Assembly: GCF_016463645.1 (NCBI RefSeq)
Contig: NZ_JAEMQX010000001.1
Coordinates: 8,441 to 72,440, forward strand
Source: Sphingopyxis sp.
GTDB taxonomy: Bacteria > Pseudomonadota > Alphaproteobacteria > Sphingomonadales > Sphingomonadaceae
Direction: 5' to 3'
DNA: 64,000 nt
The notes under the pieces were generated by a model. That model was not told the DNA's origin, searched no databases, and saw nothing but the letters and a program-made list of their open reading frames with translations. Positions 1-64,000 of the stretch are shown here, in pieces (positions within the stretch are counted from its first letter, which is position 1; every line of letters begins with the position of its first letter). A program made the position numbers and the translations under genes.

Positions 1-150
1 GGCCAGTAGCAGGCCCTCCGACGCCGATTTCATGCGCCAATTGCAGTCTTGGGCGAGGAATGGGTGTGAGATACGTCCGGCGTGCGCACTGCGGAAACTT
101 GCGTCTCGCGCGAGCGATATGGGAGGCACATTGGCTCCTGCCCCTCGAAT

Positions 151-425
151 CTGACCGGCCCCCACCGAGTGGTCCGCGTGGACTGTTAGGTGTTTAGTCC
201 CAGCATGTGATGGAGTGGTTTCATATTGAAGATATCTGGCTTGGATTTCCGGAGCTCTTCGATGGCCTCGTAGGTTGTCTTGAAGCGCAGAGCCTTCAAC
301 TGCTTGGCGAAGTTGTAAGCGACGAGCCAGTCGCGGACATGGCGGCGCAGTTCATTGATCGACGTGTAATGGAAGGATTTGACGGTAGCCCGCTTGCGGC
401 CGCGTCGCCACCTGACTGCTAGTCT
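151..425 (-). mobile_element. 3' remnant of an IS481-type insertion sequence
   Basis: The minus strand from about 425 down to the TAA at 186-188 encodes about 75 residues ending in the sequence HHMLGLNT, with FHYTSINELRRHVRDW and a YNFAKQLKALRF stretch before it. These are typical of the C-terminus of IS481-family DDE transposases. Outside the stop, bases 151-177 match the right inverted repeat of the element ending at 29504 (common core CGAGTGGTCC). Everything upstream of the last quarter of the transposase is missing, where it abuts a truncated IS3 copy at about 429. It is a dead fragment. The family call rests on the C-terminal residues only. Confidence 0.6.
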
Positions 426-428
426 CTC

Positions 429-665
429 TTACTGATATAGGCGCTGGGTCTTCTTCCGGTTGATCATGATCCCCTCCCGACGCAGCAGGAAATGCAGGCG
501 GCGGCAGCCGAACCAGCGACGCTGGTTGGCCAGTTCGCGCAGCTTTTCGCGAAGCTCAGCGTCAACGTCCCGCGTGGAACGGTACCGCACACCCTTGCGA
601 TCGGTATCGATGACCCGGCACGCCCGCCGCTCGCTCATCCCATGGCAGTCCCGGAGATGAGCCAC
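429..665 (-). pseudogene. IS3-family OrfB transposase, N-terminal fragment
   Basis: The 78 residues contain the HTH_21-type start ([12 protein letters not shown]) and the RRLHFLLRREG segment found in the intact OrfB at 2054-2965, then end at a new stop right after QRLYQ. The DDE integrase core is absent. The homology ends at about 440, where IS481-type sequence begins, so a rearrangement between two insertion sequences removed the rest. Confidence 0.75.
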
Positions 666-930
666 AGCTTCGCGCTTCGCGCCCGGCGGCAGAATTTTTT
701 GCCAGGAGATCCTTCAGCGCCGCTTTGTCCAGCATTGCATCGGCCAGCAGACGCTTCAACCTCGCGTTGTCGCTTTCGAGTTCCTTCAGCCGCCGAGCCT
801 CCGAAACCTCGAGCCCGCCATACTTCGACTTCCAGTTGTAGATCGTCGCTTCCGCTATACCATATCGACGGGCCAAATAGGCGGTCTTCGCTCCAGCTTC
901 GGCCTCCTTAAGCAAGCCAATGATCTGCTT
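562..930 (-). pseudogene. IS3-family OrfA fragment
   Basis: The translated sequence ([19 protein letters not shown], then [15 protein letters not shown] and a leucine-zipper-like stretch rich in L and K) is the helix-turn-helix OrfA of IS3 elements and is close to the OrfA at 1794-2060. After AKNS the reading frame runs on into an unrelated tail because the native stop is lost. The expected ATG is replaced by a region with an in-frame TGA. It is a remnant of the same element as the adjacent OrfB fragment. Confidence 0.7.
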
Positions 931-1015
931 TTCGGTGAACCTCAGTCACTTCGTCTCGTCCGTCCTTCCAACAGGGCCGGTCTCTCGTCCAGATCGGAGG
1001 AAAATCAGGGGGCCA

Positions 1016-1479
1016 CATCACACTCGGCCACAGCCTCACAGCTTCACTCAATGCAGGCGTTTCGTCCAACGTTTGCATTGCCTTACGATGGCACCCCTCA
1101 TTTCGCGCGGACTACTGCGAAGCTTCAGATCGTTGTTTCAAACGCCAGCGAAATGGCAAGCCCTCGTAAGACATAGCCTGCCTTGACCGTATATTTCAGC
1201 TTGGAGGCGCTATCGAGATTAATGAGACGTCCATCATTCCTTGCTGCAATAGCTGAGTCGAGATGCGGCTCCTCCGCCCTCACCCGAGAGGCGATAATAG
1301 GGACGGAACTATTTTCACCTATCATAAATTTAGTGTCGCGCCCGGGGAGCTACCCTTCCGACTTCGGTCGGCGGCCACACAACTTTTCACGATCGCCACC
1401 ACCTCGTCTAGGCACCCAAGTATCTCTCGGGGTACTGCACGGCAAAGTCCGACTGGGATTGCGCGAAATCATCTGCCAG
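1016..1479. other. Stretch without a recognisable gene
   Basis: About 460 bases between the IS3 remnant and the IS200-like remnant. Open frames here overlap on both strands and none has a ribosome-binding site, a recognisable motif or a consistent codon pattern. It is probably decayed mobile-element or intergenic DNA. Confidence 0.4.
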
Positions 1480-1733
1480 GTCTGCCCCAAATGGGCGCGA
1501 AGATTAGCAACTGGTCCTTGTCCCGCGACTGCGGGCATATGTTCGTCAAAATCCCACCACAATTCTCGGTCGCTGATTTCGTGCGCCAGGCCAAGGGGCG
1601 CTCCTCGCGCAAAATCCAGCAGGAGTTCGAAAACATGCGCAAGCGCTACTCGGAACAGCGCTTTTGACAACGCGATTACCTCTCGACCACCTCCGGCAAC
1701 TTCACCCAATGACATCTTCAAGCGCTATTGACG
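1480..1733 (+). pseudogene. Decayed IS200/IS605-type TnpA transposase fragment
   Basis: One plus-strand frame encodes HMFVKIPPQFSVADFV, RQAKGRSSRKIQQEFENM and RKRYSEQRF, and then, through in-frame TGA codons that replace expected tryptophans, QRDYLSTTSGNFTQ. This order matches the C-terminal half of IS200-type Y1 transposases (VHMFVSIPP, KGRSSRKIQQEF, RYWGQRFW, YFSTTSGN). The HUH motif is altered: the usual DHVHMF is DCGHMF here. Two stops and the changed motif make it a dead copy. The complete IS3 element begins immediately after it, so that element landed in or beside this relic. Confidence 0.6.
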
Positions 1734-1793
1734 TGACCCCCTGATTTTCCTCCACCGTTGATTAGAGTCCGGCCTTGAAGGAAGGACGGACAG

Positions 1794-2060
1794 ATGAAGC
1801 GTACGAGGTTTTCAGAAGAGCAGATCATTGGTGTGCTGAAGGAAGCGGAGGCGGGGGCGAAGACCGGCGAGCTGGCGCGGCGGCATGGGGTGTCGGAAGC
1901 GACGATCTACAACTGGAAGGCCAAGTATGGCGGTCTTGAGGTGTCGGAGGCGAAGCGGCTCCGCTCGCTCGAGGATGAGAACGCGAAGCTGAAGCGGCTG
2001 CTTGCGGACGCGATGCTGGACAATGCGGCGCTGAAGGATCTTCTCACAAAAAAATGGTGA
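1794..2060 (+). CDS. IS3-family transposase OrfA
   Basis: This 88-residue protein is the DNA-binding helix-turn-helix subunit of the IS3 transposase. It starts [19 protein letters not shown], followed by the recognition-helix region ([19 protein letters not shown]) and a leucine-rich coiled segment ([18 protein letters not shown]) used for multimerisation. It ends at TGA 2058-2060, seven bases into OrfB. On its own it usually acts as a regulator, and as the OrfAB fusion it forms the transposase. The ATG at 1794 follows the left inverted repeat by about 60 bases. Confidence 0.85.
2048..2054 (+). promoter_or_regulatory. Probable -1 ribosomal frameshift site (A7)
   Basis: A run of seven A residues lies just before the OrfA stop, and OrfB continues in the -1 frame from here. 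This matches the A-rich slippery sites used by IS3 elements to make the OrfAB transposase. The OrfB ATG at 2054 overlaps the last A, so independent initiation is also possible. Confidence 0.6.
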
Positions 2061-2965
2061 CGCCCGCCGTTCAGCGGGAAGCGGTCGCGCATCTCCAGGC
2101 TTGCCATGGGATGAGCGAGCGGCGGGCGTGCCGTGTCACAGGCGCCGATCGGAAGAGCATGCGCTACCGGTCGCAGCGGGGTGACGATGCCGAGGTTCGG
2201 GAGAAGCTGCGCGATCTGGCGCAGCAGCGTCGTCGGTTCGGTTATCGACGCCTGCATATCCTGCTGCGCCGGGAGGGCGTGATGATCAACAGGAAGAAGA
2301 CCCAGCGCCTGTATCGGGAAGAAGGGTTGATGGTCCGACGAAGACGCAACCGGCGCCGGGCGATCGGTGCGCGGGCTCCCGCTCCCGTGCTTGCGCTGCC
2401 GAACCAGCGCTGGAGCCTCGACTTTGTGCATGATCAGATGGCGTCAGGCCGGCGGTTCCGGGTGCTCAACATCGTCGACGACGTGACGCGGGAGTGCCTG
2501 CGCGCGGTGCCGGATACGTCGATCTCCGGGCGCCGGGTCGTGCGCGAGCTCAGCGATCTGATCGAGGAACGCGGCAGGCCGGGGATGATCGTCAGCGACA
2601 ATGGGACCGAGCTGACATCGAACGCGGTGCTCGCATGGTGCGGTGAGGTCGGCGTCGAGTGGCATTATATCGCACCCGGCAAGCCGATGCAGAACGGCTA
2701 TGTCGAGAGCTTCAACGGCCGAATGCGTGATGAGCTTCTGAACGAGACGCTGTTCCTCGACCTCGATCATGCCCGCACAGTGATCGCGGCCTGGGCCGAA
2801 GATTACAACCAGTCGCGGCCACACTCGGCCCTTGGATATGAGACACCGGCGGCGTTCGCCGCCGAACTGCATAAGCAATGGCCTGCGCAGCTACGCCCTT
2901 CGGGCTCCGCTGCGCAGGCCATTGCTTACACCGCGCTCATGCGCAACAAAGCTGCTGGGCTCTAA
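2054..2965 (+). CDS. IS3-family transposase OrfB (DDE integrase)
   Basis: A 303-residue catalytic part of the transposase. The N-terminal HTH_21-like region ([20 protein letters not shown]) is followed by the rve integrase core: the first Asp in [10 protein letters not shown], the second in [11 protein letters not shown] and the Glu in [17 protein letters not shown], with the usual [15 protein letters not shown] end. The protein is normally made as a fusion with OrfA by -1 frameshifting. The 3' end contains a large palindrome (2872-2928) that is translated as part of the tail. It looks intact. Confidence 0.88.
2872..2928. repeat. 20-base-arm inverted repeat inside the OrfB 3' end
   Basis: Bases 2872-2891 and 2909-2928 are perfect reverse complements, with a 17-base loop that itself contains a short GCCC/GGGC stem. 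The RNA would form a very stable hairpin within the last 30 codons of OrfB. It may slow ribosomes, protect the transcript end or block read-through into the transposon end. That function is inference; only the palindrome is seen. Confidence 0.75.
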
Positions 2966-3146
2966 TCCCGGCTGGTGGAAACCAGGGGGTCACGTCACTA
3001 TTTTGACCGGCGTACCCACAAAAATGGCTTCAGCCCCTCCGCTTGAAGCTACGGGCGTCAGCCGGTCAGTCATTCAGAGCGGACTACTGAGCGTGACCAC
3101 GGTTGCCGGCCATTTCGATCCCCCAGCAACGACTGCTGAATCGCTG

Positions 3147-3734
3147 TCATCCCGAGGTAAGGAACATAATTTGAAATGCTTTATTATAATCAGTAAGATC
3201 TTCCCTGGGTTCGGATCGCGAAAGAACGTTTAGGCCAATTATCTGACCAAGAGCCATAGTAGCAATTCGACGTGCATCGACTTCGCTTTTTCCAAGTTCG
3301 ATGTAGGCATCTGCAATTAACCGAATCCGTTCTTGATCGACACGTTGGGTTGTTTTTGATGCCGCTTCAGAAACCCGGGCCCATTCTTGCAGGGCCCGCT
3401 CAACCGGTCCACCAGGGACATCGTACCTTTGATTAAATGCTAAACTGAAAAAATATCTTAGACGATCAATAGGATCGCTGAAACTGCGATTGGCGGCACG
3501 ACCAATTATCCTTGTTGCAGTTTCGTACCAATATGAGAGGGCATCATTCAAAAGTGCGTCTCTTCCTTTAAAATGCCAATAAAAACTACCCTTTGTAACA
3601 TTTAAATCTTTAGCAAGGGATTCTATTTGAATATTAGCGACACCCACCTCGCCAATGGTTTTGAGGGTGTGTTTTAGCCATGCGTCCTTCGATAGTTGCT
3701 TAGAATCGCCACTCTTACCCTTATCGTTAAGCAT
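3147..3734 (-). CDS. TetR-family transcriptional regulator
   Basis: A 195-residue repressor-type protein. The N-terminal TetR helix-turn-helix is clear: WLKHTLKTIGEVGVANIQIE, then LAKDLNVTKGSFYWHF, a signature of the family. It is followed by an all-helical ligand domain with LRYFFSLAFNQ and a long C-terminal helix bundle. The start chosen is ATG 3734, which has GGGA five bases upstream. A longer frame exists to a TTG at 3812 but has no ribosome-binding site. Base composition is clearly AT-richer than the catabolic and tra genes, which suggests separate acquisition. No convincing partner gene is adjacent because both sides are insertion-sequence debris. The ligand is unknown. Confidence 0.85.
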   Translation of the reverse strand: MLNDKGKSGDSKQLSKDAWLKHTLKTIGEVGVANIQIESLAKDLNVTKGSFYWHFKGRDALLNDALSYWYETATRIIGRAANRSFSDPIDRLRYFFSLAFNQRYDVPGGPVERALQEWARVSEAASKTTQRVDQERIRLIADAYIELGKSEVDARRIATMALGQIIGLNVLSRSEPREDLTDYNKAFQIMFLTSG

Positions 3735-3839
3735 ATATGTCCCAATATCTAATCTCGTGCCCAGCCAAGGTTGCATGATATCCGCTGGTTCGATAGGTAA
3801 GATTACACCCAAAACGCGTTTTCGTGCAGGAGATAAACT

Positions 3840-4340
3840 TTAAAGCAACGCGTCGACTCACCCCACTTTGCGACGACTGCGACGAAGTCCGGTGCATTTC
3901 TAGTATTGCGCAGAATGAGCTAAGATTGCGTGAACAAGTGAATTGTTGAGGTCCGCCCGATTTGGGGCCCAGATCCCCTGTATGGTTGAGATGAGAGTAA
4001 CCACTCGGCGAAGAGGGGGCACTTGCGCAATTTTTCCCATATGGTCCTTTCTGAGGCTCGAAGTTGCCGTTCTGCCTTTGTGTACCCAGTCTGTTTCAAT
4101 ATCCGACGGCTTTTGATCAGCTCACGAGGTCGCCTTGCCAGAGCTATGGGCAACATGGGGGCTGGCAACGGTTGGCCACTGATAGCCCGGTTGGTTTATT
4201 GGGTCCACGTGAGATAAATCAAGACGAAACGAGCTCGTTGGCGGCATACTATCGAATCGCAGGAGACTTGAAACGACTCCTGGAAACACCAACGCAATTT
4301 TTTGGAGGGATCACGCCCCGCCTTTTGTGATCATCTTTCA
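3840..4340. other. Intergenic stretch upstream of the TetR gene, no gene recognised
   Basis: About 500 bases hold only short overlapping frames on both strands without motifs or plausible start signals. The 100 bases next to 3734 should contain the tetR promoter, but no clear -35/-10 pair or palindromic operator could be assigned by eye. Confidence 0.4.
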
Positions 4341-4344
4341 TGAA

Positions 4345-4990
4345 GGTAGCTGACGAGACCCCCGGCTGTCCCCCAGTTGGGATTAGAGCCATTCGGTTGC
4401 TTATACTCCTACCGAACCTTGGACCACGCGGGCCTGGAGTTTTCCACCTGGCTCAGGTCCGGTGGGTTGGTCGCACCGGCTGAGTTTGGCAGCAAGATCG
4501 GAGGGATATTCCAGATCGCGCTGTGCGGTCGCTCTTCGTCGTAGTGTCTACGTTACGCCTCCAGCTTTTCGCAAGCACCTTGCACAGCCTTCGCTGGTTT
4601 CCGGCCTCGTCGTGGTTGAGGATGCGGTCGCCCCCGCTCAGGAGCCCAGGCTCGAACGGCTTATCGATGCGGCACCGCTCTCGCCCAGCAACAGGAAGCG
4701 GTGCGCGTTCAAGCATTCACCCGTTGCTTGCTGTTGAACGCTTCGATGAACACGTTATCTGCGGGCTTACCAGGGCGAAAGAAGTCCAAGGTAACACCGC
4801 GCTGGTAAGCCCTCCGATCCATGTCTCGCGAGATGAACTCGCTGCCATTGTCCACCCGTATCGTCTTTGGATAGTCGATCTTCTGGCAAGCCTTTTCAGG
4901 CGTTGCGACCACATCTTCCCCCGGTAGCTGAACCGCGGATCGATCACAGGTGACAGACGCGAAGGCGCCCAACACTTCAACCGAACACAT
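4345..4990 (-). pseudogene. Decayed IS3-family OrfB (integrase) remnant
   Basis: On the minus strand, pieces of an IS3 integrase appear in order but in shifting frames: GEDVVATPEKACQK, then IRVDNGSEFISRDMDRRAYQ, GVTLDFFRPGKPADNVFIEA, ECLNAHRFLLL, RRHYDEERPHSAIWNIPP with a preceding in-frame TAA, and a C-terminal tail. The second Asp and the Glu of the DDE triad are still visible. Several frameshifts and stops separate the blocks, so it is not functional. The repeat-like GTCTCGTCAGC with CCCCCGG at 4352-4378 is probably the element end. Confidence 0.65.
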
Positions 4991-4999
4991 GCGCAACGA

Positions 5000-5350
5000 A
5001 GCGGTTTGACTTTGATTTTTTCCCGAGCAAATTTTGGGAGCTACGTTAATCAGCATCCGGTGTATCAAATGCCGAGACAACCGTTGCGCGGCCAACCGCG
5101 TTATCGGACGGATTCAAACGAGCCAGGTTGAGTGCAGGTCAACGGGCCGACCGGCCCCGGGTATCCGGGGATCAGCCATTTCATGCTCGCCACCGGAATA
5201 TGTCGCTTCGACCATTTCTCGGTTGAGGCTTTCGTTCACCTTCGCCCCATTCAACACCTTTGCGTTCAATTATAATTATCCCTAATACTTTGATATCAGT
5301 CATCGATTGGGAGAAAACGATGTAGCCATTCACAATAGTCGTCGTGAGTT
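5000..5350. other. Stretch without a recognisable gene
   Basis: About 350 bases between the decayed integrase and the end of the reductase gene. No motif-bearing frame was found. The last 100 bases are AT-rich next to the 3' end of the reductase, but no stem plus T-run terminator is evident. Confidence 0.4.
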
Positions 5351-5351
5351 T

Positions 5352-6605
5352 TCACTTTTTCTCACCTCTCAGAACCGATATGAGATTCTTCAGCGGCGTC
5401 TCAGAGTCAACCAGCGCCTCGACCGCGACTTCTGCCCTTGCCTCCACTAGCTTAAGGCCTTGGACGTAGTCTTTCATCGCATTTACACAGTCGAGTGCGA
5501 TGACCTTACCCCGTTTTAGGTAGATCACCGAAAAGCTTCGTTTGAACGGATCACCGCGTAGAACGGTCTTGTCATGGCCTGCAGATAGGCCAGCCGTCTG
5601 TAGCCTCAAGTCGTATTGATTGGACCAAAACCAAGGGGTCGCTAAATAAGGAACTTGGCTTCCGCACAGGTTTTTCGCAACTGTATTTGCCATCCCACCG
5701 GCGTTTTGCACACTCTCAATCCGGATCATCTTACCATCGGCAAAACTGTTGGCTTGAAGGGCGACATCGCCGATGGCGTGGACATGCGGCAGACTTGTAC
5801 GGCAATACTCGTCGACGGCCACGCCATTAGGCGTATCGGCGCCAGCTGCGGAAAGTTGCTCGACGACGGGAACAATGCCTATGCCGACGATGACCATGTC
5901 GCAGTGGATAACTTCACCATTATCCAACTTCACGCCGGTGGCTTTGGTACCATCCCCTTGAATGCAGTCGACCACTGTATTGAGTCGAACCTGCACACCG
6001 TGCACTCTGTGCTGTGCCTCGAAGAACCGGGAAATCGCTTCGCACGCGACGCGGGCCAATACGCGTTCCATTGCTTCGAGTAACACGACAGTGCAGCCAA
6101 GTTTGCGTAGCACGGCTGCCGCTTCTAGTCCGATATAGCCGCCGCCGATCACCACGACCCGCCTCGCTCCGTTACCGAGTTGGCCCGTGATTGCGTCAAC
6201 ATCCCCCTTGTCGCGCACGGAGTGGATGCCTTGGAGGTCAGCGCCTTCGCAAGTTAGCTTGCGTGGTGAGCCGCCCGCGGCCCACACCAACTCTCCATAA
6301 CCAAACGTTCGGCCATCCTGCAACGCAACGGTGCGAGCATCGGCATCAACCGCGACGACTTCACTACCAAGCATCAGGCGCACCTGCTTGTCTTTCCAAA
6401 AGCTGACGGGGCGAATCAGGATGCGTTCGAACTCTTTCTCACGCGCGAGATATTCCTTAGATAGAGGTGGTCGTTCGTAGGGTGGTTCTTTGTCTCGCCC
6501 CAACATGGCTATGGTGCCTTCAAAGCCATTCTGGCGGAGCGCCAGCGCAGTCTGGGCGCCACCGTGCCCAGTACCAACAATCAGCACGTCGAAACGATCA
6601 ATCAA
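5352..6605 (-). CDS. FAD-dependent ferredoxin reductase of an aromatic dioxygenase system
   Basis: A 417-residue flavoprotein that passes electrons from NAD(P)H to a ferredoxin for ring-hydroxylating oxygenases. It shows two Rossmann folds: the FAD motif GTGHGG at residues 11-16 and the NAD motif GGGYIG at 154-159. The HAIGD signature near 277 contacts FAD, and a C-terminal reductase domain contains [29 protein letters not shown] near 41-53 is typical of the BphA4/ThcD/RedA family. It is the last gene of the leftward unit hydrolase-ligase-TonB receptor-reductase, 303 bases after the receptor. It probably serves the oxygenase encoded at 16987-18870. The partner ferredoxin is not in this window. 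Confidence 0.9.
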
Positions 6606-6908
6606 CGCCGGTCCTCCTCAATGATTGGGACGCTCGATCCCGTCTGATGCTCAAATTTCGGCATCTGGCAAAACAGCCGAGAAGTCTCGGTGCAATTGCC
6701 GGAGCTGTGGGGCTCGTCGTTTCGGTCATAGTTCATGGATGGGGCGCTTTCTGGTATTACCAGCCCCGCCTGGTCCGGACATGTAGCGCCCCTACAGCAA
6801 TCACGGCAATGCGTGAGTAGACCGCCTACTCCAATGACGTGACCCCAATCGAGGTGATGCTGGAGAGTACAGCTTGACTTTAATTCAGCGTTCCCTCCAG
6901 CCGTCAGG
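6606..6908. other. Gap between TonB receptor and reductase genes
   Basis: About 300 bases with no motif-bearing frame. It separates two genes that read in the same direction, so it may contain a promoter for the reductase or be a scar of a lost gene. A ferredoxin gene would fit here functionally, but no CxxxxCxxC or Rieske motif is encoded in any frame. Confidence 0.4.
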
Positions 6909-9095
6909 TTAGAATCTTAATTCTACACTTGCACCTATTTCGCGTGGGCGCTCATAAATGATGTATGCCCCGAGCGGACCCGGTGAGATCTGTTGAGCCA
7001 CCGCTTCATTCGTAAGGTTCTTGGAGTAAACCCGGAATGTCAGATCATCATCTGGGCTAATCCAGCCGATCTCGGCTGAAAGCAGTTCATATGAATCCTG
7101 ACCGAAAATGTTGAGGTAGTCGTAATAAACCTCACTCGAATGAAACAGGTTGCCGCCGATAAATGCTTCACCCTGAAACGCATCGAAAGTGTAGCGACCA
7201 CCCAGCGTCAAAGTGAATTCTGGCGTACGGACAAGTTGATTTCCTGATGCGTCAGCCGAGGCAACCATGTTTCCCCCACCGGGCTGAGGAATGAACACCT
7301 GCGCACTTTCAAATTCATCGTAGGTGGCATGCGTGTAAGCCAGGGCAGCTCTCAGATTGAGGCCTCGCGTGGGCTCTGCTGAAAGTTCAAGCTCACCGCC
7401 GTAGATTTCCGCGCTTGCAGCATTCTGAAGAACGAAGGAATTGTCCGCCGCCCGCGCGGTAACTTGCAGATTGTCATAGGTATAATAGAAGGTCGCAAGG
7501 TTTGCGCGTAGCCATGGGAATGGATCGGATTTGATGCCGAATTCCAGTGCTTCGATGGTTTCGGGTTCGACAGCAACGCTGGAAGCGCTGAACGTGTTAA
7601 ACGTGCCGCTCTTAAAGCCTGTCCCATAGGTCGCATAAAGGTTCAGGTCAGGTGAAGCTTCATACTGGACAGCCACCCGATAGGTAAACTTATCGAAATC
7701 TTCTTCTGCATCGGAGAAGAGCTGATTCCCGTTAATCCGTTGAGAAAACTTTCGTGTTTCAGTGGTGAACCGCCCGCCCAGAGTTACCGAAAGCCTTGGT
7801 GCCAACTCATAGGTTCCTTCGGCGAATGCCGCTATCGAAGAGTTCTTGACTTCAGGTTCAATCGTGATCGGCGTAACAGGGGTCGCCGTATCCTGGCGAT
7901 TTATTAATATGAGCGGCTGCTCGCCCTCAAGCTGGTAGTAATAAACGCCGGCAGTCCAACTTAACGGACTGGCATTGTCCGAAATCAGACGAAGTTCCTG
8001 CGTGAATGTGTCGGGCTTTACCCGCATGTTCGTTTCACCAAGGAGGATGTTGGTGGCATCGGAATCTGCGATCTGATGGACGCGCGTCTTCATATAAGAA
8101 CTAGTCGATTCAAGCATAACTCCGCCCAGATCAATCTGCCCCTTCAGCGCAAGATCGAGACGGGTGAATTCCGACAAGCCCGGTGTTCCAAAGGCGAAGT
8201 TCGAGATTTCCCAAGGCTCGTCAGAGATGATCGCTCCGGCGAATTGTGCGCCACGGGTGTTGCCTTCAAAAGGCTGGGCGGTCGCCGCAGTTTCTTCGTG
8301 CGTATCGACGTAGGCAACCGTCAGAACGAACTCAGCATCGTCGCTAGGTTGAAACAACAGCTTGGATCTGATGGAAGCAATTTCGGTATCGCCGACTGTG
8401 CCGCCGCTGACCAAGTCAGTCGCGTATCCATCTTGATTTCGGTACAGTACCGCCAGATCGGCAGCGATCGAGTCTGTCAACCCGCCGGTTGCATAGGCGC
8501 GGATGTCGAAATTGTTCGAGTCTTCGCGCAGTCGGCCCCAGCTTCCCCTTACCCAGGCCCGTGGCGCGAACTGCGGATCCGGCGTCACGACGTTAACCAA
8601 ACCGCCGGTCGCATTACGACCGAATACCGTACCTTGCGGTCCGCGCAATACCTCTACCCGCGAAACTTCGACGAGATCAATCTGTGTCGAATAAGGATCG
8701 CCTTGGTACACCCCATCGACATACACGGCGACGTTCGATTCATCACCCACTGAGGTGCCGCTGGATCCTACGCCACGGATACTGGGCTGCATCACGTTCT
8801 GATTGCGCCCGCCATTGAATCCGGGCACAAGCTGGTTGAGTGAACGGACCTGCTCGACGCCGGATGTCGTCAGCGCTTCGGTAGAAACTGCCGTCACCGC
8901 GACTGGCACTTCCTGCAGGCTTTCCTCACGGCGAGTGGCGGTAACGATAATCGTCCCATTGCCTTCCTCAGCCTGTGCCTCGGTCGCTCCTGCGAACTCG
9001 CCCGCTTGATCCTCAGATGCACCCTGCGCAAAAGCTGCGGCCGGGCAGAGCAAAACCGGCAGCGCAGCCACCGTTGTTAAAAAGTATACTTTCAT
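6909..9095 (-). CDS. TonB-dependent outer-membrane receptor
   Basis: A 728-residue receptor that imports a substrate across the outer membrane using TonB energy. A signal peptide (MKVYFLTTVAALPVLL, cleaved near AFAQ) is followed by a TonB-box region GTIIVTATRREESLQ, a plug domain (VPVAVTAVSTEAL, IRGVGSSG, VEVLRGPQGTVFGRNATGG) and a beta-barrel ending in the expected aromatic residue (VELRF). The start is ATG 9095, with GGGGAGG five bases upstream; a longer frame to 9116 has no such signal. It lies between the acyl-CoA ligase and the reductase in the catabolic unit, which points to uptake of the aromatic substrate rather than a siderophore. The substrate is inferred from context only. Confidence 0.9.
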   Translation of the reverse strand: MKVYFLTTVAALPVLLCPAAAFAQGASEDQAGEFAGATEAQAEEGNGTIIVTATRREESLQEVPVAVTAVSTEALTTSGVEQVRSLNQLVPGFNGGRNQNVMQPSIRGVGSSGTSVGDESNVAVYVDGVYQGDPYSTQIDLVEVSRVEVLRGPQGTVFGRNATGGLVNVVTPDPQFAPRAWVRGSWGRLREDSNNFDIRAYATGGLTDSIAADLAVLYRNQDGYATDLVSGGTVGDTEIASIRSKLLFQPSDDAEFVLTVAYVDTHEETAATAQPFEGNTRGAQFAGAIISDEPWEISNFAFGTPGLSEFTRLDLALKGQIDLGGVMLESTSSYMKTRVHQIADSDATNILLGETNMRVKPDTFTQELRLISDNASPLSWTAGVYYYQLEGEQPLILINRQDTATPVTPITIEPEVKNSSIAAFAEGTYELAPRLSVTLGGRFTTETRKFSQRINGNQLFSDAEEDFDKFTYRVAVQYEASPDLNLYATYGTGFKSGTFNTFSASSVAVEPETIEALEFGIKSDPFPWLRANLATFYYTYDNLQVTARAADNSFVLQNAASAEIYGGELELSAEPTRGLNLRAALAYTHATYDEFESAQVFIPQPGGGNMVASADASGNQLVRTPEFTLTLGGRYTFDAFQGEAFIGGNLFHSSEVYYDYLNIFGQDSYELLSAEIGWISPDDDLTFRVYSKNLTNEAVAQQISPGPLGAYIIYERPREIGASVELRF

Positions 9096-9142
9096 AAAAC
9101 CTCCCCAATTTGGCATAATAAAATTAGCAATCTATTCCTGTA

Positions 9143-10804
9143 TTACTTTGCAGTAATTTTATTGCCTTGCTTCCTCAAAAAATCTCTAGCCAGTTTCTCG
9201 AGCCTCTTTTTGTCCGGCTTGCGTGCGGGCGTCTTTGGAAGCTCGTCAAGCAAGACGATTGCTCGCGGAATCTTGTAGTTGGTCAGGTGCTCGGCGCAGT
9301 GATTTAGGAGTGTCTTTTCAGTAATCCCGGCCCCCTGGTCGATTGCTACAAAAGCAAAGGGCACTTCACCCTTGCGATCGTCAGGCACTGAGATTACAGC
9401 CACATCCGTGACCTCCGGAACTTGGGAAATTACTTCCTCGATCTCGCTGGGATAGACATTAAATCCCGCAACAATGAGCATGTCTTTCTTGCGGTCGACG
9501 ACTGTCAGAAAACCATCCGAAGTCAAACATCCGATGTCCCCGGTGGGGAGCCATCCGTCATCTGCACATGGTGGAAGGCCCATGTATTGCTCAATGACAC
9601 GTTCTCCGCGGATCAAAATTTCACCGTTCTCATTCGGATCCAGCCGCTTGCCACTTCCATCGAGCGCAGCAATGGCCACCTCGATACCGGGCAATGGGAG
9701 GCCAGCAGTGCCGTACTTGTGCGAGCCGTCGAGTGGTTGCGCCGTCAGTGGGCCGCCTTCTGTCATGCCAAATGCCTCGAGTATCGGAAGGCCGGTCTTG
9801 GCCTCCCAACGCAGAAGGGTTTGCCGAGAGAATACCGAACCGCCGCCAGGGCACAGCCACAGCGCAGATAAGTCGGCATCAGGGGCTGCAAGGAGTCCCT
9901 GATAGATAGCCGCCGGACCACCGCTGAAGACGCTGACCCTGTGCTTTTCCATCAGACCTGCCGTGACGTCTGGCTGGAAGCGCGGAACGATTACGAGGGG
10001 AGCGCGCCCATAAACAGGATTGAAGCACCCCATGTGCAGGCCCCAGACATGGCTGACGGGGGCAACATTAAGCCAGACTTCTTCGTATAGGCGAGTAGGC
10101 CAAGCGGTTTGCATTGCCTTGATGCAGCTCATTTCCGAGCTTTGAGAGCGCCGGACACCCTTCGGTGCGCCCGTCGATCCACCCGTAAACATGATTATAC
10201 AGGGGCTTTCGCCCGTTATTTCGAGTCCCGGCCGCTCTGGCGGCGTTTCCAGCAACTGCTCGATCGCAATGCCGCCCTCGCCCACGATCGCTAGTGGTTT
10301 ACCAATGCTGCCGGCGGTGGCACCGGCGACCGTGGCGTTCTGTCCACCCGCCAGAACGAGATCGGGCTCCGCAATCCCGAACAACACTCCAAGTTCGCGC
10401 GGCGTATATTCGGCATTGACCATCGAAATCTCGGCACCAGCGCTCAATGCAGCGAAAATGGCGACGTTTGCCTCGATAGAATTCGGGATGGAAATCGCGA
10501 CACGGCCTGATGGCGGGACAATCTCGCCAATGCGCGCAGCGAGACCTGCAACCGCAGAACCGTACTGCTCGTATGAGAGTTTTCGATCTCCCTCAATCAG
10601 TGCCAGCTTTTCAGGACAAGCTTCTACCGCGTCCCAGAACATGGTCACGACATCACTATATTCTTCGCGCAGGAAAGCTCGATCGCCTTCACTGAGACGA
10701 CGAAGTATCTCGGTTCTGGTTTTCGACATCTGCATAAATACCATTTCGCCGGAAACTGTGTTAAGGATTTTGCGGCCAAGAAATACGGCTAGCGAGGATT
10801 TCAA
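9143..10804 (-). CDS. AMP-dependent acyl-CoA synthetase / ligase
   Basis: An ANL-superfamily enzyme of up to 553 residues that activates a carboxylic acid with ATP and joins it to CoA. Conserved motifs are present in order: the P-loop MFTGGSTGAPKGV, AFGMTEGG, the TGD motif before the hinge, DRKKDMLIVAGFNVYP and SEIEE. The C-terminal A10 region is PKTPARKPDKKRL, where the usual GK pair is replaced by RK, so the catalytic lysine assignment is uncertain. The open frame begins at a TTG overlapping the hydrolase stop (TTGA). Internal ATGs at 10744, 10735 and 10729 are alternatives and no strong ribosome-binding site decides. It probably activates the acid released by the upstream C-C hydrolase. 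Confidence 0.88.
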   Translation of the reverse strand: MKSSLAVFLGRKILNTVSGEMVFMQMSKTRTEILRRLSEGDRAFLREEYSDVVTMFWDAVEACPEKLALIEGDRKLSYEQYGSAVAGLAARIGEIVPPSGRVAISIPNSIEANVAIFAALSAGAEISMVNAEYTPRELGVLFGIAEPDLVLAGGQNATVAGATAGSIGKPLAIVGEGGIAIEQLLETPPERPGLEITGESPCIIMFTGGSTGAPKGVRRSQSSEMSCIKAMQTAWPTRLYEEVWLNVAPVSHVWGLHMGCFNPVYGRAPLVIVPRFQPDVTAGLMEKHRVSVFSGGPAAIYQGLLAAPDADLSALWLCPGGGSVFSRQTLLRWEAKTGLPILEAFGMTEGGPLTAQPLDGSHKYGTAGLPLPGIEVAIAALDGSGKRLDPNENGEILIRGERVIEQYMGLPPCADDGWLPTGDIGCLTSDGFLTVVDRKKDMLIVAGFNVYPSEIEEVISQVPEVTDVAVISVPDDRKGEVPFAFVAIDQGAGITEKTLLNHCAEHLTNYKIPRAIVLLDELPKTPARKPDKKRLEKLARDFLRKQGNKITAK

Positions 10805-11643
10805 TTGCGACGGAGAAATGCGCGTATTTGGTCCAGAAACTGATGCTCACGCTCTAGCTGGACCCAGTGGCCGCATTGACCATAGACATGCATCTCGGAG
10901 CGCTTGAGGTGTTCGTGCATTCGCACTGCAACATGCAATGGAATCATCTTGTCTTCGCGGCCGTGCAGAATCAGCGTTGGCGCATCGATAGCTTTCAACT
11001 GCTCCAGCGGAATGCCCTTGACGATTCGTGGACCTTTCGATGCTTGATCAGCGCCAGGCTGCAGCTTGCGGATTGTCTCTTTCCCGCTGGCGATTTCCGC
11101 CACACGCAGGCGCGCGGCCACTGCCTCGTCGGTAACTATTGACGGATCGTATGGGAATGCCTTCATCATAGCGCGCATGGCGTCCATGCTGGGCTCGAAG
11201 GATCGGCTGTCCGCCAATCCCTGCGTCTGCTCAAACTCACCAGCCGGTGTGCCCATAAGAATAAGCGAGCGCACCTTGTCGGAATGAAAAGCCATCATTC
11301 CCAGCGCGAGGGCACCACCGAAGCTGTTGCCGACCAGCGTTACGCGGTCGAGGCCAAGGGCTTCTATAAAGCCCGCCAGATGCCGCGTCCACAGTTTGAT
11401 GCCCGGCTTCTCTCCTTCAGGCAGTTGGCTAAAGCCGAAGCCCACGATGTCGGGGGCCAGAACCCTGTGCGTTTCCCCAAGTTTTGGTAGGATTCCTCGC
11501 CAGTTTTGCCAGGCGGTCACGCCCGGACCCGAACCGTGAAGGAGGATGACGGGGTCACCTTCTCCACAATCGTGATAATTTGTCTGGATACCGTCGACGT
11601 CTATCGACAACCCGATATCGGGAAGCTCCGTATTACCGGGCAT
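10801..11643 (-). CDS. Alpha/beta hydrolase, meta-cleavage product (C-C bond) hydrolase
   Basis: A 280-residue serine hydrolase of the BphD/MhpC/CarC type, which splits the vinylogous ketoacid made by extradiol ring cleavage into a carboxylic acid and 2-hydroxypenta-2,4-dienoate. Visible are the oxyanion motif HGSGPG at 36-41, the nucleophile Ser107 in GNSFGG, an Asp in LILHGREDKMIP and the catalytic His in QCGHWVQLE. The start is ATG 11643, with GGAGAG just upstream; a longer frame to 11889 would overlap the divergent SDR gene. It is the first gene of the leftward unit and is preceded by the shared operator-like element at 11711-11730. The acid side of the substrate is not known. Confidence 0.9.
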   Translation of the reverse strand: MPGNTELPDIGLSIDVDGIQTNYHDCGEGDPVILLHGSGPGVTAWQNWRGILPKLGETHRVLAPDIVGFGFSQLPEGEKPGIKLWTRHLAGFIEALGLDRVTLVGNSFGGALALGMMAFHSDKVRSLILMGTPAGEFEQTQGLADSRSFEPSMDAMRAMMKAFPYDPSIVTDEAVAARLRVAEIASGKETIRKLQPGADQASKGPRIVKGIPLEQLKAIDAPTLILHGREDKMIPLHVAVRMHEHLKRSEMHVYGQCGHWVQLEREHQFLDQIRAFLRRN

Positions 11644-11710
11644 ACCTCTCTCCAAAGCAGCATTTCGCCAAATTCTTCTTCCTTGTCTGTTGCGAGGGAC
11701 CTTGGAAGAT

Positions 11711-11730
11711 GTCAATACGCTGGAGTATGG
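11711..11730. promoter_or_regulatory. Operator-like element, copy 1 (hydrolase/SDR divergent promoter)
   Basis: The element reads GTCAATACGC, two variable bases (TG), then GAGTATGG on the plus strand, and contains an ATAC-N6-GTAT inverted repeat. Eighteen of twenty positions are identical to the copy at 20120-20139. It lies 68 bases upstream of the hydrolase ATG and 43 bases upstream of the SDR ATG. It is a candidate binding site for the IclR regulator; the binding is inference. Confidence 0.6.
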
Positions 11731-11773
11731 ATGGTTGATGTGAAATAGACAAAAAACCAGAGGGTGAGAATTG

Positions 11774-12562
11774 ATGGGAAAACTTTCGGGCCAAACAGCG
11801 TTAATCACTGGCGCGGCTTCAGGTATCGGCAAGGCAGTGGCGATACGTCTCGTCGAGGAAGGAGCGAATGTAGTTGCGTTGGATCGCAATGCCGACGCTC
11901 TCGCGGATTTGTCGGATCACTTGGGGGATCGGTGCTCTGTCCTCGCGGGAGATTGCACAGAGGCTGCGATCTGCGAAGCGGGCGTCGAACTTGCGCAGGA
12001 AAAATTCGGAAAACTGGACACCACGATAGCGAACGCCGGCGTTTACGACTGGTACAAGCGTATAGATCGCATGAAAATGGAAGACGTGGAGGCAGCGTTC
12101 GAGGAATTGTTCCGAATTAATGTGCTGTCGACTTTGCTCTTGGCGCGAGCTTCCGCAGATGCGTTGCGGAAATCCACGGGCTCTCTGATAGTGACCTGCT
12201 CCAATGCTAGTTTCAGAGCTGGCGGCGGTGGCACATTGTACACTGCCAGCAAGTTCGCACTGCGGGGCATAGTTTATCAACTTGCTTATGAATGGGCGCC
12301 GCAAATCCGCGTTAACGGCGTTGCTCCTGGCGGGACTGTCACGGGCCTTTCGGGATTGGACACACTGGAGAGCGCATCGCGTCGTCTCGATTCCGAACAG
12401 CGCACAGTTGAAATGGTGGCGAAGGCATCGCCACTGGCAAGGGCGGCAGAGGCGGAAGATCATGCCGGATGCTATGTGCTTCTCGCGTCACCTAGAGATG
12501 GAGTAAACCTAAATGGAACGATCCTGGTCAGCGATGGCGGATTGATCTCGCGAATGGGTTAG
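11774..12562 (+). CDS. SDR-family cis-dihydrodiol dehydrogenase
   Basis: A 262-residue short-chain dehydrogenase. The cofactor motif TGAASGIG lies at 12-19, NAG at 87-89, and the catalytic Ser143, Tyr156 and Lys160 are in the S-x12-YTASK pattern. The segments NASFRAGGGGTLYTASK and RVNGVAPGGTVT resemble BphB/HcaB-type enzymes, which rearomatise a cis-dihydrodiol to a catechol using NAD. The start is ATG 11774 after GAGGGTGAG. It is transcribed divergently from the hydrolase from a shared intergenic region carrying the operator-like element. In the proposed pathway it follows the ring-hydroxylating oxygenase. Confidence 0.85.
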   Translation: MGKLSGQTALITGAASGIGKAVAIRLVEEGANVVALDRNADALADLSDHLGDRCSVLAGDCTEAAICEAGVELAQEKFGKLDTTIANAGVYDWYKRIDRMKMEDVEAAFEELFRINVLSTLLLARASADALRKSTGSLIVTCSNASFRAGGGGTLYTASKFALRGIVYQLAYEWAPQIRVNGVAPGGTVTGLSGLDTLESASRRLDSEQRTVEMVAKASPLARAAEAEDHAGCYVLLASPRDGVNLNGTILVSDGGLISRMG

Positions 12563-12572
12563 GCCGAGCACT

Positions 12573-13370
12573 TCAAGTCTTGTTACTTCGCTTCTCGCGA
12601 ACCTCGTCCCCTGGCATTCGCAAAACATCGGAAACTGCCTCTGCCGCTTCAACGATGCGCGGAAAAAGCGTCAGCAAATCCTGTTCCGCTTTCTCGGGAT
12701 CAACGTCGTTGCAGACCTCGGTGACTGACACCGCCGCCAACAGGCCGGTCCTGCCCCGTATCGGCACCGCGAGGCAGCGCAGCTCTGGATACATCTCCCC
12801 TCGATCTATCGCCCATCCCTGTCGGCGTACGCCGTTGATTTCTTGTCTCAGGTCATCGACATCGAATATTGTGTTGTCCGTAAGAGGAACGAAATCGCCC
12901 AAGGCAAGATAGTCTTCAAGCCTGTCCCGTTCCAGTTGAGCAAGCAGGGCCTTGCCAATCGCTGTGCAGTAAGCCTCGAGCTCGATCTCCTCCCGAGAAG
13001 GAGACCGTCGGCACCCGGATTCGGCCTTGACCAAATAGCGTACAAGATTGTCACGAAAGACGCCCAGATGCACCGTACGCCTGCAAGTCTTGGCGAGGTC
13101 TGCCATAATGGGCCGGGTTGCAGTGGTAATAATCGAATCGATATCCGCACGTACCGCTATTTCCACGCTGGCGATGCCGAGAGCGTATAATCCTCGACGT
13201 TGCCGGATTACAAATTTGCGCTCGACCAACGGCCTCAAGAGCCGGTGAGCTGTAGAAACGGGAATGCCGGTATGTTCGCAGATTTCCCTTACCGTCTTGG
13301 GCGCCGACGAAAGGCAACCGATCAGGTCGAGTATTCGCTCGACAACCGATGTGCTGGATGCATCGTTCAT
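12573..13370 (-). CDS. IclR-family transcriptional regulator
   Basis: A 265-residue regulator. The N-terminal winged helix reads VVERILDLIGCL, then TVREICEHTGIPVSTAHRLL, and is followed by the IclR effector domain with YCTAIGKALLAQL and LRCLAVPIRGRTGLLAAVSV. The start is ATG 13370, with GAGAGGAG seven bases upstream; the longer frame to 13460 is unsupported. It is convergent with the SDR gene (10-base gap) and divergent from the hydratase gene. It is the only regulator inside the catabolic cluster, so it very probably controls it, as IclR proteins do for many aromatic pathways. The effector may be a pathway intermediate. Confidence 0.92.
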   Translation of the reverse strand: MNDASSTSVVERILDLIGCLSSAPKTVREICEHTGIPVSTAHRLLRPLVERKFVIRQRRGLYALGIASVEIAVRADIDSIITTATRPIMADLAKTCRRTVHLGVFRDNLVRYLVKAESGCRRSPSREEIELEAYCTAIGKALLAQLERDRLEDYLALGDFVPLTDNTIFDVDDLRQEINGVRRQGWAIDRGEMYPELRCLAVPIRGRTGLLAAVSVTEVCNDVDPEKAEQDLLTLFPRIVEAAEAVSDVLRMPGDEVREKRSNKT

Positions 13371-13391
13371 CTTGTCGCTCCTCTCACAGAG

Positions 13392-13408
13392 TGAGGCTCT
13401 AGGCCTCA
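13392..13408. promoter_or_regulatory. Palindrome next to the iclR start
   Basis: TGAGGC and GCCTCA are exact inverted repeats separated by five bases, ending 22 bases upstream of the iclR ATG. This position suits autorepression of the regulator or control of the divergent hydratase unit. The site is seen directly; its role is inferred. Confidence 0.45.
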
Positions 13409-13425
13409 ATTGCCGCCGGTCAAGC

Positions 13426-13440
13426 TTGGCAGGGTGCCAA
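13426..13440. promoter_or_regulatory. Second palindrome in the iclR/hydratase gap
   Basis: TTGGC and GCCAA are inverted repeats with a five-base spacer, the same geometry as the palindrome 18 bases away. The two have different half-sites, so they may bind different proteins. Binding is inference. Confidence 0.35.
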
Positions 13441-13611
13441 ACGATAGCGCACAGACACAAACATAGATTGAAGACGCCGTTTTCGAACCGTGCCGGATTC
13501 GCTGACTGCTCAGATTGGACGGGCGGTGAATTGCTCGATGGTGGCCAGGAGACGAGATCGGCAAAAGATACAAGGGCGTTTCGATGCGCACGTTTGGGAG
13601 AATTTAAGGCA

Positions 13612-14403
13612 ATGCCACTCGAAAGTTCAATAATATCTTCCCTGGGTGATGAACTCTACGGCGCACTGATCAAGGGCCGAACGGTTTCCAATCTGCGGGA
13701 TCGCCATCCGGAGATAGATATTGTCGACGCCTATCGCGTCCAGGAACGAATGGTCGCGCGCCGTCTGGAAGCTGGCGAAAAGATCATCGGCAAAAAGATC
13801 GGCGTTACTTCCAAAGTGGTGCAGGAAATGATCGGGGTGTTCGAGCCTGATTTCGGACAATTGACCGATCGAATGCTGGTTCCCGATTGCGCTACGGTAG
13901 ATCACAAATCACTCATCCAACCCAAGGCAGAAGGCGAAATTGCGTTCATCCTGCAACATGATCTCAACGGGCCTGGCGTGACCGCCGCCGATGTACTGGA
14001 GGCGACCGAATATGTCACTGCCTGTTTCGAGATCGTCGATAGCCGCATTCAAGACTGGGATATCAGAATTCAGGATACAGTCGCGGATAACGCCTCGTGC
14101 GGAATATTCGCGATAGGGACCGAGCGGGTCGATCCCCGTGAGATCGATCTGGCAAAAGTGGCCATGACAATCGAGTGTAATGGAGTCGAGGTTGCGAGCG
14201 GGATCGGCGCCGCTGTTCAGGGTTCCCCTCTTAACTCTGTCGCCTGGCTGGCCAATACGCTTGGCGAGCTTGGAATGCCGTTCAGGGCGGGCGAAATAAT
14301 CCTTTCCGGAGCACTTGGTCCGATGATCGACATATCCAGCGGTGACACGCTGCAACTTAACCTCAGCGACGGGCTTGGGTCCTGTCGCATGATTTTTTCT
14401 TAG
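13612..14403 (+). CDS. 2-keto-4-pentenoate hydratase
   Basis: A 263-residue member of the fumarylacetoacetase-like hydratase family (MhpD/BphH type). It adds water to 2-hydroxypenta-2,4-dienoate to give 4-hydroxy-2-oxopentanoate. Characteristic blocks are YRVQERMVARRLEAGEKIIG, KKIGVTSK, PKAEGEIAFIL (metal-binding glutamates), EIVDSRIQDWDIRIQDTVAD and SPLNSVAWLANTLGELG. The start is ATG 13612, with AAGG upstream and the usual family length; a much longer open frame to 13264 crosses the iclR promoter and is rejected. It is the first gene of the rightward lower-pathway unit, 78 bases before the dehydrogenase. Confidence 0.92.
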   Translation: MPLESSIISSLGDELYGALIKGRTVSNLRDRHPEIDIVDAYRVQERMVARRLEAGEKIIGKKIGVTSKVVQEMIGVFEPDFGQLTDRMLVPDCATVDHKSLIQPKAEGEIAFILQHDLNGPGVTAADVLEATEYVTACFEIVDSRIQDWDIRIQDTVADNASCGIFAIGTERVDPREIDLAKVAMTIECNGVEVASGIGAAVQGSPLNSVAWLANTLGELGMPFRAGEIILSGALGPMIDISSGDTLQLNLSDGLGSCRMIFS

Positions 14404-14481
14404 CCAATCGCGTGCTTCGGCAAGGATAGCAGCGAGGTGACAGACCTCGGCGCACTCTAGTGACAAAGTAAGGATGCTCGG

Positions 14482-15399
14482 ATGGACAAAATTAAATGCG
14501 CAATAATCGGGCCGGGGAATATCGGCACCGATCTGCTTTACAAACTGCTTCGTTCCGAAGTTCTCGAACCCGTTTGGATGGTGGGTATTGAGGCCGGATC
14601 CGAAGGTCTGGCCCGCGCGAAGGAACTGGGCCTCAAGACCACTGCTGAAGGGGTTGACGGGCTGGTGCCTCACGCGATCGAGGATGGAGTGAGCATCGCG
14701 TTTGATGCGACTTCGGCCTATGTCCACGCCGAAAACAGCCGCAAGCTGAACGAGCTGGGCATTCTTATGATCGACCTGACGCCCGCCGCCCTTGGCCCGC
14801 TTTGCGTTCCCCCGGTGAATCTCAAGGATCTGGCAGGCCGTAAGGCAATGAACGTCAACATGGTCACATGCGCGGGTCAGGCCACGATTCCGATGGTCGC
14901 CGCCATCAGCAATGTTCAAAGCGTGGATTACGCCGAGATAATCGCAACGGTCGCGTCGAAGTCGATCGGAGTGGGTACTCGGAAGAATATCGACGAGTTC
15001 ACGCGCACCACTTCTGCGGCAGTCGCGAAAGTGGGAGGTGCAGCGCAAGGCAAGGCTATCGTGGTCGTCAATCCGGCCGAGCCTCCGCTGATGATGCGTG
15101 ACACCGTCTATTGCGAAACAGTCGACGAGCCGGATCAGGAAGCGATCACCGCATCCGTGCACGAGATGATTTCTGCTGTGCAACAATATGTCCCCGGCTA
15201 CCAATTGAAGAACGGGCCAATTTTCGAGGGGCGCAAAGTCTCGATCTTTCTGGAAGTGCAGGGACTTGGCGATTTTCTCCCCAAATATGCAGGAAATCTG
15301 GACATCATGACTGCCGCTGCAGCGCGCACGGCCGAAATGTTTGCACAAGACATCCTTGATGGCCGACTTGAACTCTCACCATTGAAGGAGAACGCATGA
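14482..15399 (+). CDS. mhpF: Acetaldehyde dehydrogenase (acylating)
   Basis: A 305-residue enzyme that converts acetaldehyde, NAD and CoA to acetyl-CoA in a channelled complex with the aldolase encoded next. The NAD motif GPGNIG is at 10-15, the catalytic Cys130 is in [11 protein letters not shown], and the ending segments [19 protein letters not shown] and [16 protein letters not shown] are diagnostic of the MhpF/DmpF/BphJ family. Its stop overlaps the aldolase start (ATGA), consistent with equimolar translation of the two partners. The symbol follows the best-known homologue. Confidence 0.95.
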
Positions 15400-16439
15400 T
15401 GACACTCGAAGAACAGGTTAGGGGTAAAAAGCTCAAGCTGCATGATATGTGTCTGCGCGACGGCATGCATTCCATGCGGCATCAGATCACGCTGGATCAG
15501 ATGGTCGATATCGCTTCCGGGCTTGATGACGCAGGGGTGCCGTTGATCCAGGTCACTCACGGTGACGGGTTGGGAGGATCATCCCTGAATTACGGTCGCG
15601 GACTCCATTCGGATAGCGAATATATCTCGGCAGTGGCCAAGGTAGTGAAAAAGGCGACTATCTCGGTACTCCATGTTCCGGGCATTGGCACTCTGGATGA
15701 GTTGCGGATGGCCGCCGATTGCGGGGCAGGATGTGTTCATGTCGCCTCGCATTGCACCGAAGCCGACGTTACCGAACAGCACATTGGCCTGGGACGGGAA
15801 CTTGGGCTTGATACAGTCGGCTTTCTCATGATGGCGCATATGACGCCGCCCGAGCACCTGGTTGAGCAGGCGCTGTTGATGGAAGGGTATGGAGCAACAA
15901 CAATCTACTGTGTTGATTCGGCAGGTTACATGCTGCCTGATGAAGTTACCGATCGCATCACCATCCTTCGCACAGCTTTGCAGGACGAAACCGAGATCGG
16001 ATTTCACGCTCATCACAATCTCGGGATGGGAGTCGCCAATTCGCTGGCTGCTGTAGCCGCGGGCGCGGACCGCATCGACGGTTCGGCTGCCGGATTGGGT
16101 GCTGGCGCTGGCAATACACCCCTCGAACTGATGGCTGCCGTCGGAGAGCGATTGGGCATCGAAACCGGGGTGGATCTGTTTAAGCTGATGGACGTAGCAG
16201 AGGATCGGGTTTTGCCGATCATGCCTCAGCCGCCCCGTGCGGACAGGGATTCCATAACGCTCGGTTTTGCAGGGGTCTACTCAACCTTCCTGTATCAGGC
16301 CAAAGAAGCCGAACGTAAGTACGGCTTGTCTGCACGTGATATCTTGATGGAATTGGCTCGCAAGAAAATGATCGGGGGTCAGGAGGACATGATCGAAGAC
16401 ACCGCGCTCTCGATGGCCAAGGAACGCGATCTGGTTTGA
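15396..16439 (+). CDS. dmpG: 4-hydroxy-2-oxovalerate aldolase
   Basis: A 347-residue class II aldolase that cleaves 4-hydroxy-2-oxovalerate into pyruvate and acetaldehyde. The metal-binding HMGL-like barrel is evident: [18 protein letters not shown] near the N-terminus (Asp of LRDG binds the metal) and [18 protein letters not shown] (metal-binding histidines). DmpG-type ends follow ([18 protein letters not shown] and [16 protein letters not shown]). It overlaps the dehydrogenase gene by four bases and forms the channelled lower-pathway complex with it. It is the last gene of the unit. IS5-like debris follows. Confidence 0.95.
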
Positions 16440-16509
16440 CGGCGATTCAAGCACTTCAAAACAGAACGAAGTTACGAAAGGCGTTGCTGTCGCTCCTTGT
16501 CGGGAGGCC

Positions 16510-16740
16510 AAATTGGACGAGAAGTCCTCGGACCCACGCGACAGGGAGCGGACAACCTCATCACCGCAGGCTTTGCTAAGAACTCTGCCTGGGGTCGTAT
16601 CCTGCCGACCATTTGGCAAAGGCTCCGACCCGCCAAAATCGCGAACTCCCTGATTATCGGCGCTATATCGACTGTCACCTCATTGAAACCAAGTCTCGTT
16701 TTCTCTCCCGAAAGGGCAGACCGGCCATAGCGAAGCAATC
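16510..16740 (+). pseudogene. Decayed IS5-type transposase fragment
   Basis: In one plus frame the sequence PPKSRTPDYRRYIDCHLIE resembles the C-terminal region of IS5/IS427-type transposases (a P-D-Y block followed by an R-x-R-H-L-I-E block). Upstream, a stretch resembling ADNLITAGFAKNSAW fits the second conserved Asp region in another frame. Frameshifts and missing ends make it a relic. It fills part of the 550-base gap between the convergent aldolase and oxygenase-beta genes. The rest of the gap, to 16986, has no recognisable gene. The family call is tentative. Confidence 0.4.
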
Positions 16741-16986
16741 CACACTATCTTGCGCTGCCGATCCTGACATTGCGGAATTGTCAAGGCCGTGGGGTGTTCC
16801 GATCAGCTGCGGTGCCAGAAACGACACCTGCTTCTCTACATCGTTCCGAGCCACTTTTCCCGCACGGTGGCAGCCGCCAAGAGGCCGTCAGCAACAGCGG
16901 CAAGAGTACTTTCGGGCAACCTACGCCGCCAGGCCTATGCAACAGATTCGGCCCAGTTGCGGGCAAGCAGAAGGGCCTTCACACAA

Positions 16987-17532
16987 TCAAAGGAACGTAT
17001 TGATGTTCTTTGCTTGCAAGACAGTTTCCTGCAAGATGACCTTCCTGCGCGCCAGTTGGAGCAGACCTTCTGAGTTCCGCCTGATTGTATCGACGCGTCT
17101 GGCTTTTAGTTCCATTTCATCGTCTTCAGTCCGATGACGATGGTTGAGGATCACAGAATGGACCGTCCACTCGTTAGAATCTTCAGTAGGTAAGACCTCG
17201 ATATTGCCGATCAGGTGAAAATGCCTGGTGGGTGGATCTTCGGCCCATGCCGACGGCTGCTTGGCGCGTGCCACGCGGATCTTGAGATATTCGAGGCCGT
17301 CGTCGAAATAGGCCATTCGTTCGGAACTGAACTTCGCCTCATCCTTTCGATAGCGGGCCTGCACTCCTGGTACCCAATAATGGATATCGTCCGTCAGCAA
17401 TTCTAGCCATTCATCATATTGCTCGTTATCGAGCAAACGGGCTTCTCGATACAGAAACTGCTGTATCTCCAAAAGTAACTCGGCTGACACAGAGCAGTGA
17501 TCGCGCCGGGTGGTTTGTTCGAGAGTCTTCAC
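16987..17532 (-). CDS. Ring-hydroxylating dioxygenase, beta subunit
   Basis: A 181-residue small subunit of a Rieske non-haem iron oxygenase, with the cone fold of the NTF2-like superfamily. Family hallmarks are QFLYREARLLDNEQYDEWL, LLTDDIHYWVPGVQAR, a conserved region around RMAYFDDGLEYLKIRVAR and the HLIGNIEVLP segment. The start is GTG 17532, with AGAGG five bases upstream. Only 18 bases separate it from the alpha-subunit gene, so the two are co-translated partners of an (alpha beta)3 oxygenase. The substrate specificity is set by alpha. Confidence 0.93.
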   Translation of the reverse strand: MKTLEQTTRRDHCSVSAELLLEIQQFLYREARLLDNEQYDEWLELLTDDIHYWVPGVQARYRKDEAKFSSERMAYFDDGLEYLKIRVARAKQPSAWAEDPPTRHFHLIGNIEVLPTEDSNEWTVHSVILNHRHRTEDDEMELKARRVDTIRRNSEGLLQLARRKVILQETVLQAKNINTFL

Positions 17533-17550
17533 ATTTACCTCTGAATATTT

Positions 17551-18870
17551 CTAACGGACAGGAACGTCGGCCCAGGTTTCTGCACCCATCAGATCTGCCC
17601 AGCGCTGGTAGAAGGCCCGTTGGTTCGCTTCATTGATCTGGCTTTGATAAACATTGCCGCGCAGTTCCTCGTGTTCGATTTTCGAATCGAGGCCCATCCC
17701 GAAGTGAAGCTGTTGCTGCCGGGTCACCACGCCTACATTGACCGCCGTGCAATTCTCGAAGTTCTCGCCGTCATCCATTTCGAACACACCCGCCGGAGAA
17801 AAGGTTAACATTACCCCGCGGCGATATTCTTCCTTGAGTTCTTCCGGGGCATTTGCGTTCAGGAACACCCAGGTGTGAAGTTCCGTGCTCCTTGGACCCT
17901 TGGGGTTCCATGTCCGAAAAGTGTTGTGACCTGCCAGGAAGGAAAGATTGGGAAAGACGTTAGCGGAGCTTAGAGCGCCTACCATCCTGCTGCGAACCTT
18001 CCCCAGACGTTCGGCAAATTTCGCCTCCTGCTCACGCAGATAGTCGATAATCGGCGGTGAATTGAGCGTTGCCGCGTTCCCAATGAAATCCAGTCCAAAC
18101 TCCCAGCCGTGGCCGTTCGCATTGGCATGATAAGAACGGTCAGGTCGCATGGTCGGCTGTTTTCCGAACATTGCGATCAAGGCTGAGCTATGCGTCCAGG
18201 GAGCGTGATACGAGTCGCCCACGAAGTTCTCTGCCGGGAATTTCCAATTGCATTTGAGCCGAGATTTGATGTTGCCATCGATAAACTCGATACCACCTTC
18301 GTCATTGTCGAGGATCACATCTAGATACCAGCGAAATTCGCCTAGATATTCCTCAAGCGACGGGGCCTCCGGGTCGAAGCAGGCGAAATGCATCCCCTTA
18401 TAGCTTTCGACACGCGCCTTGTGCAGGCCAAGCTTGGACTTATCGAGGTTCGATTTTCCACTATAGGACTGCGGGCGACTGACATTCTTCAAGCTACCGT
18501 CGAGACCGTAGGACCAGCCATGAAAATTGCATGTGAACCGCCGGGAGTTGCCCGCCTCTGCAAAGCACACGCGATTACCTCGATGCGTACAGGAGTTGAG
18601 AAAGGTGTGGATCTTGCCGTCTTCGCCACGCGACACGATGACCGCATCTTCACCGATTGTCGTCGTTAGAAAATCGCCAACATTGGGCAATTGCGTGTCA
18701 TGCGCGACAAAAATCCAGCATCGCGCAAAAATCCGTTCAAGCTCCAGGTTGTAGATAGATTCGTCCCAGAAGATCCGGCGGTCAATATTTCCCGCTTCGG
18801 CGTCGACGAGTTCCTCGATGCCCGCAGCCAATTTTGCATTACTATCCGGCTTCAAGAGCGATTCAGTCAT
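17551..18870 (-). CDS. Ring-hydroxylating dioxygenase, alpha subunit (Rieske)
   Basis: A 439-residue catalytic subunit that inserts O2 into an aromatic ring. The Rieske cluster ligands are Cys94, His96, Cys114 and His117, in the CTH-x17-CNFH pattern. The mononuclear iron site has bridging Asp219 and ligands His222 and His227 (GDSYHAPWTH), with an acidic stretch FEMDDGENFEN supplying the likely third ligand. ATG 18870 follows GGAG by seven bases. It belongs to the oxygenase group that has a beta subunit, not to the homotrimeric carbazole oxygenases. It lies directly after the LigB-like ring-cleavage gene (31-base gap). Electron supply would be the reductase at 5352-6605 plus a ferredoxin located elsewhere. 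The substrate is undetermined. Confidence 0.93.
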   Translation of the reverse strand: MTESLLKPDSNAKLAAGIEELVDAEAGNIDRRIFWDESIYNLELERIFARCWIFVAHDTQLPNVGDFLTTTIGEDAVIVSRGEDGKIHTFLNSCTHRGNRVCFAEAGNSRRFTCNFHGWSYGLDGSLKNVSRPQSYSGKSNLDKSKLGLHKARVESYKGMHFACFDPEAPSLEEYLGEFRWYLDVILDNDEGGIEFIDGNIKSRLKCNWKFPAENFVGDSYHAPWTHSSALIAMFGKQPTMRPDRSYHANANGHGWEFGLDFIGNAATLNSPPIIDYLREQEAKFAERLGKVRSRMVGALSSANVFPNLSFLAGHNTFRTWNPKGPRSTELHTWVFLNANAPEELKEEYRRGVMLTFSPAGVFEMDDGENFENCTAVNVGVVTRQQQLHFGMGLDSKIEHEELRGNVYQSQINEANQRAFYQRWADLMGAETWADVPVR

Positions 18871-18901
18871 GTCATTCTCCAGCTATTCGAACCCGACCCG
18901 T

Positions 18902-19720
18902 TCAGGCGGGCAGTATCTCCGCAAAGCCGAGGCCGGTAACGCCGCCATCCCAGGCTTCGTAAGCGAGCACTTCGCCTCGGCCCGCCGGCAGAGCACCCAT
19001 CACTGCAAGAAAATGACGAATCTCCATTCCACCGTTGCCGCCTTCGCGCATTATTTCCTCGTCTGTCATTGAAAGGAGAGGGGTCGCATCGCCGGAAACG
19101 ATGCAGTCGAGGACCTTCCGATCAAACTCGGAATTGATGCGCCCCATTTCTCCGGTGCCCACCCAGTGGCTGATCCCTCCGCTGCCGATCAACACTACGG
19201 ATTCGTCTACGGGCATTTTCGCAATGGCATCGCCAATCATTCGTCCGAAATCATATGCCCTTTGGAGACGAACATACGGCGCTACGCCACTCGCCATATA
19301 AACGGGAACCGTCTTGACCGACCCGTCGGCCGGAAGGGCAAGCTGGGCGGGCACCCCGATTGCATGATCCACCCCCAAGTCGCGCGCCACAGACACGTCG
19401 AAGCCGCTTTGATGGGCATGGCCGACCAAATACTCTGCGAAACCCGGATCGCTGGCGATCGGTGAATCTCCAACACCGGGCAACCGGTCAATGGGACCAT
19501 GAAGCTCGCCTGTCGGGATAAGAAACTGTGGCAGACAGCGAGGGCCGAAGAGAATATAATGGTCCGCGCCGAAGATGATCGCCTTCGTCGCGCCGGACTT
19601 GCTTACTTTGTCGCGAATTTCCGAATAAGCGCCAATCAGGTGGTCGCGCTCTTTCTTCTTTGGGTTCACAAACAACAATGGATCATGCGGCATGATGAAG
19701 CCGCCGACTATTTCGGCCAT
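18902..19720 (-). CDS. Class III extradiol ring-cleavage dioxygenase, catalytic (LigB-like) subunit
   Basis: A 272-residue member of the LigB superfamily, which opens a catechol ring next to its hydroxyls using Fe(II). Likely iron ligands are His12 in MPHDP, His54 in GADHY and Glu255 in AYEAW. A conserved GVDHAIGVPAQL block supplies the acid-base histidine, and GSGGISHWVGTGEMG matches the family glycine-rich turn. The start is ATG 19720, with AGGAG upstream. It pairs with the small LigA-like gene 57 bases upstream, as in LigAB and CarBaBb. Coupling to a C-C hydrolase implies 2,3- or meta-type cleavage of a substituted catechol, which is inference. Confidence 0.9.
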   Translation of the reverse strand: MAEIVGGFIMPHDPLLFVNPKKKERDHLIGAYSEIRDKVSKSGATKAIIFGADHYILFGPRCLPQFLIPTGELHGPIDRLPGVGDSPIASDPGFAEYLVGHAHQSGFDVSVARDLGVDHAIGVPAQLALPADGSVKTVPVYMASGVAPYVRLQRAYDFGRMIGDAIAKMPVDESVVLIGSGGISHWVGTGEMGRINSEFDRKVLDCIVSGDATPLLSMTDEEIMREGGNGGMEIRHFLAVMGALPAGRGEVLAYEAWDGGVTGLGFAEILPA

Positions 19721-19777
19721 CTTGAAACTCTCCTAAAGATAGACGGGTAAGCGCTTCGCTGCCGCCGGCCTCTCACT

Positions 19778-20062
19778 TCATTCGCTTACCGTCTCGAGCT
19801 GTGACGTCAGCGTCGGAACGCGGGACAGATAATCCGGCATCGATTGCGGTCCGTTTACGCTTGTCCAGAAGCCCATCAGAAGCATCGGGTTAATGCCGTA
19901 CTCGAAGAGTCCCTCGGCATTCATGGACAAGACCATGTCGCGTTCTAGCTCGCTGAGGGCGTACTTCTCTGCGAAAGCTGTGGCATCCTCGCGAAACGCT
20001 GCGCGGGAATTCCGTTTGGTACTCACGTCGTAAAACAGTTGCTCGACGGCTCCAAAACTCAT
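19778..20062 (-). CDS. LigA-like small subunit of extradiol dioxygenase
   Basis: A 94-residue helical protein of the LigA family, which covers the active site of the LigB-like subunit in two-component class III extradiol enzymes. The SMNAEGLFEYGINPMLLMGF motif is characteristic of this fold. ATG 20062 has GGAAGGGA upstream. It is the first gene of a presumptive ring-cleavage/oxygenase operon, with the operator-like element 58 bases upstream of its start. The order of small then large subunit follows the ligA-ligB and carBa-carBb arrangement. Confidence 0.88.
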   Translation of the reverse strand: MSFGAVEQLFYDVSTKRNSRAAFREDATAFAEKYALSELERDMVLSMNAEGLFEYGINPMLLMGFWTSVNGPQSMPDYLSRVPTLTSQLETVSE

Positions 20063-20119
20063 CTGTCACGTCCCTTCCGGCACCTCAGATATCGTTCAAT
20101 CGGATCTTCGGGTCGAAAA

Positions 20120-20139
20120 GTCAATACGCAAGAGTATGG
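20120..20139. promoter_or_regulatory. Operator-like element, copy 2 (ring-cleavage operon)
   Basis: The element reads GTCAATACGC, AA, then GAGTATGG on the plus strand and matches the copy at 11711-11730 at 18 of 20 positions. It lies in the 123-base gap between the MDR reductase gene and the LigA-like gene, 58 bases before the latter's ATG. In the orientation of the downstream gene it is positioned much as copy 1 is relative to the hydrolase gene. Confidence 0.6.
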
Positions 20140-20185
20140 TTTTGCCTTCGAGGTCGCTGAGCCGGCCCAATCAGACCGTTTGCTG

Positions 20186-21160
20186 CTACATGGCAATCAC
20201 GACTTTACCTACCGTTCCGCGAGAGCGCAGCGACTCCATTGCTGAAACGAGTTCATCCATTTGATACACATCCCGAATTAGGGGGCGAATTTCGCCTCTG
20301 GCACATTGATTAACCAGCTTCTGCTGTATGGTGCGAATCGCTTCCGGCGAGCGGTCGAAGCTCCAGTATACACCGTGCACACTGGCGGACTTAACCAGCA
20401 TGTAGTTCGCCTTGAGCGCCTGAACCGTCCCACCGGCAAAGCCGCATACTAACAGCCTGCCCTCCCATGCCAGAAGACGCAGACTCTGTTCCGAAGTTTC
20501 GCCGCCGACCGGATCCATGACGATATCGACCCCATCTGGTGCCAGAGCTCTTACTCGCTCGGACCAGTCAGATTGACGATAATCGATCACATGATCAGCC
20601 CCATTCTCTTTAGCGATTCGCCGCTTGTCTTCGTCGCCTGCCGTGGCAACGATGCGAGCTCCCGCTGCTTTTGCAAGCTGAGTGGCAGCGATGCCCAATC
20701 CGCCTGCCGCCGCATGGATTAGGACCGTATCTCCCTTCTTGAGATTACCCTTTTCGAAAAGGGCGACATGGGCAGTGGTGTAGGAAACCGGAAGCGCGGC
20801 GGCCACCGAGGCTGGTAAGTCTCCTATCGCCATCAGACGGTCAGAAGCGACGCCACAATATTGTGCAAAGGCACCACTGCGGACCTGACATGCGACCTTG
20901 TCACCGGGAGAGAATCGAGAACCCGGGATTGCCTCGACGACCGTTCCCGCCAACTCGTTGCCTGGCACAAACGGCGGTTTTATCCGATCCTGATATTTTC
21001 CTGCAATCGCGATTTCGTCCGCAAAATTCAGACCTGCAGCGTCAATCTTGACCAGAGTGTCCGCCCGATTCTCTTGCCCTTCCCCCAGCTTCGGCATGGC
21101 AGTTTGTCCTAAGACCATCTCCTCCGGATTGCCATATTTCCTGACGATCCAAGCCTTCAT
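20186..21160 (-). CDS. Zinc-independent MDR (quinone oxidoreductase-like) NADPH reductase
   Basis: A 324-residue medium-chain reductase. It has the GroES-like N-terminal half (AGLNFADEIAIAGKY, PPFVPGNELAGTVVE), the cofactor motif HAAAGGLGIAATQLAK and the GGxxSEQSLRLLAWEGRLL region of quinone oxidoreductases. The zinc-binding Cys/His set of alcohol dehydrogenases is absent. The start is ATG 21160; a longer frame to 21259 lacks a start signal. It reads in the same direction as the ring-cleavage genes, 123 bases upstream of them. Its role is not obvious from the core pathway; it may reduce a quinone or enone intermediate, or an alternative substrate. Confidence 0.85.
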   Translation of the reverse strand: MKAWIVRKYGNPEEMVLGQTAMPKLGEGQENRADTLVKIDAAGLNFADEIAIAGKYQDRIKPPFVPGNELAGTVVEAIPGSRFSPGDKVACQVRSGAFAQYCGVASDRLMAIGDLPASVAAALPVSYTTAHVALFEKGNLKKGDTVLIHAAAGGLGIAATQLAKAAGARIVATAGDEDKRRIAKENGADHVIDYRQSDWSERVRALAPDGVDIVMDPVGGETSEQSLRLLAWEGRLLVCGFAGGTVQALKANYMLVKSASVHGVYWSFDRSPEAIRTIQQKLVNQCARGEIRPLIRDVYQMDELVSAMESLRSRGTVGKVVIAM

Positions 21161-21555
21161 GGTTTCCAACTCAAACTCCCGTGTCCGCAAATTACCATTC
21201 GCATAGGTATGGAGATTGCGGCAAGACTGCAATTGGGGCATAAAAGCAATGGCTCGCATGAATTTCCGAGCCTTTTCCCCTCTGGCCTAAAAACCGGCCG
21301 CACTGAGTGGTCCGCACCGATTGTTTCTACAAGTCTGCTTCTGGCACCAATACGGTCCGCTGGTGGAACGTGGCGGAACGGGATGGCAGCCGTGGCGGTG
21401 TCACGCCTTCCCTGGAACAAGGCCGATAGTGAAACGAGCTGTGAGACCCGGCGGTGCTGTATCAAGGTCAAGCAGTAGTCATTCGCTTATACAGGTATCA
21501 TTCGCCGGATCTGTCCGATGCGCCATCGTCGAAGCGAGAGACTGAGATGATTACC
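21161..21555. other. Promoter-side gap with a possible weak operator and an IS end
   Basis: No gene was found. Bases 21194-21212 match 13 of 19 positions of the operator-like element and lie 34 bases before the MDR reductase start. Bases 21286-21312 resemble the GAGTGGTCCGC terminal repeat found at 151-177 and 29481-29504, which marks the end of a lost insertion sequence. Confidence 0.4.
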
Positions 21556-21830
21556 TTGCACCTCCCAGAAGGAGCAGATTGTATAGCGTGAGTTCTGACG
21601 CCGCGCGCTGCAACCGGGGGATTCCTTTGCATGCTCTTTCGGAAGCTGCGCCTGATCCATTTTGAGGCTGGCATTCCCCTTGCGCTAGCGATATTGGCTC
21701 GGCTCGCCGACACCGATCCCGCGGCACAGATCCGCGATCGTTCCGCCCTGCACCCGAACAATCTCCACTACTCGCAGCTTAGCGATGTTTTCTTTCAGAT
21801 GGTGCTTCCTCACCATTCCGTCACTCTCTT
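21556..21830 (-). pseudogene. Decayed IS3-type OrfA fragment
   Basis: On the minus strand a broken frame reads KHHLKENIAKLRVVEIVR, then GGTIADLCRGIGVGEPSQYR, a stop, and KGNASLKMDQAQLPKEHAKE. This follows the EEIIGKLRxVExxLxxG, IGVTExTYYRWR and LKxxQxxRLKELExEN order of IS3 OrfA proteins. Stop codons and missing OrfB make it non-functional. Confidence 0.5.
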
Positions 21831-22220
21831 AACCAATTCAAAAATAGAAATCGGGCCAATTAGAAGAGTGCAGATCAGCTAACATGCCGGTAGTCGCAGT
21901 AGATCAGCGTCACTTTAATTTCGTGGATGTTCTGGTTCATCTCGGTCCTTGGAGCTTGTTTGCTCGGCTTCTCTTAGGTCTAATGATGCTGCTGCTAGAC
22001 CTATCTGGCCCAACGCTCGCTGTTTCATTGCGATAACAGGACAGAGACTGAAAGGCGATTCCTGAGTTCCGACCGGAATATTTTCGAACGAACATCCTGC
22101 AAGACAGCAATAAACCCTAATAAGCCAGGCGCATAGCTAGGTGACACGGTTTGCGACGGGGCTACAAAACGATGGTAGCCGGTCCCCTCTTGCCGAGACG
22201 ATCGATCGTCTCGGCGTTAT
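21831..22220. other. Stretch without a recognisable gene
   Basis: About 390 bases of lower-GC DNA between the IS debris and the NUDIX gene. No coding frame, hairpin with T-run or repeated element was recognised. Confidence 0.4.
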
Positions 22221-22991
22221 TCATCCTATAACCTCGCTTGCCGGGCCGTAGCCTGCATCCTCCGGGATGGTCAGGATATTCTTGCCATCTCGCTGCAAGA
22301 CCCACGGCAGGACAGGCACGATCGTGCGCGCCTGCGCGCGATCTACGCAGTCCGTAGCACTGTTCGCCTTGGACAACAGTTCCAGGTTCAGTCGGGTCGG
22401 GAAAATGACCGTGCGCTCGCCCGATTGCCCCATCTCCAGAGCACGATTTGGTGACAGCCATTCGGCATCTACCGTCTCATAGCCATCGCACGCGGCAATT
22501 TGGCGTTCCGGGGCTCGAGCGACGTAGAACCAGGTGTCGAACCGCTTCTTCATGAAGACCGGGGTAATCCACCGGGCAAAATCGGTGAGGCTATCGAGCC
22601 GCAAGATCACATCGGACTCCCGGACGACATCGAGGAACGATCTTTCCCCCTGTTCGACTGCCCGGCGGCTGTCCGGGTCACAGGCCCCTTCGAAAGGGCT
22701 GCCATCGCGGTTGACCGCCAGCAAAATGCCAGCCTCCTCGTAAGCTTCGCGGATCGCAGCGATCTTTAAAATTCTCTGGGTCGTATCGACCTGATCCCGC
22801 CCGTCGCAGTAAGCGGCCCATTCCTCCAGAGAATCATCGGAGTGGGGTTTCCCGCCGGGGAAGACCAGTGCGCCAGATGCGAAGTCTATCTGATGATGTC
22901 GCTTCACCATGAGAACCTGAAACTCCGGTTCATCCCGCACCAGCAGCATGGTGGCGGCAGGCACCGCCTCGGCTGGTTTCTGTTCGGTCAT
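22221..22991 (-). CDS. NUDIX hydrolase
   Basis: A 256-residue protein with a NUDIX fold. The N-terminal strand region AATMLLVRDEPEFQVLMVKR and GALVFPGGKPHSDDS precede a long insertion, after which the NUDIX helix AAIREAYEEAGILLA appears (REAYEEAGI matches REUXEEXGU). The widely spaced G and REUXEE parts resemble NUDT19/CoA-type or RppH-unlike family members, so hydrolysis of a CoA or nucleotide diphosphate is possible but unproven. The start is ATG 22991, preceded by GGGAGAAG; the GTG two codons upstream is less likely. It is followed at some distance by unrelated IS debris. It reads in the same direction as the kinase and MarR genes. Confidence 0.85.
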   Translation of the reverse strand: MTEQKPAEAVPAATMLLVRDEPEFQVLMVKRHHQIDFASGALVFPGGKPHSDDSLEEWAAYCDGRDQVDTTQRILKIAAIREAYEEAGILLAVNRDGSPFEGACDPDSRRAVEQGERSFLDVVRESDVILRLDSLTDFARWITPVFMKKRFDTWFYVARAPERQIAACDGYETVDAEWLSPNRALEMGQSGERTVIFPTRLNLELLSKANSATDCVDRAQARTIVPVLPWVLQRDGKNILTIPEDAGYGPASEVIG

Positions 22992-23068
22992 TTCCACTCT
23001 TCTCCCTTGATGTAGCCAATATCGGTGCCGGGCGGCCGTGATCTAAGCGTTCAACGCGTATGGTCTTA

Positions 23069-24655
23069 TCAGTTCCATCTAGGAATGAGTGCTATTCCCG
23101 CGAAAGCCAGAACAATGCCTGCCAGTAACAACGATTGGTCGGCCAGCAATGCGGCAGAGACGATCAATGCGGCGACCACCGGACCCTTGACGGGGGTGCT
23201 GCGGTCCTCTTCCCGCGTCAGATGGTTCAGGCTGGCTGGGTCGATGGACACCTGAATCGTACCTGATCGAGCGACCGAGGCAACGTTCTCGATTAGCTCG
23301 GGCAGCGATGCCGAGAAATCAAGCAGCCCACTGCGGACCTTGGCCAAATGATCCCGCGCGGCTCCGATCGAAAATCGCTCGGCAAACAATTGCATCACGA
23401 TCGGCTTCGTTTCTTCGGCGATATTGTAGTCCGGCGCCAAAGAGCGAACGAAGCCTTCTGCGGTCAGCAGGGTGCGCAGCAAAATAGCGAGGTCGGGCGG
23501 CAATACGAGGCGATACTCGCGCAACAATCCGAAAACCCGATCGAAGATTGCCGAGAATTCAATCCCCGCAAGAGCTGTGCCGCGAAATTCCTCGATCAGC
23601 TCATCCAGATCCATCGCCAATTGCGCGCGGTCCACGAGTGGATTGCCTGCCCAGTCAAGCAGCAGATCGGCCACCTTGTCTATCTGATCGTTCGCGATAG
23701 CAAAAATCAGGCGGACGATTTCCTGACGCCGCGCGCCGCTGAGAAAGCCGACCGAGCCGAAATCGATGAAGCCTACCTGGTTCCCTTCCATCCAGAAGAC
23801 GTTGCCGGGATGCGGGTCGCCATGAAACTCTCCGTTGAGAAGGATCATCCGTAGCACCGCATCGGCATAGCGCTTCGCGAACCGGGCATTATCTCCCTGA
23901 CCAGTTGCCGGGGGCCGCGACGCAGGCTTTCCGACCAGGGCTTCCTGCACATTGATCGTCATGCCTGTAAGTTGCCAGTGGATCGCGGGGGTCTTCACCC
24001 CAAGCATCTCCAGATAACCGCCAATCCGTTCACAAGCGCGTGCTTCTGCCGCCAGGTCCATCTCCCGCGCTAAATTCTTGGCGAATGTCTGGAGGAACTG
24101 CACGGGTCGATAGCGGGCAATGTCGCTTGACCGACGCTCGGCGAGGCCCGCGAGCCGTGTCAACAGCCTCATGTCCGCCTCGATCCTGGGCGCCATGCCG
24201 GGTCGGCGGACTTTCACGATAGTCTCGCTTCCGTCCAGCAGGGTTGCGACATAAGTCTGCGCGATAGAGGCTGAGGCGATCGGGTTTCTCTCGAAAGCGG
24301 CGAATTCACATTCCCAGTCGCTGCCCCAAGCCGATACAATCACCGGTTCGATCTTATCGAACGGCAGCGGTTCCACCTGGTCGTGGAGAGTGCCGAACGC
24401 GGAAATCCAGGGTTGTGTAAACAGATCGCTTCTGGTCGCCAGGAGCTGGCCAAGCTTTATTCCGACAGGGCCGACATCGCGCAACAGCGCCACCACCGAT
24501 GCAGGACGCAAGTCCTCGGTATCTGGCTCCTTCTCCGAAACCGGCATAACGCCAAATAAGCTTCCGAGATTTTTCAGACCGTGCCGGGCGAAAATCTGAC
24601 CGAGTTCTGCTAGCCGCGTCAGTTCACCGACACTGTTTTCCAGATCATGCTTCAT
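23069..24655 (-). CDS. ABC1/AarF (UbiB-like) atypical kinase
   Basis: A 528-residue protein of the ADCK/UbiB family. The diagnostic KxGQ segment (GPVGIKLGQLLATRSD), the alanine-rich loop region SIAQTYVATL, the catalytic loop NGEFHGDPHPGNVFW and the metal-binding IDFGSVGFL are all present. Two hydrophobic segments close to the C-terminus (VVAALIVSAALLADQSLLLA and IVLAFAGIALI) anchor it in the membrane, as in UbiB. The family supports quinone or lipid metabolism, possibly through ATPase activity. ATG 24655 overlaps the MarR stop by four bases, so it is translationally coupled to a regulator. The specific role is unknown. Confidence 0.88.
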   Translation of the reverse strand: MKHDLENSVGELTRLAELGQIFARHGLKNLGSLFGVMPVSEKEPDTEDLRPASVVALLRDVGPVGIKLGQLLATRSDLFTQPWISAFGTLHDQVEPLPFDKIEPVIVSAWGSDWECEFAAFERNPIASASIAQTYVATLLDGSETIVKVRRPGMAPRIEADMRLLTRLAGLAERRSSDIARYRPVQFLQTFAKNLAREMDLAAEARACERIGGYLEMLGVKTPAIHWQLTGMTINVQEALVGKPASRPPATGQGDNARFAKRYADAVLRMILLNGEFHGDPHPGNVFWMEGNQVGFIDFGSVGFLSGARRQEIVRLIFAIANDQIDKVADLLLDWAGNPLVDRAQLAMDLDELIEEFRGTALAGIEFSAIFDRVFGLLREYRLVLPPDLAILLRTLLTAEGFVRSLAPDYNIAEETKPIVMQLFAERFSIGAARDHLAKVRSGLLDFSASLPELIENVASVARSGTIQVSIDPASLNHLTREEDRSTPVKGPVVAALIVSAALLADQSLLLAGIVLAFAGIALIPRWN

Positions 24656-25047
24656 CGGCTTTCTTCGCAAGTGTCAGCCTGCTTCTGATTCTCCGCAACT
24701 TTTCGAAGCATCGTACGCAGGAGGTCGATTTCAGGCGCAGACATTTCCTTCCAGAGAATTTCGTGGAGTCGATCAGCCGCTTCGCGCAGTTCTGGCCAGA
24801 TGGTTCTTACTTGCTCGGTGAGGTGGAGGTTCCAAACTCTTCGATCGTGCGCCGCCCGCTCTCGCTCGATCAAACCTTTTTCAACCAAAACTGCGACAGC
24901 CTGTCCTATCGTCGCCGATTCAAGCTCGAGCAGGCGAGAAATCTCGGTCTGTGTTAGCGTAGGTTCCCTCAACAAGGACGCGATGATCCGCCATTGTGTT
25001 TGATTGAGGTCGAGCCCCACGATCAGAGTAAGCGTCCGGACCATCAT
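24652..25047 (-). CDS. MarR-family transcriptional regulator
   Basis: The 131 residues after ATG 25047 hold a winged helix: LDLNQTQWRIIASLLREP, then LTQTEISRLLELESATIGQA, VAVLVEKGLIERERAAHDRR and a dimerisation helix. The usual first helix of MarR proteins would lie upstream. The frame is open there for at least 25 codons but has no ATG, so a non-ATG start upstream is possible. The stop overlaps the start of the ABC1-type kinase, suggesting that the two form one unit. The gene is divergent from the GFA-fold gene. Confidence 0.8.
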   Translation of the reverse strand: MMVRTLTLIVGLDLNQTQWRIIASLLREPTLTQTEISRLLELESATIGQAVAVLVEKGLIERERAAHDRRVWNLHLTEQVRTIWPELREAADRLHEILWKEMSAPEIDLLRTMLRKVAENQKQADTCEESR

Positions 25048-25085
25048 GAGTGGCGCGAGTTGTTGTGGGGAGTTATTGCTGTTCC

Positions 25086-25496
25086 ATGGGACAAGACGCG
25101 ATTGACGGTGGTTGCCTGTGCGGAGCCATTCAGTTCAGAATAACGGGCACGCTGGGTGACGTGCGGCTTTGCCATTGTGACCTTTGCCGTCGCGCGAATG
25201 GCAGCGCCTTTTCAGCAAATTGCCGTGTTCTGGTATCTGATTTCAGGGTGATCCGGCAAGCCGCGCTCATTTCGGAATATCAGTCGTCGCCCGGCGCCTG
25301 GAAGTGTTTTTGCTCGATCTGCGGGTCGCCGGTTTACTCGAGGGTGGAGTGGGACGCGGAGTTCATCCGTGTGCGTTTGGGAACGCTTCCGCGGGACACG
25401 CAGGTTCGGGTTGTCGCGCACGTCTGGACCGGATCGAAGGCAGCATGGGACCATATCGTGGATGATCTTCCGCAATTTGAGCAAGGCGCAGAATAG
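25086..25496 (+). CDS. GFA/CENP-V fold zinc protein
   Basis: A 136-residue protein of the glutathione-dependent formaldehyde-activating (GFA) family. The cysteine pattern is clear: GGCLCGAIQF near the N-terminus, CHCDLCRRANGSAFS in the middle and CSICGSPVYSR later, which together bind two zinc ions. Most family members are carbon-sulfur lyase-like or unknown in function, so formaldehyde metabolism should not be assumed. The start is ATG 25086; a GTG at 25050 would add 12 residues. The gene ends three bases before the TnpC stop of the convergent IS66 element. Confidence 0.85.
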   Translation: MGQDAIDGGCLCGAIQFRITGTLGDVRLCHCDLCRRANGSAFSANCRVLVSDFRVIRQAALISEYQSSPGAWKCFCSICGSPVYSRVEWDAEFIRVRLGTLPRDTQVRVVAHVWTGSKAAWDHIVDDLPQFEQGAE

Positions 25497-25499
25497 CAA

Positions 25500-27179
25500 C
25501 TATCTTGGCTGCCATGCCCACGGCAGGAGTTGATCGATCTGGTTGATGGGGTGACCATTGCCGATGCGGTCGAGTGTATCGGTGAGCCAGACTTGTGGGT
25601 TGACGCCATTGAGCTTGGCGGTCTCGAGGAGCGAATAGAAGGCGGCGGCACGCTCGCCGCCGCAGTCGGCGCCTGCGAACAACCAGTTTTTGCGGCCGAT
25701 GGCGATAGCGCGGAGCGCGTTCTCGGCGAGGTTGTTGTCGATCTCGAGGCGGCCGTCCTCGGTGTAGGCGAGCAACTGGGTTTTGAGCTTGACGGCATAG
25801 CGAAGGGCTTCCGCCAGCGGAGATCGCGCCGAGGCGCGTGCGAGGACGCCGTCGGCCCAAGCGAAAAACTCCAATGCTTTGAGCCGGGATCGCTTGCGCG
25901 CTCGGCGCCTGACGTCGGGCGGGTCGGCGGTGATGGTGCGTTCGATATCGTAGAGTGCGCCGATCATGCGCAGCCCTTCGGCGGCGACCGAGCCCTGATC
26001 GGCTTTGAAGACATCGTGGAGCTTGCGGCGCGCATGCGCCCAGCAAGCGACGGGTGTGATGACCCCGGCTGCGCGGTTCGGAGCGTAAAGCCGGTCGAAC
26101 CCGGCATAGGCGTCGGCCTGCAGGAATCCCGCGAATGTCTTCAGATGCTCGCGAGGCCGCTCGCCCTTGCGATCGGGGCTGTAGCGAAAGAGCGCGGCGG
26201 GCTTGTCGCTTGGGCTCCATCGCCGGTTGTCGCGTAGGTAAACCCATAAACGACCCGTCGCCGTCTTTCCGGTCCGCGGCGCGAGCACCGGGACGGGAGT
26301 ATCGTCGGCGTGGAGCTTGGGGCTTGCCATGACGTGATCGGCGATCCGTTCGATCAGGGGCTGCAGGAGCCAGCTCGTCTGCCCGACCCAATCGGCGAGG
26401 GTTGAGCGGCTGAGGTCTACGCCCTCGCGGGCATATATCTGCGACTGGCGGTAGAGCGGCAGATGATCGGCGAACTTGGCGATGGCAACATGGGCAAGCA
26501 GGCCGGGGCCGGCACGCCCACGCGGGACCGGCAGCGCGGGAGGCTGTGCCTGGCTGATCGCATCGCAGCAGGAGCAGGCAAGCTTGGGCCGAACGTGCCG
26601 CACGACACGGAAGCTGCCGGGCACATACTCGAGCACCTCGGTGACATCTTCGCCGAGCGGGGCCATGGCGCTACCGCAGGCTTCACATCCATCCGAAGCA
26701 GGAGCGGCGTGGATCACCTCGTCGCGCGGCAGATGATCGGGCAGCGGCTTGCGACGTGGGCGTGTCGACGAGGGTAGCGGGGCTTCGTCTGGAACATTGT
26801 CGGCGATGACGCACTCGGCCTGCGCCTGCTCGGCCTCGAGGTCTTCGAGCGTCAGCTCGAGCTGATCGATCTGGCGGTCGAGGCGCTCCGACGACTGTCC
26901 GAACTTCAGGCGCCGCAGCCGCGCAAGCTCGACCTTGATCTTCTCGATCCGGAGGGTGGTCAGTTGAACCGCGTTCTTCGCGGCGGCGAGCTCGTCCCGG
27001 GTGATGGAATGGGCCTTGCGCTCGCTCTCCAGCGCCTGCTGCATCGCGACGACAAGGGCGCGCAAATCCTCGGGAGCTGAGGGAAGGTCAAGCTGCTCGG
27101 CGGGCACGATCCTGACTAACAGAATCGGGTATAATATCCAACAGAAAAGCCCGGAAATCGGGAGAAATCCTCCCCTCAA
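25500..27179 (-). CDS. tnpC: IS66 transposase TnpC
   Basis: Up to 559 residues of the DDE transposase of IS66. In order: an N-terminal leucine-zipper region ([20 protein letters not shown] onward), a zinc-finger-like [14 protein letters not shown] with CSCCDAI, then the catalytic domain with [11 protein letters not shown] and [13 protein letters not shown] supplying aspartates and a C-terminal [17 protein letters not shown] supplying glutamate, then the IS66 tail ending LLPWAW. The frame opens at a TTG that overlaps the TnpB stop. A GTG at 27107 gives a more typical N-terminus. It looks functional. Confidence 0.9.
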
Positions 27180-27529
27180 ACATGTTCAGGCACGCGCGGC
27201 GGATCGGGGCTTACGGTCCGCCGCCAATCCATCGCCTCGATGAGCAGCGCGAACTGCGCCGGGGTCAGGACGACGCCGCCATCGATGAGCGGCGGCCAGA
27301 CGAACCGGTGCCGTTCGAGCCGCTTGGCGAACAGGCAAAGGCCCGTTCCGTCCCAGTGGAGCGCCTTCAGATAACCGCCGCTTCGGCTGCGAAACAGGAA
27401 GACATGCCCGCAATAGGGCTCGATCGAAAACAGGGGACGCACCAGTGCGGCGAGGCCATCGAACCCCAGGCGCATGCTGACCGGCTTGCTCGCGAGATAA
27501 ATCTTCGTTCCCGGCGCCAGCGAAATCAT
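27176..27529 (-). CDS. tnpB: IS66 accessory protein TnpB
   Basis: A 117-residue protein with the hallmark TnpB features [40 protein letters not shown] and [17 protein letters not shown], of IS66 orf2. It is required with TnpA and TnpC for transposition, although its biochemical role is not settled. It overlaps TnpA by four bases and TnpC by four bases, so all three are translationally coupled. Confidence 0.93.
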
Positions 27530-27978
27530 CGCACGTCCCGCAGCGCACGCAACACCCGTGAAAGCGCCTTCTCGTTGACATAGCTGTCGACCGACAGCCG
27601 CACACCGCTCTTGAGATCGATATCGATCGCGCCGGGGCGGGCACCGGGATGCGGGCGAACCAACTCCTCCGCCGCAGTCGGCAACAACGGCCGCTCGATC
27701 GGTGCCGCGGAAATCGGGACTGACGTCACAACGCCACCCGCTTGTTCGGACACCGCACCATAGGCGATCAGCTGCATCGGCTCGCTGGCGATCCGCTCCG
27801 CCTCGCGGCGCGCCGAGCGCCAGTTGTAGATCAGGCTCTCCGATATCCCGTGCCGCTGCGACACGTCGCGAACGGAAACCCCGTCCCGATCGGCCTCGGC
27901 CAATATCGATGCCTTCTCCGCGTCGTTATACTTACGCCGACGCTCCGTCCGTGTGATAATCTCCATCCGGCTCGCCAC
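27526..27978 (-). CDS. tnpA: IS66 accessory protein TnpA
   Basis: A 150-residue HTH protein of the IS66 orf1 type: EIITRTERRRKYNDAEKASI, then RDVSQRHGISESLIYNWRSA, a proline-rich middle and a C-terminal segment IDIDLKSGVRLSVDSYVNEK. The frame opens at GTG 27978, which has AAGGAGG five bases upstream; the ATG at 27966 is an alternative. That ribosome-binding site lies in one arm of a perfect 12-base-arm hairpin (27983-28007). Confidence 0.9.
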   Translation of the reverse strand: MASRMEIITRTERRRKYNDAEKASILAEADRDGVSVRDVSQRHGISESLIYNWRSARREAERIASEPMQLIAYGAVSEQAGGVVTSVPISAAPIERPLLPTAAEELVRPHPGARPGAIDIDLKSGVRLSVDSYVNEKALSRVLRALRDVR

Positions 27979-28195
27979 TTCGCCTCCTTCTGGACTCCAG
28001 AAGGAGGTCCTGTAACGAAACCTCCATCGCCGCCATGTCGGAACCGCGCAACACGCCCGAGACCGGACGCTTACCGATCAGAGCGTCGAACGTCCGCCGA
28101 GCGGTCCTGTTCACCTCTTCTAGCAAATATAGAATGTCATCCTTTTCGTTGGGGGCGTAATCACGTATCTCATCTTTCGACATATGCTTATCCAT
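27932..28195 (-). CDS. Small ORF overlapping the start of tnpA
   Basis: An 87-residue protein from ATG 28195 (or ATG 28183), rich in charged residues, with KDEIRDYAPNEKDDILYLLE and VNRTARRTFDALIGKRPVSG. No known domain was recognised. It ends 47 bases inside tnpA, in another frame, and is read through the hairpin that holds the tnpA ribosome-binding site. This arrangement would let translation of the small ORF open the hairpin and couple tnpA expression. It may be part of the IS66 element or a host gene truncated by it. Confidence 0.45.
   Translation of the reverse strand: MDKHMSKDEIRDYAPNEKDDILYLLEEVNRTARRTFDALIGKRPVSGVLRGSDMAAMEVSLQDLLLESRRRRSGEPDGDYHTDGASA
27983..28007. promoter_or_regulatory. 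Perfect hairpin enclosing the tnpA ribosome-binding site
   Basis: Bases 27983-27994 and 27996-28007 are exact reverse complements around one central base. On the minus strand the second arm contains AGAAGGAGG, the Shine-Dalgarno sequence for the GTG at 27978. A folded transcript would hide it. The upstream small ORF is translated through this hairpin. Confidence 0.6.
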
Positions 28196-28298
28196 CGCGC
28201 TATCTTGGAAGGCTCGCGCAAGCCTGGCGTGTTCATGATCTGCCCCCTTCTGAGTGGTCCAAAATTGATGATATTTTGGACGACGAAGGAGATATAGA

Positions 28299-28577
28299 AT
28301 GCCGAGCAAGAAGCATCGCCCGGAAGAGATTATCGGCAAGCTACGTGAGGCGGAGGTTGTGCTTGCGCAGGGCGCTACGACCGCCGAGGCGTGTCGTCGG
28401 ATCGCGATCAGCGAGCAGACCTATTATCGGTGGCGCAAGGAATATGGCGGCCTGAAGACCGATCAGGCGCGTCGGATGAAGGATCTGGAGAAGGAGAATG
28501 CGCGGCTTCGTCGTGCGATCTCGGACCTGACGCTGGACAAGCTGATCCTGCAGGAGGCTGCCCGGGGAAACTTCTGA
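28299..28577 (+). CDS. IS407-type transposase OrfA
   Basis: A 92-residue HTH protein: KHRPEEIIGKLREAEVVLAQ, then CRRIAISEQTYYRWRKEYGG, a leucine-zipper region KDLEKENARLRRAISDLTLD and the typical end LQEAARGNF. The product is normally fused to OrfB by a -1 frameshift near its 3' end. ATG 28299 lies 40 bases inside the left terminal repeat. Confidence 0.9.
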   Translation: MPSKKHRPEEIIGKLREAEVVLAQGATTAEACRRIAISEQTYYRWRKEYGGLKTDQARRMKDLEKENARLRRAISDLTLDKLILQEAARGNF

Positions 28578-29470
28578 GCCCCGCACGCCGCAGGCGCTGT
28601 ATCGACCACATCAGAATGATGATGCCGGTGTCCGAGCGGCGGCTGTGCCGCGTGCTCGGGCAGCACCGATCGACGCAGCGCAAGGCGCCACGCGGGGCGG
28701 ATGACGAAGCGGCCCTCACTGAGGATATCATCGCACTGGCCCGGCAATATGGTCGTTATGGCTATCGCCGGGTGACGGCGTTGCTACGCGATGCGGGGTG
28801 GCATGTGAACCGCAAGCGGGTTGAGCGTATCTGGCGCCGCGAAGGGCTGAAGGTGCCACAAAGGCAGCCGAAGCGCGGGCGTCTGTGGCTGAACGACGGA
28901 TCGTGCATCCGGCTGCGGCCAGAATATCCCGGCCATGTCTGGTCCTACGACTTCGTCGAGGGCCGGACGCACGATGGTCGCAAATACCGGATCCTGTCGA
29001 TCATCGACGAGGCGAGCCGGGAGTGCCTGGCGTTGCCGGTGGCGCGTAAGCTCAAGAGCGACGACGTGCTCGCGGCACTGGCCGAGCTGTTCGTCACGCG
29101 TGGGCCGCCGGCGCATATCCGGTCGGACAACGGCCCGGAGTTTATCGCGACGGCGGTGCAGCAATGGCTCGCCCAGATCGGCGTGAAGACGCTGTATATC
29201 ACGCCCGGATCGCCATGGGAGAATGGCTATTGTGAAAGCTTCAACGGATCCCTGCGCGATGAGCTGCTCAACGGCGAGATCTTCTACTCGCTCGCGGAGG
29301 CCCGGATCCTGATCGAGGCTTGGCGGCGGCATTACAACACCGTCCGGCCGCACAGCTCGCTGGGATATCGACCACCGGCGCCGGAGGCCGTTCCATCGCC
29401 AGTGTCGCCCGCCGGTTCCGCTTCGCTCCACCTGCGGCCAACACTGGCGATGGACGCGTCAATGCACTAA
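28577..29470 (+). CDS. IS407-type transposase OrfB (DDE integrase)
   Basis: The coding part begins near 28577 in the -1 frame relative to OrfA (LLSPARRRRCIDHIRMMMPV); the open frame itself extends back to 28391. It contains an HTH_21 region (VSERRLCRVLGQHRSTQRK), and the rve core with Asp in HVWSYDFVEGRTHDGRKY, Asp in HIRSDNGPEFIATAVQQWLA and Glu in WENGYCESFNGSLRDELLNG, followed by RPHSSLGYRPPAPEA. It is made as an OrfAB frameshift fusion. No start codon of its own is obvious. Confidence 0.88.
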   Translation, partial: SPARRRRCIDHIRMMMPVSERRLCRVLGQHRSTQRKAPRGADDEAALTEDIIALARQYGRYGYRRVTALLRDAGWHVNRKRVERIWRREGLKVPQRQPKRGRLWLNDGSCIRLRPEYPGHVWSYDFVEGRTHDGRKYRILSIIDEASRECLALPVARKLKSDDVLAALAELFVTRGPPAHIRSDNGPEFIATAVQQWLAQIGVKTLYITPGSPWENGYCESFNGSLRDELLNGEIFYSLAEARILIEAWRRHYNTVRPHSSLGYRPPAPEAVPSPVSPAGSASLHLRPTLAMDASMH

Positions 29471-29508
29471 CAATCCCAGCGGACCACTCGGTGGGGGCCG
29501 GTCAGTTC

Positions 29509-29753
29509 TCGACACCTTGTTGGCCGGCCTCACGGATGGCGTGCTTGTCGAAGCAGACGGCGAGAAGGTGATGCAGTCCGTCGCCGATCTGACCTCGGCG
29601 ATGCGATCTGATGTCCTTCACAACGTGCCTCCAACGTCAATGGATATAGCGAGCGCCATTCGCCGAAATTCGAGCCGAATGGAACAACTTGACGATCTCA
29701 GTTTCGAGGCGGAGGTTGCGACGAATAAGGAGAACAGCAATGCGCGCTCATAA
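29509..29753 (+). pseudogene. 3' fragment of an unidentified gene trapped between two insertion sequences
   Basis: The plus frame reads LLAGLTDGVLVEADGEKVMQ, continues about 80 residues with ordinary codon use and ends at TAA 29751-29753, one base before the next element. If the IS407-type element and one GTTC copy are removed, this frame continues upstream in an open frame (AYPSRYLGRLAQAWRV then LDTLLAGL). No domain was recognised. It is probably the end of a gene interrupted by the insertion, but the upstream half overlaps the small minus-strand ORF, so the reconstruction is tentative. Confidence 0.35.
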
Positions 29754-29793
29754 CTGAAGCGTCCCGGGTTTTCCGGAGGCGGTTTCATTTGAG

Positions 29794-30702
29794 TCATGCG
29801 ACCATATCGAGGTTCTCTCTGGCTGCATAGTAATTGGCTTCGGCCTCGGCGGGCGGGATATGCCCGATAGGGCCGAACAGCCGGTGATTGTTGAACCAGT
29901 CGACCCAGCGCAGGGTTGCCATTTCCACAGCCGATACGCTCGGCCATGATCGCTGTCGCCAGATGACCTCGGCCTTGTAGAGCCCGTTGATCGTCTCGGC
30001 CAAGGCGTTGTCGTAGCTGTCGCCAACACTGCCCACCGACGGAACGAGGTTGGCCTCAGCCAGGCGCTGGGTGTAGTTCATGGCCAGATATTGCACGCCC
30101 CTGTCACTGTGATGGATCAGGCCGTCATCGGGCCCGGGCCTGCGCGCATGGATCGCCTGCTCGAGGGCATCCAGCACGAAGTTCGCTGTGGCGCTGGTGC
30201 TAACCTTCCAGCCCACGATCCTGCGGGCGTAGGCATCGATCACGAAGGCGACGTAGACGAACCCCGCCCAGGTATGCACGTAGGTAAAGTCGACCACCCA
30301 CAGAGCATTGGGCCGACTGACGCGGAACTCGCGATTGACCTTGTCGAGCGGGCATGGCGTCTTCGGATTGCTGACGGTGGTGACCGTTGTCTTGCCGCGC
30401 CGCACGCCTGCCAGCCCCATGGTCCGCATCAGCCGTTCCACGGTACACTTGGCTACCGCGATGCCCTCGCGGCGCAGCTGGTGCCAGACCTTGCGTGAGC
30501 CGTAGAGGCCAAAGCTGTTCTCGTGGACACGCTTGATGTCTTCCTTGAGTTCGTCATCGCGTCGCACACGGGCCGGACGCCTGCCGGGATCGGCAAGACG
30601 GACGGCATGCTCGTGGTAGGAGGATGGGGCGACCGCCAGTTCGCGGCAGATCGGCTCGATACCCAGTTCCTCGCGGTGAGCGTCGATAAACGACATCACC
30701 AT
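29794..30702 (-). CDS. IS3-group transposase OrfB (DDE integrase)
   Basis: A 302-residue catalytic subunit. An HTH_21 N-terminus ([20 protein letters not shown], then [19 protein letters not shown]) leads into the rve core: Asp in [19 protein letters not shown], Asp in [20 protein letters not shown] and Glu in [20 protein letters not shown]. It ends with [20 protein letters not shown], characteristic of the IS3 subgroup. Its ATG overlaps the OrfA end (ATGGTGATG), and expression normally depends on frameshifting from OrfA. Confidence 0.92.
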
Positions 30703-31021
30703 TTGCCGTGGCGGTCGAGCTCCGCCTGAGCAAAATATGCGGACGCCTTGCGCAGGATCTCGTTGGCCCGGCGCAACTCCTTCACTTCGCGTTCCAGCGC
30801 CTTGACCCGGTCCCGGTCGCTGGCGGCCTGCGCCGCTGGTCCCGCTCGTCGGCCAGCCTCCTCACGGCACCAGCGGCGCAAGGTCTCGGTCGTGCAGCCG
30901 ACCTTCCCGGCAATCGAGGACATCGCCGCCCACTCCGACGGGTAATCCCCCGGTGCTCCTCCACCATCCGCACCGCGCGATCGCGAAACTCAGGCGAAAA
31001 CTTGTTCCTTATAGCGCTCAT
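30696..31021 (-). pseudogene. IS3-group OrfA disrupted by a one-base deletion
   Basis: The first part reads [25 protein letters not shown], then shifts frame; the continuation in the other frame is [20 protein letters not shown], a helix-turn-helix, and a coiled segment [20 protein letters not shown]. Homologous elements would continue [21 protein letters not shown], which needs one more base at the run of five C (plus strand 30947-30951). The deletion would abolish normal OrfAB unless it is a sequencing error or is itself bypassed by slippage at the G-run. Confidence 0.75.
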
Positions 31022-31124
31022 CGTAGCTCCTTCTCACAAATAGGAGCCTCCGGAAAACCCGGGACGCTTCAAACCGTTGGGGGCGTACCTTCAAATGAAA
31101 GCAACCCGTGGGTAATTAGTCCTG

Positions 31125-31490
31125 TCAAGGTGTTGTTCGCCTTCCCTGTGTGTGCCGCGCGATCAGACGGATACAGCGATACTCGAGATCAGCCTGATTG
31201 TGATGTGGCGGATCAGCCGACAAAGGCTTGCCGTGCGCGTGAAAAAGCAGTGGGAAAAAAATGTGGCTTGGCGCGAGACCCAGCGCCGCCCCGCAGCGTA
31301 AGTGATCCTCCAACTTCACGGCCGGATTGCCACTCTCAATTTCGCGCAGCCACCGAATGCTAATACCGACCCGCGCTGCGAACTGTCGTTGCGAGAGGAA
31401 TTGACGTCGTCGTTCTCCCTCAATCCGTCGACCTGAAGATTCCTTCAGTTGCGCCAGCAATGCATCGTGACTGGTGGTTACGATTGTCAT
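31125..31490 (-). CDS. XRE-type helix-turn-helix regulator
   Basis: A 121-residue DNA-binding protein with a Cro/CI fold: RRQFLSQRQFAARVGISIRW, then LREIESGNPAVKLEDHLRCG and ALGLAPSHIFFPLLF. The start is ATG 31490, with GCAGGAA upstream. A long open frame extends to 31787 but lacks a start signal. It sits divergently before the conjugation operon, with a 350-base gap between the two starts, so it is a good candidate for repressing transfer-gene expression and its own. That function is inferred from position. Confidence 0.85.
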   Translation of the reverse strand: MTIVTTSHDALLAQLKESSGRRIEGERRRQFLSQRQFAARVGISIRWLREIESGNPAVKLEDHLRCGAALGLAPSHIFFPLLFHAHGKPLSADPPHHNQADLEYRCIRLIARHTQGRRTTP

Positions 31491-31843
31491 TTTAATTCCT
31501 GCCCGAAATGGCCAAGCATTGACTGCGTTCGGCAGGTGCAATGCTGATCGGCCATCGTGAGCCGGGCAACGGGAACTGCTTGCAAACCGAAAGTTTCGTT
31601 CAGCTTGTCGCCAGATTGGGATCACCCGGATCCCGCTCCGTTTAGAAATGGCGCGCTCATCGGCGGACCCGCTTTGCACTCTCCTGCCTGCTATGGGCAG
31701 CACGGTGCCCCCTGCCTTGTCCCGCCGCGCCGTAACCGCGATCCACCCTCCACATGAACAGCGGTCAGGGCGCAATGATGTCTTCATGCCCAGTCTCCGC
31801 CCCGGTCAATGTCGAATGGCGCACTCCGCGCTGAGGAGGACAC
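31491..31843. promoter_or_regulatory. Divergent control region of the XRE gene and conjugation operon
   Basis: No coding sequence is supported here. It must contain the promoters for both directions. An inverted repeat AGCATTG/CAATGCT (31515-31521 and 31539-31545) lies 25-55 bases upstream of the XRE start and is flanked on both sides by GGCC, making it the best operator candidate. GAGGAGGACAC before 31844 is the ribosome-binding site of the first operon gene. Confidence 0.45.
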
Positions 31844-32647
31844 ATGCTACGCAATTTTGCCGATGATTGCTCTTCGCGCCTTTTGTCCGTCGCAAGCCTT
31901 CCGCTGATTGCGGCGTTGTTCAGCATCAGCCCCGCCGCCAATTCCCAGGAAATCGGCGAGAGGATGGCACTGGCAAAAGCTGCTGCCGACGCGGAGCAAC
32001 AGCTCCACCAGACCTTCACCAATCTCCAGTTCGAGGACTTCGGGCCGGCACCGGTGAAAGGACCGCTCTACCAGGCAAGTGCCGGTGGCCGCATCGTGTA
32101 CTATGCCCCCGAGAGCGAGCATCTGCTGTTCGCGTCGATCTTCGACAAGAACGGCGTCAACCTGACGGCGCTTGCGCAGGAGGCCGGGGCGGCGAAGCGA
32201 CTGAAGGCGATCGACACTGCGGTCGCATTCGCTGTCGGCCCCGAGAACGCGCCGACCATCATCGAGTTCACCGATCCCGATTGCCCCTATTGCCGCGCGC
32301 TCGACCGCTATTGGGCGGCGAAAGCAGCGGAAGGCAAGCCGGTCCGACGCCTGGTCTTCTTCGTCAGCGGCATCCATCCCGAGGCGGCCGCGAAGGCCGA
32401 GCATATTCTCTGCTCATCGGACAAGGAGGCTGCATTCAAGTCTATCTACGCCGGCGCCGCGCCCGCGGTGCTCCGAACTTGCGCCGAGGGCCGCACCAAG
32501 GTCGAGGCCCACGCGCGGATTGTCGGCTCGGCCGGTATCACCGGCACGCCGACACTGATCGCCGGCGGCAAGCTGATCTCCGGCTTCCAGCAAGCCGAGA
32601 TCGAGGCGTTCCTCTCTTCAGCGAAGACCGCCCATGCGCCTCGCTGA
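31844..32647 (+). CDS. DsbC-like periplasmic disulfide isomerase of the T4SS operon
   Basis: A 267-residue secreted thioredoxin-fold protein. A signal peptide (LLSVASLPLIAALFSISPAA) is followed by an N-terminal dimerisation region and a thioredoxin domain with CPYC at 147-150 (FTDPDCPYC) and the cis-proline GTPTLI. It resembles DsbC/DsbG-type proteins encoded with F-type conjugation systems, which fold the many cysteine-rich Tra proteins such as TraN, TraU and TraH. ATG 31844 has GAGGAGG six bases upstream. It is the first gene of the operon. Confidence 0.88.
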   Translation: MLRNFADDCSSRLLSVASLPLIAALFSISPAANSQEIGERMALAKAAADAEQQLHQTFTNLQFEDFGPAPVKGPLYQASAGGRIVYYAPESEHLLFASIFDKNGVNLTALAQEAGAAKRLKAIDTAVAFAVGPENAPTIIEFTDPDCPYCRALDRYWAAKAAEGKPVRRLVFFVSGIHPEAAAKAEHILCSSDKEAAFKSIYAGAAPAVLRTCAEGRTKVEAHARIVGSAGITGTPTLIAGGKLISGFQQAEIEAFLSSAKTAHAPR

Positions 32648-32831
32648 CGCCTTCCCCTTTTTGGCGGACGCCCGAGCACCGGGAGCATCATCGCTCCCTG
32701 CCCGGGCGCACCGGAATGCCGGCGGCGGCGCCCCCATCGGGCCGTCCAGCGCAGTCGTCGGCCGACAGCGATACTCGTCGATGCCGGCAGGCAGGTCAGC
32801 GGACAGCCCGACTTTTGAGAAAGTGAGTAAT

Positions 32832-33146
32832 GTGATCAAAAATCTCCGAAACAATGCGCTCTCGGTCGCCAACATCGGCATCCCGGTGCTGCTGCTGTCG
32901 ATCATCGCCGCGAGCGCGCATGCGTTCACCGCGCCGGTCGCCGGCGACCTCGGTTACGACATCTACGACATCGTCGTGAACCAGGGGGTCAAGGGCCCGC
33001 TCGGCTTCGTCGGCGGCGTCGCCGCCTTCCTGTTCGGCGTGTCGCGGCTATTTTCCAACATCATGATCGGCATCCCGACGATCGTGGCGGCGGTCTGCCT
33101 GATCAAGGCGGACTCGATCCTCCAGACCTTTGGCATGGTGATCTGA
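32832..33146 (+). CDS. TraA-like major pilin
   Basis: A 104-residue protein from GTG 32832. It has a hydrophobic leader ending in SAHA before FTAP, where signal peptidase could cut, and two hydrophobic segments (GFVGGVAAFLFGV and IMIGIPTIVAAVCLI) in the mature part. Size, leader and position immediately before traL match the F-type propilin TraA. A GTG at 32823 is an alternative start, and a longer frame to 32634 overlaps the isomerase gene. Two tandem hairpins follow the stop. The identification rests on context and topology rather than sequence motifs. Confidence 0.7.
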   Translation: MIKNLRNNALSVANIGIPVLLLSIIAASAHAFTAPVAGDLGYDIYDIVVNQGVKGPLGFVGGVAAFLFGVSRLFSNIMIGIPTIVAAVCLIKADSILQTFGMVI

Positions 33147-33152
33147 CGGCAT

Positions 33153-33198
33153 CGGATTGCAGGCGATCGTTCCGGTTCCACCGTTCGCTTGCAATCCG
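33153..33198 (+). promoter_or_regulatory. Hairpin directly after the pilin gene
   Basis: A 14-base stem (33153-33166 with 33185-33198, one wobble pair) starts seven bases after the pilin stop. No T-run follows. Stable hairpins at this position commonly protect an upstream high-abundance message or reduce read-through, so it may raise pilin output relative to traL. The stem is seen; the function is inferred. Confidence 0.5.
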
Positions 33199-33202
33199 GT
33201 CA

Positions 33203-33221
33203 CCGGGAGGATGGCTCCCGG
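33203..33221 (+). promoter_or_regulatory. Second hairpin between pilin gene and traL
   Basis: CCGGGAG and CTCCCGG (33203-33209 and 33215-33221) form a perfect seven-base stem with a five-base loop, followed by AAAAA rather than T. It lies four bases after the first hairpin, so the two form a tandem structure. Confidence 0.45.
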
Positions 33222-33281
33222 AAAAAGCCCCGTGGCCAGCGCCTGCGGACGCGGGGTTGTGAAGCAGGAGGAGAAGGGTCG

Positions 33282-33548
33282 ATGGACGAACGCCTGCCCC
33301 AGTATCTGCACAAGCCGGTCCAGATCCTCTGGTTCGGATCGGACGAGTTCGTGCTGGTGGTCACGACCATCTTCGTCGCCGTCATCGTCGGCGGTCTGGT
33401 CGGCTGGGCGTTCATCGCGGCCCTTCTCCTTTTCCTGCCGTGGAAGCGCGCGCAGCCGCGCGGCTTCCTCGCGCATCTCGCGTGGCGATGGGGAATGCTG
33501 CGCTTCCGTCATTATCCGGGTCCGACTCAGACCCGCTTCTACGAATGA
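33282..33548 (+). CDS. traL: Conjugation pilus assembly protein TraL
   Basis: An 88-residue inner-membrane protein with the TraL pattern: RLPQYLHKPVQILWFGSDEF at the N-terminus and a long hydrophobic segment VVTTIFVAVIVGGLVGWAFI, with a second hydrophobic stretch and a basic tail. In F-type systems TraL is a VirB3-like component of the inner-membrane platform. ATG 33282 follows AGGAGGAG. Its stop overlaps a possible upstream ATG of traE. Confidence 0.9.
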   Translation: MDERLPQYLHKPVQILWFGSDEFVLVVTTIFVAVIVGGLVGWAFIAALLLFLPWKRAQPRGFLAHLAWRWGMLRFRHYPGPTQTRFYE

Positions 33549-33556
33549 GGGCGCCC

Positions 33557-34192
33557 ATGTTTTCGCGTTCCCGCAAAACCGCTCCCGTCGACCCGCTGGT
33601 TGGCAAGCCGGCGAGCTTCGGCATCCACCGTTATGTCCAAGGCTCGTCGAACCTGTTCGAGGAGAACCGGCTGCTCAAGTTCGCGATCGTCGGGCTGTTC
33701 GGCATCACCGCGGTGCTCGGCGCTGTCATCTACAGCTCCGACCAGAAGCAGCGCACCGTGGTCGTGCCGTTCGGCGCCGGTGGCGATCTCTATGTGACGG
33801 GCTCGAAACCGTCAGCCGCCTATATCCGCACGATCACGCGCAACATCGTCGCGCTTGCCGGAACCTATTCGGCCTATTCGGCCGATCGGCAGTTCCAGGA
33901 ACTGCTCTCGATCGTCCATCCGTCGGCCTACAACAGCATGCGCGACAGCCTGAACAGCATCCTCGACGAGCTTGCCGGCAACCCGACGCTGTCGATCGCA
34001 ACCTATATCCGCCCCGACCAGCCAGTCCAGTGGACCGACCGCGACATCCTCGTCCCCATCGAGAAGGTGCGGGTCATCGGCGGCGTCATCCGCAAATTCC
34101 GCGGCAACCTTCGCATTCGCTACGCCATCGAGAACGGCCGCTTCTGGCTGGTCTCGCTCACCGAGGAGAGTTTTGATGTCCAGGCTCGCTAG
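33557..34192 (+). CDS. traE: Type IV secretion protein TraE (VirB5/VirB8-like)
   Basis: A 211-residue TraE-family protein. A short cytoplasmic segment is followed by one membrane helix (FAIVGLFGITAVLGAVIYS) and a periplasmic domain with VPFGAGGDLYVTGSKPSAAY and RNIVALAGTYSAYSADRQFQ. TraE corresponds to VirB8-type bridging proteins of the secretion machine. ATG 33557 is preceded by GAGGGC; the in-frame ATG at 33545 overlaps the traL stop and would add four residues. It overlaps traK by 17 bases. Confidence 0.88.
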   Translation: MFSRSRKTAPVDPLVGKPASFGIHRYVQGSSNLFEENRLLKFAIVGLFGITAVLGAVIYSSDQKQRTVVVPFGAGGDLYVTGSKPSAAYIRTITRNIVALAGTYSAYSADRQFQELLSIVHPSAYNSMRDSLNSILDELAGNPTLSIATYIRPDQPVQWTDRDILVPIEKVRVIGGVIRKFRGNLRIRYAIENGRFWLVSLTEESFDVQAR

Positions 34193-34940
34193 GACGGGCG
34201 TGGCGCTCATTTGCGCCGCGTCGCTGCTGCCGACTTCCGCATTCGCGCAGGCGATTACCGCGTTACCCGATCAGGTCAGCACGATCCGGCTCTCGAACCG
34301 CGACGTCAATCATATCGTCTGCGTCGGCGGCGAGATCGAGGATGTGAAGTTCTCGGCCGAGAAGGCTATCGCCGTCGAGCGCGCTGGCTCGGACGCCTGG
34401 ATCAAGTTCCTCGTCAAAGAGATCGACGACATGGGGGCGGTCACCCGCACCTATGTGACGACACCGAGCGAGTTCTTCATCTCCTGCAATGGCGCCATCT
34501 ATCCGCTTCACGCCGAGCCGTCGGATATCCCGGCCCAGACCGTGACTCTCGTACCCGGTCGTCCGCAACGCGCGCGGGCCAACGAGGATTTGCTCGGCCC
34601 ACTGGTCGAGGAAGAGCGGGCCATCTCGATCAGCCTCGCCATGCTGCAGGACCGCGTGCCGGCGAGCTTCACCGAAGTCGCACCGCGATCAGGCCTTATC
34701 ACGATCCAGGCTATGCCGTCGGCGACACTCACCGAACGCCGCCAGCTAGAGATCGAAGGATCTGGCCTCTCGGCTTCCGAATATCGCATCACCAGCGACA
34801 GCGATGCGGCTCTGGAGGAACGGCAGTTCCTCGACCGTGCGCTCGGCTCCGACATCTTTGCGGTGACGCTCGACCGGCTTTCCCTCAAAGCTGGCGAGAG
34901 CGCCCGGCTGGTCGTCATCCGGCGCGGAGATGGACAATGA
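34176..34940 (+). CDS. traK: Type IV secretion outer-core protein TraK
   Basis: A 254-residue secreted protein. A signal peptide (ARTGVALICAASLLPTSAFA, cleaved after AQA or so) is followed by a beta-rich domain with VSTIRLSNRDVNHIVCVGGE, a TraK/VirB9-type segment. TraK forms a ring with TraV around the TraB channel. ATG 34176 has GAGGAGAG upstream. Its stop overlaps the traB start by four bases. Confidence 0.88.
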   Translation: MSRLARTGVALICAASLLPTSAFAQAITALPDQVSTIRLSNRDVNHIVCVGGEIEDVKFSAEKAIAVERAGSDAWIKFLVKEIDDMGAVTRTYVTTPSEFFISCNGAIYPLHAEPSDIPAQTVTLVPGRPQRARANEDLLGPLVEEERAISISLAMLQDRVPASFTEVAPRSGLITIQAMPSATLTERRQLEIEGSGLSASEYRITSDSDAALEERQFLDRALGSDIFAVTLDRLSLKAGESARLVVIRRGDGQ

Positions 34941-36238
34941 CCGCCGCCCCCGAACAGGAGGCGCTCGACCTCGGCGAGATTGGCCAGCCGCTACCACCTG
35001 AATCCGCGCGGCCCGAGCGTGGCCCAGCCCTGCTCGCGCTCAAGGAGCGCTGGGCGAGGATGAACTCGAAGCAGAAGCTACGCGCCAAGCAGCTCGGCGT
35101 CGCCGGCGTCGTCGCGCTGCTCGGCACCGGCCTCTACACCGCCAGCACGGGCGGTGATGACAGCAAGCCCGAAGCCCCCGCGGCGACCAAGCTCGACATG
35201 GGTGCGGGGCTCCGCGGCGACAGCCTCGAGGTGAAGCTGCGCGGCGACCTCCAGAAGATCCTCGAAGGCCAGTCGCTGCTCGGCGAGCGCGTCGCGGCGA
35301 TTGAGGAAGGCAAGGTCATCCCCGGCAGCAAACCCGCCTCGTCTCCCGATGGCGATCCGGGGCTGCCGCCCGCGCTGCCCGGCGCCATTCCCGATTACCC
35401 GCCGGCGCCCGGCGAAGCCGAAGGCATGGCGGGCGAAATCCCGGCGCCGCCCATGCCGCCTGCCGCTCCCCCTGCCCCGCCCGCACCACCCGTCGAAAAG
35501 ACGATCGGCGCGATCGGTGCCGCCGTGTCGGCGCCAGGAGCGGTCGCTGCGGCCGACGGGAAGGCCGCGCCAGGTAGCGCTAAAAAAAAGACGCGGACGA
35601 TCTATTTGCCGCCTGGTTTCATGAAGGCGAGGCTGCTGACCGGGATCGACGCGCTCGCGAGCCGCGATGCGACTTCGAACCCCGAGCCGCTGATTGCCCG
35701 CGTCCAGGCGCCCGCGGTCTTGCCCAATGATGTGAAGGCAAACCTCTCGGGATGCTTCGTCATCGGCAACGCGACGGGCAGCCTCGCGAAAGAGCGGGTC
35801 GAGGTCCAGCTCGTCTCGCTGTCCTGCGTCGATTTCGACGAACGCTCGGTGGTCGACCAACCGATCAAGGGATTCTTCGTGGACACGGACGGAAAGAAGG
35901 GGCTGTCGGGCAAGGTTGTCACGCGCGCCGGGGCGAGCCTTGCCCGCGCGTTCCTGGCCGGCACGATCAGCGGCATCAGCCAGACGGTCGAGAACACCAT
36001 CGGCGACGTCTCGACGTCAGCGCTTGGGTCGGTGCGGACGCTCGATGCGGGCGACGCCGCCAAGGCTGGGATCGCCGGAGGTCTTTCGAAGTCGTCGGAC
36101 AAGCTGACGGATTTCTATCTCGATCTCGCGCGCCAGGCCGGTCCGATCGTCGAAGTCGGCGCCGCGAAAGATGTTGTCGTGGTTATCCAGGAGGGCGTTA
36201 CCCTCGAGATCAAGCCGACGGCCGGAAGCAAATTCTGA
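34937..36238 (+). CDS. traB: Type IV secretion core protein TraB (VirB10-like)
   Basis: A 433-residue channel protein. An N-terminal cytoplasmic tail (basic region KERWARMNSKQKLRAKQLGV) precedes one membrane segment, then a coiled region (KLRGDLQKILEGQSLLGERV), a proline-rich linker with PAPPMPPAAPPAPPAPP and the TrbI/VirB10 C-terminal domain (YLPPGFMKARLLTGIDALAS, with LSGCFVIGNATGSLAKERVE). It spans both membranes in the F-type core complex. The start is ATG 34937. Confidence 0.92.
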   Translation: MTAAPEQEALDLGEIGQPLPPESARPERGPALLALKERWARMNSKQKLRAKQLGVAGVVALLGTGLYTASTGGDDSKPEAPAATKLDMGAGLRGDSLEVKLRGDLQKILEGQSLLGERVAAIEEGKVIPGSKPASSPDGDPGLPPALPGAIPDYPPAPGEAEGMAGEIPAPPMPPAAPPAPPAPPVEKTIGAIGAAVSAPGAVAAADGKAAPGSAKKKTRTIYLPPGFMKARLLTGIDALASRDATSNPEPLIARVQAPAVLPNDVKANLSGCFVIGNATGSLAKERVEVQLVSLSCVDFDERSVVDQPIKGFFVDTDGKKGLSGKVVTRAGASLARAFLAGTISGISQTVENTIGDVSTSALGSVRTLDAGDAAKAGIAGGLSKSSDKLTDFYLDLARQAGPIVEVGAAKDVVVVIQEGVTLEIKPTAGSKF

Positions 36239-36239
36239 T

Positions 36240-36980
36240 TTGGCGGGTTGCCCTGCCGTCCTTTGCGGCGACTGCCGCGAGATCGCGGCCGCCCATGGTC
36301 CCTATGACCTGATCATTGCCGGTCCTCCTTATTGCATCACTACCCTCTGCTGGGACAGGCGTGTCGAAGGCCGGCATGCGCTCGCCGCGGCATTGCTCAA
36401 GCCCGTAGGCTCGCTTTGGGTCTTCGGTTCGTTACGCTATCTGCTCGCCGACGCTGGCCGTTTCGAAGCAGTGGGGTTGCGTTACGCCCAGGACATCGTC
36501 TGGCGCAAAGCCAACGGAACCGGATTTGCAGCCGACCGCTTCAAACGAGTCCACGAGATCATCGTGCAATATTATCGTCACGACGCGCTTTGGAGAGACG
36601 TCTACAACGACGTTCAGCGCGTACCAGCGACAACGCGAAACAAATCGGTTCAACTGAGGCGAGCGCGGACGAAACACACCGGGTCAATCGGCGCCGGCGC
36701 CTATCATGACGACGGCACGCGGATCATGAAATCGGTGATCGAGATAAACAGCGTGCGCAGCGGCCTCCATCGCACCGAAAAGCCCGTGGCGTTGCTCGCG
36801 ATCCTTATGCGCACCTCCTGTCCGACTGGCGGTCTCGTCGGCGATTTCTTCGCCGGCTCCGGCGCCGCCGGCGAGGCGGCTGCGTTGACCGGGCGCCGCT
36901 ATGTCGGCTGCGAGGTCGATCCGCTCATGGCTGCAAAGGCGCGGGCGCGATTGAACGCACTGCATAACCGTCCCTCCTAA
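36240..36980 (+). CDS. DNA adenine-type methyltransferase embedded in the tra operon
   Basis: A 246-residue amino-methyltransferase of the beta class, with the target motif before the SAM motif: IIAGPPYC near 25-32 and DFFAGSGAAGEAA near 203-215. The ribosyl/adenine-type signature WVFGSLRYLL and the RFKRVHEIIVQYYRHDALW block match a family commonly found within sphingomonad conjugation operons. Motif IV normally begins D, N or S; here it is Gly28 (GPPY), which could impair catalysis. The frame starts at TTG 36240, two bases after the traB stop, so it is probably translationally coupled. It may modify DNA during transfer or protect against restriction; this is inference. Confidence 0.82.
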   Translation: MAGCPAVLCGDCREIAAAHGPYDLIIAGPPYCITTLCWDRRVEGRHALAAALLKPVGSLWVFGSLRYLLADAGRFEAVGLRYAQDIVWRKANGTGFAADRFKRVHEIIVQYYRHDALWRDVYNDVQRVPATTRNKSVQLRRARTKHTGSIGAGAYHDDGTRIMKSVIEINSVRSGLHRTEKPVALLAILMRTSCPTGGLVGDFFAGSGAAGEAAALTGRRYVGCEVDPLMAAKARARLNALHNRPS

Positions 36981-37304
36981 GCCGGCAGCAAAAAGAAGGG
37001 CCGGCTCACGCCGACCCTGCGAAGTTTTGGGAGAGGATGCCTGAAAGGCATCAGGGATATGGGTATCCTCATTTCATGCTGCAAGTGCGAACAGAAGAAA
37101 TTCTGACCGGTTAGTTTCGGCCGACGGAAGGGAAGCACGACGCTGCCTCCGACCGGCAGGTTCCTGCCCCTGCCCTTGTTCGCGACCCGGAAACGCGGCC
37201 ATCCAAAGATTACTAACCCCGGTTCGCGAGCATCCAATCCACAATGATTGGTCGACCCTCGCACGGCCGCTCTCACCCCGCGCCACCGGCGCAAAGGAGG
37301 ACTC
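36981..37304 (+). other. Gap between the methyltransferase gene and traV, with hairpins
   Basis: No gene was recognised in these 324 bases. Bases 37036-37052 form a hairpin (GATGCCT, GAA, AGGCATC) and the next 25 bases another short one. AGCCGGC and GCCGGCT around 36979-37004 form a third. None is followed by a T-run. The end holds AAAGGAGG for traV. It may contain an internal promoter or RNA-processing sites. Confidence 0.4.
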
Positions 37305-37913
37305 ATGATGCATTGCCGCCCACACGATCGCCCCATTCGCAAAGCATGGCTGTCATCCCTCGCTGTCATCCCCACGTTGCTGTCGGGCTGCACGGCGCTC
37401 GGATCGGCGATGTCGCCCTACAGTGAGAAGTTCAGCTGCAAGAACGACGATCACGGCCAATGCATCCACCCCGAGAAGGCCTATGAAGATGCGGCGCTGG
37501 GCCACGCGTCGCACTCGGACCCGCCGGTCACCCGCGACAAAGCTCTGCTCAAAACGAACTCGCGCGGCGCGGTAGGCCGCGGCCGCGGCGACACCGGCGC
37601 CTACGGTAGCTATCGCGACAGCGTCTATCGCGAGCTCCAGGGACTTATCGACGCACCCGATACGCCGATGCTGCGGCCCGCCCAGGCCGTGCGGACGCTG
37701 ATCCTCCCCTATGCTGATCGCAATCGGCCCGACCGGCTCTACATGCCGCGCTTCGTCTACTCGGTCCTCGAAACCCCCTCCTGGGTGGTCGGCGGCTATC
37801 TTGTCCCGCCCGTCTCGGCCGCTACGCGCGCGCCGGTGCTCGAACAGGTGCGCGAGACGCCCGGGACCGAGCCAGCCCCAACGATATCGCTGCCCGCCGA
37901 GCTGCGCCCGTGA
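37305..37913 (+). CDS. traV: Type IV secretion outer-membrane lipoprotein TraV
   Basis: A 202-residue lipoprotein with a signal peptide and lipobox LLSGC, the cysteine becoming the lipid-modified N-terminus. Three further Cys lie downstream (for instance SCKNDDHGQCIHPEKAY). The central region PYADRNRPDRLYMPRFVYSV is typical of TraV of F-type systems, which anchors the TraK-TraB core in the outer membrane. The start is ATG 37305 (or 37308), with AAAGGAGG upstream. The stop overlaps the traC GTG. Confidence 0.9.
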   Translation: MMHCRPHDRPIRKAWLSSLAVIPTLLSGCTALGSAMSPYSEKFSCKNDDHGQCIHPEKAYEDAALGHASHSDPPVTRDKALLKTNSRGAVGRGRGDTGAYGSYRDSVYRELQGLIDAPDTPMLRPAQAVRTLILPYADRNRPDRLYMPRFVYSVLETPSWVVGGYLVPPVSAATRAPVLEQVRETPGTEPAPTISLPAELRP

Positions 37914-40444
37914 AGGCGCCCGGGACGCGAACGGGCGGCGGCCTCACCTTTGCCGACCTCCATCGCGGCGTCGCGCGCGACCGTTATTCGGACTTCCTGC
38001 CGCTCGTAGCGTGGGTCGAGGAAGAGGAAGCCTTTCTCTGCATCGACGACGGCTGGGGCTATGCCTGGGAACTGACGCCCGCGGCCTATATGTTCGCGCA
38101 TGTCCACCAAGCCCTTCTCGGTCTGCTCAATATCCAGTTCCCCGAGAACAGCGTCGTCCAGCTCATCAGCTTCGCCGACCCGCTGATCGCGCCCGCGCTC
38201 GACCAATATCTCGATCTCAAGACGCGGCCCGATCCGCTGATCCAGGCTTCGGCGCGGCGAACCCATGCCTATCTCAACGAAGGGCGAAATGGTCTCGCCG
38301 CGCTTCACGGCATCCCCGTGCGCGATTTCCGGACCTTGCTTGCCGTCAAGACGCGCGCGCCGATGCACAGCGACCTTCGCCGCCAGATCGAGGAGCAGCT
38401 TGCCAAGCTCGGTATCCGCCGCCTCGAGCCCGAAGAAATGGTCGCCTTCTATCGGCGCATCTTCAATGGCGTCTTCGACGCCGCGCCCGGCGTCTACGCC
38501 ACGGCTGCAGCCGCCCACGCGGCGCCGCCGATCCGCAAGCAGATCATCGATGCCGGCCCCGATCTCGCGTTCGATGGTCCGGAAGTCTTTCTCGGCAACC
38601 AGGTCGCGCGCTGCCTGACGCCGAAAGCACCGGCGCGGCGCGTCACCGCGGAGCGCGCCAACCGGTTGACAGGCGGGATGCGGGGGAGTGCCGAGGACAG
38701 CGACCAGATCGGCGGGCCCTTCCTCTATTGCCTCAACATCCTCTTCGACCATTCGCAGTTCGAGATTCACAAGCGCGCGCAGATCCTCTCGGCGCAGAAA
38801 GCCGCGGGAAGCTTCGCGGTCGAGGTCGGCAAGCAGATCGAGGAGATCGGCTGGGTACTCGACGAGGCAGGCAACAGCCGCTTCGTCTCGGTGATGCCCT
38901 GCGTCTGGGTGTTCGGCCGCGACCGCCACCAGGCGCGCGAGATGGCCGCGCGCGCGAAGCGCCTCTGGGAAAGCGAGCCGCTCCCCTGGATGGTGCAGGA
39001 AGAATCCTACCTCAATCCCATCCTGCTCACCGCGAGCCTGCCGTTCGGCCTCTATCCCGAACGCCGGACGATCAGGATGCTCGAGCGCGATTTCAAGATG
39101 CCGGTGAAGGCGACTGCCCTGATGGCGCCGATCCAGACCGATTTCCGCGGCGGCGGCCGCCCTGCCCTGCTCTACACCGGACGCAAGGGCCAGCTCATCA
39201 CGCTCGATCTCTTCGACCCGCGCATCAACAATTATAATTTCATCGTCGCGGCCGAAAGCGGCGCCGGCAAGAGCTTCCTGCTCAATGACCTTTGCCGCCA
39301 ATATTTCGCGCAGAACGCGCTGATCCGCATCATCGATATCGGCGGCAGCTACCGCAAGCTCTGCACCCTCTGTTCGGGCCGTTATATCGACGTCGGTGAG
39401 GAACGGCTCGTTCTCAACCCCTTCGATCTCGGGCTTGCGCTCGACGGCGAGGACAAGCAGTCGGCGATCGCGATGGCGGTCGCGATCGTCGCCGAGATGG
39501 CGAATGCCGCGACGCGCAAGGGTGTCTCGACCTCGGAATGGAACCTTATCAAATCGGCGGTCCAGTGGACGATCGACGAGGGCCATGCCGACGAAGGCAT
39601 CGATTCCGTCCGTGCGTGGCTCGGCGCCTATCCGCAATTTGCCGCAGCCGACCTCGACCGCGTCGACCATCTGAAGCCAGTCGCCCGCGAACTCGCATTC
39701 AACCTGCGCGATTTTGGGTCGGACGGAGCCTATGGGCATTTCTTCAATGGGCCGTCGACCTTCGACATCAGCTCGGACGAGTTCGTCGTGCTCGAACTCG
39801 AACGCCTGAAAGCCATACCCGACCTGTTCAACGTGGTCGTGATGGTCGTGATCAACGCGGTGACGCAAGAGCTCTACCTCTCGGCCCGCGATCGCCCGCG
39901 ATTCGTGATCTGCGACGAAACCGCGCAGTTCATGCCCAACAACCCGGGCCAGGATTTGTCCCGCCTCGCCGAAGCCATCGCCCAGGGCTATCGCCGCGCG
40001 CGCAAATATCGGGGCAGTTTCGGTATCATTCTCCAGAGCATGAACGACCTTCTGCTGTTCGGGGGCATCGGCCAGGTGATCCTCGAAAATGCCGCCACCC
40101 GGTTCCTGTTGCAGGGATCGACCTACGACAAGGCGGTCGAAAACAAGATCCTCGATTATTCGGGGTTCGTTCTCGACCTCCTGAAGTCGGTTCGCAACAA
40201 CAAGCCGAACTACAGCGAGGTCTTCATCGACAGTCCGCTCGGGCTCGGCATCGCTCGCATCGTTGTCGATCCCTTCTCGTACTGGATCAACACGTCGGCG
40301 CCCGAGGATGTGGCGGCTTTCGAGGCGCTGGTACGCAGCGGTCGTTCGCCGCTCGAAGCCGTGTGCGAACTGGCGGGCGTGGACCCGCGCGAGATTCTCG
40401 GCGAGCGGTCGTTGCCAGCCACCGCGCATGAGCACCTGCCATGA
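37910..40444 (+). CDS. traC: Type IV secretion ATPase TraC (VirB4-like)
   Basis: An 844-residue cytoplasmic ATPase that powers pilus assembly. The Walker A motif AAESGAGKSFLLND is at about 446-459, and the Walker B-type segment FVICDETAQFMPNNPGQDLS lies near 664. The TraC N-terminal region (VAWVEEEEAFLCIDDGWGYA, and FLCIDD) is conserved, and YRRARKYRGSFGIILQSMND follows Walker B as in VirB4 proteins. It starts at GTG 37910, overlapping the traV stop (GTGA). It ends by overlapping the next small gene. Confidence 0.95.
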   Translation: MKAPGTRTGGGLTFADLHRGVARDRYSDFLPLVAWVEEEEAFLCIDDGWGYAWELTPAAYMFAHVHQALLGLLNIQFPENSVVQLISFADPLIAPALDQYLDLKTRPDPLIQASARRTHAYLNEGRNGLAALHGIPVRDFRTLLAVKTRAPMHSDLRRQIEEQLAKLGIRRLEPEEMVAFYRRIFNGVFDAAPGVYATAAAAHAAPPIRKQIIDAGPDLAFDGPEVFLGNQVARCLTPKAPARRVTAERANRLTGGMRGSAEDSDQIGGPFLYCLNILFDHSQFEIHKRAQILSAQKAAGSFAVEVGKQIEEIGWVLDEAGNSRFVSVMPCVWVFGRDRHQAREMAARAKRLWESEPLPWMVQEESYLNPILLTASLPFGLYPERRTIRMLERDFKMPVKATALMAPIQTDFRGGGRPALLYTGRKGQLITLDLFDPRINNYNFIVAAESGAGKSFLLNDLCRQYFAQNALIRIIDIGGSYRKLCTLCSGRYIDVGEERLVLNPFDLGLALDGEDKQSAIAMAVAIVAEMANAATRKGVSTSEWNLIKSAVQWTIDEGHADEGIDSVRAWLGAYPQFAAADLDRVDHLKPVARELAFNLRDFGSDGAYGHFFNGPSTFDISSDEFVVLELERLKAIPDLFNVVVMVVINAVTQELYLSARDRPRFVICDETAQFMPNNPGQDLSRLAEAIAQGYRRARKYRGSFGIILQSMNDLLLFGGIGQVILENAATRFLLQGSTYDKAVENKILDYSGFVLDLLKSVRNNKPNYSEVFIDSPLGLGIARIVVDPFSYWINTSAPEDVAAFEALVRSGRSPLEAVCELAGVDPREILGERSLPATAHEHLP

Positions 40445-40770
40445 CGCGGCGCGCGGCTAACGCGGACCAGCTTCGGCTCGATCTGGCCGCCATGCTGCCG
40501 TCCGACCGCATGCGCTTCGAGGCAGCTGTCGCGGCGGAGGCCGAGCGTCGTGCCTTCTATTGGCGCTTCCGCCTTGTCGCGATCGAGACGGTGATGATGT
40601 CGGGACTGGTGCTGATCGCCGGCCTGCTTGTCGAACAGCCGACGGACATCGTCGTCCAGGCATCCGTGACGGTCGGCATCGCCTGCTTCGCAAGCGGGAT
40701 GCTGCTGATCTGGCTGTCGAACGTCGCGAGCGGGTTGATGATCCGGTGGCGCGGGCGTCGGCAGCGGTGA
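40441..40770 (+). CDS. Small two-helix membrane protein in the tra operon
   Basis: A 109-residue protein with a charged N-terminus (MTRRAANADQLRLDLAAMLP, then AVAAEAERRAFYWRFRLVAI) and two hydrophobic segments (VMMSGLVLIAGLLV and ASVTVGIACFASGMLLIWLS). It overlaps traC by four bases and the next ORF by four bases, so it is translationally coupled. The F operon has trbI in a comparable place between traC and traW, but no trbI motif was recognised. Its function is unknown. Confidence 0.75.
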   Translation: MTRRAANADQLRLDLAAMLPSDRMRFEAAVAAEAERRAFYWRFRLVAIETVMMSGLVLIAGLLVEQPTDIVVQASVTVGIACFASGMLLIWLSNVASGLMIRWRGRRQR

Positions 40771-41003
40771 ACGGCATCTTCTCCAATGCGCCGTCGCCCG
40801 GCGTGATCCGGCTCGTGGTCTCAGGGCTCCTCTTCGGCGTGGTGCAGGCCGCAATCCTGCTGGTTGCGCCTGCGAACATGCCTTCCCCTCGGTCGCTGAT
40901 CATCCTCCTCGGTCTGCTGACCCTAGGCTGCTTCATCGGCGCGGTCATCGGCGAAAGCGCGGTCGATCCGAAGGACAGGTGGAGAAATCGCGGTGGACCA
41001 TGA
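40767..41003 (+). CDS. Small membrane protein in the tra operon
   Basis: A 78-residue protein starting at GTG 40767, which overlaps the previous stop (GTGA), and ending 11 bases inside traW. Two hydrophobic segments are present (VIRLVVSGLLFGVVQAAILL and SLIILLGLLTLGCFIGAVIG) with a basic, glycine-ended tail. No family was recognised. Tight coupling on both sides supports a real gene that works with TraC or TraW in the membrane. Confidence 0.65.
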   Translation: MNGIFSNAPSPGVIRLVVSGLLFGVVQAAILLVAPANMPSPRSLIILLGLLTLGCFIGAVIGESAVDPKDRWRNRGGP

Positions 41004-41643
41004 CGCCCAGCGTATCCGGCTCGCGGCCTTGCAGTTCGGGATGTCGATAGGGCTTGTCGCCGCCGCCGTCTTCATAGGCGCGTCAGCGCATGGTCAGACG
41101 TCGATCATTGGCCGGACCTGGCCGATTGCCGAGCCCGACGCCCTCGCCGAGATTGAGGCGCGCGCGGCGCGGCAGCCGCCGAGTATCGCCGAGCGGTTCG
41201 GGCCACGAGAAGGCTGGAGCGCTATGAAATCCGCGGCCCTCGGCGTCGCGGCGGTGGATCGGCGGCGCACCGTCATCCCCTTTCATACGCTCGATTTCGA
41301 AATTCGCTTGCCCGATGGCAAGCTGCTCTACCCGAAGGGCTACACCTTCAATCCCCTTGCCTATGTATCGTTGCCGCAGCGGCTCGTGGTCGTGCATCCG
41401 CGTGATATTGGCTGGGCGATCATGCAAGCCCGTCCGATCGACTGGATATTGCTGGCCGGGGGAGAGACAGCATCGACCGATCCGATCGCGCTCGGTGAGA
41501 AGGTGGGACGACCGCTTTTCATCCTCGAAGAGCGTATCAGGGATCGGCTCGGACTGACCGTCGCGCCCGTCATCGTGGAGCAGGTTGGGCAGAAGCTCGA
41601 ACTGCAGGAGTTCGAGATCGAACGTCGACGTCCGATTAAATAG
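40993..41643 (+). CDS. traW: Conjugative pilus assembly protein TraW
   Basis: A 216-residue secreted protein. It has a signal peptide (GMSIGLVAAAVFIGASAHGQ), then the TraW signature RTWPIAEPDALAEIEARAAR and PFHTLDFEIRLPDGKLLYPK, and GYTFNPLAYVSLPQRLVVVH. TraW works with TrbC and TraU in the periplasm during pilus extension. It begins at GTG 40993 inside the preceding small gene. A strong terminator lies 170 bases downstream. Confidence 0.92.
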   Translation: MDHDAQRIRLAALQFGMSIGLVAAAVFIGASAHGQTSIIGRTWPIAEPDALAEIEARAARQPPSIAERFGPREGWSAMKSAALGVAAVDRRRTVIPFHTLDFEIRLPDGKLLYPKGYTFNPLAYVSLPQRLVVVHPRDIGWAIMQARPIDWILLAGGETASTDPIALGEKVGRPLFILEERIRDRLGLTVAPVIVEQVGQKLELQEFEIERRRPIK

Positions 41644-41809
41644 ACCGCGCGCCCTTCGCAACGATTGGCCATTGCTCGCTGCCCAGAGCGGAACAATCTT
41701 TCGCGTCCTGGCCTTTTGGCGCTTTCATCCAATCCCGAATCGAACAGAGCGCATAACCCGGCACTGCGACCCAGGAGAGCTCTCCCTCGGCAACGAGGAC
41801 AGGGATCTT
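41636..41809 (-). CDS. Possible small protein antisense between traW and the terminator
   Basis: The minus frame from ATG 41809 encodes 57 residues (KIPVLVAEGELSWVAVPGYA, then CSIRDWMKAPKGQDAKDCSA) with no recognised family. No strong ribosome-binding site is present and the upstream region overlaps the intrinsic terminator. The composition is protein-like, but evidence is weak. Confidence 0.25.
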   Translation of the reverse strand, partial: KIPVLVAEGELSWVAVPGYALCSIRDWMKAPKGQDAKDCSALGSEQWPIVAKGARSI

Positions 41810-41815
41810 CATCTT

Positions 41816-41855
41816 GACACCCATTCGGCTTCGGCCGGGTGGGTGTCATTTTTTT
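41816..41855 (+). terminator. Intrinsic terminator downstream of traW
   Basis: GACACCCA (41816-41823) pairs with TGGGTGTC (41840-41847). Inside, two U-G pairs and CGGC/GCCG enclose a TTCG tetraloop, giving a 14-base stem, followed by seven T at 41849-41855. It is oriented to stop rightward transcription after traW. Consequently traU and the rest need another promoter, or anti-termination. Confidence 0.85.
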
Positions 41856-41860
41856 GATCG

Positions 41861-42325
41861 TTATTCGACGAAGTTGGCGAGCTTCTTGAGCATCATATCC
41901 ATCCCGGCGCGACAATCGCCTTCGCTGATCCCGGACGGAACATCCGCCGCCGCTATCGTAACCTTTGTCCCGTCTTTGACTTGCTCGAGTATGGTCGTGA
42001 TCGACAATTCTCCCTGCGAGGGAGGGTTTGCGATGTCGAAGCGGACGCTCTCGACGATCCGCTCGTCGGGAAGAATTTCCGCGAACCTGCCGTCGACGAC
42101 ACCGGCAACCTTGCTCGATTCGCTCTCCTCTGGCCCCTCCCGCGATTGCTGAAATGCGATGCGGTAAGCCCCGCCCGGGCGAGAGTCGAAATGTTCGATC
42201 TGGGCCGTCACGCCGCTCGGCAGGCGCCACGCCGGAATCGTCTCAGGGTCGAGCATCGTGCGAAATATCGCGCGCGGCTTCGCGAGGATGACGCGGGAGT
42301 TCTTGTGAGTCGCCGGGAAGGTCAT
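41861..42325 (-). CDS. SRPBCC (AHSA1-like) domain protein, antisense cargo in the tra operon
   Basis: A 154-residue protein of the START/SRPBCC superfamily: KPRAIFRTMLDPETIPAWRL, then HFDSRPGGAYRIAF, FAEILPDERIVESVRFDIAN and TTILEQVKDGTKVTIAAADV, with a final helix GMDMMLKKLANFV. Family members bind hydrophobic ligands or act as Hsp90-ATPase-activator-like folds. ATG 42325 has GGGAAGG immediately upstream; the frame extends further but without a good start. It lies opposite to the tra genes between traW and traU and is unrelated to conjugation, so it is probably an acquired cargo gene. Confidence 0.82.
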   Translation of the reverse strand: MTFPATHKNSRVILAKPRAIFRTMLDPETIPAWRLPSGVTAQIEHFDSRPGGAYRIAFQQSREGPEESESSKVAGVVDGRFAEILPDERIVESVRFDIANPPSQGELSITTILEQVKDGTKVTIAAADVPSGISEGDCRAGMDMMLKKLANFVE

Positions 42326-42717
42326 GACCTTCCCACCTATTGCGACGACAGCCGCGAGAACAAGACATTCCTGCGCCGGCACGCCAATCTCGTGAAATAC
42401 TAACCAGAGCGACGCGGCTTCCAGGCCGCCGACGATCGATGCGCGCTGGGTGATCACCGCTGAGGCGCCAGTTCGAGCGGATCGTCACTCGTCATTAGTC
42501 CGGATAGTTCGCGGGGATTCCCGAAGCCTCCGCCGGCAAATGCGGAACAGCCGCGCCTCTCGTCGGCACGTTCGCGCCCCACCCGTTGTTGCGGGGCGTT
42601 CAGACCTGCATTCCTGCCCGCGGATAGGGCCGAGATACCGGCAGATCGCAGGATCGAACACCGCCTTTCCATCTTTCGCTGACCTTCACGCGCCCCGAGC
42701 GGCGCAACGGAGATTCT
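42326..42717. promoter_or_regulatory. Gap before traU, probably holding a second tra promoter
   Basis: No gene is supported. Because an intrinsic terminator follows traW, a promoter for traU onward is expected here, but no clear -35/-10 pair was recognised. GGAG lies five bases before the traU ATG. Confidence 0.35.
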
Positions 42718-43797
42718 ATGCTCGCTCGCTCCGTCCCTTTCGACGCGCCGTCCGGCACCGAGCCGCGCGGCGCGAGCGCGAAGCGGGCGAGACGGTTGAA
42801 GTTCGCCGCGCTTGCCGCCGCGCTCCTCGCCGGAATCGCGTTACCTGCAGCGCCCGTCCACGCCTCCAAATGCCCCTCGGACGCGATCTTCAACCCGATC
42901 ACCAAGGTACGCTGGAACTGCATCTTCCCGATCACGATCGGCGGCGTGCGCGTCGGCAGCTATGACAAGCTCGACAAGGCGCTCGACGCCCAGTCGGCCT
43001 CCAGGCCGCTTTGCGCCTGCCGCAAGGGCGCGAGTTTCTGGTTCGGCGTGAAGGTGAGCTTCTGGACGCCCAACCGGATGATCGACGTCGTGACCGAGCC
43101 CGGCTGCATGATGGCGCTTGGGCTGGACATCATGCCGACCGGCGGGCGCCTGCAGGGCAGTCAGTCGTCGATCTCGGATGGCACCAACACGACCAAGCTG
43201 TTTGCACAGATGCATTATTACCAGGCGCCGGTCTGGAAGATGCTCGACATGTTCACGGACCTTCCTTGCCTCGAAGATGACGGGTTCGACGTTGCGCTGA
43301 TGACCGAGGTTATGCCGACCTGGCAGTCGGGAACATTGGGTGCGATCATCCAGCCCGAAGGCATCCTCTTCGGTAACCCCGCGGCGGGTCTCGCTTGCAT
43401 GGCAGACAGCGCGGCCGCCGCCGCCGGCAAGGTCGTCGATCCGCTCTTCTGGTGCATGGGAAGCTGGGGCTCGACCTATCCAGTCGCCGGCGACATCCAC
43501 ATGGGCGACCGGGTCGAGGCCTGGGCAGGGCTGGCCGCGCGCGGCACCTTCATGATGGGCCGCATGGGCGCGCTCACTATTCATTCGGCGGACGGCTGCT
43601 CGTTCAAGCCGCAGCCCATCTGGACCAAGAGCCGATACAAGCTCCAACTGATGGAGCCGGTGAAGGGCGGCAAGTGCGTCAACATCGGCCGCCCGGGCGC
43701 ACTCTGGACCTCGGGCAAGCATGCGCCCGGCAAGGACAACGCCCAGTTCATGCTCTTCGAGAAAGCGATTTGCTGTGCTGGCATCTCGACGCCCTGA
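42718..43797 (+). CDS. traU: Conjugative transfer protein TraU
   Basis: A 359-residue secreted, cysteine-rich protein. A signal peptide (LKFAALAAALLAGIALPAAP) is followed by WNCIFPITIGGVRVG, PLCACRKGASFWFGVKVSFW, CMMALGLDIMP and FWCMGSWGSTYPVAG, hallmarks of TraU. TraU stabilises mating pairs and helps DNA transfer, and needs disulfide formation, for which the operon encodes several thioredoxin-fold proteins. The start is ATG 42718. Confidence 0.95.
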   Translation: MLARSVPFDAPSGTEPRGASAKRARRLKFAALAAALLAGIALPAAPVHASKCPSDAIFNPITKVRWNCIFPITIGGVRVGSYDKLDKALDAQSASRPLCACRKGASFWFGVKVSFWTPNRMIDVVTEPGCMMALGLDIMPTGGRLQGSQSSISDGTNTTKLFAQMHYYQAPVWKMLDMFTDLPCLEDDGFDVALMTEVMPTWQSGTLGAIIQPEGILFGNPAAGLACMADSAAAAAGKVVDPLFWCMGSWGSTYPVAGDIHMGDRVEAWAGLAARGTFMMGRMGALTIHSADGCSFKPQPIWTKSRYKLQLMEPVKGGKCVNIGRPGALWTSGKHAPGKDNAQFMLFEKAICCAGISTP

Positions 43798-44143
43798 TGC
43801 GGCGCCGGTTCCGGCGCATACCGATCGCCTTGCGCGCAGCCCGGAATCGGCCCGGTCTGCCCGCCACAGCCCTGGTGGCTGCCGGCAGGCGCGCGAGGCG
43901 GGGGCGGCGCCCTGCCCCCTCTCCTTGGGCGCCGCTCCACCTTCAGCCGAGGCGGCCACCGAACCTCGGACGGCGGAAAGCTGTGCCTCAACCCCGCTGC
44001 GTTCGCAGGTGAAGGCCGTGCTCACCGTCTTCGAAGGCCAGGCGGCGTTTCGGCTCCTCCCGCCCGGATGCGATGATTTCCGGGCGGGAGACCTGTTTCG
44101 CGTGGCCCATGGCTCGCGCACCATCGACGGGAATCGCTCGTGA
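43721..44143 (+). CDS. Small coupled ORF between traU and the traN-associated gene
   Basis: The last 55 codons (ESCASTPLRSQVKAVLTVFE, then GQAAFRLLPPGCDDFRAGDL) show normal codon use and end with TGA overlapping the next GTG, a tight translational junction. The start is unclear: ATG 43721 lies inside traU, no other standard start is in frame, and the alanine/proline-rich middle could be a secretion signal. In F-type operons trbC often follows traU, but this is not TrbC, which lies further on. Its function is unknown. Confidence 0.45.
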   Translation: MRPARTTPSSCSSRKRFAVLASRRPDAAPVPAHTDRLARSPESARSARHSPGGCRQAREAGAAPCPLSLGAAPPSAEAATEPRTAESCASTPLRSQVKAVLTVFEGQAAFRLLPPGCDDFRAGDLFRVAHGSRTIDGNRS

Positions 44144-46083
44144 CCCCGCGGTTTCTTGCCCTGTTGCCTATCTCGGCCGCGCTCCCCGGCGTGGCGCTGG
44201 CCCAGACGATCGAGGACCGTGCGCGCACCGCGGCCGAGGCGTCGCGCTCCAAGAGCAGCGACAGCGAAGCCATCCTCGAAAATTACATCAGCCCCGGCCT
44301 CGCCGGGCAGTCCATCGCGACGGTCGACAAGAGCAAGAGCTTCACGCCGAACCTCGCCTGCCAGAAGACGGCGAACTTCCTTGAAATCCTGATCCAGCCT
44401 GGCGCGGGCGGCGATATCACTACCGTCCGCATCGCGCGCGACAAGGATATCGACGGCCAATTCGATAGCGTGACGACCTTGCCCGTGCCGGTGTCGGGGA
44501 TTTGCGCCAACGGCGTGATCTCCTGCCGCCCCGGGAGCTGGAGCGACTGCCGCAGCTTCCAATGGGATGTCGACAGCAGCGGCGACCTCAAGCTCGCCGA
44601 AGTCGAGATGCCTGCGCTCGCCGGCTGCTATTGCGTCAACAACAGTTGCGGCGCGAACCTCGTCATGGGCAATCTGCCGTCGGTGCTGAAAGATCTTGGC
44701 GGCGGTGCGGTCGGCGCGCTGTCGAGCCACGATCCGCGCAACGGTGTCGCCGACGCACGGGTGAACGGTCCCGTCATTCAATATGTCGGCGCGCAATCGA
44801 CCGCGTGCAGCCCCGATCCCGCCCTGCCCCAGACGGCCTATCGCGCGAACCCGACCGCAATCCAGGGCGACGCTTTTGCCGCATCGCGGTCGAACAGCCT
44901 GTTCCAGTCGCTCGCTGGCTCACCTGCCGGCACGGGCCGTGCCGAGCAGGTCCGGGCCTGCACGATCGAGCGCGAAGTGACCTTCCTGCCGCTCGGTTAC
45001 GACGATATCGTCTCCGCGTCGGGCTCCATTTATTCGGTTCGCGACTGCGGCGAGGGATGTCGCCGCTATCGCATCATCGGCGACGGCGATTGCAGCGGAT
45101 CGCCGCCAATCTTCACCGCGCGCTTCGAAGTCAGCGACCCCGCGAAGCTTATATCCGCACAGATCGTCGAGATGGGCGCCGACGACTGGGTCCAGGGCCG
45201 CGTCAACGGCCGCATCGTCAGCTCGGCCGGACCGCGCCCCTGGCTGACCACTGGATTGCCTTCTGGCGATTGCCGCACCGACGGCGGCGCGGCGCGCAAC
45301 TATACGCCTTATGATTTCACGGCCGACCTCCGGGCAGGTCCCGCAACCGTATCGGCGCGCGTGCGGGGCGGGGGCGGCGGCGCGCCGCTCACGACCCAAT
45401 GGGGTCTCGTCGATGTCGAGATCCGCGTCTCGCCCGGCTGCGAGCCCAGCGAGCGGCTCGTCGACCTGTGCGCGGGCACAGGCGGCGATACGAAGTGCCG
45501 CCTCGACAGCGAAAATGTCGACGGCGTCCAGACCTTCCGCAATGGCATCAGCACCGGCCTGAGACCCCTCACCCAAACCCGCCTGTTCGGCACCGGGTCG
45601 TGCACCATCCAACTCACCCGCGACTTCTTCCGCCGCGAGCGCAGCTATAAATGCGTCGTCGACACGGGCTCCATGCCCGAGCCCGATCTCAGGCGCGGCG
45701 CGTGGATCATCGACCATTCGACCGAGACGATGCTCGCCGACCGCGTGCGCACCGCCGACGGCGGCATGGCGTCGTTGACGCGGCCGTTCGCGCTCCCCGA
45801 CCGCGGCTCGGTGCCCGCCTGCGAGGCGATCTGCAAGACGCGGGCGCCCAAGGCGAACGCAGACGCCGCGCCCGATGGCGTCGTCGGCGCCAGGCAGACG
45901 AACCCGACCGGGTTCGACACCTTCTATCATGTCTGCCGCGCCGACAATGTCTGCCCGGCGGGTCCCGGCGAGACGATCGTCAGCCCCTGCGGCTGTCTCG
46001 ACGATTTCCCCGAAGCGGTGGTGGTGATGCAGACGGTCCGGCTCGCCGGCGCCGATCTCGCCTGCACGGCGACGGCGCGATGA
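44140..46083 (+). CDS. Large secreted cysteine-rich protein, TraN-associated
   Basis: A 647-residue secreted protein beginning at GTG 44140 with a signal peptide (FLALLPISAALPGVALAQ). It has many cysteines spread along its length (CQKTANFLEI, CRPGSWSDCRSF, GCYCVNNSCGANLVMG, CGEGCRRYRIIGDGDC) and a C-terminal block with CRADNVCPAGPGETIVSPC. It resembles the N-terminal part of TraN proteins by composition and place, and overlaps the true traN gene by four bases. It may be the separate N-terminal half of a split TraN or an adhesin-like accessory. Confidence 0.7.
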   Translation: MTPRFLALLPISAALPGVALAQTIEDRARTAAEASRSKSSDSEAILENYISPGLAGQSIATVDKSKSFTPNLACQKTANFLEILIQPGAGGDITTVRIARDKDIDGQFDSVTTLPVPVSGICANGVISCRPGSWSDCRSFQWDVDSSGDLKLAEVEMPALAGCYCVNNSCGANLVMGNLPSVLKDLGGGAVGALSSHDPRNGVADARVNGPVIQYVGAQSTACSPDPALPQTAYRANPTAIQGDAFAASRSNSLFQSLAGSPAGTGRAEQVRACTIEREVTFLPLGYDDIVSASGSIYSVRDCGEGCRRYRIIGDGDCSGSPPIFTARFEVSDPAKLISAQIVEMGADDWVQGRVNGRIVSSAGPRPWLTTGLPSGDCRTDGGAARNYTPYDFTADLRAGPATVSARVRGGGGGAPLTTQWGLVDVEIRVSPGCEPSERLVDLCAGTGGDTKCRLDSENVDGVQTFRNGISTGLRPLTQTRLFGTGSCTIQLTRDFFRRERSYKCVVDTGSMPEPDLRRGAWIIDHSTETMLADRVRTADGGMASLTRPFALPDRGSVPACEAICKTRAPKANADAAPDGVVGARQTNPTGFDTFYHVCRADNVCPAGPGETIVSPCGCLDDFPEAVVVMQTVRLAGADLACTATAR

Positions 46084-47195
46084 GCTGGCGCGACATCCCT
46101 TGGCCGCACCGGGCCGCGCTGATCCTTTTGCTAGTCCTGGGGCTGGCTATCGGCAGCGCGCTCGCGGCCGCGCCAGCGCACGCCCAGCAGATTTGCGCCG
46201 CCGATCTCGACGGCAGCGGCGAGGCCGACGGCCCCGGCGAAACAGCAAGCTGCACCGGAACAGCAAACGGCGGATGGCAATGTCCGCTCGAGCGCGCCTG
46301 GTGCGCAGCCGAGCCCGGCGGCGGCTGGTCGTGCCCGCTTGGACCCCAATATGGCTGCGAGACGCCGACGAGCGGCGGCGTTCCGGCCTGCTCGCCGCAT
46401 AGCTGTATCGATACCGCCGCGAACCCGATCGAGGATGAGCCCGTTATCGACGATCCCGGCGCGCCCGCCGATGGGCCGGTCGATGCCGATGGCAATTGCC
46501 TCGGCAATATCGAGATCTTCGCGGGCCGCGCGCTGCGCTGCCGCCCCGCCGGGCTCAAGACCGGCTTCCAGAGCTGCTGCAAGGACAAGGGCAAGATCGT
46601 CAAGGACGGCATGGGCTCGTCGCTCGCATCGACCCAGACCAAGATCGCGATCGCCAAGGGCGTGTTCACCGGCGCCAAGGCCGCCTATGCCGCCTTCCAA
46701 GCCGGGGCGACAGCGAGCCAGGCGGCGAGCGCGGGCGCCAATGCGATCATCGTCGGCATCGATCCGACCTCGATCGCGATCAGCCTCGCGATCAACGTGA
46801 TGATCGATTTCCTGCTCACCTCCTGCGACCAGCAAGATATGGAAGTCGGCATGCTGCGCGGCTCGGGCATGTGCGTCGAGATCGGCAGCTATTGCTCGTC
46901 GAAGATCCTCGGCATCTGCGTCCAGAAATCGCGCAGCCATTGCTGCTTCAACACCAAGCTCGGCCGCATCATCCAGGAACAGGGCCGTCCGCAACTCAAG
47001 TCCTTTGCCGATGGCTGGGGGCCGGTGAAGACGCCGAACTGCCGGGGGTTCACGCCCGAGGAATTCCAGGCGCTCGACTTCAGCCGGATGGACCTGTCCG
47101 AATATTACAACGAGATCGAGGCCCGCGCGCAAGCCGACATCCAGATCGACATGAAGGATCGCATCGATGCCTATACGCAGGCCATCGGCCGCTAG
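46080..47195 (+). CDS. traN: Mating-pair stabilisation protein TraN
   Basis: A 371-residue secreted Cys-rich protein. A signal peptide (ALILLLVLGLAIGSALAAAP) is followed by GGWQCPLERAWCAAEPGGGW and a Cys-rich domain, then the TraN C-terminal signature: FQSCCKDKGKIVKDGMG, MCVEIGSYCSSKILGICVQK, HCCFNTKLGRIIQEQGRPQL, and CRGFTPEEFQALDFSRMDLS. TraN in the donor outer membrane contacts the recipient surface. It is shorter than F TraN, since the preceding gene may carry the other portion. It overlaps trbC by 29 bases. Confidence 0.92.
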   Translation: MSWRDIPWPHRAALILLLVLGLAIGSALAAAPAHAQQICAADLDGSGEADGPGETASCTGTANGGWQCPLERAWCAAEPGGGWSCPLGPQYGCETPTSGGVPACSPHSCIDTAANPIEDEPVIDDPGAPADGPVDADGNCLGNIEIFAGRALRCRPAGLKTGFQSCCKDKGKIVKDGMGSSLASTQTKIAIAKGVFTGAKAAYAAFQAGATASQAASAGANAIIVGIDPTSIAISLAINVMIDFLLTSCDQQDMEVGMLRGSGMCVEIGSYCSSKILGICVQKSRSHCCFNTKLGRIIQEQGRPQLKSFADGWGPVKTPNCRGFTPEEFQALDFSRMDLSEYYNEIEARAQADIQIDMKDRIDAYTQAIGR

Positions 47196-48060
47196 GCCGC
47201 GCCTTGCCGCGCTGATCGCGCTCGCCGGATGGGCGGGGATGCCCAGCGCCGGGACAGCGCAGGTGTCGCCGGGGACCGAAGAGCCCTCGTCGGCGCGCAG
47301 TGAGATCGAACGCGAAGGCAATGCCGCGATGGAACGGCTGCGCGGCGCAATCTCGCGGCCAAAAGTCGAGTCTGTCCACGCTCCATCGGAGCTGCCGGAG
47401 CCGACCGAAGCCGAGCGCCGCCGCGCCTTCGAAGCCCTGCGCGGCCACTCCAAGTCTCCGGCAATGGAATCACGTGCGCGCGACGCGCTCAAGGCCGGCA
47501 AGGATCGCTTCGCTGCCGAGCGCGAGGCGATGGCGAAGCGGCTCGGCCAGGCGCTCGGCCTCGAAGCGCCCGACATGAAGGCCATCGCCGATGCGGGGCC
47601 GGCGCAAGCGACCAAGGGCTGGGTGCCCGTGCTGTTCGTCTCCTCGTCGATGCCGACGGCAACGCTCAGAACCTATGCCGCGCAGGTTGAGAAGGCGCGC
47701 GGCGTGATCGCATTTCGCGGCATGCCGGGCGGGATGACCAAGGTGGCGCCGATGGCGAAGCTCACCGCCGAGATGCTGCGGCTCGATCCGGGCTGCGAAG
47801 GCCCGGCCTGCGTGATGCGCGACATCCAGGTGATCGTCGACCCGCTGGTCTTCCGCCAGCACGGCGTCGCCCGCGTGCCTGCGCTCGCGATGATCCCGGG
47901 CGATCCGGCGCTCCCCTATTGCGAGCGCGAGGACGAGAGTCCGCGCGCTTCCCATGTCGTTTACGGTGACGCGGCGCTCTCCGGCCTGCTCGAAGAAATT
48001 GCCCGCCTCGGCGGAAAGGAGGAGGTGCGCGATGCTCAGTCACGCCTGGAAGCTCGGTAA
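47167..48060 (+). CDS. trbC: Pilin assembly protein TrbC
   Basis: A 297-residue protein with a signal peptide (RLAALIALAGWAGMPSAGTA), a helical region rich in charged residues, and the TrbC domain VPVLFVSSSMPTATLRTYAA, with RGVIAFRGMPGGM and QVIVDPLVFRQHGVARVPAL. TrbC joins TraW in periplasmic pilus assembly; in some systems the two are fused. It overlaps traN by 29 bases and the next gene by 29 bases. Confidence 0.9.
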   Translation: MPIRRPSAARPRLAALIALAGWAGMPSAGTAQVSPGTEEPSSARSEIEREGNAAMERLRGAISRPKVESVHAPSELPEPTEAERRRAFEALRGHSKSPAMESRARDALKAGKDRFAAEREAMAKRLGQALGLEAPDMKAIADAGPAQATKGWVPVLFVSSSMPTATLRTYAAQVEKARGVIAFRGMPGGMTKVAPMAKLTAEMLRLDPGCEGPACVMRDIQVIVDPLVFRQHGVARVPALAMIPGDPALPYCEREDESPRASHVVYGDAALSGLLEEIARLGGKEEVRDAQSRLEAR

Positions 48061-48631
48061 GCGACTTGCCATCGCGCTGAAAGGACTGCCGCGCCGCGCG
48101 GCGGTCGCGCTCGGCAGTGAAGGGCTTGGGCAGCCCGCGCGCCCGAACCGGCTATGGAAGGCCTGCGCGATCGTCATTCCCTCGGGCCTTTTCGCCTGCT
48201 GGGCGATGGCACAGGTCACTTGGGTCATGTCGCCGTCGATCGACGCCTGGGCCGTGCGCGCCGCGCCGGGGCCGATCGCGAAAGGCGACCTCGTCATGTT
48301 CACGCTCTCGCATCCGCTCGCGGGACCAAAACCTGTCAATGTCACCAAGTTCGCGCTCTGCTTTCCCGGCGAGCGCATCAGCCTGATCGAGAAGCCTTCG
48401 ACCTTCGAACCCAATGCGCTCGACGGCTGGTATTTCTGCGAAGGCAAGCTGCTCGGTATCAGCAAACCGTTCGGGCGAAACGGCCAGCGGCTCGAGCATT
48501 GGCGTCCCGACAACGGGCTGATCCTGCCCGGCACCATCTATGTCGGCTCGCACCATCCGAGCGGGTTCGACAGCCGCTATTATGGCCCGGTGCCGATCGG
48601 CGAGCTCAAGCGGATGGAGAAGTTGTTGTGA
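48032..48631 (+). CDS. TraF-type pilin signal peptidase (S26-like)
   Basis: A 199-residue inner-membrane protein with one N-terminal hydrophobic segment (AIVIPSGLFACWAMAQVTWV), then MSPSIDAWAVRAAPGPIAKG, a possible active-site Ser region, and GTIYVGSHHPSGFDSRYYGP, the characteristic end of conjugal S26-type peptidases (VGSHHPxSFDSRYxG). Such enzymes mature pilin in conjugation systems. The start is ATG 48032, with GGAGGAGG upstream, overlapping trbC by 29 bases. The catalytic Ser/Lys pair could not be assigned with certainty. Confidence 0.8.
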   Translation: MLSHAWKLGKRLAIALKGLPRRAAVALGSEGLGQPARPNRLWKACAIVIPSGLFACWAMAQVTWVMSPSIDAWAVRAAPGPIAKGDLVMFTLSHPLAGPKPVNVTKFALCFPGERISLIEKPSTFEPNALDGWYFCEGKLLGISKPFGRNGQRLEHWRPDNGLILPGTIYVGSHHPSGFDSRYYGPVPIGELKRMEKLL

Positions 48632-49518
48632 TGCGCGCTTCCCTGCTCTCGCTCGTCGCGCTGGCCGTCGGCGTTGCGGTGCCCGCTGCGGCTCAGCTTT
48701 CCCGCACGGCTCAGCCCGAACCCAAGCAAGGCTATTGGTGGTATCAGGCCCCGCCGCCTAAGGATGACGATGCGGACCCCGAAGCGCTGGCGAAGCCCCG
48801 GATTCCGCCGATGGCAGAGCTTGCGCGCCTAACGCCGCCGAAGATCCGCAAGCTGATCGAGGCGCAGCGCGACTATGCCGCGACCGTGCTCACGATCGAT
48901 GCCGTCGCCGATTTCTGGCGCTTGCAGGACTTTGCGAGGCGAAAGGCCCGCGCCTTCGCCGGCGTCACCCAGGTCGCGATGCTTCATCACCCCGAACTCA
49001 GCGCCAAGTCCGCCAACCCGATGGTCGGGGACGCGCGTGCCACGATGGGGGCCGAGAAGGAGCAGGTCCGGCGGCACTATCTTCGCGGCCAGGCCGGGCA
49101 GTTCGCGCTCGTGATGTTCTCGCGCTCGAGCTGCGGATACTGCCGCGTGCAGTGGCCGATCATCGAGCGCTTCCGCGAGGAAACCGGTTGGCAGGTCACG
49201 CTGATGGACATCGACCAGCGGCCCGAACTCGCCACGCGGTTCGGGGTCGAGATCACGCCGACGACGATGGTGATCCGCCGCGGCAGCGCCCAGCGCATGG
49301 TGATCGCGAGCGGCGTCGAATCCTATCCGAACCTTTCGCAGACCGCTTACCAGGCGGTGCGGCTGCTGCTCGGCGATATCCGGCCCGAGCAATTCCTGAC
49401 CGGCGCGGGCGAAGAGGACGGCTTCTTCGATGCCCTGTCGGCGGGGCCGGTCTCTGCGACCGATCCCCGCGCACTCGGCGGCGATCTCGTCACCTCGAGC
49501 CTCGAACCTCGGCCATGA
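48631..49518 (+). CDS. traF: Conjugative pilus assembly protein TraF
   Basis: A 295-residue periplasmic protein of the F-type TraF family. A signal peptide (SLLSLVALAVGVAVPAAAQ) precedes QGYWWYQAPPP, a helical region (DAVADFWRLQDFARRKARAF) and a thioredoxin fold with CGYC at 168-171 (MFSRSSCGYCRVQW) and cis-proline ITPTTMV. TraF helps pilus assembly and disulfide handling. ATG 48631 overlaps the preceding stop by one base. Confidence 0.92.
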   Translation: MRASLLSLVALAVGVAVPAAAQLSRTAQPEPKQGYWWYQAPPPKDDDADPEALAKPRIPPMAELARLTPPKIRKLIEAQRDYAATVLTIDAVADFWRLQDFARRKARAFAGVTQVAMLHHPELSAKSANPMVGDARATMGAEKEQVRRHYLRGQAGQFALVMFSRSSCGYCRVQWPIIERFREETGWQVTLMDIDQRPELATRFGVEITPTTMVIRRGSAQRMVIASGVESYPNLSQTAYQAVRLLLGDIRPEQFLTGAGEEDGFFDALSAGPVSATDPRALGGDLVTSSLEPRP

Positions 49519-50099
49519 AGGCGCGCGCCCTCCTCTCGCTGCTCTGCGTCGGCCTCGCCTTGCCGGCGCTCGCGCAGTCCCCTTCGCGCGAGCAGGCGGC
49601 GCGCGCCGCGATCCACCCGGTTGCGAGCGCGGCCGAGATGAACGTCTGGCTCGCGCGCGTTCCGGTAACGCGGTCCTTTCCGCCTAACTTCGCCGAGGAG
49701 TTGCGCGGCGCGGGCGGCGCCTTCATCGTCGAGATGAGCACGGCGCCGGGCTGCCTCCCCTGCGCCGACCTCTGGCCGAAGCTCCAAGACCTCGGACGCC
49801 GTTATGGCTGGCGGGTTCGGGCGCTCGGCGCCGACGAAGCGATGCTGCGCTCGGGTCGGGTCGGCCTCCCCTGGGTCGGGCATCCCGTAGCCTGGGTACG
49901 CCCGGTGAAGGACGCGAACCGTATCATCCCGATCGCGGTCGGCACCGACCATAGTCCGAACCTCGCGCGCAATCTTTATCTGTCCGCCAAGATGCTGACT
50001 GGGGTGAAACCCGCTGTCGGCGTGCGTGCGCTTTCCAAGTTTACGGGGATCGTCGGGAACAGTCCGGGAGCGCCATCGCAGCGCAGTGCCAAGCCATGA
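49515..50099 (+). CDS. Thioredoxin-like periplasmic protein
   Basis: A 194-residue secreted protein with signal peptide (LLSLLCVGLALPALAQS) and a thioredoxin fold bearing CLPC at 80-83 (MSTAPGCLPCADLWPKL), followed by DLGRRYGWRVRALGADE and LPWVGHPVAWVRPVKD. It resembles the TrbB-type oxidoreductase of F-type systems in position and redox role, although the motif differs. ATG 49515 overlaps the traF stop by four bases. It is the third thioredoxin-fold protein in the operon. Confidence 0.8.
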   Translation: MKARALLSLLCVGLALPALAQSPSREQAARAAIHPVASAAEMNVWLARVPVTRSFPPNFAEELRGAGGAFIVEMSTAPGCLPCADLWPKLQDLGRRYGWRVRALGADEAMLRSGRVGLPWVGHPVAWVRPVKDANRIIPIAVGTDHSPNLARNLYLSAKMLTGVKPAVGVRALSKFTGIVGNSPGAPSQRSAKP

Positions 50100-50110
50100 A
50101 CACTGCCCGC

Positions 50111-51277
50111 CTATACCTCCGCGAGAAGTGCATGACCGGCGACCACAACCGGCATCACTTCGACGCCATCGGCAAGCGGGTAGCGCTCGCGGCCGGGATA
50201 GATCAGCAATCGCTTCGCGGGCGAGAGATCGTCGCAGGCATGATGAAAGCCGCGTTCAAGCTTGGGTTGCAGGCTCCTCTTAATCTCGATTGCCCAAAGC
50301 TCGCCGCCAGGAAGCGTCAGCAGCAAATCGATTTCCGCGCCCGCCGCCGTCCGATAGAAATTGGCTTTCGTCCCCTCCGGGGCAGCGGCGATCAGCGTTT
50401 CGATGACGAAACCTTCCCAACTTGCCCCCGCGATGGGATGGCCGAGAATATCTTCGTAGGACGAAAGCCCAAGCAGTGTGTGAACGAGTCCGCTGTCGCG
50501 GACATAAATGCGCGGCGATTTGACGAGACGCTTGCCTGCGTTGCTGTGCCACGGCTCGAGACGTCGGACCAAGAGAAGATCGACCAGAAGATCGAGATAT
50601 CCAGCGACCGTCTTGCCGTCGACGCCGAGGCTCCGGGCAAATTCGGCCGCATTGAGAAGGCCGGATTGATGATGTGCGAGCATCGTCCAGAAACGGCGGA
50701 GTGTCTCGGCCGCGATGCGGGGACCGAACATTGGAATATCGCGTTCGAGATAGGTGCGGATAAAATCCTGCCGCCATCGCTGGCTTGCCCGATCGCTCGC
50801 CGCAAGGAAGCTATCGGGAAATCCGCCGCGTACCCAAAGCCGGTCAATTTGATCATCGCCGACTTCAAGCCCGTCGAGCGGACGCATTTCGAGGTAGCTG
50901 ATACGTCCGGCGAGACTCTCTCCCGACTGGCGCAGAAGATCGATCGATGCCGAGCCGAGGAGCAGGAAGCGGCCTGTCCTTTGGCCTCTACGCCGACCGG
51001 CGTCGATCAGCCCGCGCAAGATCTGGAACAGTCCCGGCAAACGATGGACTTCGTCGAGGATGACCAGCTTGTCCGCATGTCCGGCAAGATAAAGTTCGGG
51101 TTCCGCCAGCTTGGCGCGATCCGCATCGGACTCGAGGTCGAGGTAGATCGAGGGTCTGGATTCGCCGATTTCAACCGCGAGCGTGGTCTTGCCGACCTGT
51201 CTTGGGCCGATGAGCGCAACAGCTGGCACTTCGGCCAACCTTTCCGCCAGTTCCGTCGAGATACGGCGATCAATCAT
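50111..51277 (-). CDS. AAA ATPase with DUF4143, antisense cargo in the tra operon
   Basis: A 388-residue protein. Walker A is GPRQVGKTT at 24-32, with the Walker B region HADKLVILDEVHRLPGLFQI and a sensor motif LLLGSASIDLLRQSGESLAG. The C-terminal half has GGFPDSFLAASD and KSPRIYVRDSGLVHTLLGLS, and ends with a nuclease-like fold (AEIDLLLTLPGGELWAIEIK). Such proteins are common in prokaryotic genomes and have no settled function; defence or transcription roles have been discussed. It lies opposite to the tra genes between the thioredoxin-like gene and traH, so it is cargo. The start is ATG 51277. Confidence 0.88.
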   Translation of the reverse strand: MIDRRISTELAERLAEVPAVALIGPRQVGKTTLAVEIGESRPSIYLDLESDADRAKLAEPELYLAGHADKLVILDEVHRLPGLFQILRGLIDAGRRRGQRTGRFLLLGSASIDLLRQSGESLAGRISYLEMRPLDGLEVGDDQIDRLWVRGGFPDSFLAASDRASQRWRQDFIRTYLERDIPMFGPRIAAETLRRFWTMLAHHQSGLLNAAEFARSLGVDGKTVAGYLDLLVDLLLVRRLEPWHSNAGKRLVKSPRIYVRDSGLVHTLLGLSSYEDILGHPIAGASWEGFVIETLIAAAPEGTKANFYRTAAGAEIDLLLTLPGGELWAIEIKRSLQPKLERGFHHACDDLSPAKRLLIYPGRERYPLADGVEVMPVVVAGHALLAEV

Positions 51278-51376
51278 CCTTGCATTTATGGAGTTCTATT
51301 CCAGTTTTGCAAGGTTAATTTGCATAACATGCTGATCATGGCGAACCCGGCCCGAGAGGATTGAAAGGAGCAAGTC

Positions 51377-52789
51377 ATGCCAAAATCCCGCCAGATGATC
51401 GCTGCGCTCACTACGCTATCAGCTATGGGAATGGCCGCGCCGGCTCATGCCCAAAGCTGGGCCGAGCATTGGTTCGACAATGTGACCTACACCTCGCCCG
51501 GCAGCTTCGAGGATCAGGCGCGCGGCTATGTGACCGCGGGCGGCTTCTCGGGCCGCGTCGACGTCCACAACGATTACCTCATGAGCGTGACGTTGCCGAA
51601 AGTGCGCGCCGGCTGCGGCGGGATCGACATGTTCCTCGGCGGCATGTCCTTCCTCGATCCCGAGTATCTCGTCCAGAAGCTGGAAAGCATCCTGCAGGCC
51701 GCGCCCGCCGTCGCCTTCCAATATCTCCTCGAAACCCTCGACGAGAAGATGGGCAACATCATCTCAAAGATGGAGGCGGCGACCAACTATCTGAACTCGA
51801 TCCAAGTCAACGACTGCCGCCTCGCCAACCGCATGGTCCAGATCGCCAAGGGCGACGACAATATGTCAGGGATCATCGAGGAGATGACCGGCTACAAGTC
51901 GATCAAGGAAGGCTATGCGAAAAGCTATCAGCAGAGCCGCGAGAAGATCCAGGCGAACCAGAACAATCCGACGGAAGACCTGCGCGACGCGCTCGCCAAC
52001 TGCCCGCGCGAGGTCACCGACATCTTCCGCACCGGCTCGCTCCTCGCCCATGCCGCCGCGCGGGTCGGCGCGAGCGAATGGACCGGGGTCATGCGCGCCC
52101 GGGTCGGCGACGTCTATATGCGCTGGGATGCGACCGACAAGGTGCCGCTCTTCTCGGCGATCCCCGCCTGCCCGCGCCAGGAGACCGAGGGCGTCGAGGA
52201 TTTCCTGACCGGACGCGTCCGGCGCCGCGCGCTGAACGTGCCGCCGACCGGCGCCGATTGCGGCGTCGACGGACCGGGCCGCGGCGCGCTGATCCTCGCG
52301 CGCGAGCGGATGCAGGCGATCGCGACGAAGATCCGCACCCGGGCCGCGCTCACGGCCGAGGAACGCCAGTTCGTCGCCAATGTGAAGACGCTTCCGATCT
52401 ACCGCATGCTTGAGTGGGGCGTCCGCGAAGGCGTCGAGGATAGCGTGATTGGCGACACCGACGAACTCGTCGCGCTGACCCTCGCCTACCAGATGCTCAA
52501 CGACCTCACCCGCAGCCTCGACTTCGCGCTGTCGAACGCCGAGCGCGGCGCCGCGGCGGCGGGCGCGGCCGATGCGGGAAATTCCAACATCTGCCAGACG
52601 CGCATCCTCACCAAGGGGATCGAGCAGCTCCACGGGCTGCGCGAAGAGGTGCTGCGCCAGCGCGCCCAGATGCGCCAATCCTATATGGCCGCGCTGAACC
52701 AGGCGAACCTCTCCGCCAATTACGCCGGTCTCGTCCGCCAGCGCGACCGCGATGCTCGTGATGCCGCGGGCGCCGCGGCCAACCGCTGA
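51377..52789 (+). CDS. traH: Conjugative pilus assembly protein TraH
   Basis: A 470-residue periplasmic protein. The signal peptide (MIAALTTLSAMGMAAPAHAQ) is followed by VTYTSPGSFEDQARGYVTAG, then RAGCGGIDMFLGGMSFLDPE, a TraH hallmark, and a helical C-terminal half with NCPREVTDIFRTGSL and a coiled coil (LHGLREEVLRQRAQMRQSYM). TraH is needed for F-pilus assembly and works with TraF and TraG. ATG 51377 has GAAAGGAG upstream. TraG begins five bases later. Confidence 0.95.
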   Translation: MPKSRQMIAALTTLSAMGMAAPAHAQSWAEHWFDNVTYTSPGSFEDQARGYVTAGGFSGRVDVHNDYLMSVTLPKVRAGCGGIDMFLGGMSFLDPEYLVQKLESILQAAPAVAFQYLLETLDEKMGNIISKMEAATNYLNSIQVNDCRLANRMVQIAKGDDNMSGIIEEMTGYKSIKEGYAKSYQQSREKIQANQNNPTEDLRDALANCPREVTDIFRTGSLLAHAAARVGASEWTGVMRARVGDVYMRWDATDKVPLFSAIPACPRQETEGVEDFLTGRVRRRALNVPPTGADCGVDGPGRGALILARERMQAIATKIRTRAALTAEERQFVANVKTLPIYRMLEWGVREGVEDSVIGDTDELVALTLAYQMLNDLTRSLDFALSNAERGAAAAGAADAGNSNICQTRILTKGIEQLHGLREEVLRQRAQMRQSYMAALNQANLSANYAGLVRQRDRDARDAAGAAANR

Positions 52790-52794
52790 CCGCC

Positions 52795-55700
52795 ATGCGC
52801 GCGCCCTTCCCTTCCACGCTCGCCGCCGCCTTCGCGCTCGTTCCCGCTCCCGCGCTGGCGCTCGAGACGAGCTTCCACACCTATGACGGGTTCAACGAGA
52901 CGGTCGACGCGTTCCGCCTTGTCTCGATGATTTTCGCCGACCCGCGCTACGAGACGCTGGTGGTGATCATCGCCGTCGCCGGCATCGCGCTCGGCGCGCT
53001 CCTCGCGAGCGTGCGCGGCAACGGCATGGGCATCGTCGCCTTCGGCTTCCAGACGCTCGTCGGCATCGGCCTCTTCGTCGGCCTCGTCGCGACGACGGGA
53101 ACGGTCCATGTCTACGACCGTGTCCGCAATGCCTATCAGCCGGTCGGCGACGTGCCGAACCTGATCGTGCTCGTGGCCGGCGTCACCAACATGATGGAAC
53201 GCGCGATCGCCGAGACGATCGACGACAATACGCTCGATCCCAATGCCAAGCTCGAGTTCGGCGCCGGCGGGCACAGCTTCGATCTCTTTCTCAATGCCGT
53301 ATCCCCGCGCGGGCCGATGACCGACAGCTTTCTCGACGCGACGATCAAGGACTATGTCCGCCAATGCTACCCGGTCGCGCGCGTGTCGCCCGCCTATGGC
53401 ATCGACGACGATCAGCTGTTTAGGACCACCACCGACCTGCCGCAGGCGTTCGCCGCGATGGCGGGGCCGGCGACCTTCAGCACGGTGTTCACCGCCTCCG
53501 ACAAGGGCGGCACCACGGTGAGCTGCACCGAGGCATGGACGCATATCTCGGACCGCCTCTCCGATCCGGCGCTTTTCGAGGATTATAGCCGGCAGGTGTG
53601 CGAACGCACCGGCTATGACATATCGAACGCCGCCCAGCTCCAGCGCTGCCGCTCGAACCTTGGCGCGCTCGGCGACAAGATGCTCGGCACCCCGCTCACG
53701 CTCCAGCAACTGATGACCAACATCAACCTCGGTAACGCCGTCGGCGACGTGCTCTTCGAAGACAGCCCCGCGACCGCGGCGCGCGTCATGGCGAACCGCG
53801 CCGTCGTCTCGAGCGGGCTTGCCACCATGTCGACCGCGAACGAATGGATGCCGACGATCCGCGCGACCGTCTTCGGCATCATGCTGTTCATGATGCCGAT
53901 CGCCCTCCTCTTTATCTTGACCCCGATCAACCTGCGCGTCGCGAGCTTCGCGCTCGGCCTCTTCGTGTTCGTCGCCATGTGGGGGGTGATCGACGCCGGC
54001 ATCTATCAGCTGACCCTCGGCCGCGCGATGGACGTGCTTGCCGAGATGCGTTCGAACCATGTCGCCGCCAATGCCTGGATGCTCGCCCCCGGCTCGGCGA
54101 TGAAGGCGCTCGCGATCTTCGGGTCGTTCCGCACCGCCGCCGCCGGGCTCGCCGGCGCGTTCGTGTTCACCGTGTTCCGATTCTCCGGAAACGTGTTCAC
54201 CTCCTTCACCAGCGGCGCGCTCGGCGTCCAGGGCCAGGGCACCGCGGCGGCGACCTCGATCATGACGCACGAAGGCCGCGCGCAGGCGCTCGAGGCGCAA
54301 TCGTCCGCGACCGGCACGATGGCACGGCGCAGCGCCACATCGAGTTTCGGGGATTTCGGGGAGCGCTCGACGCTCGGCAGCAACCGCGCCTTCGGCGCCG
54401 CCGGCGGCTATCTCGCCGATCGGACCCCCGGGGTAGGCGGAACGACGGGCTTCGCACTCGGCGCGACCGATGCCGCACGCGATCTTGGCGGGCTCGCGCC
54501 CGCACTCGTCGGCCGCGACCTCACTCATCCCGCGACCGCCGCGGCCGTGCGCGCCAATGCGACGACGGCGGCGATCCATAATTTTGCCGAGAAGGACGCG
54601 CTGCGCGGGCTCGGCACGAGCTATTTCGGCGAGGGACAGGCGGGCGAGCGCGCCTTTGCGCGCTTCGCACAGAACATGGTCCAGTGGAAAGCATTCGGCG
54701 ACACCCGCGCCTATGACATGATGTTCCAGGGCGCGCAGCGGCACTTCGAGCGCAACGGCTATGCGGGGAAGGATGCCGAGCTCAAGGCCTCGACGGTGAT
54801 CGCGCAGGCGTCGGCCGATCCGACCTTCGCGAAGCTCATCGCCAACACTTTCGACCAGGAGCAGATGCTGCGGAACGATCTGACCGGGGCTGAGGTCAAT
54901 GTCGGCGCGATGGAAGGGCGGCGCGACTATGCCGGCGATAATGTCGCGGCCGTCGAGCGGCGCAATGTCGCGACCGAGCAGGCGTATCGGACCGGCAGCA
55001 ATGAAGGCCAGCGCAATGCCGCAGCGATGCTCGGCCTTCCCGTCGACGAAACCGCGCGCCGCATCTCCTTCATCAACACCCTCTCGGGCGAAGCGCGCTC
55101 GTCCGCCATCTCCTCCCTCTCCCGCGCCACGGGCCGCAACGAGGCGCAGGTCATGCGCGCCCTCGAAACCTACAACGCCTCGGTCCAGCTCGGCACGGCC
55201 GACGGCGCGACCGAACAGGCGGGGCGCGAGGGTACCAGCGTCTATGGCCGCACCCGCGAAGCGGCTGGCTATGATTTTGCCGAGCGGTCGGGCAAGCTGG
55301 ATGCCCAACGCGAAATTGGTCATTCGGGCGTGCGCGGCGCCGCGCGGATCGGCGAGCAGCGGCGGCAGAGTGATAATTTCGGATTTGCCGAAGGCGCTGC
55401 GGCTGCCGGCATGTCGACCCGCGGCGCGGCGCAGCTCGATGCTTTCATCGGGGCGCTCAGCCGCACGGCGGGCAACCAGGTCGACATGGCCGAGGGCGGC
55501 GCGGCGGGCATCGCCGATCGCGCACGCAACGAGCGGCTGACGCGTATCGTCGACAATGAGCGGCTGACGCGCATGCAGGGCCTACTGCGCAGCGAGGGCA
55601 TCAACATGACCAAGCGCGAGCTCGCGATGGCGCAGAATGGCGACCTCAATCTCAATGTATCGCCCGACGTCGCGCGCCAGCTCCGGGCGGCAGGACTCAT

Positions 55701-56529
55701 CAACGACAGCCAATATGGCGCCATCGCCGAAGGCGGCCGCGCACGGTTCAGTTTCGCGGACAATGATCTGCTGGTGTCGAGCAGCACGGGATTCTCGCAA
55801 TCGGCGCGCAGCGACACCAGCACCAAATATGAGGCCGGCAAGCAGGCCGGACCCGACACGATCGAGAATATGCTGAGCAGCGAACAGGGTCAGGCCATGA
55901 TGGCGAACTGGCTCAAAGGCGGGTTCGAGATGGATCGCAATGGCGAGTGGCGGCTTAATCCGCAGGTGGCCGATACGCTGCAGCGCGATGTGTCGGCAAT
56001 CATGGCGCAGACGGGTTGGCAGCGTTCGATATCGCGCTCGGCACAGGATCAGATCACCATGGGAACGACTGTCGGCGGCAACATCGGCGGCAGCGCGCAA
56101 AGCAGCGATTATGCTTCCCGTGGCGGTAAGCAAAAAGGCGGTTCACGATCGCAAACCGCGACTTCGGGAAATGTCGGCGGAAGCCTCGGGTTTTCCAGCC
56201 GCGACGTCGGGATCAGCAGTGAAAACGCCCAAGCTTCCCTTGATATCGTCAACTATGAAGTTCGCGGGGCGATTTCCGCAGCAGAACGCGCCGCCGCGCG
56301 GTCAGAAACTCCCGAAGCGACGTTCACCCGCGAGTTGAACCGACAAGTGCTTGGACAGGAAGGGCTACGGAATCGCTATCTTGGTCAGGCCGATTCCGCG
56401 CGAGGTACTGCGGACATCACGGCCCCGATGACGTCGTATGAGCAGTCATCGATCTTGAGCAAAGGCCGGTTCTCGACTGATCTCGCCAACGGTCCATTCG
56501 ACGGAGATAACAGCGACAAGAAGCGCTAG
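52795..56529 (+). CDS. traG: Mating-pair formation and stabilisation protein TraG
   Basis: A 1244-residue inner-membrane protein. The N-terminal half holds several membrane segments (TLVVIIAVAGIALGALLASV, GMGIVAFGFQTLVGIGLFVG, and ATVFGIMLFMMPIALLFILT with FALGLFVFVAMWGVIDAGI) and a cysteine-bearing periplasmic part. The C-terminal 700 residues are a hydrophilic, glycine- and alanine-rich helical region similar in layout to F TraG, which enters the recipient envelope and takes part in entry exclusion. ATG 52795 follows traH by five bases. The end overlaps a convergent gene by four bases. Confidence 0.92.
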   Translation: MRAPFPSTLAAAFALVPAPALALETSFHTYDGFNETVDAFRLVSMIFADPRYETLVVIIAVAGIALGALLASVRGNGMGIVAFGFQTLVGIGLFVGLVATTGTVHVYDRVRNAYQPVGDVPNLIVLVAGVTNMMERAIAETIDDNTLDPNAKLEFGAGGHSFDLFLNAVSPRGPMTDSFLDATIKDYVRQCYPVARVSPAYGIDDDQLFRTTTDLPQAFAAMAGPATFSTVFTASDKGGTTVSCTEAWTHISDRLSDPALFEDYSRQVCERTGYDISNAAQLQRCRSNLGALGDKMLGTPLTLQQLMTNINLGNAVGDVLFEDSPATAARVMANRAVVSSGLATMSTANEWMPTIRATVFGIMLFMMPIALLFILTPINLRVASFALGLFVFVAMWGVIDAGIYQLTLGRAMDVLAEMRSNHVAANAWMLAPGSAMKALAIFGSFRTAAAGLAGAFVFTVFRFSGNVFTSFTSGALGVQGQGTAAATSIMTHEGRAQALEAQSSATGTMARRSATSSFGDFGERSTLGSNRAFGAAGGYLADRTPGVGGTTGFALGATDAARDLGGLAPALVGRDLTHPATAAAVRANATTAAIHNFAEKDALRGLGTSYFGEGQAGERAFARFAQNMVQWKAFGDTRAYDMMFQGAQRHFERNGYAGKDAELKASTVIAQASADPTFAKLIANTFDQEQMLRNDLTGAEVNVGAMEGRRDYAGDNVAAVERRNVATEQAYRTGSNEGQRNAAAMLGLPVDETARRISFINTLSGEARSSAISSLSRATGRNEAQVMRALETYNASVQLGTADGATEQAGREGTSVYGRTREAAGYDFAERSGKLDAQREIGHSGVRGAARIGEQRRQSDNFGFAEGAAAAGMSTRGAAQLDAFIGALSRTAGNQVDMAEGGAAGIADRARNERLTRIVDNERLTRMQGLLRSEGINMTKRELAMAQNGDLNLNVSPDVARQLRAAGLINDSQYGAIAEGGRARFSFADNDLLVSSSTGFSQSARSDTSTKYEAGKQAGPDTIENMLSSEQGQAMMANWLKGGFEMDRNGEWRLNPQVADTLQRDVSAIMAQTGWQRSISRSAQDQITMGTTVGGNIGGSAQSSDYASRGGKQKGGSRSQTATSGNVGGSLGFSSRDVGISSENAQASLDIVNYEVRGAISAAERAAARSETPEATFTRELNRQVLGQEGLRNRYLGQADSARGTADITAPMTSYEQSSILSKGRFSTDLANGPFDGDNSDKKR

Positions 56530-56972
56530 ATTCGCGAGCCGTTGTTGGGACTGAGCGGATTGCCGATATAGATCGTGCCCGAGAACGGATCGTAGATATC
56601 GCCTACGGGACGCAAATGGTCTGGGGGATACCGCAGAGTTTCCTGCTCGATCTTGATACGTTCGAGTTCCTCGATTTCCTCATCCGAGAGCGGGTCGCCG
56701 GCGAAAGGCCTATCGAGCCACGCGCGCACGAATCCGAACCCCAGTACGAGCAGCGCCGTGAGCGGGAAGAAGAGGGCGGTCAGATAGCCAGCGAAAGCGC
56801 TCTCGAAAAACGCCCGCAGGGCCGGGATCTTCAACGACGCCGCCGCCACCGTCCAATATATTGGGATCGCTGCCCACCAGAGCTTGGCATACCACGGGCG
56901 CCACAGCCAATCGGCCGCAGCGGGCTGCGGAATTTCAAGCTCCGGGATCGCTGAAGAAGGCGTGTTCTGCAT
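56526..56972 (-). CDS. Small membrane protein convergent with traG, possible entry-exclusion factor
   Basis: A 148-residue protein. It has a hydrophilic start, a tryptophan-rich segment (WRPWYAKLWWAAIPIYWTVA), a second hydrophobic stretch (LTALFFPLTALLVLGFGFVR) and an acidic C-terminal part (DPLSDEEIEELERIKIEQET). No family was recognised. Its location beside traG parallels traS, the F inner-membrane entry-exclusion protein that acts through TraG, but it is convergent and there is no sequence proof. The start is ATG 56972. Confidence 0.65.
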   Translation of the reverse strand: MQNTPSSAIPELEIPQPAAADWLWRPWYAKLWWAAIPIYWTVAAASLKIPALRAFFESAFAGYLTALFFPLTALLVLGFGFVRAWLDRPFAGDPLSDEEIEELERIKIEQETLRYPPDHLRPVGDIYDPFSGTIYIGNPLSPNNGSRI

Positions 56973-57135
56973 GGCTTACCTCGCGTTCAAATGTAGCATC
57001 GACGGCAACGCATGGGAATTCGGAGTGGTGCCGAAATCGAACGAATTACCTCGGGAGCTAAGCGACATGTGCTCCCCTCGCCGATTTCGATTGCACGCTC
57101 GCCACGCCCCCTCCCTTCCCTCAGGTTGCAATGGG

Positions 57136-57543
57136 CTAATTCTTCAGGGCTGGCGCTGCAGCCCTGTTCGCCACGCAATCGTCAAAGATGCACCGAAGAG
57201 ATGCTCTCCCGCGTGCCGAAAGCGCCACATTTGTTCGGCGCGCATCGTGCGGATCTCGTTGACGTTCGACGATCGCGCGCGCTTCTAGACTTTGGGTCAG
57301 CCGAACGGCCGTCGCGATCGAAACGCCGCTCGCATAGCCGAGGCTGGATACGGACAATCGTTTGCTAGCGGCGTCAGCTGAATAAAGCTCGAGCAAGATG
57401 ATCCAGCTTGCAGGGCTCAGGCTGATTTCCCGGATATAGCGGTCCATTATTCGCCGCTCCATGAGCAGCTCGCGGCAGAAACGCAGTCGGTTGGCTTCGA
57501 CATCGAAAGTCGGATCATCTTGATGTGCCGCGACATCCGACAT
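57136..57543 (-). CDS. MarR-type winged-helix regulator
   Basis: A 135-residue protein from ATG 57543 with a winged helix: FCRELLMERRIMDRYIREIS, SPASWIILLELYSADAASKR, then LSVSSLGYASGVSIATAVRL and TQSLEARAIVERQRDPHDAR. The frame extends to a TTG at 57693 with an arginine- and proline-rich stretch of doubtful coding value. It is adjacent to a toxin-antitoxin cluster transcribed the other way and may regulate nearby genes. Its ligand is unknown. Confidence 0.7.
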   Translation of the reverse strand: MSDVAAHQDDPTFDVEANRLRFCRELLMERRIMDRYIREISLSPASWIILLELYSADAASKRLSVSSLGYASGVSIATAVRLTQSLEARAIVERQRDPHDARRTNVALSARGRASLRCIFDDCVANRAAAPALKN

Positions 57544-57775
57544 TCGCCCAAACCAAGCCTCTGCGCTTTCCGGCGCGAAAAGCCAGATAGGCAGGCGCCG
57601 CAGACGAAAGCTGCGGCCCGGCGCCGGTCTTGCAGAGGCTCGAATATTGGTACCACAAAAAACGAGCCTCCCGTTTGCTTGCGGTGATTCCAACGCCCCT
57701 TAGGCTGGTCGGTTGATAGACGGCACATAAGATGATAAGCGTATAACCGCTTTAGCGACGATGAGGGAATGTGTG

Positions 57776-58015
57776 ATGGGCGAAGTAACCCGCTGGACGG
57801 TGAATGTCGCACCGGAAACCGACATCGATGTCCGAACCTATCTTGCCCAGCGTGGCATGAAGAAGGGCGACCTGTCGCGTTTTATCGAAGAATCGGTGAA
57901 ATGGCGCCTGCTCGACCTGACGTTGGCGGAGGCCCGTGCCGGTTTCGATGACCTGTCACCGGAGGAGATGGATAGTCTGATAGACGAAGCGGTTGCCGAC
58001 GCGCGTCGGAACTGA
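57776..58015 (+). CDS. Ribbon-helix-helix antitoxin paired with a PIN toxin
   Basis: A 79-residue protein with a beta-strand DNA-contact region (RWTVNVAPETDIDVRTYLAQ) and a helix pair (GMKKGDLSRFIEESVKWRLL), typical of RHH/CopG-like antitoxins. The C-terminal acidic tail (ARAGFDDLSPEEMDSLIDEA) would wrap the toxin. ATG 57776 is preceded by GAGGG. The toxin gene starts three bases after its stop. Confidence 0.8.
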   Translation: MGEVTRWTVNVAPETDIDVRTYLAQRGMKKGDLSRFIEESVKWRLLDLTLAEARAGFDDLSPEEMDSLIDEAVADARRN

Positions 58016-58018
58016 CGC

Positions 58019-58447
58019 ATGCGCGTCATTATCGATACCAATGTGCTTGTGAGCGCCCTGTTGCATGAACGGTCGCTGCCCTACCAGCTGATTGCCCTAT
58101 GGCGTCAGGGCAGGGTCGCGCTGGTCACATCTGCCGAACAATTGGACGAACTTCGGCGCGTCACTCGTTATCCCAAAATCCGCGCCCGGCTGAATCCTGC
58201 AGTCGCCGGACGAATGGTCAACGAGTTGAAGGGCGCCGCCATAATGGCACAGGACCTGCCGGACGTCTCCGTCAGCCGCGATCCGTGGGACAATTATCTG
58301 CTGGCAATGATCGAAGCGGCGAAACCCGGATATCTGATCACGGGAGACAGGGCCGACTTGCTGAGCCTGGAACGCCATGCCGGAGCACAGATCGTCACAG
58401 TACGAGAATTCCTGAAACTGATCACGGGCAACGAACCAGGATTTTAG
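58019..58447 (+). CDS. PIN-domain toxin
   Basis: A 142-residue PIN nuclease of the family often annotated as a TA toxin component. Conserved acidic residues form the active site: Asp6 in VIIDTNVLVSALL, Glu44 in SAEQLDELRRV, Asp91 in SRDPWDNYLLAMIE and Asp110 in GYLITGDRADLL. These cut RNA in VapC-type toxins. It follows the RHH gene by three bases. It overlaps the next gene on the other strand by four bases. Confidence 0.88.
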   Translation: MRVIIDTNVLVSALLHERSLPYQLIALWRQGRVALVTSAEQLDELRRVTRYPKIRARLNPAVAGRMVNELKGAAIMAQDLPDVSVSRDPWDNYLLAMIEAAKPGYLITGDRADLLSLERHAGAQIVTVREFLKLITGNEPGF

Positions 58448-59367
58448 CTGCCGCCGGCAGCTTTCTTCAGGTCCGCGATATGTGAACCGCAGATCGCCTC
58501 GACGATCGCGCGCAATTTCTCGGCCGACGCTGCAAGCGCTTCGAGGTCGGCAGCGCTAATTTCGTAACTGGCAGAGTATCGAGCCTCAACATAAGCGCGT
58601 TTCAGCAATTCGAAGCGGCGGCGGTCGATCTTACTGTCGCGAGCCCAGGCTTCAACCAGGCGCGGCTCGCGGTCCTCTGCGAGCGATCGCAGGAACTTGA
58701 TATTGTGCGAGCGTGGAAAATAGAACGTGTTTGCAAGCAAATAGCACCCGTAAAGCCGCTCAACGGCTTGGTGCAATGCGAATGCAGCTCCCTTTAGCCA
58801 TCCCCCGTCAAGCATGGCCTTACCAAACTCGAAATCGAACGCTTCCAGTCTGCGCCCGGCTTCCGCAAAATTTGCCGAGAAATACCCCACGGCCATTTCA
58901 TAGGCATCAACTGGCGTCAGCGGCTTCGGCGTTGCCAAAGGATGGTTCGGCAGGTCGTATAGCATCACGCCATCGCGGATGATATCGACCCAGAAATATT
59001 CGCCGCGGCTGAGCGCGCGGTTCACGTCGGCGAGCGTATGGACAATGATGTTCAGCGTCCGTCCGACATCGGGGTCGCGGAGGATCTTGTCCTCGGCGAT
59101 GTACCAATGGTCGGAGATGTCGGTGAGATCCTCATGGCTGACAACGATCAGCAGGTCGAAATCGGACTGATAGCCATTCTCCGGCTCATCGACCCAATCG
59201 TCGCGGGCATAGCTGCCGAACAGGATGATCTTCAGGATCTTGCCGTTGCGTTTGCCAGGCTGTGTCGCGCGCTCGATCGATCGCGCGAACTCCTCCATCA
59301 GCACGGCCTTGATGCGTTCGAGTTCGCCCTGCTGCTTTGCCGGAAGGTGGTCGATTTCTGTTTTCAT
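58444..59367 (-). CDS. Fused nucleotidyltransferase-HEPN protein
   Basis: A 307-residue protein. The N-terminal MNT domain has the GS-x-DxD pattern, GSYARDDW at 51-58 and SDFDLLIV with Asp69 and Asp71. The C-terminal HEPN domain is visible (VDAYEMAVGYFSANFAEAGR, LKGAAFALHQAVERLYGCYL, and KRAYVEARYSASYEISAADL). Separate MNT and HEPN proteins form toxin-antitoxin pairs in which MNT adenylylates HEPN; here they are one chain, and such fusions are known. The target is unknown. Confidence 0.88.
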   Translation of the reverse strand: MKTEIDHLPAKQQGELERIKAVLMEEFARSIERATQPGKRNGKILKIILFGSYARDDWVDEPENGYQSDFDLLIVVSHEDLTDISDHWYIAEDKILRDPDVGRTLNIIVHTLADVNRALSRGEYFWVDIIRDGVMLYDLPNHPLATPKPLTPVDAYEMAVGYFSANFAEAGRRLEAFDFEFGKAMLDGGWLKGAAFALHQAVERLYGCYLLANTFYFPRSHNIKFLRSLAEDREPRLVEAWARDSKIDRRRFELLKRAYVEARYSASYEISAADLEALAASAEKLRAIVEAICGSHIADLKKAAGGS

Positions 59368-59400
59368 TTTCGCCCTGCGCTTCGGAACTGCCGCAGCCCC

Positions 59401-59715
59401 TTATGCCGCGGTGTCGTCGCGGAAACGATCCATCTGATGCATGCGTTCGTGAAGGATCGTAACGATGCCCGCAGTTCCGTCGCCGAGCAAACGCCAATAG
59501 ACATAATGATGTTCGCACTTGCCGTAATAGCCATCAACACCGAATTCAGCCGGAATAGCCCGCCAAAGAAGCTCGCGCCTGGCGATCCGACCAAAACAGT
59601 CGAAAAGGCCCCGCACATAGGCTTCTGCCTGCGCATCTCCCCACTTCTCCCGCGTATAGGCATAGATTTCGTCGAGCCGCTGCCCGGCGATCGCGGAAAC
59701 CCGAAAATTAGCCAT
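59401..59715 (-). CDS. parE: ParE/RelE-type toxin
   Basis: A 104-residue toxin with the RelE/ParE fold: VSAIAGQRLDEIYAYTREKW, GDAQAEAYVRGLFDCFGRIA, and CEHHYVYWRLLGDGTAGIVT with ILHERMHQMDRF at the end. ParE toxins poison gyrase; the closest relatives include such families, but RelE-type RNA cleavage cannot be excluded. ATG 59715 lies two bases after the parD stop, so the pair is one operon. Confidence 0.88.
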   Translation of the reverse strand: MANFRVSAIAGQRLDEIYAYTREKWGDAQAEAYVRGLFDCFGRIARRELLWRAIPAEFGVDGYYGKCEHHYVYWRLLGDGTAGIVTILHERMHQMDRFRDDTAA

Positions 59716-59717
59716 CG

Positions 59718-59975
59718 TCAGTTTCGGCGCGCCCGACCGATCACCGCATCGGCATCGAGAGCCACGAAGTCAGAGTCAGGCGCTGCGAAGGCCCTTTGCA
59801 ACTCCGCCTTCAAGCGGGCGAATTGCTCCGCTTCCGCGCGTTCCTTATCGCGCCGAATGAGATCACGGACATATTCGCTGACATTCTCATAGGAGCCGTC
59901 GTCGCCAACATTGGTCGCCACGAAATCGCTGAGGGCGCCGCCAATACGGACATTCAGGGTCGTTTGTTTGTTCAT
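59718..59975 (-). CDS. parD: ParD-type antitoxin
   Basis: An 85-residue RHH antitoxin: TTLNVRIGGALSDFVATNVG, then GSYENVSEYVRDLIRRDKER, an acidic, disordered C-terminus that would bind ParE. The start is ATG 59975, with CGAGG upstream; a longer frame to 60023 is unlikely. An inverted repeat AATATG/CATATT (60009-60014, 60031-60036) lies 35-60 bases upstream and may be the autoregulatory site. It is followed by parE after two bases. Confidence 0.88.
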   Translation of the reverse strand: MNKQTTLNVRIGGALSDFVATNVGDDGSYENVSEYVRDLIRRDKERAEAEQFARLKAELQRAFAAPDSDFVALDADAVIGRARRN

Positions 59976-60008
59976 AAAAACCTCGCGTCCGTCACAATGT
60001 AGAGGAAT

Positions 60009-60036
60009 AATATGGACAATCAATCCTGATCATATT
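60009..60036. promoter_or_regulatory. Inverted repeat upstream of parD
   Basis: AATATG and CATATT are exact inverted repeats with a 16-base spacer, in an AT-rich stretch upstream of parD, where ParD-ParE complexes commonly bind. The role is inferred from position. Confidence 0.4.
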
Positions 60037-60065
60037 GACCCCGGCATAGTCGGATATCTTTCTAC

Positions 60066-60335
60066 CTACTGGCCGCCGCTTCGACGACGGAAATAGACGC
60101 ATTCGCGAGCCGGTTTGGCAACCGCCTCGAAGCCCGCATCGAGCCAGGCACGTCGATGGGGCGGCTCTACTTCCGAAAACTCTGCCGCTGACCACCAATC
60201 GGCACCGAACGCCGCGCGCGGAAGAACCGCGCCAATGATGCTCTCGATGTGCGAAAAGCTGAGCTCGACGCCATCGGCATCGTGGCAAACCCTCCACCGC
60301 CTGAGGAAGGCGCCAAGCGCATCATATTTTCCCAT
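60066..60335 (-). CDS. Small uncharacterised protein (MGKYDxL family)
   Basis: An 89-residue protein starting MGKYDALGAFLRRWR and containing ELSFSHIESIIGAVLPRAAF, then DWWSAAEFSEVEPPHRRAWL and a basic end. The pattern of a KYD start, a helix with SFSHIE, tryptophans near the middle and RAWLDAGFE matches a group of small bacterial proteins of unknown function. It lies upstream of parD on the same strand and is AT-poor. Confidence 0.6.
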   Translation of the reverse strand: MGKYDALGAFLRRWRVCHDADGVELSFSHIESIIGAVLPRAAFGADWWSAAEFSEVEPPHRRAWLDAGFEAVAKPARECVYFRRRSGGQ

Positions 60336-60381
60336 GACGCCGTTTCAGGGCGGTGGCGTCTCGAAGTCAAGGGCGCGGCCT

Positions 60382-60618
60382 TCAATAGCGCCAGATCTGC
60401 CACCACGGCGGGGGCGGCGTGGTGATCAGGATATGGACGGCGCGCGCAAACGCCTTCTCGATCTCTTCAATGCCCATGCCGTGTCTTTCGGCCAAATCCT
60501 CGTAGCCCGCGTTCTCGAACCGGATCGCAAGAAAGACGGCGCGATCGAACGGCTCCATTCGGCGGATCGCCCGCCGCGCGATCCGCAACCGCTTACTCCC
60601 GCTCCCGTTGCTGGACAT
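60382..60618 (-). CDS. Sigma-70 region 4-like small protein
   Basis: A 78-residue protein whose central part, RIARRAIRRMEPFDRAVFLA, then GYEDLAERHGMGIEEIEKAF, matches the promoter-binding region 4 of sigma factors, without region 2. The start is ATG 60618, with AGGAGG six bases upstream, a strong signal. It is divergent from the ECF sigma factor gene. It may be a regulatory stand-alone sigma fragment. Its role is unknown. Confidence 0.7.
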   Translation of the reverse strand: MSSNGSGSKRLRIARRAIRRMEPFDRAVFLAIRFENAGYEDLAERHGMGIEEIEKAFARAVHILITTPPPPWWQIWRY

Positions 60619-60995
60619 GATGATCCTCCTGCCAGACCGGCAGCCTGAGCGACCGCCACCACCTTTCTGACTCCCCCCCTTCACTCCCTGCATTCCGAAC
60701 AAGAAGCGCGCGCATCCCCTTGCTTTTCCGAGTGTCCGGGCACGATGAGGCATGGTCCGGCGGAAGTCTTGCTCTTGGAAAGCAATCGATTATGCTGAAC
60801 GGGCATCGGGCTGGCAGGCGGCGCGATGCCGGGGCTTGAGAACCCTTTGAGCAAAAACACCTGTTCGCCATCCTGTCCGGGTGGCCGTCGCGTATGTACA
60901 AGCCTTCGGGCTAAAGGCGACGGCGCACGCGCCTCAAGTGTGTTCTCAACACCCGGCTTTAGGCCGCCTTTCCTCCCGTCCGGGAAGGCGAGACA
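60619..60995. promoter_or_regulatory. Divergent region between the sigma-4-like gene and the FecI-type gene
   Basis: About 380 bases with no supported coding frame. Two modest inverted repeats are visible (GGCATCG/CGATGCC around 60806-60834 and CTAAAG/CTTTAG around 60914-60963). The promoters of both flanking genes must lie here, but no box was assigned. Confidence 0.35.
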
Positions 60996-61580
60996 ATGGA
61001 TTATGACGAAGAGGCTGCCGAAGCGCGCCGGCGAGCGGAGCCTGCATTTCAGATCGAAATCGATGACTGGGGCAACCAGCATAAGTCTGCGGCTATCGAA
61101 GCCATGTATCAAGAGCACCAGCCGCAACTTTCCCGTTTCCTGCGCCGACGGACGAATTCACAGGATGTCGGGGATCTGGTCCAGGAGTGCTTCCAACGCC
61201 TTGCCGCAAGCGGCGCGGATATTGTGTCGCGGATCGAAAAGCCCGGAGCCTATTTGGCACGAGCGGCACGCAACCTGCTCATCGAACGTGCCCATGTCGA
61301 CCGGCGTCGCTTCGCCTCGGCACATCATGAATATGACGATACCGAGCATCCAGGGTCCGACCCCCACGCCGCGCTCGAAGCAAGGGACATGATGCGCCGT
61401 GTCGAGGACCGTCTCGAACGCCTGAAACCGAAAACCCGCGACATCTTCCTGATGCACCGGTTCGAGGGTATGTCCTATGCCGAAATTGCGGCTGCAACAG
61501 GAATGAGCGAGAAGGGCGTGGAAAAGCAAATCGCCAAGGCCATGACGGCAATCCTTCGCGTAAAAGGTCCGCGGTCATGA
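60996..61580 (+). CDS. ECF sigma factor, FecI type
   Basis: A 194-residue extracytoplasmic-function sigma factor. Region 2 is YQEHQPQLSRFLRRRTNSQD, VGDLVQECFQRLAASGADIV; region 4 is RLERLKPKTRDIFLMHRFEG, MSYAEIAAATGMSEKGVEKQ. It would direct polymerase to the receptor operon when released by the FecR protein encoded next. ATG 60996 precedes fecR, whose ATG overlaps its stop. Confidence 0.92.
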   Translation: MDYDEEAAEARRRAEPAFQIEIDDWGNQHKSAAIEAMYQEHQPQLSRFLRRRTNSQDVGDLVQECFQRLAASGADIVSRIEKPGAYLARAARNLLIERAHVDRRRFASAHHEYDDTEHPGSDPHAALEARDMMRRVEDRLERLKPKTRDIFLMHRFEGMSYAEIAAATGMSEKGVEKQIAKAMTAILRVKGPRS

Positions 61581-62539
61581 GCCGCGAGGTACAAGCGGGA
61601 AAATGGTTCGCGCGCATGCGCGCGAGCGATGCGGCGGCTGATCGCGCGAAGTTCGATGCGTGGATGGCCGATCCCGAAAATGCCGCGGCCTATGCCGAGG
61701 CGGAAAAGCGCTGGGCGGCTCTCGATGTGAATGTCGCGGGCCGGATCAGGGCGCGTGCGCTGCGCCCTTCCGGATCAAACCGGCTACGCTGGGCAACGGC
61801 TTTCCTGCTCGTCGTCATGCTTGCCCTCGGAGGCGCCTGGTATGCCGGGCGTGCCGGGACCGGTCCGCAAATCGCGACCCGGTCCGTCGAGGGCGAAGCC
61901 GTTCGGCTGGTCGACGGCACATTGGTTGAACTCCTCGACGGAGCGAAGATCGAGACCAGATTTTCGGAGCGTGACAGGGAGGTCGTCATGACCGGCGGCC
62001 GTGCCCGTTTCACCGTAGCGCACGATGCCTCCCGGCCCTTTCGTGTCATCGCCGGGGGATCCGAAATTGTCGCACTCGGCACCATCTTCGAAGTCGATCT
62101 GACACGACGCAATCCGAGCGTCCGGCTGGTCAGCGGCTCTGTCGATGTGCGGGCGACAGCGCCCGGCGGACGCACGGTCAGACTGAACCCCGGCGACACG
62201 GTCGAGGTACAGGGCGGCGAACCGCTTCATCTGCCGCGCGGCGACGCCGCTCGGTCGACGCCCGACACGGCAATGACGCTACCCGTGGCAAACGTCCAAC
62301 CGACATCTCGGGTCGTCGCCGACAAGTTGCCGCTCAGCGAGGTCATCGATCAAGCGAACCGGGTGAACAGCAAGTCAATCCGGCTGGCTGACCCCGCGCT
62401 CGGATCGCTTGAGGTCACGGGCCGGTTCGATGTCACCGACAGCGCGTCGCTCGCGCGAAAACTCAGCGCGGTTTTCGGACTTTCGGCCCAAGAGAGTGAC
62501 GGCGCCATCATCCTGTCCCGAAAAAAAACGGGGGGATAA
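61577..62539 (+). CDS. FecR-type transmembrane anti-sigma factor
   Basis: A 320-residue protein. The N-terminal DUF4880-like region (AGKWFARMRASDAAADRAKF, MADPENAAAYAEAEKRW) is cytoplasmic, one membrane helix follows (WATAFLLVVMLALGGAWYAG), then the FecR domain (EGEAVRLVDGTLVELLDGAK, RFTVAHDASRPFRVIAGGSE) and a C-terminal region with LPLSEVIDQANRVNSKSI. It transmits signals from the receptor to the sigma factor. ATG 61577 overlaps the sigma stop by four bases. Confidence 0.93.
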   Translation: MSREVQAGKWFARMRASDAAADRAKFDAWMADPENAAAYAEAEKRWAALDVNVAGRIRARALRPSGSNRLRWATAFLLVVMLALGGAWYAGRAGTGPQIATRSVEGEAVRLVDGTLVELLDGAKIETRFSERDREVVMTGGRARFTVAHDASRPFRVIAGGSEIVALGTIFEVDLTRRNPSVRLVSGSVDVRATAPGGRTVRLNPGDTVEVQGGEPLHLPRGDAARSTPDTAMTLPVANVQPTSRVVADKLPLSEVIDQANRVNSKSIRLADPALGSLEVTGRFDVTDSASLARKLSAVFGLSAQESDGAIILSRKKTGG

Positions 62540-62597
62540 TTCAGCCGGCCTCGTCTCGCCCTTCCAGACGGCCATCACGGCCGCGCGGGAGGGAAAG

Positions 62598-64000
62598 ATG
62601 AGAGTGAGACTTCTGGCAGCTATCCTGGCTTCGACGGCTGCGACGATTGGGCTTCCAGTGCCCGCCGCCTCGGCTGAGACGGGCCAACAAAGCTATGACA
62701 TCGCGCCGCAGGATCTGGCGGACGCTTTGCGGCAATATTCCGAACTTTCGGGCCGGGACGTCATCGCCAATTCGGACGTTGTCGCGCGCAAGAAAAGCGC
62801 CCGGGTCAGCGGCACCTTCAACGCCGATGCGGCCCTGGCGCAGCTTCTGGCCGGCACCGAACTGGTCGCCGAAAGCGTGGACGGAACGCTCGTTATCCGC
62901 GAGGGAAAGGGCGACAGGTTCGCCGAAAGCTCGGCAAATCGCGGGACCGCGCAGAGTGATGACGCGCAGATCATTGTCACCGGTACCCGCATTCGCGGAG
63001 CCGGCCCGGTCGGCTCGCCCGTGACGATCGTGGATCGCGATGCGCTTGACCGGAGCGGGCGCACGACGCTCGCCGACTATCTTCAAACCATCCCGCAGAA
63101 TTTCTCGGGCGGCCCCAGTGAGGCCACATTTGGCGCGACCGCGCGAGGCAATGCGAACACAAATCTCAACTTCGGGTCGGGGATCAATTTGCGCGGTCTT
63201 GGCAGCGCCTCTACGCTCACCCTGTTCGACGGCGTTCGCCCGGCCATGGGCGGTGCCTGGGGTGCGTTTACCGATCTCTCCTTGATCCCCTCGTCCGCGA
63301 TCGACCGTATCGAGATACTGACCGACGGGGCGTCGGCCATTTACGGTTCGGACGCGGTAGCAGGCGTCGTCAATCTTCGCTTCCGCAATCGCTTCGAAGG
63401 TGCGGAGACGCGCATGCGAGCCGGGACGGCGGACGGCGATTTCAGCGAGATGCAGATCGCCCAGCTGCTCGGCAAAAAATGGAACAGCGGTCACCTCGTA
63501 CTCGCCGCCGAATATTACAGCCGCGGCAACCTGCCCGCAACGAAGCGGCGCTTCACCAGCGAAGATCTGCGCCCCGTAGGCGGCCCCGACCTTCGGTCGA
63601 ATTTCGCCAATCCCGGGACGATCCTTGCCGCCAATGGCCGCGTTTTCGCAATTCCCCCTGGACAGGACGGGCGGGGCCTCACCGCGGCCGATCTGATCGA
63701 GGGGAGCTTCAATCGCGCCGACGCGCAGCGGCTCGTCGACATCCTGCCGCGCCAACGCAGCCTCAGCTTCTATGCCTCAGCCGAACAGGAGATCGGGGCG
63801 ATCACCCTTTTTGCGCGGGGTCTCTATGCGGACAGGCGTTACCGTGTGAACCAGCGCCGGTTCGGACCCGTTCCCGTCACCGTCACGAGCGCCAATCCCT
63901 ATTATGTCGATCCGATCGGCACCGGTCAGCCGATCACGGTATTCTACGACCCGTCGGCCGATTTCGGTCCCGAGGGCGCGCGCGGTAGAGCGCGCGCCCT
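62598..64000 (+). CDS. TonB-dependent transducer-type receptor (partial, cut by window end)
   Basis: The frame runs past the end of the window. A signal peptide (MRVRLLAAILASTAATIGLP) is followed by an STN signalling domain (SYDIAPQDLADALRQYSELS, GTFNADAALAQLLAG), then a TonB-box region (QIIVTGTRIRGAGPVGSPVT), a plug (LADYLQTIPQNFSGG, GINLRGLGSASTLTLFDGVR, IEILTDGASAIYGSDAVAGV) and the start of the barrel. The STN domain and FecI-FecR neighbours show that it signals ligand occupancy to its own regulators. The start is ATG 62598, with GGGAGGG upstream. The ligand is unknown. Confidence 0.92.
   Translation, partial: MRVRLLAAILASTAATIGLPVPAASAETGQQSYDIAPQDLADALRQYSELSGRDVIANSDVVARKKSARVSGTFNADAALAQLLAGTELVAESVDGTLVIREGKGDRFAESSANRGTAQSDDAQIIVTGTRIRGAGPVGSPVTIVDRDALDRSGRTTLADYLQTIPQNFSGGPSEATFGATARGNANTNLNFGSGINLRGLGSASTLTLFDGVRPAMGGAWGAFTDLSLIPSSAIDRIEILTDGASAIYGSDAVAGVVNLRFRNRFEGAETRMRAGTADGDFSEMQIAQLLGKKWNSGHLVLAAEYYSRGNLPATKRRFTSEDLRPVGGPDLRSNFANPGTILAANGRVFAIPPGQDGRGLTAADLIEGSFNRADAQRLVDILPRQRSLSFYASAEQEIGAITLFARGLYADRRYRVNQRRFGPVPVTVTSANPYYVDPIGTGQPITVFYDPSADFGPEGARGRARA

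Follow-up and report, generated by a model that had tools for sequence, protein, structure and literature searches.

Repressors of the TetR family act through palindromic operators, and control of their own promoter is usual among TetR regulators, though not universal. The LysR-type regulators BenM and CatM recognize sites of the form ATAC-N7-GTAT. In the titles and abstract openings of the open-access literature searched, no sphingomonad TetR regulator with an operator of the kind treated here was described. Among regulators of the IclR family, PheR represses the phenanthrene genes of Sphingobium SHPJ-2; its minimal motif is reported as GCAACG, and its footprint as 44 bp long, from -21 to +23 (PMC13273656). 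For the IclR family at large, a comparative study gives the consensus sequences GKTYCRYW3-4RYGRAMC and TGRAACAN1-2TGTTYCA (PMC8222616).

In this study, a stretch of 64,000 nucleotides from Sphingopyxis sp., here called the window, was analysed. A first-pass annotation of its letters had pointed to a 20-base element shared by two arms of an aromatic catabolic cluster and had named an IclR protein encoded between them as the probable binder. Comparison across related genomes leads to another reading, which we hold with good though not full confidence as the best explanation of the whole: the element would be the operator of a TetR-family regulator encoded at 3147-3734, and IclR would act on a separate palindrome. 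Thus, a plausible but probably wrong regulator assignment is replaced by one that is testable with a single gel shift.

Results

The three copies of the element and the genes around them are the following.

11711..11730, minus strand: site A, GTCAATACGCTGGAGTATGG; dyad at 11713-11730, between the divergent hydrolase (minus) and SDR (plus) genes
20120..20139, minus strand: site B, GTCAATACGCAAGAGTATGG; dyad at 20122-20139, upstream of ligA-ligB-RHO alpha-RHO beta (minus)
21195..21212, minus strand: site C, a variant of the dyad, 34 bases before the MDR reductase ATG (minus)
6909..9116, minus strand: TonB-dependent receptor gene, further downstream in the same direction as the next two
9143..10804, minus strand: gene of the AMP-binding (acyl-CoA ligase) type that follows the hydrolase gene; its upstream start codon is uncertain
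10801..11643, minus strand: meta-cleavage-product hydrolase gene, proposed target of A
11774..12562, plus strand: SDR gene for an HcaB/BphB-like dihydrodiol dehydrogenase, possible second target of A
13606..16439, plus strand: dmpE-dmpF-dmpG-like lower-pathway genes, divergent from iclR, with no ATAC dyad upstream
16987..17532, minus strand: ring-hydroxylating dioxygenase (RHO) beta subunit gene
17551..18870, minus strand: RHO alpha subunit gene
18902..19720, minus strand: LigB-type ring-cleavage dioxygenase gene
19778..20062, minus strand: LigA-like subunit gene, proposed target of B
20186..21160, minus strand: MDR/zinc-binding-type reductase gene, proposed target of C

A ferredoxin reductase gene also belongs to the cluster around the sites, and the best PDB match of the RHO alpha subunit is biphenyl 2,3-dioxygenase (2gbw). 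The cluster proteins (window 5352-21160) are 99-100% identical in Pelagerythrobacter aerophilus, and likewise in Sphingopyxis indica for the part that it holds (L053, L056), which probably reflects recent transfer between genera. Genes of the integrase-core and IS66 transposase types stand on either side of the cluster (window 2054-2965, 25500-27179 and 29794-30702). TraC- and TraG-type conjugation genes lie on the same contig (window 37910-40444 and 52795-56529, plus strand), and the cluster may be carried by a conjugative element.

The core of the element is an 18-bp dyad, CCATAC-N6-GTATGG. The two long copies are exactly where the first-pass annotation had placed them, with 18 of 20 positions identical, and their distances from the leftward starts were confirmed at 67 bases from the hydrolase ATG (11643, minus) for site A and 57 bases from the LigA-like ATG (20062, minus) for site B. 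Site A had been assigned to the hydrolase gene, upstream of which it does lie; the region is divergent, however, and the same site also stands 43 bases before the rightward SDR ATG (11774, plus). The weaker third copy that had been reported at 21194-21212 is real, with its dyad at 21195-21212. A palindromic site is present at each of the three proposed target promoters (A, B and C).

In the window, only A and B fall within three mismatches of the 20-mer (0.02 expected from 100 shuffles), and a genome-wide search gave the same two places in 4,546,207 bases, with one place for the reversed control. The pattern ATAC-N6-GTAT occurs in the window at exactly two places, A and B, where 0.08 are expected. 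A matrix built from 15 sites outside the window, several of them from near relatives, ranked B, A and C as the top three places in the window with 29.2, 27.9 and 20.9 bits, against 11.3 bits for the next-best place and a maximum of 17.1 bits in 20 Markov-shuffled windows. Moreover, CCATACNNNNNNGWATKG is found at three places in this genome, which are A, B and C. Taken alone, the core is common enough in the genome, where ATAC-N6-GTAT occurs at 8 places against 11 for its reversed control, and this is what could be said for chance or unselected similarity. The long match is nevertheless unique in the genome, and the position and sequence of the sites are kept while most intergenic DNA drifts, with co-occurrence across genomes in addition (below), so that chance was strongly disfavoured already and is hardly credible as an account of the element.

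The IclR orthologues led to eight named loci and to six genomes of the family with at least 64% identity, the genome of the window included; some clusters were reached twice (L053/L061, L054/L062, L058/L065). Sites A, B and C are all present in L060, L063 and L064, with the dyads at the same places as in the window. Sites A and C were found in L059, C only in L058/L065, and A in L054, L055, L056 and L057, stretches on which ligA and MDR had no match. Site C precedes the MDR gene in all six aligned loci, the window among them. In the alignments the dyad stands out as conserved within intergenic sequence that has mostly drifted, the other kept blocks of region A being two ribosome-binding regions and CTCGCAACA. 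The nine A regions count as fewer than nine independent cases, because the copies in L053, L056 and the window are nearly identical. CCATACNNNNNNGWATKG occurs at 18 places in six genomes; 14 of these lie in the clusters described here, including all three of the window's own genome, one lies before the hydrolase gene of a second P. marinus cluster, and three lie elsewhere. With few matches in the genome and a position that is kept in related clusters, the element is the shared, cluster-specific and operator-like one that the first-pass annotation had described. Its conservation, like the association with a TetR subfamily described below, is established by comparison of sequences.

A search with the 20-mer and three mismatches was too loose across 397 genomes of the family, 301 of which matched, and further matches at this threshold were not counted as sites, such as those inside the AMP-ligase gene (L060:5231, L063:5582, L064:2274). 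A P. marinus place 277 bases before the TonB ATG (L054:13174, three mismatches) was likewise rejected as a site; the stretch upstream of the TonB gene (L054:13120-13200) resembles a decayed region A, with a CTCACCCTCTGA block and a degenerate dyad. The dyad CAATACGCACGAGTATGC occurs in the same 32-base context at L156:2128 and L159:10998 (P. marinus and A. zhengii). Outside the cluster, the dyad CCATACGGCCAAGTATTGAC stands about 140 bases before a TonB receptor gene at L082:14839 (G187:C15:32839), where it is either a target or a chance occurrence.

Two regulator genes and one further palindrome enter the question of the binder.

3147..3734, minus strand: regulator of the TetR family (195 aa), encoded about 8 kb from site A and proposed to bind A, B and C
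12573..13370, minus strand: regulator of the IclR family, unlikely to be what binds A, B and C
13383..13395: palindrome CTCAC-N3-GTGAG directly before iclR, a putative operator of IclR

The protein encoded at 3147-3734 contains a TetR_N domain (35.5 bits against a cut-off of 24), and the recognition-helix region of its subfamily is mostly GSFYWHF-like. The PDB held no characterised close relative, the best match being a remote one to YxaF (1sgm, E 3.4e-6). Homologues with 57-100% identity are encoded in G000, G089, G187, G313 and G315 (G313 100%, G089 65%, G187 61%, G315 57%), followed by G004 with 44% and five other genomes with 29-34%. Seven of the eight named genomes encode a homologue, six at 58-100% and P. 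marinus at 44%; in the remaining one, a Sphingopyxis MAG with site A (L057), none was found. L059, L063 and L064 have the tetR gene linked to the cluster; in A. zhengii and S. bauzanensis it lies on a different contig.

The assignment to IclR was at first accepted, as IclR orthologues and motif co-occur. CCATAC-N6-GTATTGAC was found in 10 of the 397 family genomes, namely in five of the six with an IclR orthologue of at least 64% identity and in five of the 391 others, the exception among the six being G315, whose sole site is C. The IclR assignment was dropped when four of the five motif sites in genomes with no IclR orthologue proved to stand at a TetR gene, and further when the TetR gene was found in the window and the IclR homologues showed a different palindrome. 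In these four genomes (G132, G188, G260, G046), the motif lies where the TetR gene starts, and another dyad is adjacent to it. In the fifth, G321, it precedes a hydrolase gene whose product is 41.5% identical to that of the window, within a row of dioxygenase, SDR, hydrolase, BphC and dmpEFG genes that has a TetR gene and a second, perfect dyad before the dioxygenase gene; no protein of G321 matched the IclR of the window, and the nearest IclR_C domain is about 28 kb away. Co-occurrence with IclR cannot separate the two regulators, because the TetR gene co-occurs with the sites too.

The distant homologues of both regulators were compared. Among 34 TetR matches, 29 were distant, of which 25 (26-44% identity, E up to 1e-13) had loci and four with no locus were left out of the scan. 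ATAC-N6-GTAT was found within about 1.5 kb in 16 of these 25 loci, where Markov shuffles gave 0.15, and in 12 of 21 after the four loci first met through the motif (L117, L135, L140, L143) were dropped. In contrast, it was found in none of six distant IclR loci, and it was absent from two further IclR plasmid loci of 18-19 kb. On plasmids outside the family, the dyad was present in 4 of 12 TetR loci (0.02 expected); the 12 were examined among 20 matches listed from 391 records, the other eight being Azospirillum, and those with no dyad include four actinobacterial and four Rhizobiaceae loci. The Burkholderia and Azospirillum records had been viewed first, the former because it also had a dioxygenase match. 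The Burkholderia plasmid carries hydrolase, LigA/LigB-type, RHO, hcaB and dmp genes in a row with a divergent TetR gene (38% over 144 aa) and CCATACACATACGTATGTGTATGG before the hydrolase gene, and there was no IclR among its 22 annotated features, a table that can be incomplete. In P. marinus, the TetR gene (44%) lies beside an MDR gene with an upstream dyad, and on another contig a perfect dyad precedes a second cluster, hydrolase-ligA-ligB-RHO; no IclR match was found on these stretches. The dyad thus persists in three comparable clusters for ring cleavage that have a homologous TetR and in whose vicinity no IclR was seen.

The dyad also stands at the start of the TetR gene itself in many of the distant loci. 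Tandem dyads about 45 bases apart occur at the starts of the TetR homologues of L134, L135, L140, L143, L117 and L165, where they probably serve control of those genes' own promoters. No ATAC-N6-GTAT was found within about 1.5 kb on either side of the gene in any of the five closest TetR loci, so TetR of the type in the window appears not to be autoregulated by way of the dyad.

CTCAC-N3-GTGAG, with at most one mismatch, stands directly before iclR in nine close loci that hold the region, and in the window this palindrome is by far the best match to its matrix (20.6 against 11.2 bits). In eight distant IclR loci, the best match lies 18-40 bases before the approximate start; three of these were reached by none of 500 shuffles, two had p<0.05, and three were not significant (0.08-0.27). 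In each of the eight distant loci examined, iclR and either dmpE or dmpF point away from each other, and the intergenic region between iclR and dmpE in the window contained no ATAC dyad within four mismatches. Fit to the IclR group 1 consensus was 8-9 of 14 positions for A, B and C and 10 for the iclR palindrome, with a mean of 9.2 and a maximum of 12 for random 33-mers. Two other candidate contacts were set aside: the TTCTCACCCTCTGA block before the SDR gene, considered as a second IclR site, may more simply be the SDR ribosome-binding site, and GCAACA in region A, considered as an IclR contact, was only a lead from the PheR report (PMC13273656). The palindrome at 13383-13395 is probably the IclR operator; IclR would act there and perhaps also on dmpEFG, leaving A, B and C to another regulator.

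That the IclR protein binds the dyads, perhaps besides its own palindrome, is unlikely. Its orthologues do share clusters with the sites, with the motif in five of the six genomes noted above, and this co-occurrence, as close as that of TetR, counts against TetR together with the 9 of 25 distant homologues that have no nearby dyad, the perfect site A of P. marinus, where only a 44%-identical TetR was found, and the MAG of L057, which has site A and showed no TetR homologue. Against the IclR assignment of the first-pass annotation, however, stand the dyads beside TetR genes with no IclR nearby, their absence from the distant IclR loci, and the palindrome of varying strength at the promoters of IclR homologues, which matches that at 13383-13395.

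The binder could also be some other regulator, for instance a TetR from a different part of the genome, because 2 of the 22 TetR_N domains in the genome have ATAC-N6-GTAT within 1.5 kb. Nevertheless, the TetR gene at 3147-3734 shares the contig with the sites, which its orthologues accompany whether linked or unlinked, and the dyad marks its subfamily; another regulator is therefore improbable. An activator of the LysR type, as BenM and CatM on ATAC-N7-GTAT, would account for the similar half-sites, but the spacing was 6 in all 18 sites compared, not 7, and no LysR gene was seen among the proteins scanned from L060, L063 and the window (part of the genes), which makes such an activator very improbable.

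Discussion

The TetR protein of 3147-3734 thus remains the preferred binder, and the promoter context of its proposed operators contains two further features.

11710..11715, minus strand: TTGACA, -35-like, sharing 3 bases with dyad A; putative promoter role
20119..20124, minus strand: TTGACT, -35-like, sharing 3 bases with dyad B; putative promoter role

All nine aligned A regions and all four aligned B regions, which are not independent, have TTGAC on the gene-proximal side of the dyad. It is absent from the six aligned regions of site C, which is nearer to its start codon than A and B. This overlap accounts for the asymmetric form of the 20-mer and for some of the agreement at 18 of 20 positions. 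CTCGCAACA (window 11688-11696, minus) is kept in all nine A regions, 17 bases after TTGACA, and could be a -10 region or a further contact; by pattern, TTGACA-N17-CAACA at A is no rarer than chance (one found, 0.39 expected).

We infer the physical binding of TetR, repression, an inducer, the promoter boxes, the operon limits and the targets of IclR, as follows. At site B, TetR would control the operon for ring attack and cleavage, ligAB plus the ring-hydroxylating dioxygenase; at A, the hydrolase, CoA ligase and TonB receptor genes together with the divergent SDR gene; and at C, the MDR reductase gene. Since the dyad overlaps the -35-like TTGAC at A and B, a bound TetR dimer would block RNA polymerase there, and a substrate or intermediate of the pathway would release it from both, whereas at C the regulator would probably act closer to the start site. 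IclR would bind elsewhere, at the other palindrome in the promoter of its own gene, and would regulate its own expression and perhaps that of dmpEFG. Activation from a site adjoining the -35 instead of repression is possible.

In a wider reading, whose chances appear evenly balanced, ATAC-N6-GTAT would be the operator code by which a TetR subfamily controls modules of aromatic catabolism in alpha- and betaproteobacteria. Two regulators would then divide the sphingomonad pathway, TetR serving uptake, activation with CoA, the attack on the ring, its cleavage and the hydrolysis step, and IclR serving the lower pathway of dmpEFG, with regulator and operators staying together through transfer between genera even where tetR is unlinked. 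The motif is offered for predicting targets of this subfamily in other aromatic-degradation clusters. Furthermore, these findings illustrate a pitfall, in that the conserved regulator gene nearest a shared operator is not necessarily that of its binder.

Compared with the systems described, the locus resembles that of PheR in having an IclR regulator of an aromatic-degradation cluster in a sphingomonad, and it differs in its CCATAC dyad in place of a GCAACG motif (PMC13273656). The IclR-family motifs of the comparative study resemble the iclR palindrome of the window in being palindromic and close to the start of the gene, whereas their half-sites are unlike CCATAC (PMC8222616). The BenM and CatM sites share the ATAC and GTAT half-sites with one base more between them, and belong to an activator family with no candidate found here. 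Unlike the usual TetR-family repressors, the close TetR genes have no dyad at their own promoter, and there are several target operons; like them, the regulator has a TetR_N domain, a short dyad over a -35-like element, and dyads at the own start of many homologues. The three-site operator regulon, most likely that of a TetR-family repressor, is genuine, ordinary in kind and new in detail.
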